Positions 1-23,921 of a DNA stretch of 23,921 nt are shown in pieces. A program made the position numbers and the translations under genes. The notes under the pieces were generated by a model. It was not told the origin of the DNA and made no database searches. It saw only the letters and a list, made by a program, of their open reading frames with translations. Every line of letters starts with the position of its first letter. Within the stretch, counting starts at the first letter, position 1. The stretch lies in IMG/VR virus record IMGVR_UViG_3300017605_000219, positions 1-23,921 of that record. One strand, 5' to 3'. This DNA is from a virus.

Positions 1-141
1 GACGGCATTCGCCACATAGTACCCACTCGGAACCCATGAACGGGTAATCACAGGATAGCCAGCCCAATACCCAACCAGCTTGTTTGCGGGGTCGTCGGTC
101 ACGACCTGCGTGTCCACAGTGCCGGAAGTGCGACCCGGAAC
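1..141. repeat. Terminal direct repeat, left copy (circular overlap)
   Basis: Identical over 141 bases to 23781-23921. The major capsid reading frame continues in phase across the join, so the contig closes into a circle of about 23,780 bp. A 141-base overlap equals a common maximum k-mer length of metagenome assemblers, so it is probably an assembly signature and not a packaged terminal repeat. Confidence 0.95.
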
Positions 142-873
142 GGCCACGACCGCAAGGGTCAAGGCTGTGAATTTGGTCGTGGTCATGGCGGCGAGGGTTG
201 CAACGTTCGCCTGATTGACGATGAGCTGGACATTCGTGAAGCCGTGTTCGGTCACGTTTGCGATCAGCGCGTCAATGTCGGCGTTTTGTGCGGAACCGCT
301 GATATAGCCGTTATAGTGCTGATGGGTCGCGCCGTTGAAACTCGTGCCATCGGGAGCGTTCGGGATCTCCATGCCATCGGCATTTGCCAGGCGTTTGATT
401 GCGAGGGTCGTGCCATCGCCGAATTTATCCACAAAGGAATAATTCGCCTTGCCGAACAAAGCGGCTGCCAATTCCTGACGCAAGCGGGTCACGTATGCTG
501 ATTCGTACTTCAGCACTTTGGTTGCAAGGTCGGCAGGTGTTGCGCGTGCCATGTAGTCAGCGGTCCAGCCAGTCGAGCGGCTGAACTTGCGAAGCGGAAA
601 GTCAATCTCCGCGCCGCTGGATTCTTTCTGCGTGCGGGCGACGCCGGTTTCATCGACTTCGACCATTTCACCGTCTTCAGACCCGCCCCAAATGCGGCGT
701 ACATCTTCGGTGGTTTCGGCGATCATACCCATCTGGTCGGCAACCTGCGCGTTCAGCCAATCGAGATGAGCCTGAATTGCCTTTGCGATTTGGTCAAAGC
801 CAAATTCCGACGCAGGAACGAAACGCTGCGCGAGTAAATCTTCGAGGGAGTAAGTACCAATGAATCTGCTCAT
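1..873 (-). CDS. Major capsid protein, N-terminal 291 codons (gene spans contig ends)
   Basis: Open frame from ATG at 873 through base 1. On the circle it continues from 23780 to a TAG at 23565, giving 362 residues. It begins MSRFIGTYSLEDLLAQRF and is acidic and soluble with no membrane segment. It starts one base after the stop of the decoration gene (TAACATG). Size and place (scaffold, decoration, this gene, then head-tail connectors) are those of an HK97-fold capsid protein. No protease gene is seen, so maturation may need no cleavage, as in phages with a separate scaffold. The call rests on length, synteny and general look; no specific family motif was identified. Confidence 0.85.
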   Translation of the reverse strand, partial: MSRFIGTYSLEDLLAQRFVPASEFGFDQIAKAIQAHLDWLNAQVADQMGMIAETTEDVRRIWGGSEDGEMVEVDETGVARTQKESSGAEIDFPLRKFSRSTGWTADYMARATPADLATKVLKYESAYVTRLRQELAAALFGKANYSFVDKFGDGTTLAIKRLANADGMEIPNAPDGTSFNGATHQHYNGYISGSAQNADIDALIANVTEHGFTNVQLIVNQANVATLAAMTTTKFTALTLAVVAVPGRTSGTVDTQVVTDDPANKLVGYWAGYPVITRSWVPSGYYVANAV

Positions 874-874
874 G

Positions 875-1297
875 TTATGCGTTCCCTAAACGAACACCGG
901 GAGGGGCGATCACGATGATCTCAGTTGCGGAGATCGCCATGGCAATGGCTTGTCGGCCTGTCGTTTCCAGTTGATTGGCTGCGCCTGCGTAAAGCAGGGT
1001 TCCGGGAGTGTAGCTGTCGGAATCTTCGAGCCATTCCATGATCAAGCCAAGGCCTTTGATGGTCACAGGGAGTTGACCATCACTGTCACTGGCTGACATT
1101 GCGAAGCCGTCAAATCTGACGGCGGAAGTGTCATCAATCGCGGCTGTGATTGCGCCGTTCGAGTCGATATACACGGGGTCGAGCTTTGCGAATTTACCGG
1201 CACTGTTTGCCGCGCTCAGCAATTCAGAAATGTTGATACAAGTCTGCGCGCTGATCGTGTCGTAGCCGGCCTTCGTTGATTTTACAACTGCTGCCAT
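875..1297 (-). CDS. Head decoration / capsid-stabilising protein candidate
   Basis: 140 residues, ATG at 1297 preceded by GAGG. It is rich in Ala, Gly, Ser, Thr and Ile with alternating beta-type segments, and has no cysteine cluster or membrane segment apart from a hydrophobic Ala/Ile stretch near the C-terminus. It lies between scaffold and major capsid genes, where lambda gpD-like or DUF2190-like head decoration proteins are encoded. By analogy it would trimerise on the outside of the expanded capsid. Function is inferred mostly from position and size; another small head protein is possible. Confidence 0.55.
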   Translation of the reverse strand: MAAVVKSTKAGYDTISAQTCINISELLSAANSAGKFAKLDPVYIDSNGAITAAIDDTSAVRFDGFAMSASDSDGQLPVTIKGLGLIMEWLEDSDSYTPGTLLYAGAANQLETTGRQAIAMAISATEIIVIAPPGVRLGNA

Positions 1298-1306
1298 AAT
1301 TTACCT

Positions 1307-1771
1307 CTACACAATAGTTTGGGTTCTTCGCTGCGGTCCGCTGCTTTCGCGGGCGTTAGGAAGTGGAGGGATTTCCTTCTTCGTGATCACATTCGCGGGA
1401 TCGCTCAACCATTCCAACTGTGCAACGGGAGAGAGATTGTCCAGCAACTTGATAATCGGTTCGGGCAAATCCTTACGCAAGGTTTCGACCTTTTCGGCGG
1501 CGGCATCGTTCGCGGCTTGCTCGCGTTGTTCAATGGCTGTCTTGAAGGTGGAGTACTCACCTTTCAGCTCATTGTATTTCGCGTCATGCTTGCGGCGTTC
1601 GTCTGCCAAAAGTTTATTTACTTCGGTTTGTGTGAGGGTTTTTTCAGGAGCTTTTTTGCCCGGGTCCTGTTCCGGTTCTACCTTCACGTCAGTGTCGAGA
1701 ACTTCATTGTCCGCGACCTCGATTTCTTGCTCTTTGCCTTCGCCGTCCTTGCGTTTTACTTTGACTGTCAT
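1307..1771 (-). CDS. Capsid scaffolding protein
   Basis: 154 residues, ATG at 1771 after GAGG. Very charged, with an acidic N-terminus (EQEIEVADNEVLDTD) and a long Lys/Glu/Ala coiled coil at about residues 45-105 (TQTEVNKLLADERRKHDAKY onward). The C-terminal part contains LPEPIIKLLDNLSPVAQLEWL and a basic tail (GPQRRTQTIV). This layout is typical of phage scaffold proteins (GP20-like), which guide procapsid assembly through a helical core and a basic C-terminus that contacts the capsid protein. It is the first gene after the promoter at 1846-1874, so it opens the head operon. Confidence 0.8.
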   Translation of the reverse strand: MTVKVKRKDGEGKEQEIEVADNEVLDTDVKVEPEQDPGKKAPEKTLTQTEVNKLLADERRKHDAKYNELKGEYSTFKTAIEQREQAANDAAAEKVETLRKDLPEPIIKLLDNLSPVAQLEWLSDPANVITKKEIPPLPNARESSGPQRRTQTIV

Positions 1772-1828
1772 ATTTATCCTCGTTGCGGTTCGAGTAGGCC
1801 GCTCCCCTGTTGTTTTTGTGTTTTGCTG

Positions 1829-1846
1829 TGCAACTTCTTAGTTGCA
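1829..1846 (-). promoter_or_regulatory. Palindrome at the transcription start of the capsid operon
   Basis: TGCAACT and AGTTGCA form a 7-bp inverted repeat with a 4-base centre. It begins at the edge of the -10 box and covers the expected start site, so it could be a repressor operator or a hairpin at the very 5' end of the late mRNA. Which one cannot be told from sequence. Confidence 0.5.
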
Positions 1847-1874
1847 TAATATAGCAAAAAGCCCCAGTTGTCAA
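1846..1874 (-). promoter_or_regulatory. Sigma70-like promoter of the capsid (late) operon
   Basis: On the minus strand the -35 is TTGACA (1874-1869), the spacer is exactly 17 bp and the -10 is TATTAT (1851-1846), with predicted start near 1839. The -35 box lies inside the loop of the terminator at 1856-1882, so termination of the upstream block and start of the late operon share the same bases. Confidence 0.75.
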
Positions 1875-1882
1875 CCGGGGCT
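1856..1882 (-). terminator. Rho-independent terminator of the accessory block
   Basis: Minus-strand hairpin with arms AGCCCCGGT and ACTGGGGCT (one G-U pair in RNA) and a short loop, followed by TTTTT. It lies 23 bases after the stop of the 74-residue gene at 1905. The loop holds the -35 of the next promoter. Confidence 0.85.
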
Positions 1883-1883
1883 G

Positions 1884-1899
1884 TGTTTCACGTGAAACA
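1884..1899. promoter_or_regulatory. parS: Perfect chromosomal-type parS site
   Basis: TGTTTCACGTGAAACA, a 16-bp perfect palindrome identical to the consensus bound by ParB/Spo0J in many bacteria. It sits between the stop of the gene at 1905 and the terminator hairpin, 10 bases upstream of the late promoter -35. No second copy was found by eye, and no ParA- or ParB-like gene is present. It could let the phage bind host ParB, for segregation, positioning or transcription control of the late operon. Confidence 0.8.
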
Positions 1900-1904
1900 A
1901 CTTA

Positions 1905-2129
1905 CTAATCTTTGAGAGCGGGTGTTCTTATTGATATAAGTCGTTCACTCATAAGGCTATTCAAATCACGCAAGATCAAAACTTCATAGGCCAACAACTG
2001 AACTAAGTCCAAAATGCGCTCGTCTTTTATCTCAAGCAAGCGTTCTTCAAAAACACTATCGAGCGCGAATTTATGAACCGACTGCGGACGGCGACTATTC
2101 AAGTGTTTGTTATAAGCATCTTTTAGCAT
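1905..2129 (-). CDS. Hypothetical protein, 74 aa
   Basis: ATG at 2129 follows a strong GGAGGAAAC ribosome site, 8 bases after the stop of the GT-like gene. Mostly helical and charged (VFEERLLEIKDERILDLVQL), ending RTPALKD. No family recognised. It is the last gene before the parS site and terminator, so it closes the accessory block. Confidence 0.7.
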   Translation of the reverse strand: MLKDAYNKHLNSRRPQSVHKFALDSVFEERLLEIKDERILDLVQLLAYEVLILRDLNSLMSERLISIRTPALKD

Positions 2130-2137
2130 GTTTCCTC

Positions 2138-3109
2138 CTACCCCAACCCATACGGCATTTCGATCATCCTGCGAACATCCCCTTGCGTCGCTTCGTCGCT
2201 GTCCTGCCTGTATGCGTCGAGAATTTCGATTGATTTATTCAGCTCCATCAAAGTTCCACGGATGAAGCTGACCATGTTCTTATTCTTGAAGTGATCGTCG
2301 TACGCCTTTTCCCAAATCGGCCTGATCCGCTTTATCTTCTGGAAAGGCGTGAGTGCATCCAAATACCCTTCGCTTTTGACGGCTGCGGTTTCGGCTGCGT
2401 TCAAATTCTCCTGAAGCACGCGCTTCCTAAGTTCCAGGCGGGACCGATAACCTTGATCAAAGTCCTCGTATGCGTAATGTTTGCCAGTCAGCAAATGGGA
2501 TCCCGGAGCTTCGATGGACATTCCGAGGCCGCGTCCGTAGCCTACCCAATACTCGATACATGGCCGCTGGACTGCGTATTCCGTGTTTGATTCAGCCTCG
2601 AAGCCGTACAGCTCGATTGCGTGATCTGGCAGGTAATGGATCGCATAGGCCAGCATGTGCGCGAGTGTGGATGTCAGATAAATCTCACCGTGCGCCGCTT
2701 CGATCGCCTCGATGGGAAAGCGGATACAGCCGGGAACGTCCTCGTTCAAGTCCTGCATGATGATTCGCTTTGGCTTGCCGTTGGCTTGTAGTCGGCTTTC
2801 TGGGTAATGATATTCTCCCTTGTCACACCATGGACAATCGACCTCTTTTCCCTCTTGGTACGCCTTTCCACCACCCTTACAATAAAGGCATGGGTCATTG
2901 CGTTGCTTGATAAACAACGGATGATTCGGGTCTGCAAGGTTGTTCGAGCGATCCCAGTCCCAACGCTTGTGAATCTGGAAAACCACATCGTACCGCTTCA
3001 TCCAATCCTTTGATGGTCCTTCGTTGAGCGTCCAGAACTCCGCGTCTGCATCCCAAGGGATAGCCGATCTAGTGCGTGGATTCATGCCGATCATTATGAC
3101 CTTATTCAT
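2138..3109 (-). CDS. GT42/DUF115-like nucleotide-sugar fold protein with zinc-knuckle insertion
   Basis: 323 residues from the ATG at 3109, which overlaps the previous stop by 8 bases (ATGAATAA) and follows GAGG; an alternative start at 3139 would add 10 residues. The N-terminus MNKVIMIGMNPRTRSAIPWD then FWTLNE resembles the Rossmann-type start of DUF115/Maf and CstII-like sialyltransferase proteins, as does a later segment (HAIELYGFEAE). Between them lies a DnaJ-like knuckle (CLYCKGGGKAY, then CPWCDKGEYH). The C-terminal third is helical and charged. It shares the general layout of the 189-residue protein at 7234. Substrate and role are unknown; DNA or cell-surface glycan modification are both possible. 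Confidence 0.5.
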   Translation of the reverse strand: MNKVIMIGMNPRTRSAIPWDADAEFWTLNEGPSKDWMKRYDVVFQIHKRWDWDRSNNLADPNHPLFIKQRNDPCLYCKGGGKAYQEGKEVDCPWCDKGEYHYPESRLQANGKPKRIIMQDLNEDVPGCIRFPIEAIEAAHGEIYLTSTLAHMLAYAIHYLPDHAIELYGFEAESNTEYAVQRPCIEYWVGYGRGLGMSIEAPGSHLLTGKHYAYEDFDQGYRSRLELRKRVLQENLNAAETAAVKSEGYLDALTPFQKIKRIRPIWEKAYDDHFKNKNMVSFIRGTLMELNKSIEILDAYRQDSDEATQGDVRRMIEMPYGLG

Positions 3110-3317
3110 CACGCCTCGAATCGTCTTTATTACGCCCAATCTCCAATGCTTCTATCTTTTCGCGCAATTCCCTGATAATGTCTATTACACCGATCAACAT
3201 AACGTCAGTGGCGCGATCGACCAATCCTCCAGTCAGAGAAATGCCGCGCTCCTGTGCTTCGAGTGCAATTTTTTGGTATGGTGCTTCTGGTAAGTCGCTT
3301 ATTTTTCTTCCTGTCAT
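3102..3317 (-). CDS. Hypothetical protein, 71 aa
   Basis: Start taken as the ATG at 3317 because GGAGG lies 6 bases upstream; an upstream ATG at 3338 would overlap the core repeat and lacks this site. Sequence MTGRKISDLPEAPYQKIALE is followed by a hydrophobic helix (DVMLIGVIDIIRELREKIEA). No family recognised. It lies just after the last attC-like site, so its ribosome site is carried on the 18-bp sequence that also precedes the gene at 3628. Confidence 0.65.
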   Translation of the reverse strand: MTGRKISDLPEAPYQKIALEAQERGISLTGGLVDRATDVMLIGVIDIIRELREKIEALEIGRNKDDSRRDE

Positions 3318-3321
3318 TTTT

Positions 3322-3339
3322 TCCTCCGAGCCGCCCAAC
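3322..3339. repeat. 18-bp direct repeat, copy 1 (contains attC R' core)
   Basis: TCCTCCGAGCCGCCCAAC, identical to 3856-3873. On the minus strand it reads GTTGGGC (an integron GTTRRRY core) followed by the GGAGG ribosome site of the next gene. The two copies bracket both cassette-like units. Confidence 0.85.
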
Positions 3340-3457
3340 GGTTTGCGTTAGCGGCGATTGGATTTACGACGACGAACACAACCAGCACAGGTACATCTTG
3401 CCAAGATCGGATGGTTGTGTGTGCCCGAAAAATCGTCCGCTGCACGTTGTGTTAGGT
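3333..3457 (-). repeat. attC: attC-like recombination site A (125 bp)
   Basis: In gene orientation: R'' box ACCTAAC (3457-3451), 9-base spacer, L'' box AGCGGACGATT (3441-3431), a 71-base centre, L' box AATCGCCGCT (3359-3350), 10-base spacer, R' box GTTGGGC (3339-3333). L'' and L' are complementary except for one extra base in L'', the known polarity signal of attC sites. The centre folds further (ACACAACCA with TGGTTGTGT, then ATCTTG with CAAGAT). The length lies inside the usual 57-141 bp attC range. Confidence 0.65.
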
Positions 3458-3572
3458 GGCGTTTCACCTTTGCGACAATTTGACGGGCAAGTTCCATATT
3501 TTCTTGCTCACTATCACCATCGTATAGCGCGATAAATTTGGCAACTTCCTTGACAATACTTTTCTTTTTCAT
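3348..3572 (-). CDS. Cassette gene A, hypothetical 74-aa basic protein
   Basis: ATG at 3572 follows AAGGAGG. The first half is a charged helix (MKKKSIVKEVAKFIALYDGD, then MELARQIVAKVKR). The second half is encoded inside the attC-like site and ends in CTCAGCVRRRKSNRR, so that tail may be only read-through of the recombination site. No family recognised. It is the only gene of a 265-bp unit bounded by core boxes at 3598 and 3333, matching the one-gene layout of integron cassettes. Confidence 0.6.
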   Translation of the reverse strand: MKKKSIVKEVAKFIALYDGDSEQENMELARQIVAKVKRHLTQRAADDFSGTHNHPILARCTCAGCVRRRKSNRR

Positions 3573-3597
3573 AAGCCTCCTTGCGGGCAGGTTCGCC

Positions 3598-3720
3598 ACC
3601 TAACGGTTGGTATTACTTGCCGCCGATTTAGCGGACGAACACCAACCAACAAATACCGAAGCCAGCGCAGAACGCCAGCATACCTACGCCAAAGGTGGTC
3701 AAGTGCATACGGTGTTGGGC
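3598..3720 (-). repeat. attC: attC-like recombination site B (123 bp)
   Basis: In gene orientation: R'' box GCCCAAC (3720-3714), 9-base spacer, L'' box ACTTGACCACC (3704-3694), a 69-base centre, L' box GGCGGCAAGT (3624-3615), 10-base spacer, R' box GTTAGGT (3604-3598). As in site A, L'' carries one extra A after its fifth base, and spacer lengths are the same. The single mismatch between L boxes is a G-T pair on the plus (bottom) strand, the strand that is folded and cut in attC recombination. Confidence 0.65.
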
Positions 3721-3852
3721 GGCTTTTGCGACTTGGAGAAACTGCACCCGAAGAACAGCCGCCATTGCGAACACACCCAAATCGCTCAATGCAAGATCAT
3801 AGCCTTCTCGAAAATCATTTGCTAACCAACTTGCTCTTTCAGATATATTCAT
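3628..3852 (-). CDS. Cassette gene B, hypothetical 74-aa protein with C-terminal membrane segment
   Basis: ATG at 3852 follows GGAGGAGCA. N-terminal region MNISERASWLANDFREGYDL, then a hydrophobic C-terminus (FGVGMLAFCAGFGICWLVFV) encoded within the attC-like site. If translated as written it would be a small tail-anchored membrane protein. No similarity to gene A apart from the attC regions. It is the only gene of the 269-bp unit bounded by core boxes at 3867 and 3598. Confidence 0.55.
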   Translation of the reverse strand: MNISERASWLANDFREGYDLALSDLGVFAMAAVLRVQFLQVAKAAQHRMHLTTFGVGMLAFCAGFGICWLVFVR

Positions 3853-3855
3853 TGC

Positions 3856-3873
3856 TCCTCCGAGCCGCCCAAC
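3856..3873. repeat. 18-bp direct repeat, copy 2 (upstream edge of cassette array)
   Basis: Identical to 3322-3339. It contains a GTTGGGC core on the minus strand but no attC arms lie upstream, so it may mark the original insertion point. Similarity goes a little further (CAAACC three bases upstream here, directly adjacent in copy 1). Confidence 0.8.
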
Positions 3874-3896
3874 TATGGTTTGAGCAGAATGTACAT

Positions 3897-4097
3897 CTAA
3901 AAATTAAGCTTGATGTATCGTTTTCGCTTCGGTTTGATTTCGATATCGGGCAGCACGTTCTTGACTGCCTTCTATATAGCCAATTTTACCGCGTCTGTTT
4001 TGGACATCTTGTGGATTGAATCCTCATTTAGTTTATCGACCAGTGCCATGACATACAATTCGTATTCACTCAGATCTGGTCTAAACTTCCTTTTCAT
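3897..4097 (-). CDS. Small ORF, 41 aa, interrupted by in-frame TAG; 24 more codons beyond it
   Basis: ATG at 4097 follows AGGTGATGGA. It reads MKRKFRPDLSEYELYVMALV and continues to a TAG at 3974-3972. After the TAG the same frame stays open for 24 codons that look like the natural end of the protein (AVKNVLPDIEIKPKRKRYIK), stopping at 3897. TAG is an ordinary stop elsewhere (capsid and portal genes end in TAG), so this is either a nonsense mutation, read-through, or a truly short 41-residue product. Confidence 0.45.
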
Positions 4098-4101
4098 TCC
4101 A

Positions 4102-4779
4102 TCACCTATTGTCAATTTTACTCAGCATCGCAGAGGCTTTAGATCGCCAGTTCCTTGCCGTCCGATCTGTAACGCCATACTTATATTGTATCTCTCCTGT
4201 TTCCATGTTTGCGATTTCCTCGATCTGCTTTGCGGAAAGACGTGCGGAAACTTTGCGCCAATCTGATCCGCTTTCGCTCGTATTTTCGGAAACTTGCCGG
4301 AAACTTTCCGAATTTACCTTGACGATTTGATTGCCGATTGCAACGCCGCCGATAATGAAGTATGGGGTCACGTTCACCAGTACCGCCCACCACCAGAGGC
4401 TATTCCCGATCAATACCGCATCCATGCTCTCATGCCGCACGCGCGAGACGGTGAACGGGACCAGGATGAACACGCCGCTGATGATCAACCCGAACACAAG
4501 GAATGTCAACGCACGGAATCTGATTGTCCACCGCTTGCCCTGCGCGGGAATCGCGTGCCGCCAGCCGTCGAAAAGGTACGTCCCGCCGAATACGTCAAGG
4601 ACGCCCATGCCGATTCCAGACAGGCCGAGCAGCAGGGTCACGGCTTCGGAAAGCGGTCCTGTGATCATTCCCATGTCGGAGGCCACAAACGCGGCGGAGT
4701 ATCGAACGACGGTCACGACGGCGGCAGACCAGATCAGCATCCCGGAGTAGTCGCGGCCTTTAGAAGTTTTCGCGCTCAT
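4102..4779 (-). CDS. Membrane protein with cytoplasmic C-terminal helix-turn-helix
   Basis: 225 residues, ATG at 4779 after GAGGAAAC. Four hydrophobic segments at about 13-34, 38-66, 88-111 and 124-150 are followed by a polar linker (about 151-178) and a domain containing LSAKQIEEIANMETGEIQYK and YGVTDRTARNWRSKA, which looks like a helix-turn-helix of the kind found in resolvases and regulators. This would place a DNA-binding domain at the membrane, similar in layout to SpdB/DUF2637-type proteins of mobile elements, though no such homology is claimed. A role in tethering phage DNA or membrane signalling is inferred. Confidence 0.65.
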   Translation of the reverse strand: MSAKTSKGRDYSGMLIWSAAVVTVVRYSAAFVASDMGMITGPLSEAVTLLLGLSGIGMGVLDVFGGTYLFDGWRHAIPAQGKRWTIRFRALTFLVFGLIISGVFILVPFTVSRVRHESMDAVLIGNSLWWWAVLVNVTPYFIIGGVAIGNQIVKVNSESFRQVSENTSESGSDWRKVSARLSAKQIEEIANMETGEIQYKYGVTDRTARNWRSKASAMLSKIDNR

Positions 4780-4927
4780 GTTTCCTCAACGCAGAACTTG
4801 CCTCAATTGACATGAAAATGAAAAACAGAGCCAGAGCCGTGAAAAATCCTGTCTCTTTGTAAGACGCGAATATCAGTGCCAGCGTGAGAATAATCCTTCC
4901 GATTGTTGATACAGTTTCAAGTTTCAT
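4760..4927 (-). CDS. Small membrane protein, 55 aa
   Basis: The ATG at 4927 is chosen because GGAGG lies 5 bases upstream. It has one or two hydrophobic segments (TIGRIILTLALIFASY and FFTALALFFIFMSIEASSAL) and a charged end (RKHERENF). It overlaps the start of the membrane-HTH gene by 20 bases, so the two are probably translated together. It could be a partner of that protein; a holin-like role cannot be excluded. Confidence 0.6.
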   Translation of the reverse strand: MKLETVSTIGRIILTLALIFASYKETGFFTALALFFIFMSIEASSALRKHERENF

Positions 4928-4949
4928 TTCATCCTCCATGATAATTTTC

Positions 4950-4981
4950 AAAAAAGGCACGGATCGGGGAGATTGATCCGT
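4950..4981 (-). terminator. Rho-independent terminator after recT
   Basis: Minus-strand arms ACGGATC and GATCCGT around a 9-base loop, then GC and CTTTTTT. It ends the RecT block; transcription of the genes further down needs leakage or an unseen promoter. Confidence 0.75.
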
Positions 4982-5076
4982 ATCTGGCTAGTGGCCTTGC
5001 TAGGGCTCCCGAAGGCTTACGCACAGGGCGCTCCTTTTGGGACTCTTGCCAGATCGTTTCGCGCGCGGCCTCTGTT
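4982..5076 (-). other. GC-rich linker with nested inverted repeats
   Basis: 95 bases between the recT stop and its terminator. ATCTGGC (minus, 5054-5048) pairs with GCCAGAT (4988-4982), enclosing 59 bases with further short complementary runs. A 31-codon GTG frame runs into the terminator but has no support. A structured 3' UTR or small RNA is possible. Confidence 0.3.
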
Positions 5077-6099
5077 TTATTCTGTTGCCTGTCGTTCCGC
5101 ATCGATCACGTATGTCGTAATCTCTGCGATGTACGCCTTCAGGTCAAGTTCCGTGGTCTTTGCCTTTGCGATGGCGACCACTTCAATTCCCTGCTTTACT
5201 GCGCGGACCTGCAAGGCTTCCCATTCGCCCCAGGTTGCGTCCTTGACCGGGTCGGGGTTGTCGTAGCCGAGTTCTGACATGATTTCAAGCTGCGACTTCT
5301 TCGGCGCAGGTTCTTCAGTTCCCTTGATTTCAACACCTTCAAAAGCGTTGAATTTTTCCTCGGCTTGCTCATCCTCGAATTGAACAAGGAGGCGAGACAC
5401 AACGGGATTCAGAGGGGCGGTTTTGCGAAGCAGACGCTTGATCACAGTCTTTTTGAACATTTCGACGCGGGACAGCTTGTTTTTATTCCACGGGCTTTGC
5501 GGCTGTTTGTACGCGGGCGCGTAGGTTTCTGCGTACTCTTCAATTTCGGCGACGGTCATATAAAGAAAATGCTTCTCGCCGCTGTTTGGGTTTTTCACAT
5601 CCCACCACGAGGCCAGATAGCCGGTGACTTTGTGGCCGTTCGATCCTTGATCCTGCTCGATCGTGCGCCAGAAACCATTGCCACCATTGATTCGGACTTC
5701 GCCGGTCATAATGTTGGTTTCGATCTTCTCGTTGTCGTAGACTTCCACAACGTGAGAGCCGATTCCATTCTCGGAAGCCTTGTCTTTGAAGCCTTTGTAC
5801 CCCGGCATGAAGGTACATACATTCCCATAAGCCACAAGATATGCCTGACCATAAGCCGGGTCAACACTAAGGCCGAGGGTTGCAGCGCGAACCATCGAAA
5901 GATAAACACTGATCGGTGTGCAGGCTTGCAGCTTCGGGTCGGCCATGACAGCCGTTAGGACGCTCGCGGCGAACCTCTGCGCTTGCTTGTCGCCAAGCAT
6001 TGAGGAAAGGCGTGCCATTGATTCCTCGCGGTAAATATAGGAGGAGATTTTGTCAATCGGCTGTTCTTTGGTGACTGTGAGTTCTTTTGAGTTTGTCAT
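5077..6099 (-). CDS. recT: RecT-family single-strand annealing protein
   Basis: 340 residues from the ATG at 6099 (MTNSKELTVTKEQPIDKISS), two bases after the upstream stop; the frame is open another 40 codons upstream but those look non-coding. The RecT core is clear: LQACTPISVYLSMVRAATLG, then GLSVDPAYGQAYLVAYG, then CTFMPGYKGFKDKASENG, and a conserved YLASWWDVK segment. The acidic C-terminus after about residue 255 is typical. RecT anneals complementary single strands during phage recombination and replication. No RecE-type exonuclease neighbour is recognised, unless the DUF1064 nuclease at 7800 serves. Confidence 0.93.
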   Translation of the reverse strand: MTNSKELTVTKEQPIDKISSYIYREESMARLSSMLGDKQAQRFAASVLTAVMADPKLQACTPISVYLSMVRAATLGLSVDPAYGQAYLVAYGNVCTFMPGYKGFKDKASENGIGSHVVEVYDNEKIETNIMTGEVRINGGNGFWRTIEQDQGSNGHKVTGYLASWWDVKNPNSGEKHFLYMTVAEIEEYAETYAPAYKQPQSPWNKNKLSRVEMFKKTVIKRLLRKTAPLNPVVSRLLVQFEDEQAEEKFNAFEGVEIKGTEEPAPKKSQLEIMSELGYDNPDPVKDATWGEWEALQVRAVKQGIEVVAIAKAKTTELDLKAYIAEITTYVIDAERQATE

Positions 6100-6100
6100 T

Positions 6101-6352
6101 TCAGCACCCCATCGCGAAGCTGTACAAGTCGTTGCGCTCTGCATAATCAGCGCCGTAATCCTCGAAATATTCGGCCTTAGCTTGCTCGAATCCTTTCCCG
6201 TGGACCGGGCAATCGCCATTGTCGCCTATGACTTCAAGGCAGACGCAGCGGACATCGTTCAATTCTCGTTCTGCCTGCTCTGCGCGTTCCTGCGCTTCGC
6301 GGCGGTCGAGTGCATCGTGGTATTCAGTTGATGTTTTGTAATAAGTTTTCAT
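6101..6352 (-). CDS. Hypothetical protein, 83 aa, Cys/His motif
   Basis: ATG at 6352 follows AAGGAGA at 9 bases. The N-terminal half is a charged helix (LDRREAQERAEQAERELNDV); then RCVCLEV and CPVHGKG give three cysteines and a histidine that might bind a metal. It stops two bases before recT begins and so shares its transcript. Function unknown; a RecT accessory role is suggested only by position. Confidence 0.7.
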   Translation of the reverse strand: MKTYYKTSTEYHDALDRREAQERAEQAERELNDVRCVCLEVIGDNGDCPVHGKGFEQAKAEYFEDYGADYAERNDLYSFAMGC

Positions 6353-6404
6353 GTTTATTGATCTCCTTGCCCCGAATATACAACAGAAGGGGCGTGAGAA
6401 ACAT

Positions 6405-6457
6405 TGCAGTTTTCAAAAATCCAAAACTGCAATTATTCTATACGCATTGCAATTATT
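6405..6457. promoter_or_regulatory. Inverted and direct repeats in the divergent intergenic region
   Basis: TGCAGTTTT (6405-6413) and AAAACTGCA (6423-6431) form a perfect 9-bp inverted repeat. TGCAATTATT occurs at 6428-6437 and again at 6448-6457, exactly 20 bp (two helical turns) apart. The region lies between the RecT block (minus) and the HNH-AP2 gene (plus). Operator function is likely; no clear minus-strand promoter was found. Confidence 0.5.
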
Positions 6458-6484
6458 TACATATTTTGTGTTTTGTTGTAACAT
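6456..6484 (+). promoter_or_regulatory. Possible promoter of the HNH-AP2 gene
   Basis: TTTACA, 17-bp spacer, TAACAT. Start of transcription would fall at about the A of the ATG at 6491, and the gene has no ribosome site, so a leaderless mRNA is possible. The -10 match is weak. Confidence 0.35.
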
Positions 6485-6490
6485 TCATCT

Positions 6491-6976
6491 ATGAAAAAAA
6501 TAAAGCTCTCAAATGGTCAGTTTGCAATGGTAGACAATGCGGATTACGAGGAACTTCGTAAGCACAATTGGACCTACCAAAAAACCGGGACACACGCTTA
6601 TGCCGTCCGGAATCATTGGTACGATAAAAAGAACCACCTGATACGAATGCACTCTGTAATTATTGGGGGAGTTCCAAAAGGCATGGCTGTAGACCACATC
6701 GACGGCAACGGCCTGAATAATCAGCGTAAAAATCTTAGGGTTTGCACGATTGGTCAAAATGCTACTTACAGGAGAAAACCAAAAACAGGAAAGGGTTTAT
6801 ACAAAGGTGTTATGAAATATGCAGGAAAGAAAAAAACAAGCTGGCGGGCTGTTATAGGTTGCAAAGGAAAGGTTTATCACCTTGGAATGTTTACAACAGA
6901 AGAGGAAGCCGCCCGCGCTTATGACCAAAAAGCAAAAGAGTTTTTCGGGGAATATGCGTTACTAAATTTTCCATAA
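6491..6976 (+). CDS. HNH homing-type endonuclease with AP2 DNA-binding domain
   Basis: 161 residues, the only convincing plus-strand gene. The HNH core is at about 54-85, with H54, VDHIDGN (67-73) and NNQRKNLR (76-83). An AP2/ERF-like domain follows at about 102-161 (GLYKGVMKY, SWRAVIG, YHLGMFTTEEEAARAYDQKA). HNH-AP2 enzymes are free-standing selfish endonucleases common in phages. It is bounded by its own intergenic region and a bidirectional terminator, and its coding style (Lys rich, A/T rich) differs from its neighbours, all of which suggest recent insertion. Confidence 0.93.
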   Translation: MKKIKLSNGQFAMVDNADYEELRKHNWTYQKTGTHAYAVRNHWYDKKNHLIRMHSVIIGGVPKGMAVDHIDGNGLNNQRKNLRVCTIGQNATYRRKPKTGKGLYKGVMKYAGKKKTSWRAVIGCKGKVYHLGMFTTEEEAARAYDQKAKEFFGEYALLNFP

Positions 6977-6981
6977 GAAAA

Positions 6982-7010
6982 AATCACCCCGGCCGTTCTC
7001 CGGGGTGATT
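6982..7010. terminator. Bidirectional rho-independent terminator
   Basis: Perfect 11-bp arms AATCACCCCGG and CCGGGGTGATT with a 7-base loop. A run of six A lies on one side and four T on the other, so it can stop both the plus-strand HNH-AP2 transcript and the minus-strand early operon ending at 7058. Confidence 0.9.
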
Positions 7011-7057
7011 TTCGTTCGATGAAGCGTCTTATATCTTCGCCTTTCGGCGGTGGGGGA

Positions 7058-7231
7058 TTACTTTTTCAGGACAGGCGCGGCGGTCGCAATGGCGCGACCG
7101 AGGATGTACGCGATCAGCGTTTCCACCGCGAGGGTGATCTGATCGGCTGTCAGGCCAACGCGGTCGCCGAAGATCACGACGAGCAGGGCCACAACAGCAG
7201 CAATGAACTTATGAGAGGTGAGCAGTTCCAT
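7058..7231 (-). CDS. Small holin-like membrane protein, 57 aa
   Basis: ATG at 7231 with AAGGAAT upstream, 2 bases after the stop of the GT-like gene. It reads MELLTSHKFIAAVVALLVVI, then a short polar turn (GDRVGLTAD), then a second hydrophobic stretch (LIAYILGRAIATAAP) and ends LKK. Two short segments and a basic end fit small phage holins. It is the last gene before the bidirectional terminator. Function is inferred from topology only. Confidence 0.6.
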   Translation of the reverse strand: MELLTSHKFIAAVVALLVVIFGDRVGLTADQITLAVETLIAYILGRAIATAAPVLKK

Positions 7232-7233
7232 GA

Positions 7234-7803
7234 TTATTCCTTTCCGCCACGTTGGAATATTGAATCCAGCTTCGATGGGTGGCTGTGGTTGATAATTCTG
7301 CGTCCGTTTGCATTATAAACCTTTCGCGCCAGCGCGTAATGATATTCCATTTCCGACATACGCCAGGCGCGACGGTCTGTATCACCAGGCGGATAATCGT
7401 CTCTAAAGTGCTTCCAGTCCGCAGAGTGATCCACTCCCCATAAATGAACTTCCTCGAAGCCGAGATAATAAGCACACTTCAACGCCACGTACGTCACAGT
7501 CAATCCTGAAAAATAATGCTCACCGAGGAACGCGCCTTTGTCATGTGTGACCATCTGGACGTTCGGCAGTTCATAAAGCGGAGAGCTGCCGTCATGCCTC
7601 AGGGAAAGGTATGCGATCTTTCCACCTGCCGCAAGGTCGTACACTTTTCGCCAGTGTTCCATGAGGATGGCAGTATCGACGCAAACATAATACGTCGGCT
7701 GGAAGTCGCAATAGTTGACGCCGAATGAATCGTGTTTCAAAAGTAAATCCTTCGGCATGTCGTTGTATGATGGGCCGTTGCCGCAGATTATCGCTGTTTT
7801 CAT
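7234..7803 (-). CDS. GT42/DUF115-like glycosyltransferase-fold protein
   Basis: 189 residues; its ATG overlaps the DUF1064 stop by 4 bases. The N-terminus MKTAIICGNGPSYNDMP carries the GNGPS motif of CstII-type sialyltransferases and Maf/DUF115 proteins, followed by FGVNYCD, YYVCVDTAIL, and the later SGLTVTYVALKCAYYLGFEE with VHLWGVDHS. These proteins bind nucleotide sugars in a Rossmann-like fold. Phage members are often annotated as glycosyltransferase-like; substrate unknown. A possible paralogue with a zinc-knuckle insertion lies at 2138. Confidence 0.7.
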   Translation of the reverse strand: MKTAIICGNGPSYNDMPKDLLLKHDSFGVNYCDFQPTYYVCVDTAILMEHWRKVYDLAAGGKIAYLSLRHDGSSPLYELPNVQMVTHDKGAFLGEHYFSGLTVTYVALKCAYYLGFEEVHLWGVDHSADWKHFRDDYPPGDTDRRAWRMSEMEYHYALARKVYNANGRRIINHSHPSKLDSIFQRGGKE

Positions 7804-8126
7804 GCGACCTCTGTAATTGTGATATTGAACAAAGCTTCAACGAGTTTCCTTTTGATTATGTACTCTTTTGTTTTGAAGCCCTTGACATCCTCGGTCACAA
7901 GATATGAATTTTTGATGTCGTAATAACGGAAGTCGGCGACATATTTACAGACAAGCTTAAGATTTACAAGGCACTGAAAAACGGGCTGTAATTCCAAATC
8001 TTTGATCTCGCCAGCCTTTTCGAGCAGCTTCAATTCAGAATATCGGTTCGCCTCGCGCCTGCTGTCGAAAACAAAGCCATCAACCTCTGTTTTCTTATTC
8101 CCGTACTTTGATCGTCCTTCGCTCAT
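7800..8126 (-). CDS. DUF1064 family protein, PD-(D/E)XK nuclease-like
   Basis: 108 residues, ATG at 8126. The family pattern is clear: SKYGNKKTEVDGFVFDSRRE, then ANRYSELKLLEKAGEIKDLE, LQPVF, then YVADFRYYD and VTEDVKGFKT followed by K-x-K. DUF1064 proteins are phage nucleases thought to act on recombination or replication intermediates; D (ADF), E (EDVK) and K form the likely active site. One base separates it from the preceding small gene. Confidence 0.85.
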   Translation of the reverse strand: MSEGRSKYGNKKTEVDGFVFDSRREANRYSELKLLEKAGEIKDLELQPVFQCLVNLKLVCKYVADFRYYDIKNSYLVTEDVKGFKTKEYIIKRKLVEALFNITITEVA

Positions 8127-8127
8127 G

Positions 8128-8244
8128 TCAAAAGTCCTTTCGGTCGGTGATTTCGCCGTCGATGACGATGGAGGAAAACCGATTGCCTGTTCGTCGTTTC
8201 AACGGCAGGAAGCCACGGAAGAGGAAGCGGAGATATTCGATCAT
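8128..8244 (-). CDS. Small coupled ORF, 38 aa
   Basis: ATG at 8244 overlaps the stop of the zinc-ribbon gene (ATGA), and its TGA is one base before the DUF1064 start. Sequence MIEYLRFLFRGFLPLKRRTG, hydrophobic then basic, then RFSSIVIDGEITDRKDF. It loosely resembles the 39-residue product at 8455 (MI, then LF, basic, hydrophobic, acidic end). Exact coupling at both ends is the main evidence. Confidence 0.55.
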   Translation of the reverse strand: MIEYLRFLFRGFLPLKRRTGNRFSSIVIDGEITDRKDF

Positions 8245-8471
8245 TTCGGTGCTCCGCAATATGGGCATGTTCCGATTCCTTCAGAGTTCACGCCACAATA
8301 CTGGCATCTGACAACTCTCATTCTGTGGTGATGTGGAGGAATTTGGTAATCAGATGTTCCGCTGTCGTCGGAAAAGAAAAGCCTCCTATTATCACCGTGG
8401 GAAGTTATTTTAATTATCTCCGGGCCGCGTTCGCCGATAAGAATATTTAGACCATCAATTATTTTCGACAT
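8241..8471 (-). CDS. Zinc-ribbon protein, 76 aa
   Basis: The start is put at the ATG at 8471 (GGAGG 6 bases upstream). The N-terminal part (MSKIIDGLNILIGERGPEII) is followed by a His-rich stretch (PPHHHRM) and a C-terminal zinc ribbon with CQYC and CPYC pairs spaced by 9 residues. Likely binds zinc and perhaps nucleic acid or a protein partner. No family name assigned. Confidence 0.75.
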   Translation of the reverse strand: MSKIIDGLNILIGERGPEIIKITSHGDNRRLFFSDDSGTSDYQIPPHHHRMRVVRCQYCGVNSEGIGTCPYCGAPK

Positions 8472-8574
8472 CACAATCCTCCACCAACACCAGAATCGGG
8501 CGGTTCGCCTTTTCAGGGCCAGCCAGCCGCGTGCGTACAATATTCCAGAATAAACGACCGAGGATGCGGATCAT
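8455..8574 (-). CDS. Small coupled ORF, 39 aa
   Basis: ATG at 8574 overlaps the previous stop (ATGA) after GGAGAG; its end overlaps the zinc-ribbon start by 17 bases. Sequence MIRILGRLFWNIVRTRLAG then PILVLVEDCDVENN. Short amphipathic N-terminus. Unknown function; support is the tight coupling and ribosome site. Confidence 0.5.
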   Translation of the reverse strand: MIRILGRLFWNIVRTRLAGPEKANRPILVLVEDCDVENN

Positions 8575-8702
8575 TTCAGCTCTCCCATATATTTTCTCTT
8601 GCCACAAATCACACAGACCTTGATCTTGCAGAATGTGCGCTCGCCTTTAGTGTCCCAACCTGTTTGTTCAAAATACTTTCTCCAAATATGCGGACATTTC
8701 AT
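8571..8702 (-). CDS. Small Cys-rich protein, 43 aa
   Basis: ATG at 8702 overlaps the upstream stop (ATGA), and its TGA overlaps the next ATG. Sequence MKCPHIWRKYFEQTGWDTKG, then FCKIKVCVICGKRKYMGELK. Cysteines and a histidine (MKCPH near the start, CVIC later) suggest a single zinc finger. Unknown function. Confidence 0.65.
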   Translation of the reverse strand: MKCPHIWRKYFEQTGWDTKGERTFCKIKVCVICGKRKYMGELK

Positions 8703-8923
8703 TTCTGCCACCATTCTTCCTTTTCTTCAACGGGTTGCGGGTCAAGTGCTGCGGCGCGTGATGCACAAAACGCCATATTTGCGCGGCTGTCGATGGCCTT
8801 GTATTCCTCTGCGAGCTCCAGCCAGTCGGCGGCGGTTTGATCGTCGCGCCGTTGCAGGTTGCGCTTCTTCTTGTTGATGCGGGCCTGTTCCTCGAAAACG
8901 TTGGTGATTGATTCGATTGTCAT
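8699..8923 (-). CDS. Hypothetical protein, 74 aa
   Basis: Start at the ATG at 8923 (GGAGG 8 bases upstream), one base after the preceding stop. Highly charged helix (NVFEEQARINKKKRNLQRRD) followed by DWLELAEEYKAIDSRANMAF and an acidic end with two tryptophans. No family recognised; part of the replication-region operon. Confidence 0.7.
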   Translation of the reverse strand: MTIESITNVFEEQARINKKKRNLQRRDDQTAADWLELAEEYKAIDSRANMAFCASRAAALDPQPVEEKEEWWQK

Positions 8924-8924
8924 T

Positions 8925-9206
8925 TTATACGCCTCCTGTGTAATAACTATTTGCGTCCGCGATAGCCTCAAAATCAGCCTCAATATCTCCAAGCTCCCTT
9001 TGCCGAACGTATGTGCGCGCCTTGTCCCATGCTTCCCTGTGGCTTTCAGAGCTTCCAACATTGAAGCGAAAAGACTTCAACAAGATTGCGCAATCAGGAT
9101 CTGTATCGTCAAGAACTTGAACCGTTGACGTTTTATTCCTGCCTTTGCCGGCCTTTCCTCCTGATGGTCGTGCGTCGCAAATGTGGTACGTGTGTTTTTC
9201 TGTCAT
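8925..9206 (-). CDS. Hypothetical protein, 93 aa
   Basis: Start at the ATG at 9206, which overlaps the stop of the helicase-loader-like gene by ATGA and follows GAGAGGATGACGA. N-terminus MTEKHTYHICDARPSGGKAG; then TVQVLDDTDPDCAILLKSF, and a helical acidic end with DIEADFEAIADANSYYTGG. No family recognised. By position it is a small replication-region protein. Confidence 0.7.
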   Translation of the reverse strand: MTEKHTYHICDARPSGGKAGKGRNKTSTVQVLDDTDPDCAILLKSFRFNVGSSESHREAWDKARTYVRQRELGDIEADFEAIADANSYYTGGV

Positions 9207-9757
9207 TTCGTCATCCTCTCTGTAAGTTGTTTGATTTGATCTGCGGGTGCTTCGAGCCGTCCGCCTTTGGCCTCGATAAATCCGCGCACTTCGGGCAGTA
9301 ATATATCTTCCTTGCCGGCGCGTTCCTGAAATTGTTCGTAGCACTGGATAAACCGCGCCCGATCTGCGGTCTGATCCTCGCTCATGCGCAGGTTACGCCA
9401 GCCGATGGCCTCGACGGTCTTTTGTACCAGGGGATGCGACCATTCAGGCTTCCCGAAGTCACCGCCGTTGATACTGATCTGCCTGCCGACTTCCTGCCAC
9501 GCCTCGAAACTGGACGGGACATTGCGTGACATACCACGCAGCTCTGCGACCGCGCCGCGCAGCTCGCCGACAGATGGGGCAAACTTTCGCCCACTCTCGC
9601 TGATGCAATGCAGGGTTGCTGCCTTCAGTTCGTCGGTCGGGATGTCGCCGAGGATTTGCCAGTAAATCTCCGTTACCTTGTCTGTAACTTCCTGAAAGTT
9701 TGAATAAGTGACGGCAATCACCGCGAGGATTTCAGCTATATCAAGTTTAGATGCCAT
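9203..9757 (-). CDS. Replicative helicase loader/inhibitor-like protein
   Basis: 184 residues; the ATG at 9757 lies inside the last codons of the DnaD-like gene (11-base overlap). The pattern matches phage helicase-loader-type proteins (G39P-like): a helical N-terminus (VTEIYWQILGDIPTDELKAA), then FAPSVGELRGAVAEL, then SSFEAWQEVGRQI, and HPLVQKTVEAIGWRNLRMSE with ARFIQCYEQF. Such proteins bind the host DnaB-type helicase and deliver it to the phage origin. The pairing with a DnaD-like initiator just upstream supports this. Confidence 0.7.
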   Translation of the reverse strand: MASKLDIAEILAVIAVTYSNFQEVTDKVTEIYWQILGDIPTDELKAATLHCISESGRKFAPSVGELRGAVAELRGMSRNVPSSFEAWQEVGRQISINGGDFGKPEWSHPLVQKTVEAIGWRNLRMSEDQTADRARFIQCYEQFQERAGKEDILLPEVRGFIEAKGGRLEAPADQIKQLTERMTK

Positions 9758-10487
9758 TTGGATTCTCCTGTTTTTCCAGCCAGCTTTTTATGTTGGCAAG
9801 GCTCTTTTCCTGCTTCGATACCGTTGTGTTGATCGTCCGGCTCATCGGCTTCATCGCCTCCTGATTCCCTTGCGCCTTCCAGCGGGTGAGTATGGCGAGC
9901 ACGTACTTCCAACTATGCTTGTTCTGATTCGCTGATTCTCTGATCGCGTCAAGCACCCATTGAAGCGGGTAAGTGGTGGATGCTTCACGAAGTTCGTCTG
10001 CGATCATCGGGTTTATGATCCCGATCACGGATTCGTAAGCGCGGGAGATTGCGCGAAGCGCCGGATCATCCTCATTTTCTATTATTTGTTTCTTTACTTG
10101 TATCTTTGTGTCGATATTTTTGACAGGTGGTTGTAAAGATTTTTTACTGGTAGCTGTCGAATTTTTTGACACCCCCCCTGTCAAAGAAAATGACAGGCTC
10201 GCCTTACCTGTGTCCCTGTATTGATGGGGAAGTCCTGCCAGTTCCGGCGTCATATCTTCCAAATAACCAGCCTCTACCAACTTCGAAAGGTGAGCGTTGA
10301 TCGTGGCGCGGCTCAACCCCAATTCATCTGCTAGGCGGTCCTGAGAGGCTTTGCACACATTATCTGACATCTGGCAATATCGCCATGCCTTACCGAATAC
10401 GAGCGCGGCGGTCGCTCCAACATCCAAAACAACTGCGTCTATTACGGGTGTCCAGCCGTCTACCTGAGCAAGCACAGTCTTGCTCAT
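9747..10487 (-). CDS. DnaD-like replication initiator with winged helix
   Basis: 246 residues from the ATG at 10487, after AGGAAGGG. Residues about 45-90 form a winged helix (ASQDRLADELGLSRATINAH, LSKLVEAGYLED); a low-complexity Ser/Thr/Lys linker follows, then a C-terminal DnaD/DnaB2-like helical domain (AISRAYESVIGIINPMIADE, then WVLDAIRESANQNKHSWKYV, ending YVLAILTRW). This is the usual build of phage replication initiators in low-GC Gram-positive and related phages. The origin may lie in or near this gene, but no iterons were seen. Confidence 0.85.
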   Translation of the reverse strand: MSKTVLAQVDGWTPVIDAVVLDVGATAALVFGKAWRYCQMSDNVCKASQDRLADELGLSRATINAHLSKLVEAGYLEDMTPELAGLPHQYRDTGKASLSFSLTGGVSKNSTATSKKSLQPPVKNIDTKIQVKKQIIENEDDPALRAISRAYESVIGIINPMIADELREASTTYPLQWVLDAIRESANQNKHSWKYVLAILTRWKAQGNQEAMKPMSRTINTTVSKQEKSLANIKSWLEKQENPNGI

Positions 10488-10921
10488 CGGTTGCCCTTCC
10501 TGCAATTACAGGTCTTGCAAAGTGTTTGTGCGTTCTCCATAGTCAACTGACCTCCACGGCTTTCTGGAATTATGTGATCAACACTTAAGTTATTGCGCGA
10601 ACCGCAGTGCTTACAGGTGAAATTATCGCGCTCGAAAACTGCCATCCTGAAGCTTTGTGGTATGTTCTGTTTGGTTGGTTGATATTTACCCGGCTTTACG
10701 TACCTATCACAAACATCCTGAGCGCATTTCAACCAATAAGGTCTTGCGTCATTTATGGTTGATTTCTGAATCCTGAGAAATTCTCCAACAGATAGGCCGT
10801 TGAAAACATTCAGGTCAATACAAACCATCACGTCGTCGTCTGTTGGATCAACGCCATCGTGACTTTCACATCCTTGCAGTTTTACTATTCCATCCTTGTC
10901 TAAATCAACTTGCATAGTCAT
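10484..10921 (-). CDS. HNH endonuclease, zinc-binding type
   Basis: 145 residues, ATG at 10921 with GAGGAG upstream. The N-terminal ~60 residues are an unknown domain (CIDLNVFNGLSVGEFLRIQK). The C-terminus has RMAVFERDNFTCKHCGSRNN, DHIIPESRGGQ (D115, H116) and N130 with C135 and C138, the classic HNH with two CxxC zinc pairs. It is the first gene of the early operon, downstream of a long leader hairpin, and overlaps the DnaD-like gene by ATGA. Role could be packaging-associated nicking or homing; the early position favours DNA metabolism. Confidence 0.88.
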   Translation of the reverse strand: MTMQVDLDKDGIVKLQGCESHDGVDPTDDDVMVCIDLNVFNGLSVGEFLRIQKSTINDARPYWLKCAQDVCDRYVKPGKYQPTKQNIPQSFRMAVFERDNFTCKHCGSRNNLSVDHIIPESRGGQLTMENAQTLCKTCNCRKGNR

Positions 10922-10937
10922 AAAAAAACTCCTCTGC

Positions 10938-11001
10938 TTTGGGCGTTCTGCGTCTGTGGCAAGTACCCGGAAACAAAGGTAAAAGACACAGAACGCCCAA
11001 A
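10938..11001 (-). promoter_or_regulatory. Long hairpin in the 5' leader of the early operon
   Basis: 17-bp arms at 11001-10985 and 10954-10938 with a 30-base loop. On the minus-strand RNA the only non-Watson-Crick position is a G-U pair; on the plus strand it would be a C-A mismatch, so structure is favoured in the operon's own RNA. It ends just upstream of the ribosome site of the HNH gene. Confidence 0.7.
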
Positions 11002-11069
11002 AAAGGGGAGCTGCTGTTTCCGTTTCCACCTGCCACGGTGGGTTGGCATTTCTGCCTCGATTGGTTTTT

Positions 11070-11098
11070 ATCTTACTTCAAAATGATACCCATGTCAA
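11070..11098 (-). promoter_or_regulatory. Sigma70-like promoter of the early operon
   Basis: TTGACA (11098-11093), 17-bp spacer, TAAGAT (11075-11070). Predicted start is near 11063, giving a leader of about 140 bases before the HNH ATG at 10921. Confidence 0.8.
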
Positions 11099-11140
11099 TA
11101 ACTTTATGCTTTCGATAAGGTTGATTATGACAAACAAAAT

Positions 11141-11181
11141 GCAGGTCAAATACGATGAGGGGGACACCGTAAATGACCTGC
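11141..11181 (-). terminator. Probable terminator after the late operon
   Basis: Minus-strand arms GCAGGTCA and TGACCTGC, extended by TACG/CGTA inside two mismatches, 10 bases after the stop of the HTH gene, followed by ATTTTGTTT. The T-run is imperfect, so termination may be partial. Confidence 0.55.
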
Positions 11182-11190
11182 CGATTTATT

Positions 11191-11394
11191 CTAATTCAAT
11201 AATCCCAATTGTGCCAGATGGATAACCAGTTGATACGTCGTCTGCAATTTGAACTTCTCCCTTGCGTTGCGCAACCTGTTCACCGCAACTATATAGGAAA
11301 TTCCAAGATTCCGCGCTGCGCTCTTGATTGATTCGCCCTTGCTCAATTCAATTGCTATATCGAGCTGCCGCTGTGTCACTGTTTTGATTTTCAT
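11191..11394 (-). CDS. Helix-turn-helix (LuxR/GerE-type) protein, 67 aa
   Basis: ATG at 11394 shares one base with the previous stop (TAATG). Most of the protein is an HTH of the LuxR type: VTQRQLDIAIELSKGESIKS, AARNLGISYIVAVNRLRNAR, then FKLQTTYQLVIHLAQLGLL. There is no receiver or ligand domain. It lies last in the late operon and directly upstream of the early promoter, so it may control that promoter. Target unknown. Confidence 0.8.
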   Translation of the reverse strand: MKIKTVTQRQLDIAIELSKGESIKSAARNLGISYIVAVNRLRNAREKFKLQTTYQLVIHLAQLGLLN

Positions 11395-11639
11395 TATGGC
11401 ATTGCCAAAAGCGTCCTGACAAGCACAATCGCGCTGACAATTCCGCCGCCGGTCGTGAGCGCAAATAGTACGTTGCTGCGCGTGGCTACCAGTTCTACAG
11501 AACGGACGCGTGTTTCGTGATCAGCCAATTGTTTTTCATGGCGATCAAGTCGAATATCAACAAGCTCATTATGTAGGCGCATGATCTCCGCGTCTTTTGC
11601 GTGAATCTCGTCCTGAAGCTCTCTTTCCCGTTCGGTCAT
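11394..11639 (-). CDS. XhlA-like coiled-coil membrane protein (lysis candidate)
   Basis: 81 residues. The N-terminal coiled coil (MTERERELQDEIHAKDAEIM, then RHEKQLADHETRVRSVEL) is followed by a single hydrophobic segment at about 57-79 (VLFALTTGGGIVSAIVLVRT). This layout is that of XhlA/haemolysin-like proteins that accompany holins. Located after portal at the end of the late operon. No endolysin is adjacent, so lysis function is a guess from topology. Confidence 0.6.
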   Translation of the reverse strand: MTERERELQDEIHAKDAEIMRLHNELVDIRLDRHEKQLADHETRVRSVELVATRSNVLFALTTGGGIVSAIVLVRTLLAMP

Positions 11640-11728
11640 GTCTGATTCTCCCAGTCTGTGATAAATTGCGCGAGCGCCTCAAAATGGCACTTTTCCGCGC
11701 TTGCCATGGAAACACACACAGTCGGCAT
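11636..11728 (-). CDS. Small coupled ORF, 30 aa (possibly 43 aa from TTG)
   Basis: ATG at 11728 (MPTVCVSMASAEKCHFEALA) to a TGA that overlaps the next start by ATGA. The same frame is open back to the TAG stop of the portal gene, and a TTG at 11767 would give 43 residues. So the peptide is also an in-frame extension of portal beyond its amber stop. No clear ribosome site. Confidence 0.4.
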   Translation of the reverse strand: MPTVCVSMASAEKCHFEALAQFITDWENQT

Positions 11729-11773
11729 GTGAGGGGCATTGTTACGGTAGGATTTTTGATTTTCCAAGAGGAA

Positions 11774-13300
11774 CTATGCCACGCGGACGACCGCTGTTCC
11801 TGGTTTCGGTGCGGTTCCTTTGACAGTCTTGCCTTTTGGCATGGTCGTTGGGGTCGGCGTGGTGTTTGGTGTGTCGCCAACGCCAGCCGGGAAAGCATCC
11901 GCGATCTGCGTATCTGTGAAGCCGGCCAGTGCCATCGCCGCCTTTGCGGGGATGCCGGCATTTGTCAGCGCCGCCATCGTCGCGGCTTTTTCGTCAACCG
12001 ATTCGCCCCACGCGGAATCAACTTGTAACTCGTGATCAAAGTCGCCGCTGTCGAACGTGCCGAGAGTGGAAGGAAATACGCCGTTGAATATTCCAATCGT
12101 CAGTGCCATTTCAAACGCACGTGAGAGGGATGACAGTAAATTATTTCGCGCCTCGTTCGCTCGATCAATGGCAGCACCGAGAAGGGTACGCAAAGCGGTA
12201 CCACTGGCGGCGGCTTGATCTGTTGGTGATAATGCGTACCAGCGAAGCTCTGGCAAGTCCTTTTCGAGTTCTTCCATCTGCGCGTTGAGAATAAGCAGGG
12301 CATCCGAGTAATCAATGTCAGGAATAAGGCTGTGAATTGTTGAAAGCCCAGGCAATGATATAAGACGGCTGAAAATTTGCTTGACCACGCCAGAGATAGA
12401 ATCCAGCGCCGAAGATGATACAGGCGCACTTGTTGAATCTGCGCTGATCCGGGGTGCAGGAATCGGCCGGCCCTGCGCGTCCGTGGAATTCGCGGAAGCC
12501 ACGAATACAGGTTCGCCGAACGCGAAGAGTAGATCATGCAGGCGGGTTGCGACGCGGTTGGCTTCGTAGATTTTGTCCAGCGCATGATAAACACAGCTCA
12601 ACCCGCGAGGGTCGCCGTTGTCGTGGAATTTTGTATGCACGATGGAGATAAAATCAATCCCCATTTCTGGAAAGGTTGTGATTTCCTTCGCTTGTCCGAG
12701 TTCTCTAATCGGCGTGGTGCGCGAGTTTTGACCCTCCCAAATTTCAAGGGTTTGCGCGTCCATGTCCCAATATTCGGTATACAGGATTGGATTGTCATTA
12801 TCATCCAGCGTCGGGATGTCGATACGTATATAGGTAAGGAAGTTGCGGGAATCTTCGCCGAAGTCGGTCACATAGAACGGGGAAATATCTTCGAGGTATG
12901 ACTTTTCCTTGTCACCACGGACCCGAATAAAGCTATCGCCGTAAAGCGCGAAGTTCCGCAACATGGCGAGTTTGTTATTCGCAAGGTTGCTGTCTTTGAT
13001 AATCTGCTCGATTGCATCCTGTAATTCGACGTTTTCCGCCTCGCCTTCGTCTGTGGTAGTCGTGACCTTGATTTCCTTGCCCGGCAACATCTTCGAGGCG
13101 TAAAACTCCACGGAACGATTTACGACCGTACGAAGTCTGCGCGTCGTGTCCTCTGGAATAATCGAATCGTCGTTTTTATAGAGCGCATACAGCGCATCAT
13201 AAAGCGAGTTGTAATCGAACGGCGTGACCGAAGGCGTACCGCCGGGGCCGGCCTTGTTTGTGCCGAGAATAAAATCCCATAGTTGATTTATGACTGTCAT
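11774..13300 (-). CDS. Portal protein
   Basis: 508 residues; ATG at 13300 overlaps the DUF4031 stop by ATGA. Features of SPP1/HK97-type portals: an N-terminal region with YDALYALYKNDDSIIPEDTT, RRLRTVVNRSVEFYASKMLP, then beta segments (SFIRVRGDKEKSYLEDISPF), a long helix region (HALDKIYEANRVATRLHDLL) and a C-terminal Ala/Thr/Pro-rich, basic tail. It would form the dodecameric ring through which TerL pumps DNA. It directly follows TerS, TerL and DUF4031, but head genes are not next; they lie about 10 kb further along the transcription direction. Confidence 0.88.
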   Translation of the reverse strand: MTVINQLWDFILGTNKAGPGGTPSVTPFDYNSLYDALYALYKNDDSIIPEDTTRRLRTVVNRSVEFYASKMLPGKEIKVTTTTDEGEAENVELQDAIEQIIKDSNLANNKLAMLRNFALYGDSFIRVRGDKEKSYLEDISPFYVTDFGEDSRNFLTYIRIDIPTLDDNDNPILYTEYWDMDAQTLEIWEGQNSRTTPIRELGQAKEITTFPEMGIDFISIVHTKFHDNGDPRGLSCVYHALDKIYEANRVATRLHDLLFAFGEPVFVASANSTDAQGRPIPAPRISADSTSAPVSSSALDSISGVVKQIFSRLISLPGLSTIHSLIPDIDYSDALLILNAQMEELEKDLPELRWYALSPTDQAAASGTALRTLLGAAIDRANEARNNLLSSLSRAFEMALTIGIFNGVFPSTLGTFDSGDFDHELQVDSAWGESVDEKAATMAALTNAGIPAKAAMALAGFTDTQIADAFPAGVGDTPNTTPTPTTMPKGKTVKGTAPKPGTAVVRVA

Positions 13301-13554
13301 GGATTCACCTGTCTATATTTCCTGATTATCTCTACAACCTTATCGGCTTCAATTTCAACCGCGCCGTTTTGGATTGCCAGCAACCTTCTTGATTTACTCA
13401 AGTCATAATGCGGCGTGCTTTTGGGTTGAAACCACGAGCGTTTCATTCCTATTTTTTCAGCAAAGGCGTGAAGTTCATCGACTGAATCGGCAAGCATGTG
13501 ACACATCTTCATTCTGCCGAATTGGTTTTCTTGCTTATCCACATAAACTGTCAT
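13297..13554 (-). CDS. DUF4031 domain protein, 85 aa
   Basis: ATG at 13554 overlaps the TerL stop by ATGA. Family pattern: MTVYVDKQENQFGRMKMCHM, then LADSVDELHAFAEKIGMKRS, W-F-Q, HYDLSKSRR and a C-terminal helix. DUF4031 proteins are small, common in phages and bacteria, with unknown biochemical function. Lying between TerL and portal, it may help packaging. Confidence 0.88.
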   Translation of the reverse strand: MTVYVDKQENQFGRMKMCHMLADSVDELHAFAEKIGMKRSWFQPKSTPHYDLSKSRRLLAIQNGAVEIEADKVVEIIRKYRQVNP

Positions 13555-15041
13555 CGCGTTATAGTCCTTCCCGTTGTGCGGGCTGTCAATCCTTCGGCCA
13601 GATAATAAGATAAATAATCGCAGAGCTGCGAGAATGCGTCAACCTGATCTTTGTACGCTGAGTTCGGAAAGTTGAACACTTCCGTTTCCCAATCGATCAG
13701 CCAGGGCGTGTCCTCGCTCGGCGGCGGAAATATCACGCATCCTTTTTCGCACCACTTTGCCGCTTCGTATGCGCGGGCGATCTTGTCGCCCTTCGGTGTG
13801 TACGGCATAACGTAAGGCGCGAACACCTGAGAGACCTGCTTCATGGACTGGATCACCTGAATGCCGCTCGACTTGTTTTCGATGATTATATCTCTCATCA
13901 CAACCGATTTGACGCCGCCGTATTTTTTCGCCTGTTCCTCAATGGCATATTGCAGCTGCGGAAACTCGATCTTTTTGCGCCAAACGTCACGGATATAAAG
14001 CCTGTAATCTGGCGTCAGCTCTCCGACGATGCCGCAGGTATAAGCGGCGGTGTCCTCGATGCTAGCTGCTGTGTCCCATGAGAAATAACGACCGACGCAC
14101 GGCATGGAAGATTTGCGGACAGCGAACCATTCCTTTTTGAAGATTGCACCGACCAAGGGCGTAGGGCGCTGCTGAAGCTGACCAGCCACACCGATCGACG
14201 AAAGCGGGATTTTCAATATCTCGATCTCATTTCGCCCGATACGCTCAGGCCAAAGTAATTCATTTTCTTCTGTGCGCGGGTCTTTTTCACCGATGGACGA
14301 TTTGAACCGCTCCACGCCTTCGTATTCCGCAGGCAATACCAAATGCTCCCACGGCACGCCGCTTTCGATAATGTGACCGCATAAATCCTCGTCGTGAAGC
14401 CTCTGCATGATAAGGATCTTCTTCACCGTTTTCGGGTCATTACCGCGCATCGAGATTGTATTGTCATACACATAATTGACTTGATCGCGCTTCGCCTTAC
14501 TGTTGGCTTGCCCGATTTCAAGCGGGTCATCAATAATCAGGATGTCGCCACCCTGCCCGCCGATGGAGCCGCCAGTACCGAAGCACATACGATACCCACC
14601 CATGGAATTTTGAAAATTATCCTTCGTGTCCTGCTTCGGGTTGATCGTGACGTGAAAGCGTTCTTGATACCAGCGCGAGCCAATCAGGTCGCGGCATTTC
14701 ACGCTATCGCGGAGGGTAAGGGATTCGGAATAAGAGAAGCATAGGAATTTTGTTGTTGGGGCTTTCGTCCATATCCACGCAGGGAATAGCACGTTGCAGA
14801 GCAAGCTCTTCATGTGGCGCGGCGGGACGTTCATCATCAGATTATTCGATGGGATCAGTCCCATGAACAATGCGACCAAATACGCGCAGATCATGCGGAT
14901 GTGCCAGTTATCAACAAACGTAACACCGGGCTCAACCTTATTCCAGGCAGAAACCACAAAGGCGTGAAAATCACGCCTGAGCAATTCAGCGTCCAAATCC
15001 GTAATAGTTACAGCTTCGACTTCTGCAATAGCCGCATCCAC
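13551..15041 (-). CDS. terL: Terminase large subunit
   Basis: 496 residues from a GTG at 15041 (GAGGAAA upstream), overlapping TerS by 34 bases. ATPase: Walker A-like VPPRHMKS (72-79), Walker B ILIIDD (167-172) and a QRLHDEDL segment (213-220) for the coupling motif. Nuclease: SWDTA with D323, IIIENKSSG with E388, and DQVDA with D468, the three acidic residues of the RNase H-like fold. It cuts and pumps DNA into the procapsid through the portal. Confidence 0.96.
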   Translation of the reverse strand: MDAAIAEVEAVTITDLDAELLRRDFHAFVVSAWNKVEPGVTFVDNWHIRMICAYLVALFMGLIPSNNLMMNVPPRHMKSLLCNVLFPAWIWTKAPTTKFLCFSYSESLTLRDSVKCRDLIGSRWYQERFHVTINPKQDTKDNFQNSMGGYRMCFGTGGSIGGQGGDILIIDDPLEIGQANSKAKRDQVNYVYDNTISMRGNDPKTVKKILIMQRLHDEDLCGHIIESGVPWEHLVLPAEYEGVERFKSSIGEKDPRTEENELLWPERIGRNEIEILKIPLSSIGVAGQLQQRPTPLVGAIFKKEWFAVRKSSMPCVGRYFSWDTAASIEDTAAYTCGIVGELTPDYRLYIRDVWRKKIEFPQLQYAIEEQAKKYGGVKSVVMRDIIIENKSSGIQVIQSMKQVSQVFAPYVMPYTPKGDKIARAYEAAKWCEKGCVIFPPPSEDTPWLIDWETEVFNFPNSAYKDQVDAFSQLCDYLSYYLAEGLTARTTGRTITR

Positions 15042-15352
15042 GTTTCGATTTCCTCTTTTGTCAGTTTGGAAAGGTCAGGTTTTTCTTCTGAATTGATTTC
15101 GACTCTATCAGGTATTTTCCCATAGGCGCGATTCATGATCGCTTCCCAAAATTGAAAACTTCCGCGCTTCGCGCGCGCAATCGCAATCATCATCATTTCA
15201 TCGGCTATGCTTTGTTTTTTGCCTTCGTCGGTTTCCTCGATGATTTTGCGGAGATATTCAGCAAGGGTTGTGCCGAGCGGAGTTCTGCCCTTGCGGTTGA
15301 TACGTGGATCGCCTTTGACGAAAGGCTTCGCGGGTGTTTTCCCTTTCGTCAC
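15008..15352 (-). CDS. terS: Terminase small subunit-like protein
   Basis: 114 residues from a GTG at 15352 whose GTGA overlaps the stop of the secreted-protein gene; a TTG 15 bases upstream is the alternative. The N-terminus has KPFVKGDPRINRKGRTPLGT, a pattern seen in DUF5681-like proteins and small terminases, then helices (IEETDEGKKQSIADEMMMIA, FQFWEAIMNRAYGKIPDRVE) and a C-terminal KLTKEEIETWMRLL. It would recognise the packaging site. Position right before TerL is the best support. Confidence 0.8.
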   Translation of the reverse strand: MTKGKTPAKPFVKGDPRINRKGRTPLGTTLAEYLRKIIEETDEGKKQSIADEMMMIAIARAKRGSFQFWEAIMNRAYGKIPDRVEINSEEKPDLSKLTKEEIETWMRLLQKSKL

Positions 15353-15972
15353 GGCAGAAGCTCCCAAGACCCTTCAATCCATGCGCTGTACACATGGCAA
15401 GTGTCCGCGCCGTTTCCATAAAACTGCACGCCTAAATTCTTGAATTGCTTTGCGGTGACAATAGCCTGCATATCTGAAGTGATTGCAACTCCGTCATTGA
15501 ACACCTGAGAATTTCCAGTATTGGCATGGTTGAAGTTTGCAATCACTTGTATGTTGGTTGGACCATTATCAAATACGATCAGGTTTACACCTGTTGGATT
15601 GGCATTATTAGACCTAGGATTCCAAGCCACACGAAACACCGCCCATTTGACCTTTATGCGGTTGTAATTGTTGGCGTAAAACTGATAGGTGCTGGAAGTG
15701 AACGAAGTTAGTGAAGAGGATGTAGTAGAGCTGTTTGGACAGCCCACTCCTATTCCAGGAAGGCGCATGAAGTCGATTTGTAGAGGGATAACAATATTGG
15801 AGACGGCCGTTGGTGTTATCGTCATTTCTAATGTTGGTGTGGCGGTTGGGGTCTGAGTCTCTATTGGATTCAAACAAACCTCTCCAAGCGCGAACGGATA
15901 ACAATCCATGCTGGCAGATGCAGTCAAGAATATTGAGGCCACAATAAATAAGGCTATAATATTTTTTTTCAT
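15349..15972 (-). CDS. Secreted protein with signal peptide and Thr/Pro linker
   Basis: 207 residues; ATG at 15972 overlaps the previous stop (ATGA). N-terminus MKKNIIALFIVASIFLTASA is a signal peptide with cleavage near ASA-S; no lipobox cysteine. After a short Cys-containing stretch comes a Thr/Pro linker (TQTPTATPTLEMTITPTAV), a form common in Chloroflexota exported proteins. The rest is beta-rich (YNRIKVKWAVFRVAWNPRS, GVNLIVFDNGPTNIQVIAN) and ends AWIEGSWELLP, like a fibre or carbohydrate-binding fold. An exported phage protein in the late operon could modify the host surface or act in superinfection exclusion; this is inference. Confidence 0.65.
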   Translation of the reverse strand: MKKNIIALFIVASIFLTASASMDCYPFALGEVCLNPIETQTPTATPTLEMTITPTAVSNIVIPLQIDFMRLPGIGVGCPNSSTTSSSLTSFTSSTYQFYANNYNRIKVKWAVFRVAWNPRSNNANPTGVNLIVFDNGPTNIQVIANFNHANTGNSQVFNDGVAITSDMQAIVTAKQFKNLGVQFYGNGADTCHVYSAWIEGSWELLP

Positions 15973-16145
15973 TTTATAATCTCTTCCTTTGGTTCATTAC
16001 CTTTTGATTTCCATTCTAAAAAATCCCGATAATCTACATTGTTATTATCCATCGGAATCCAAACACCATCACTTCTTTTTATAATATCCACACTTTCAAC
16101 TGATTTTATGATTGTGTAATTAAAATTAATATTCTCATCATTCAT
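15969..16145 (-). CDS. Small fibre-associated protein, 58 aa
   Basis: ATG at 16145, 11 bases after the fibre gene stop; its TGA overlaps the next ATG. The sequence has VWIPMDNNNVDYRDFLEWKS then KGNEPKEE, the typical 'IPxDxxNxDYxxFLxWxxxGNxP' pattern of small phage proteins encoded just after tail fibres, some related to fibre assembly. AT-rich compared with its neighbours. Confidence 0.75.
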   Translation of the reverse strand: MNDENINFNYTIIKSVESVDIIKRSDGVWIPMDNNNVDYRDFLEWKSKGNEPKEEIIK

Positions 16146-16156
16146 AACATGACTCT

Positions 16157-17299
16157 TTATAAAAGTTCAGCCTCTGCCGAAATATGAACGCGCAGGGCAT
16201 TTCCAATTGCGGTGGTCGCATTTCCTACGCAAGAAATATTCGATCCAATTACAGATATGTTTCCTGTCAAAGTGGATGAACAATCTCCCGGAACATTTAT
16301 ATCTCTAACCTCAGCGTTTGCGGCGCCCGGATTGTATGTAATAAGTGTGGGGGCCGCAAACATAGTTACAGGGAAAATTACCTTTGGTATTCTTTGGGCT
16401 GCGGCACCGACCGCTGGTGCAGGGCCGTGAAATTCTCCTGTGTTGCTCCCCAGGTTCTGAACGGGAGCGGTGTCTAATGAAAATGTTTTCCAATAATATC
16501 TTTGGCAAAGTTGCAATTCAACAAGTGTCAACCTGGGTGTCCAGTCTTGAACAGTTGAACCAACAAACAGCCCAGCCTCCGCAAATTCCAAGGTATCATT
16601 TGCAGCGAATTGGCTATCAGTCCAAAAGGCACAAATTAGATTTTTGCTATTTGAGGGTACAGTCACAGAAACACTAAAAGATTGCCAGGAAGTTGTGACG
16701 GACTTTGACGCTGCCGCTGTTATAACTGCCACATTCGCACCCATTGTCGGATCGGTGGAGTTTGCACCAAATGCTGTAACTAATGTTGCCGGGATTGCAT
16801 CCAATGTACCTGCATTTTGCAATTCAAATATCCCCATGCGAATTGTTTTGGATGCACTGGCTTTCATTTTTATTTGAAAAATAACAACCTTGCTTCTCAA
16901 AGGAACACTGTTGACACCTTCAATGGCCTGGCAAGAAAAAATCTTTCCAGTATTTGTTATCTTTTTTAATTGCCCATAATATTTACTTGTCAGTCCCGAT
17001 TCTCCCAAGGCATCAAATCGTTTATATTGAACATCTGCATTTTCTCTAGTAATCCACCAACGATCTGCTCCAAAGTCTTTATCTGCTATCGTGGTCAATG
17101 TTCCCGGTGTTGTTCGTTGTGAGAAATCGAATCCACCATTGATTAGATAGTTATAACCTGTTCCACCTCCGGATCCTCCGATATCACTAACAAGACTTGC
17201 TTTCGTGACGGCACTTCCGCTCGGATCGGAAACGTAAGGAATAAGATCTGTGCTAACTGGCACACCTACTGAAATTTCTGTGATTTTTTGATCTGCCAT
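16157..17299 (-). CDS. Tail fibre / receptor-binding protein
   Basis: 380 residues, ATG at 17299 after AGGAG. N-terminus MADQKITEISVGVPVSTDLI resembles phage fibre/adhesin starts (sites for tail attachment). Then NYLINGGFDFSQRTT opens a carbohydrate-binding jelly-roll-like domain (FGADRWWITRENADVQYKRF, WTDSQFAANDTLEFAEAGLF) followed by PRLTLVELQLCQRYYWKTF, a conserved segment of many phage fibre proteins, and a beta-rich C-terminal head. Likely contacts the host surface. Confidence 0.8.
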   Translation of the reverse strand: MADQKITEISVGVPVSTDLIPYVSDPSGSAVTKASLVSDIGGSGGGTGYNYLINGGFDFSQRTTPGTLTTIADKDFGADRWWITRENADVQYKRFDALGESGLTSKYYGQLKKITNTGKIFSCQAIEGVNSVPLRSKVVIFQIKMKASASKTIRMGIFELQNAGTLDAIPATLVTAFGANSTDPTMGANVAVITAAASKSVTTSWQSFSVSVTVPSNSKNLICAFWTDSQFAANDTLEFAEAGLFVGSTVQDWTPRLTLVELQLCQRYYWKTFSLDTAPVQNLGSNTGEFHGPAPAVGAAAQRIPKVIFPVTMFAAPTLITYNPGAANAEVRDINVPGDCSSTLTGNISVIGSNISCVGNATTAIGNALRVHISAEAELL

Positions 17300-17308
17300 G
17301 ATAGGCTC

Positions 17309-19603
17309 CTATGGGTTTGCGCGGATCACTGGCGCACCGTTAGGGATGCCAACTGCGCGTAATGCGTTTTCAACAAGTCGATCTGTGGATGTGAGGACAT
17401 GACCTGCGAGGCTCGCGTCATCTCCGAGATCTGCGTAGACTGCGGGTCCTTGAAAGACAAGGCCATCAGTGACTAACGAAACATCTGGCACACCACCATT
17501 GTAGAGCGTGGTCACTTCGGCGGCAGAGAGGATGCGATTGTACATTCTCACGTCGAATAATTTTCCATTCAAAGAACCGCCATAAGGAACTGATAACATG
17601 CTGTCATTCCCAAGATCGAATGCGCTCCCATATTCTGAAAGGGCAGTCCCAACTGGGGTTGCAAACTCTGTCACGGTCACAGAAACGTTGTTCACATAAA
17701 TTATCGGGTCATTTGCCACCGAAGATTGATTATAAGTAACAACAACATGAGACCACGCGCCGAGTGCCGGAACGTTTACATCGGTTGTCCAGATTCCACT
17801 TGTTGTAAATGGTCTTATGAAAACCATCTTGTTTGATGTTAGGTAAATTATTTCTCCCAGTGAAATAATCGTATCTCCATCACCTCCGGCGCTATACGCG
17901 TCTGGATATATCCAAAATGAAAACGACCTGTTCACCAAGTCAAGCGTCTGCGGTAGCACTCCGAAACTAAGCGCGTCGGTTGCTGTCGTACCTGCAAACT
18001 CAACAGTCACAGGATTCAATGCGCCGCTCAAATAGCTATCATTCTGCTTTACGCCATATTCCACATTGATAACCCCTCCCTGTTTGATGGTGAAGGCGCG
18101 GTCGGTGATGTAATAATGATTGCTTATATTGCTTCGATCTTCTGTTCCTAAAAGCAATGAGCCGATAGTGAGTGTCAGAAATGTAGCCATGTGATTTTTA
18201 TTTAGATTTGCTAGAAATTTCATGTTCGTAATCCTTGATTTCGGGTTTTTATATTCTTCGATCACGGATAACCCGTACATATCTGCCAGATACGCATCCT
18301 TTTGATATTTCTGGTCAAACTGAAAAGGAGAATACCCATAGGCGACCTGCGATATGTCGTCGTCCTTCGTTGATTCGATGCTGTTGGCATAATAAATACC
18401 ATATCCGCGAGCCTGTAAAAGCGTCATATAAATGCCGGCATTTGCATTGTTGGTGATTGAATAATAAACCGTATCACCGAAGTAAACCGCACTCAGAACT
18501 ATATCAGCAGTTTTGTTCGTTCCACTTCCATCTGCAAGGGTGTTCGCCAAATAATCAGTAGTGGCAACTGGCGTTTGCATGTTGGTTCCAGACACCTGTG
18601 ATAAACCATTCGGGTCTGTATAGTGTGCTGAAAATTGTGTCGTTTGTCCTACTGGTATGAATAATGGAGTTCCTAACTTGTAAAGTACCTTCAAGGCCGT
18701 GTCAGTAATAACAGGATGAACGCGAATAATGGATGCGTTCAACAAAGAATCCTCTCCTAAAAATATGTTGTAGCCCTCTGCGTCAGCATGAATCGCGGCA
18801 TCCTCAGTAACCTCTGGTTCTAAAGTCCCTTCGTCAAGAATGATCTTTCCGCCATCCTCTTTTAGCAGAAAGAAACCGTCCTCCTTCAAAAGAAACGAAT
18901 CTACGGTAGGTAAAATCCAAAGCGGGGGAATTGTGACTTGATCCAACGCCCGCCAACCCTGACGGGCGATCATATTTTCAGCTACAAGTGTGCCATCCTG
19001 CCTGACGTAGATATAACCAAGCTCTGAATTTGCCAGCTTCGTAAATTCAGAAAGCGCCATCGTCTTGCGTTGAACATTATCGAAAACGGCAGGGAACGTG
19101 AAAGAGCCAGTATCAAAGTCGGTATCTTCAGGCTGAACACTCAGACGCGCAAGGATCAGCGCCATTGCCTCATCAATCCTTTTGTTGAGTGCAATCGTTG
19201 CGCCCTTCATCGGATAATTGACCGGGATCTGCATCCAATCAACAGCCATGAGGCGGACTTGCTCATTACCCCAATTCAGGTCATCAGAATCCAGGCTGGT
19301 TATTCTACCTGTCCATATTTCTTCTGTCTGACCCCTAAATGTTCCTGTTATTCGTATCTTTGCGCCTTTGTTGAAACCTGTCAGCGTGGAAAGACCTCGA
19401 ACGGCATCGCCGCCCATAGGTGAGAATAACTTTCCTTTGTTGTTCAACGTGATATTCAGCGTACCAAGAACGGCCACGCGCTGATCTGGTTTCCATCCGC
19501 CAAGACCATTATTGCCTTTTATGTCACCGACCACGTACGCGGTTATATCAACCCAATCCGATCCGTCATAATATTCAGTGATGATGGATTCAAGAAACTC
19601 CAT
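17309..19603 (-). CDS. Tail tip / baseplate protein with C-terminal LamG-like domain
   Basis: 764 residues; the ATG shares a base with the tape-measure stop (TAATG). The N-terminal ~230 residues (YYDGSDWVDITAYVVGDIKG, then IRITGTFRGQTEEIWTGRIT) look like baseplate hub proteins. At 237-251 the motif FLLKEDG occurs twice in a row, followed by KIILDEG, a small repeat common in phage tip proteins. At about 530-705 is a concanavalin/LamG-like domain (RSFSFWIYPDAYSAGGDGDT, WSHVVVTYNQSS, LFDVRMYNRILSAAEVTTLY). It probably forms the tail tip and binds surface glycans. Confidence 0.8.
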   Translation of the reverse strand: MEFLESIITEYYDGSDWVDITAYVVGDIKGNNGLGGWKPDQRVAVLGTLNITLNNKGKLFSPMGGDAVRGLSTLTGFNKGAKIRITGTFRGQTEEIWTGRITSLDSDDLNWGNEQVRLMAVDWMQIPVNYPMKGATIALNKRIDEAMALILARLSVQPEDTDFDTGSFTFPAVFDNVQRKTMALSEFTKLANSELGYIYVRQDGTLVAENMIARQGWRALDQVTIPPLWILPTVDSFLLKEDGFFLLKEDGGKIILDEGTLEPEVTEDAAIHADAEGYNIFLGEDSLLNASIIRVHPVITDTALKVLYKLGTPLFIPVGQTTQFSAHYTDPNGLSQVSGTNMQTPVATTDYLANTLADGSGTNKTADIVLSAVYFGDTVYYSITNNANAGIYMTLLQARGYGIYYANSIESTKDDDISQVAYGYSPFQFDQKYQKDAYLADMYGLSVIEEYKNPKSRITNMKFLANLNKNHMATFLTLTIGSLLLGTEDRSNISNHYYITDRAFTIKQGGVINVEYGVKQNDSYLSGALNPVTVEFAGTTATDALSFGVLPQTLDLVNRSFSFWIYPDAYSAGGDGDTIISLGEIIYLTSNKMVFIRPFTTSGIWTTDVNVPALGAWSHVVVTYNQSSVANDPIIYVNNVSVTVTEFATPVGTALSEYGSAFDLGNDSMLSVPYGGSLNGKLFDVRMYNRILSAAEVTTLYNGGVPDVSLVTDGLVFQGPAVYADLGDDASLAGHVLTSTDRLVENALRAVGIPNGAPVIRANP

Positions 19604-20967
19604 TAGTCGCGTCCTTTGGCAATTTCAACCGCGAGAATGGAAGCCAGCTTGTAATAATCAAATCCCATGCTTTGACTTGCCTGATTATTGTTGACGTATG
19701 ATCCGCCCGGAAGATTGACCAACTCCGGACCTTTCTCGCCAACCCATGTCATACCACCTGCTGCGCCGCCTGAAGCGCGGCGTCCGACTTGACTACCAAC
19801 AGGTGCTTTTGTTGGTGTCTGCCAGTTATACGTTACTCCCGGAGTTGTGTAACCACCTCCGCTAAGCGCCGATGCAATCGCACTTTTTACCTGAGCAATC
19901 AAGCCATACACCATTTTCCAAAACTGAATTGCGGCAGGTTCCCAAGCTAAGCCAATTGCTTCGCCAATTCCGAAAACAAAAACCTGATACAGACCATCCT
20001 TCAGAGCCTTGCCCAAGGCACCCCAATTCGTACGGCTAATAAGGTCGATTAGTGCTTGTTCAATGTTTACCGCTGTATCAATAGCTGATTTTGTTGCACC
20101 AGCCCAATCTACATTGCTTATCCAATTCGCAAAGGTTGTTGAAACACCGTTCCAATCAACTGACGCAATCCAATCTTCAAACGCCTGCGTTAGCCTGACT
20201 GGATCGAGCAAAATGGACCAATCAGCGTTTGAAATATTTTCAAGTAATGCGCCCAAGTTGTCGCCAATCTTCTTGATTCCATCCGCAACCCACGGGGATT
20301 GAAGCCAAGTCGTGAATGTTTCGAGAAGTCTTTCAGCACCAGGCAGAAGCGGACCCGTGAAAGCGTTCGCAAGTCCAGTGAATGTTAAATCTACTTCGTT
20401 GAGATTGCGTTGAAATTCTTCATACTGCGTAGGATCAAGAACAAGGCCGAGAGACTCCACCTTTTCCTTGACTTTATCAATACCTCCCTCTTTATTGAGG
20501 GTATCAAACACATCTATGAGCTTTGACCCACTTTTACCGAATACATTTGTGAGGAAGTCAACACGCTCTGTTTGTGTCCCAAATTCCGAATACTTTTTAG
20601 CAATGTCGTTCATCAAATCGCTTTGATCGCGTACATTGCCGCCTGCGTCCAAAACATCTACGCCAAAATCCTGTAATGCCTTGCCTGTCGTGCTGAGTTC
20701 GCTGCTTGAATCGAGCAATCCCTTTGCCATGATGACAACGGCGTTCGAGAATGTATCAGCGTCCACGCCCGCTTTTTTTGTGACGAACTGCCACGCGGCC
20801 AGTTTGTCAGTTGACATGCCTGTCACATCGCCGAGTTTGTCCATGTCCTCTGCCCATTGTTGGGTTCGTTCTATGGCGCCTGAAATCAATCCCTCAATAG
20901 CCTTGACGCCTTCCAGCAGCAAGCCCATATCAAAACCGATAGGTATAACGAGTTTTTCTAGGATCAT
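19603..20967 (-). CDS. Tail tape measure protein
   Basis: 454 residues; ATG overlaps the chaperone stop (ATGA). N-terminal helical region with IEGLISGAIERTQQWAEDMD, LGDVTGMSTDKLAAWQFVTK, and FLTNVFGKSGSKLIDVFDTL, the usual tape-measure pattern; several hydrophobic segments in the middle (FVFGIGEAIGLAWEPAAIQF) and a C-terminal Gly-rich part ending in GEKGPELVNLPGGSYVNNN, also typical. At roughly 0.15 nm per residue the tail would be about 70 nm long, short for a siphovirus. Confidence 0.93.
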   Translation of the reverse strand: MILEKLVIPIGFDMGLLLEGVKAIEGLISGAIERTQQWAEDMDKLGDVTGMSTDKLAAWQFVTKKAGVDADTFSNAVVIMAKGLLDSSSELSTTGKALQDFGVDVLDAGGNVRDQSDLMNDIAKKYSEFGTQTERVDFLTNVFGKSGSKLIDVFDTLNKEGGIDKVKEKVESLGLVLDPTQYEEFQRNLNEVDLTFTGLANAFTGPLLPGAERLLETFTTWLQSPWVADGIKKIGDNLGALLENISNADWSILLDPVRLTQAFEDWIASVDWNGVSTTFANWISNVDWAGATKSAIDTAVNIEQALIDLISRTNWGALGKALKDGLYQVFVFGIGEAIGLAWEPAAIQFWKMVYGLIAQVKSAIASALSGGGYTTPGVTYNWQTPTKAPVGSQVGRRASGGAAGGMTWVGEKGPELVNLPGGSYVNNNQASQSMGFDYYKLASILAVEIAKGRD

Positions 20968-21293
20968 TTTTTAGGCTTCTTCTTTTTCGTGGCGGCTTTT
21001 ATGAATTTCATGTTGGCTTGCATCTGTTCAGGGGATTGCTGCTGTGTTTGTGCATCACCCCACCAATCAGGGATGAAATCTTTTAACTCACCACTTTTGT
21101 CACCCAACGCACGACGGATGTTTATCATCTGCTGTGCTGCGCGTCGGTCTGCACGCTCTTCAGGGAAAGGCTCTGTATCATAGATTGCCTGCCAGTGGAC
21201 GTACTCACTCATGCTCATTCCGTCGAGCATTTCTTCCACGGATCGCCAGCCTAAGACGCGGCAGAGTTGGTAGTCGAAACGTCCGTTTTTTTT
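20964..21293 (-). CDS. Tail assembly chaperone, gpT-like part made by -1 frameshift
   Basis: Read in the -1 frame from the A8 run. After the slip the sequence is NGRFDYQLCRVLGWRSVEEM then LDGMSMSEYVHWQAIYDTEP, FPEERADRRAAQQM, the typical pattern of the second tail chaperone, ending in a Lys-rich tail (ATKKKKPKK). The first ATG in this frame (21239 uses GTG, then an internal ATG) would cut off the conserved start, so synthesis as a fusion of 205 residues with gpG is favoured. The fusion helps load tail tube protein around the tape measure. Confidence 0.85.
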   Translation of the reverse strand, partial: KKNGRFDYQLCRVLGWRSVEEMLDGMSMSEYVHWQAIYDTEPFPEERADRRAAQQMINIRRALGDKSGELKDFIPDWWGDAQTQQQSPEQMQANMKFIKAATKKKKPKK

Positions 21294-21580
21294 AGCTCGT
21301 CAACAGCATCAGAGATAGCTTTACTGCCAAGCCCATTGAATGTGAAGATTTCCTTCATCAGTTCGGTAATCATAGATGAGGGTATAAGCCCAACATCCTC
21401 AACAGACAACACCGGTTCGGCAACTGATTTTGAAATCAGTCCAAATATATCCGCGCCTTGCAAATCCTTCCCGCGAAGATCCAATGCTTCAGATGCGGTC
21501 AAGGCGCGGATCACCATCGTCCCTCCTTCGATGGTGATCTCTTTTGTGCGCGGCTTGATTAGATTGTCACGCGACCACAT
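21251..21580 (-). CDS. Tail assembly chaperone, gpG-like part
   Basis: 109 residues; ATG shares a base with the tail tube stop (TAATG). Sequence MWSRDNLIKPRTKEITIEGG, then VIRALTASEALDLRGKDLQG, and a helical part with SSMITELMKEIFTFNGLGSK. The frame ends at TAG 21251 shortly after the slippery A-run. Together with the -1 product this matches lambda gpG/gpGT organisation between tail tube and tape measure genes. Confidence 0.85.
   Translation of the reverse strand: MWSRDNLIKPRTKEITIEGGTMVIRALTASEALDLRGKDLQGADIFGLISKSVAEPVLSVEDVGLIPSSMITELMKEIFTFNGLGSKAISDAVDELKKTDVSTTNSAAS
21286..21293 (-). other. Programmed -1 frameshift site (A8)
   Basis: Eight A in a row on the minus strand (CT then AAAAAAAA then CGG), containing A AAA AAA in the gpG frame. 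A -1 slip here joins the gpG frame exactly to the conserved start of the gpT frame. No stop intervenes. Confidence 0.8.
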
Positions 21581-21972
21581 TATGAACTCAAGTCTAAGCT
21601 GTCGGATGGGCGGAATGTGATCTCTGCCATCAATTCATCAGGCTTCTTCGCGTCGGCAGTCATCGGCTTGATCGAAGTCACAAGTGCGCTGAAACGCTCG
21701 CGGTACGTGTTAGGAAATGTGATCACGTAAGCCTTCTTCGTTCCTGCGACCATATCGGTTGTCATGGTTGTGATGTCGGCAGGCACAAAATTCACGGTTG
21801 CTTTGAACTCTGCCATTTCGCGCAAGCCACTTGCTTCAAACTGGCGAACACCGCCCGAAGAGTGATTGGTGGATTCAATTGCAGGGTGCATATATTCAGG
21901 CGGGTCAATCGAAACAACCTGTCCAATTGCGCCGTCTGAGTCTGAAAGGATAGTCCCATAATTCGTTGTCAT
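21580..21972 (-). CDS. Major tail tube protein
   Basis: 130 residues, ATG at 21972 after GAGG. Beta-rich: YGTILSDSDGAIGQVVSIDP, then HSSGGVRQFEASGLREMAEF, KATVNFVP, and KKAYVITFPNTYRERFSALV, the pattern of siphovirus tail tube subunits of the TP901/lambda gpV class. Between tail terminator and chaperone genes, as expected. Short for the family, with no Ig-like add-on domain. Confidence 0.85.
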   Translation of the reverse strand: MTTNYGTILSDSDGAIGQVVSIDPPEYMHPAIESTNHSSGGVRQFEASGLREMAEFKATVNFVPADITTMTTDMVAGTKKAYVITFPNTYRERFSALVTSIKPMTADAKKPDELMAEITFRPSDSLDLSS

Positions 21973-21981
21973 GTTTTACCT

Positions 21982-22323
21982 CTATTCGTAAACAAAAAAT
22001 TCGACAATGCGGCGGTATTTCTCCGCCTCTGCGTCTTTGAAGTCGCTAATATTCTCAGCGGTGATTAGTTCGATATTCGTTTGATTCAAATTCAGTGCGG
22101 CTCGTACACTGTCGCCAAGGGTCACGGCGGCGGCGTAGCTATTCGCCCAGCAAGAAACCTGCAGGCGGCGGCGCACCATCGTTTCGCCTGCGTGATGCCT
22201 GTACGGGACTTCAGAGATGAACTGATAGCACATCCCCGGAAGTGTCGCGCCTGGCGGCATGGACACAGGGTACACCGCACCAACGGCGGCAAGTTTTCCA
22301 GCGATCACGGATTCGATTGTCAT
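21982..22323 (-). CDS. Tail terminator protein (DUF3168-like)
   Basis: 113 residues; ATG overlaps the previous stop by ATGA. Sequence MTIESVIAGKLAAVGAVYPV, then CYQFISEVPYRHHAGET, RRRLQVSCWANSYAAAVTLG, DSVRAALN, and an acidic C-terminal beta region with RRIVEFFVYE. This is the DUF3168/gpU-like tail completion pattern. It caps the finished tail tube and joins the head. Confidence 0.85.
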   Translation of the reverse strand: MTIESVIAGKLAAVGAVYPVSMPPGATLPGMCYQFISEVPYRHHAGETMVRRRLQVSCWANSYAAAVTLGDSVRAALNLNQTNIELITAENISDFKDAEAEKYRRIVEFFVYE

Positions 22324-22667
22324 TTTGTGATGTCCCTGAAATGGGTTTGTATGCTGTCCACAATCGCGCTCAAGGCTGCGGCTTCGGCGGTGTCCATCGC
22401 CAGGCGTAGAAACGGCTGTGCGGCCATCTTGTAGGTGCCAAACTCAACATAAGACGCATACTCCGCGCCAAATCCGATTTGTATCTCGTCGCCGTCAACC
22501 TGCATGAAGCCTGTGGATTGCAGGAAGCCTGTATCAACAGGGCAATTACTCTGTGCTTCAGACAGGATCACAATCGCGCCAGCTTCCAAGTCCTCGACGG
22601 TGAACTGTAAGCCAACCTCGTTCAATTGCTGCGTGAGCCTGCTCAATCCTGCGATGATTGCGGGCAT
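22320..22667 (-). CDS. HK97 gp10-like head-tail joining protein
   Basis: 115 residues from the ATG at 22667, which shares bases with the stop of the 40-residue gene (TAATG). The family pattern is clear: SEAQSNCPVDTGFLQSTGF, then QIGFGAEYASYVEFGTYKMA, AQPFLRLAMD. HK97 gp10-like proteins act in neck/tail completion. A longer frame upstream exists but overlaps the small membrane gene and is unlikely. Confidence 0.9.
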   Translation of the reverse strand: MPAIIAGLSRLTQQLNEVGLQFTVEDLEAGAIVILSEAQSNCPVDTGFLQSTGFMQVDGDEIQIGFGAEYASYVEFGTYKMAAQPFLRLAMDTAEAAALSAIVDSIQTHFRDITK

Positions 22668-22789
22668 TAGGTTTTGTAATCCGCCAATCCGAGAGATTGA
22701 GCAATTACGGCAATGATAAAAATCACCAACATAATAAGAAACCAAATCGGAAAGGTAAGATAAATAAAAAATTTGTCCACTTTTGTCAT
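22667..22789 (-). CDS. Small membrane protein within the head-tail operon, 40 aa
   Basis: ATG at 22789 overlaps the connector stop (ATGA) and has AAGGAGA upstream; its TAA overlaps the next ATG. Sequence MTKVDKFFIYLTFPIWFLIM then LVIFIIAVIAQSLGLADYKT: one long transmembrane segment. Unusual between two head-tail joining genes. Possible inner-membrane or holin-type role; unknown. Confidence 0.7.
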   Translation of the reverse strand: MTKVDKFFIYLTFPIWFLIMLVIFIIAVIAQSLGLADYKT

Positions 22790-23139
22790 GTTTTTATCTC
22801 CTTCAAGGCTACGAGTTGAACATGTCGACCGGGCTGAATGCCGTCCACGTAATAAGTCACTCCGCGACCAATCACCTTGTTTTTGATGTCAACAGCCACG
22901 CCAGCGGCCACACGCAGTACTGCATCTGCATCGATGGTCACGATTTCGCCGCGTTCGTTCAAGTGTTGTTTCTCAGTGGATAATCCACATTCGATGGTTG
23001 CGCCACTGTCGAAGCTGTCGAACACCTGTCCGAGCGAGTCTTGTCCTTCGGTGTAGCCGTACATCACCACTTGATCGTTGAAGCTCTCACCCTGTGTGGT
23101 GGTCATGCGGGCAACTTCGGCGGTTGTTAGCTTTCTCAA
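22786..23139 (-). CDS. Head closure / head-tail connector protein
   Basis: 117 residues, ATG at 23139 directly after the preceding stop. Sequence MRKLTTAEVARMTTTQGESF, then DQVVMYGYTEGQDSLGQVFD and a beta region (DADAVLRVAAGVAVDIKNKV, GVTYYVDGIQPGRHVQLVAL). The pattern and the position between adaptor and gp10-like genes fit a head closure protein (SPP1 gp16 / HK97 gp7-type). The specific family is not certain. Confidence 0.75.
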   Translation of the reverse strand: MRKLTTAEVARMTTTQGESFNDQVVMYGYTEGQDSLGQVFDSFDSGATIECGLSTEKQHLNERGEIVTIDADAVLRVAAGVAVDIKNKVIGRGVTYYVDGIQPGRHVQLVALKEIKT

Positions 23140-23508
23140 TTACGCCCACCAGTCAGGATGATCATCTGAAGAACTCACGCCAATCGTATAAGATGGCATA
23201 TGAACCAGCGCGGCGGTGACTGCGCCTTCCAAGTTCTCGCGGATCATGTCACTCTGTTGTCCGCGCTTGTACGATGCGTTATCTGCGCTGAAGTCATAAT
23301 CAAGGCTTACATCGTTCAAAGCCTGCCGCCATACAGCAACGTCGGCTAGCGCGTGCAGCTTCGTTGTGTCTGTCGCTTCGGCTTCGGTGGACACGCCGTA
23401 ATACTCCAACGTCTTTTCTGTTATCGCTGTGATTTCAAGGCTATCAGACCAAGCCAATTGTGACTTGATCTGACGAAAATTAGCGGTGATGTATGCGGCG
23501 AGTGTCAT
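23140..23508 (-). CDS. Head-tail adaptor protein (HK97 gp6-like)
   Basis: 122 residues, ATG at 23508 after AAGG. Mainly helical: MTLAAYITANFRQIKSQLAW, then ITEKTLEYYGVSTEAEATDT, KLHALADVAVWRQALNDVSL and SYKRGQQSDMIRENLEGAVT. Size, helical content and place right after the major capsid gene suggest the adaptor ring below the portal. It follows a strong hairpin that separates it from the capsid gene. Confidence 0.75.
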   Translation of the reverse strand: MTLAAYITANFRQIKSQLAWSDSLEITAITEKTLEYYGVSTEAEATDTTKLHALADVAVWRQALNDVSLDYDFSADNASYKRGQQSDMIRENLEGAVTAALVHMPSYTIGVSSSDDHPDWWA

Positions 23509-23519
23509 ATAAACCTTTC

Positions 23520-23547
23520 GCCGCCCGAGCGAGTCAACCCGGGCGGC
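23520..23547 (-). other. Strong mRNA hairpin between capsid and adaptor genes
   Basis: Perfect 8-bp GC arms GCCGCCCG and CGGGCGGC with a 12-base loop on the minus strand, 18 bases after the capsid stop and 12 before the adaptor ATG. No T-run follows, so it is not a normal terminator; it may protect or process the abundant capsid mRNA or reduce downstream expression. Confidence 0.7.
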
Positions 23548-23564
23548 TTATAAGGAGTTGCTTT

Positions 23565-23921
23565 CTATCGGGTGCGAACTAAGCCCGAAGGATTGCTGTA
23601 AGTTGTTGCGTTTCCACCGTCCAAGATCGCGGCGGATGTACGTCCCCAAACACCGAAGCCGATTTCAGCCTCGTATGTTTGCGCGGTCAGCGGATGGCGC
23701 TGGAACTCAGCGACCAGGCGCAGGCCGTTCAAAGCACTGAATTTATCAATGCGGTGAACAATGGGCTTCTGTGGCGCGTCGACGGCATTCGCCACATAGT
23801 ACCCACTCGGAACCCATGAACGGGTAATCACAGGATAGCCAGCCCAATACCCAACCAGCTTGTTTGCGGGGTCGTCGGTCACGACCTGCGTGTCCACAGT
23901 GCCGGAAGTGCGACCCGGAAC
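23565..23921 (-). CDS. Major capsid protein, C-terminal part (gene spans contig ends)
   Basis: Open from the right edge to TAG at 23565. The last 72 codons (23780-23565, including the stop) complete the gene that starts at 873; the bases 23781-23921 duplicate 1-141. C-terminal sequence includes KPIVHRIDKFSALNGLRLVA then EFQRHPLTAQTYEAEIGFGV, the type of beta-rich end found in HK97-fold capsid proteins. Should be counted once in any gene tally. Confidence 0.85.
   Translation of the reverse strand, partial: VPGRTSGTVDTQVVTDDPANKLVGYWAGYPVITRSWVPSGYYVANAVDAPQKPIVHRIDKFSALNGLRLVAEFQRHPLTAQTYEAEIGFGVWGRTSAAILDGGNATTYSNPSGLVRTR
23781..23921. repeat. Terminal direct repeat, right copy (circular overlap)
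   Basis: Identical to 1-141. See the left copy; both encode the same stretch of the major capsid protein. Confidence 0.95.

Follow-up and report, generated by a model that had tools for sequence, protein, structure and literature searches.

Filamentous phages (f1/M13) have a central terminator with the promoter of gene III beside it. Partition genes are described in mycobacteriophages, in which extrachromosomal prophages encode their own ParA and ParB and have a parABS locus with repeats of an 8-bp motif, according to the excerpt of PMC7157519. The window examined here, that is, the whole stretch of DNA that was analyzed, is a viral record, 23,921 bases long, with identical ends of 141 bp, and its main genes lie on the minus strand. 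It encodes a major head protein (phrog_3990), a RecT-like protein, a DnaD-like helicase loader, TerL, portal and tape measure proteins, and no integrase was found among the 29 distinct window proteins scanned against Pfam and/or PHROGs. An earlier note on this DNA had described a compact switch made of parS, a terminator, a late promoter and a palindrome, and all of these parts were found in place, on the minus strand and within 71 bp. The features of the region are as follows.

1307 to 1771, minus strand: first gene of the capsid operon, scaffold-like (named by position; no family match)
1778 to 1808, minus strand: conserved leader, AGGGGAGCGG..TACTC..AACCGCAACGAGG, just upstream of the start of the scaffold-like gene
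1829 to 1846, no strand assigned: non-conserved palindrome TGCAACT-N4-AGTTGCA, which covers the start zone
1837 to 1841, minus strand: predicted transcription start zone, placed from the -10 position only
1846 to 1851, minus strand: -10 hexamer TATTAT, a sequence match
1852 to 1868, minus strand: promoter spacer of 17 bp, formed by the 3' arm of the stem and the T-run of the terminator
1856 to 1882, minus strand: predicted intrinsic terminator, with a 10-bp stem and GAC loop at 1882 to 1860 and a T-run to 1856
1869 to 1874, minus strand: -35 hexamer TTGACA, spanning the hairpin apex
1884 to 1899, no strand assigned: parS, the exact chromosomal-type 16-bp palindrome TGTTTCACGTGAAACA (16/16)
1905 to 2129, minus strand: ORF of 74 aa immediately before parS, for which searches gave no relatives

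Anatomy and genome setting of the terminator-promoter

The predicted terminator is a stable GC-rich hairpin followed by a T-run; on the minus strand, from 1882 to 1856, it reads AGCCCCGGTTGACAACTGGGGCT and then TTTT. RNA folding gives the hairpin -15.7 kcal/mol (z -4.0), and its stem of 10 pairs is the longest among the terminator-like sites in positions 1 to 12000 of the window, the count of such sites in that part not being above that in shuffles. The promoter, TTGACA-17-TATTAT, scores 11/12 for sigma70 hexamers with a spacing inside the 16- to 18-bp range and is the best promoter-like site in positions 1 to 12000. The -35 hexamer had been placed in the terminator loop; it does lie at the hairpin apex, but it spans that apex rather than filling the loop, because only GAC is left as the loop and the stem takes in the TT and the last A of TTGACA. 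The 17-bp spacer carries the T-run of the terminator as proposed, being made of the 3' stem arm and then the T-run, and the -10 hexamer touches the 7-bp palindrome, with which it has one base in common. parS adjoins the -35 hexamer on its upstream side, at a distance of nine bases and not 10. Superposition of the terminator and promoter is beyond chance, as it was reproduced by 0/400 dinucleotide shuffles of the window region. An Rfam search of the window at gathering thresholds gave no RNA family match.

The point at which polymerase would be released lies inside the promoter, and this would permit a reading in which the fusion feeds polymerase, the enzyme released at the T-run staying on the DNA and re-initiating at the promoter beneath it. 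Retention after termination, with restart at nearby promoters, is reported in vitro on other templates in the excerpts of PMC6978380 and PMC6978322. However, restarts are usually in the reverse direction in the latter excerpt, and insulation and sequence economy explain the overlap equally well, so re-initiation is quite unlikely to be the reason for the overlap.

The relatives of this phage have the downstream genes in common (scaffold-like, decoration-like, MCP and head-tail), while the ORFs immediately upstream differ; the element therefore sits where a variable zone gives way to the capsid operon. The 333-aa gene at 2138 to 3139 has relatives that are present at varying distances from the element. 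As had been suggested, a single element both closes the upstream unit and opens the capsid unit, and this is maintained in 5/5 close genomes. Repeats resembling attC (integron cassette recombination sites) were seen by eye in the accessory zone at about 3300 to 3860 of the window, 2449 to 3680 of L002 and 1 to 30 of L127, and the last such repeat of L002 abuts the terminator; attC sites in phages have already been described, as the excerpt of PMC9892861 states. Elsewhere in the window, a second strong promoter-like site, TTGACA-17-TAAGAT, lies at 11070 to 11098 on the minus strand, upstream of HNH/replication genes. A 67-aa ORF at 11191 to 11394, near the replication genes, has a weak match to the phage sigma-factor family phrog_3282 (E 2.7e-4) and is a candidate regulator. 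The protein encoded at 7234 to 7803 matches the MptE-like family (6-hydroxymethylpterin diphosphokinase) and is kept in three relatives.

Conservation of the element in close relatives

MCP searches gave no match to named phages and 10 distinct loci in viral contigs, and the DNA upstream of the capsid operon was readable in seven relatives, the records of the remaining loci not extending that far. The close set consists of the window, L127 (70% MCP identity to the window), G001 (68%; upstream region read from a contig end), G002 (67%) and G007 (63%). The composite, with the -35 hexamer at the terminator apex, a 17-bp spacer containing the T-run and a -10 hexamer, is present in 5/5 genomes that have at least 63% MCP identity and upstream DNA. 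The -35 and -10 hexamers of the four relatives are as follows.

L127: TTGTCA and TATATT, score 10/12
G001: TTTACG and TAAGAT, score 8/12
G002: TTGCAG and TACAAT, score 8/12
G007: TTTACA and TACAAA, score 9/12

The composite promoter ranks first in four of the five regions and is tied second in G001. The hairpins of the five genomes fold at -10.0 to -15.7 kcal/mol (z -3.4 to -4.6), and in every one of them the axis of the main stem lies 1 to 4 bases into the -35 hexamer, although the stems vary in sequence and register; with the register sliding along the -35 hexamer, the stem columns do not line up for a count of covariation. In each of the five regions, the composite was reproduced by 0/400 shuffles. 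A strict script passed 4/5 family members, and G002, which failed because of an internal mismatch in its stem, passes with one stem mismatch allowed. The five genomes are related (G001 and G002 share 76% identity across the element), and they therefore do not represent five independent events. The composite was not found in the more distant G005 and L130 (54 to 56% MCP identity), in L282 and L283 (42.5%) or, by eye, in L003. As to the earlier suggestion to look for the arrangement in relatives, the terminator-promoter overlap is thus a property of all five close genomes, and the distant ones are without it.

Genome compaction only, with the terminator and promoter overlapping in a small gap without functional coupling, would be in keeping with genomes of 22 to 24 kb and tightly packed genes. 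Against this explanation, the same 17-bp spacing and apex position are rebuilt from different stems in 5/5 genomes, and only 7/260 terminators in 120 unrelated viral stretches carry a promoter of at least 8/12 with 17-bp spacing (2/260 at a score of at least 10/12), which makes compaction alone an unlikely account. The conserved unit is the fused terminator-promoter between the variable accessory zone and the capsid operon, and it is kept in a small family of environmental phages while the sequence of the stem turns over.

The leader is common to six genomes (the window, L127, G001, G002, G007 and G005); its pattern, GGGGAG..TAC..AAC..AGG, precedes the first capsid-operon gene by about 30 bases, with possible small hairpins of varying sequence. 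The start-site palindrome is not significant by itself, since, by a rough estimate, an intergenic stretch of this size has a chance of about 5% of containing inverted 7-bp arms separated by a short spacer. It was rejected as a conserved operator, there being no second close copy in the window and none seen by eye in L127, G001, G002 and G007.

parS in this phage and in other viral DNA

The site at 1884 to 1899 has 0 mismatches to the chromosomal-type parS consensus and is the sole site within 3 mismatches in the window, shuffles of which average 0.14 matches at that tolerance. In the records of the 10 relatives, several of which are fragments, parS is more than 3 mismatches away in nine, and the tenth has one 3-mismatch site elsewhere; none (0/10) therefore has parS beside the promoter within 2 mismatches. 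Neither parS nor the start-site palindrome is shared with the relatives; both are private to this phage, and a ParB switch conserved in the family therefore lacks support. No ParB_N domain (PF02195) was found in the whole window record at E <= 1e-3, and the window is not a phage-plasmid that pairs its own ParB with parS. The presence of exact parS in such a phage suggests that the phage borrows a host protein.

Such sites are widespread. At least 120 viral stretches contain exact parS, whereas two control palindromes of equal composition are present in 7 and 5; some of the contigs counted as viral may be host DNA or plasmids. A rough capture-recapture estimate (120 x 89 / 4), which assumes a fair sample and takes contigs without dereplication, gives a total of about 2,700 parS stretches. 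The 120 stretches hold 146 sites, 57 of which are not wholly inside an ORF of at least 60 aa, compared with 10.9 expected. ParB_N is above the cut-off in 3, and at E <= 1e-3 in 5, of the 85 distinct parS records searched (50 + 50 with 15 in common). The parS-bearing records include L007 to L126 and L144 to L228 (viral contigs) and L229 (Lactobacillus phage Bacchae). In the record of L092 (G076), a cluster of parS-like sites extends for about 20 kb, at 91700 to 112381; at least two dozen sites there are within one mismatch, and most read TGTTTCACGTGGAACA. Four Lactobacillus Herelleviridae-related records have 2 to 3 parS sites each within one mismatch and no ParB_N; two of them have candidate matches to the named phages Bacchae and Lpa804, and the Lactobacillus Herelleviridae to which the four are related are lytic. 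That parS in the window arose by chance or is nonfunctional debris from a host, as its restriction to one genome of the family might indicate, is the least likely of the explanations weighed here, since by arithmetic 24 kb would contain a given 16-mer about 6e-6 times and viral collections hold parS far above control palindromes, with an intergenic bias.

In the unbiased sample, 11 promoters of at least 9/12 lie within 40 bp of the 146 viral parS sites (10.2 expected), and 9 lie near the 57 intergenic sites (8.4 expected); viral parS is therefore not generally promoter-linked, and a general link between parS and promoters was rejected. A -10 hexamer of at least 4/6 follows TTGACA in 33/91 cases near parS, compared with 191/697 cases of TTGACA elsewhere, which is a modest excess. 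Terminator-like hairpins lie near 9/146 viral parS sites, a raw count without a control. These numbers bear on the switch of the earlier note, in which ParB at parS (-45 to -60 of the inferred promoter) would repress or activate the capsid promoter, or act as a roadblock to polymerase ahead of the terminator, and both operons would in this way be under ParB control. The site does adjoin the -35 hexamer, and a strong promoter follows parS in similar cases elsewhere, such as four Lactobacillus Harbinvirus-type records in which TTGACA begins 14 bp after parS. However, parS is missing from the relatives, promoters are not enriched around viral parS sites, and the excess of -10 hexamers after nearby TTGACA is modest; such a switch is very unlikely. 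As a conserved arrangement, the ParB switch over both operons was not supported by the comparison, the combined 71-bp switch is unproven, and an effect of ParB on transcription at this element is possible.

Candidate hosts were sought in bacterial genomes. MCP relatives were not found there, and a TerL search gave 46 loci, the best of which include Anaerolineae MAGs at 39 to 44% identity; because the identity is only this high, an Anaerolineae host is only a lead. Exact parS is present in 25/60 genomes sampled from the class of one such Anaerolineae MAG, with 0 for the reversed control, and is clustered in another Anaerolineales MAG. A host of this class would thus be expected to recognize the phage site.

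Host-type parS in viral DNA without ParB is a more surprising lead than the fused element, and no description of host-type parS in phage DNA without ParB was found in the open-license papers searched. We propose tentatively, as a serious possibility, that many phages without ParB, lytic ones included, carry the exact parS of the host for loading of the host ParB clamp, leading to chromosome-like treatment of their DNA (positioning, SMC loading or protection). In the window, the site is set against a capsid promoter, and host partition and late transcription would meet in one 71-bp element.

Proposed mechanism and comparison with known systems

The explanation that we regard as probable overall is an insulating terminator-promoter boundary together with an independently acquired loading site for host ParB. 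The activities that we infer for the element (termination, initiation and ParB binding) and its purpose would fit together as follows. The border of the variable accessory zone and the capsid operon is marked by the superposed intrinsic terminator and sigma70-type promoter. RNA polymerase arriving from the accessory genes would make the GC hairpin and leave the template at the T-run, which lies within the spacer of the capsid promoter, and host polymerase would start the capsid mRNA about 5 to 9 bases past the -10 hexamer. The DNA common to both signals may keep capsid transcription independent of whichever accessory genes are upstream. Exact parS would be a later and separate addition, which most likely serves host ParB for the loading of its clamp; the phage DNA would thereby come under the host ParABS/SMC system, and the effect of parS on the capsid promoter is probably secondary.

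A U-tract that doubles as a promoter spacer offers a clean natural test of whether termination feeds or insulates initiation on the same DNA. The marked excess of parS in viral DNA without ParB points to the use of the host chromosome segregation system by phages, which is directly testable in cultured Lactobacillus phages.

Like f1/M13, this phage packs a terminator and the next promoter into one short gap, but the two are unrelated and the likeness is one of general layout. The parS site is the identical 16-mer of chromosomal ParABS systems, whereas here it lies on a phage genome without ParB_N. With the mycobacteriophage parABS prophages, as far as the excerpt of PMC7157519 describes them, this phage has a partition site on phage DNA in common, and it differs in having only a host-type parS and no ParB_N of its own. 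The terminator has the GC hairpin and T-run of an intrinsic (Rho-independent) terminator, and the promoter has the TTGACA-17-TATTAT form of bacterial sigma70-type promoters, with TG before the -10 hexamer in G001, G002 and G007. What sets the locus apart from both is that the T-run and 3' stem arm of the terminator double as the promoter spacer, and the -35 hexamer sits at the apex of the terminator hairpin.

Follow-up and report, generated by a model that had tools for sequence, protein, structure and literature searches.

A two-cassette array in a circular phage genome

The window, by which we mean the whole 23,921-nt stretch of DNA analysed, holds the circular 23.8-kb genome of a tailed phage, whose ends join through a direct terminal repeat of 141 bp. 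It encodes a terminase, a portal protein, a major head protein, a tape-measure protein, tail fibres and RecT, and the terminase belongs to phrog_38. Searches for DNA similarity to isolated phages returned no match, while those against plasmids gave only 23-bp matches, which we judged to be due to chance.

Three core boxes lie on the minus strand, GTTGGGC at 3873-3867, GTTAGGT at 3604-3598 and GTTGGGC at 3339-3333, and delimit two units arranged head-to-tail. A preliminary description of this DNA had placed core boxes at 3333, 3598 and 3867, with units of 265 and 269 bp; we located the same boxes and obtained the same unit sizes. Measured between cut points, cassette A spans 3604-3872 (269 bp) and cassette B 3339-3603 (265 bp), each with a core box at either end. 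Each contains a 74-aa open reading frame on the minus strand (3628-3852 in A, 3348-3572 in B) with a purine-rich ribosome site, in keeping with the single small gene previously assigned to each unit. Both stop codons sit inside the attC site that ends the unit, so that much of each attC is read as protein.

The product of the cassette A gene has no Pfam or PHROG match, that of cassette B has no significant family match in Pfam or PHROGs, and both proteins are absent from the 301 Chloroflexota genomes searched. The cassette A gene does match another phage array, in a segment confined to its attC-encoded C-terminal part. At the DNA level, the cassette A attC is 88% identical over ~122 nt to the attC of viral contig 3300035183_000502 (L053), with the gene parts unmatched. 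An Rfam search of the cassette region gave COG2908 as its sole match, which we attribute to chance.

Past the last core box, the 3′ flank of the array reads TTGGGCGGCTCGGAGGAAAAAATG. A 71-aa gene without an attC follows on the minus strand (3102-3317), and its 18-nt leader, GTTGGGCGGCTCGGAGGA, is identical to that of cassette A. This gene may be either what flanked the site on the right from the start or a final cassette whose attC has been lost.

Both cassettes end in attC sites

The attC sites of cassette A (3598-3720, 123 bp, minus strand) and cassette B (3333-3457, 125 bp, minus strand) coincide with the attC-like ends of 123 and 125 bp proposed earlier, with geometry and model in agreement. 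In both, RYYYAAC and GTTRRRY boxes flank two inverted L boxes at fixed spacing, and the order is as had been claimed: R″, a 9-nt spacer, an 11-nt L″, the centre, a 10-nt L′, a 10-nt spacer and R′. The L boxes pair at 9 of 10 positions in the cassette A site and at all 10 in the cassette B site. In both sites L″ carries an extra A behind the fifth pair, as also described before, which gives them the strand polarity expected of attC. In the 123-bp site, an A.C mismatch on the top strand becomes a T.G wobble on the bottom strand. When spacers and bulge position were left free, a geometry scanner returned only these two sites across the whole window on both strands; the same scanner gave 2 matches in 60 dinucleotide shuffles.

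We then scored the window with an attC model trained on 16 clustered sites from Chloroflexota-type genome contigs, with no phage sites in the training set. The cassette B site scored 75.6 and the cassette A site 40.7, compared with 5.9 for the next best place in the window and a maximum of 26.3 over 300 random windows. Because the right-end attC pattern used for a genome scan had been derived from the phage sites, the model was retrained without the training sites that match this pattern. The two sites then scored 71.2 and 42.6, with random windows reaching no more than 29.7, and a further retrained variant gave 68.7 and 35.5 against 31.0. With one genome per species, the right-end pattern matched 22 contigs, mostly from Chloroflexota and Anaerolineae, and an integron integrase above the curated cut-off was found in 9 of the 15 genomes tested. 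Folded as single-stranded DNA, the cassette B site adopts a clear canonical attC fold (z ~ -2), while the canonical fold of the cassette A site is not the minimum-energy one (z ~ -0.3 to -0.8). Sequence model, geometry and the comparison of relatives given below thus support the view, put forward in the preliminary description, that the units are integron-type cassettes ending in attC within a phage genome.

A conserved attI-like site heads the array

The first core box had been described as a phage core site. We found that it belongs to a larger conserved attI-like site that reaches outside the coordinates first given for the array, occupying 31 bp on the minus strand (3867-3897) with the form GATGTACATTCTGCTCAAACCATA-GTTGGGC. 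The full sequence at 3897-3867, GATGTACATTCTGCTCAAACCATAGTTGGGC, is common to the window and to its relative G002, and a recurring sequence of this type, 25-31 bp long, precedes the array in about 20 viral contigs. The cut would be expected between G and TT, at 3873/3872. The attI-like sequence is also present in other phage loci that were originally found through attC alone.

A motif scan of viral contigs retrieved 28 stretches; the scan required TGTACA and TAGTT, and the uniformity of these elements among its matches is therefore partly imposed. Overall, 21 distinct non-coding versions of the site were collected. Downstream of the motif, a model-scored attC on the same strand was found at 20 of 29 loci (the window and 19 of the 28 others), placing the site at the head of an array and in its orientation, as is expected of attI. 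Opposite-strand attC sites were found at none of the 29, and one locus has an attC upstream as well. The first attC usually lies 170-500 nt from the motif. Where the motif falls inside coding sequence it has no attC, and most of the loci without an array are of this kind. The contigs with attI-like site and array carry terminases of at least three unrelated groups: phrog_38 (the window), phrog_3717/phrog_2 (L046, L035) and phrog_5909 (L151, L152, L153, L174). Alignment of 150 bp on each side of the core gave a mean identity of 61% upstream and 48% downstream, a contrast too weak for us to build on. Three viral contigs contain two attI-like sites, each followed by attC: IMGVR 3300012228_000007 (L151/L167, L175), 3300029893_000010 (L169, L074) and 3300028840_002990 (L168, L094).

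In the window, the attI-like site is immediately preceded by a small phage-specific gene, o3972 (3897-4097, minus strand, as delimited by translation). Homologues of ~64-70 aa occur in at least ten other viral contigs, and the gene directly precedes the attI-like site in about half of the phages; in about half of cases the upstream gene differs, non-o3972 genes included. All ten distinct o3972-family loci tested are followed by a same-strand attC, with the attI-like site in between in nine. No family member was found in 298 Anaerolineae genomes. In the window copy, codon 42 (3974-3972) is an in-frame TAG, which leaves a product of 41 aa, whereas relatives have a sense codon there; recoding of TAG was ruled out, since TAG terminates eight other genes in the window. 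The copy in L178 also has an early stop. No Pfam, PHROG or PDB family was found for o3972. Among isolated phages, weak matches to Staphylococcus phage packaging proteins were judged to be chance, and assignment as a ribbon-helix-helix protein was rejected, as the predicted model (modest confidence) shows two helices and no strand.

Related phages carry different cassettes

The nearest relatives are the IMG/VR phages G001 and G002, which have most window proteins in common at ~50-76% identity. In G002, the equivalent locus contains three attC sites accompanied by unrelated small genes. That of G001 also contains three, but the genes are different again and one of them encodes a Dam-type methylase; the window cassette genes have no match in either phage. 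Because the two nearest phages carry different cassettes at this locus, the cassette genes are not fixed members of an operon, an alternative that the preliminary description had raised. The empty-site allele it had also proposed to look for was not found. DNA methyltransferases are among the known cargo of such arrays, and Dam methylase families recur in the arrays of other viral contigs; cargo of this kind would fit escape from restriction.

Two further differences concern the surroundings of the array. The o2138-family gene (2138-3109 in the window) is found downstream of the window array and upstream of the arrays in G001 and G002. The second attC of G001 (L009 8715-8823) contains a ~45-bp copy of the 3′ end (8146-8195) of that phage's own o2138-family gene, joined to the core GTTAGGT, which reflects either a secondary-site event or an assembly chimaera.

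We considered whether a fragment of a host integron passed into an ancestral phage on a single occasion and was then inherited and degraded, with no exchange driven by an integrase. Such a history would be consistent with the lack of an integrase in the phage, the premature stop in the window o3972 and the damaged attC sites of some relatives, for example G001, whose last core box reads GTATAGGC. However, cassettes differ among phages that have both o3972 and the attI-like site in common, the site is kept even where the upstream gene differs, attC pairing is intact and cassette families such as the Dam methylases recur in other arrays. On this evidence, we regard such a history as unlikely.

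The source of the integrase

Profile searches of the window returned no match to the integron integrase (TIGR02249) or tyrosine recombinase (PF00589) profiles at E ≤ 10, in agreement with the earlier claim that the phage encodes no integron integrase. With at least two attC sites within a few kb and no such integrase, the window has the make-up of a CALIN (a cluster of attC sites lacking an integron-integrase) and lacks the intI gene of a complete integron.

Among viral contigs, 3300009285_001180 (L178, L243) encodes a 349-aa IntI-like protein (L178 859-1905) that scores 257.9 bits against a cut-off of 265. Its gene lies upstream of o3972, the attI-like site and a cassette array, and by this arrangement the contig is possibly a complete phage integron. 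IntI-like proteins are also encoded by three viral contigs with attC ends, L043 (8911-9891), L081 (1746-2729) and L064 (5099-6121), and in L043 a terminase-like gene lies near the IntI-like gene. As at least one related contig has a near-cut-off IntI, the integrase acting in trans could come not from the host chromosome but from a second phage, co-infecting or resident, that encodes an IntI-like protein itself. We consider this improbable, given that none of 32 viral records, other attI-array phages included, has an IntI above the integron cut-off, that no phage-type attI was found in L043, L064 or L081, and that a quarter of the sampled Anaerolineae genomes (74 of 298) have an IntI above the cut-off.

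The phage site resembles attI of Anaerolineae integrons

To compare phage and host sites, we built a matrix from the phage attI-like sites minus TGTACA and ran it on the regions upstream of and divergent to intI in Anaerolineae genomes, most of which had been drawn without regard to attC. At ≥12 bits, 14 of 31 chromosomal intI loci had a match, compared with 0 of 93 controls; at ≥8 bits, the figures were 19 of 31 and 1 of 93. The phage site thus resembles the sites that lie next to intI and point away from it, as is expected of attI. Host examples include ATCCACATAAAACATAGTTAGAC (L121), TTCCATATAAACCCTAGTTAGCC (L122) and GTCCGTATAACCACTAGTTGGGC (L209), and the G002 phage site reads TTCCGCATAAAACATAGTTGGGC. 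Phage and host sites are nevertheless not identical: the full phage form with TGTACA occurs in none of the 298 Anaerolineae genomes, and the two therefore differ in the left half. Distant terminase relatives occur in 7 of the 298 genomes. The attC and attI types, together with these terminase relatives, suggest that the host is most likely a member of the Anaerolineae (Chloroflexota).

These matches also bear on how the cassettes came in. Cassettes can insert at secondary sites, attG (Loot et al. 2024, cited in PMC11389934), and off-target or illegitimate recombination has been proposed for phage arrays (Qi et al. 2023, PMC9892861), in which case the sequence before the first core would be no dedicated attI. 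We find such entry very improbable here, because one specific sequence recurs before the array across viral contigs and finds its match beside host intI far more often than in controls. Integron arrays are repetitive and break assemblies, and many host contigs end within or near one, yet fortuitous repeats in phage genes or a host integron misassembled into a viral contig can hardly be the explanation when attC scores lie far above random, the contig is circular with a terminal repeat and the same layout recurs in contigs that were obtained independently from separate metagenomes and bear a terminase or portal gene.

A probable integrase-less integron platform

Taken together, these findings make it very probable that the region is an integrase-less integron platform, formed by the attI-like site and the two-cassette array, that uses host IntI. 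Chromosomal IntI, most likely from an Anaerolineae host, would bind both the phage attI and the cassette attC sites, the latter as folded bottom strands, and insert circular cassettes at G^TT of the phage site. Alternatively, IntI may excise the cassettes or exchange them with the chromosomal integron. Such recombination, as predicted from the sites, would let the phage draw on the host cassette pool at one reserved place and take cassettes to new cells.

Some observations run counter to this reading. Neither recombination nor an excision product nor an empty site was observed, and the cassette A attC folds poorly as single-stranded DNA. Flow of genes from host to phage is not established, because the window cassette genes are absent from the Chloroflexota genomes searched.

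Since the phage has no integrase, phages of this kind seem to collect genes by means of the host gene-capture machinery. We also think it fairly likely that several unrelated lineages of Chloroflexota tailed phages maintain an integrase-less attI platform, hijack host IntI and load exchangeable accessory genes, with phage and chromosome forming one cassette pool. The accessory genes, methyltransferases and small proteins, plausibly serve counter-defence. Integrons are a main gene-capture system of bacteria, and the means by which cassettes pass from cell to cell have long been debated. If our interpretation is correct, phages not only carry cassettes but also exploit integrons for their own accessory genes, and host IntI is predicted to recombine the phage attI with attC sites. 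Metagenomes can also be searched with the attI-like site to find further phages that bear an attI.

Comparison with known systems

The chromosomal integrons of Anaerolineae share with the phage locus attC sites of ~90-130 bp with 9- and 10-nt spacers and the extra A, and the 3′ part of their attI, of the TCCGCATAAAACATAGTTRGGC type, agrees with the phage site. In contrast, the phage copy lacks intI and its attI has the TGTACA left part.

Integrase-less arrays in phages have already been published, and the present case belongs with them. Qi et al. 2023 (PMC9892861) found 17 CALINs in phages, among them Tetrasphaera phage TJE1, Polaribacter phage P12002L and Pseudoalteromonas phage PH101, and when they tested six phage attC sites in E. 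coli, IntI1 recombined five. As in the window, those CALINs have at least two attC sites, small cassette genes and no integrase, and DNA methyltransferases are among their cargo. Shewanella phage M16-3 and Vibrio anguillarum phage Va_90-11-286_p16, temperate phages with complete integrons, likewise carry integron components in a phage genome, and M16-3 has an attI before its CALIN; as described in the same source, however, both encode IntI and resemble captured pieces of host integrons, whereas the phages described here keep the site from one phage to another and the window encodes no integrase. In the open-access literature searched, we found no earlier report of a conserved phage attI that matches host attI, predicts an array and recurs in unrelated phages. 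For the CALINs of virulent phages, the text of PMC9892861 consulted reports no conserved attI. The present phages, whose likely host phylum is Chloroflexota, differ from them in having a host-matching attI-like site that recurs in about 20 contigs representing three or more terminase types, predicts the array and often stands behind one phage-specific gene.
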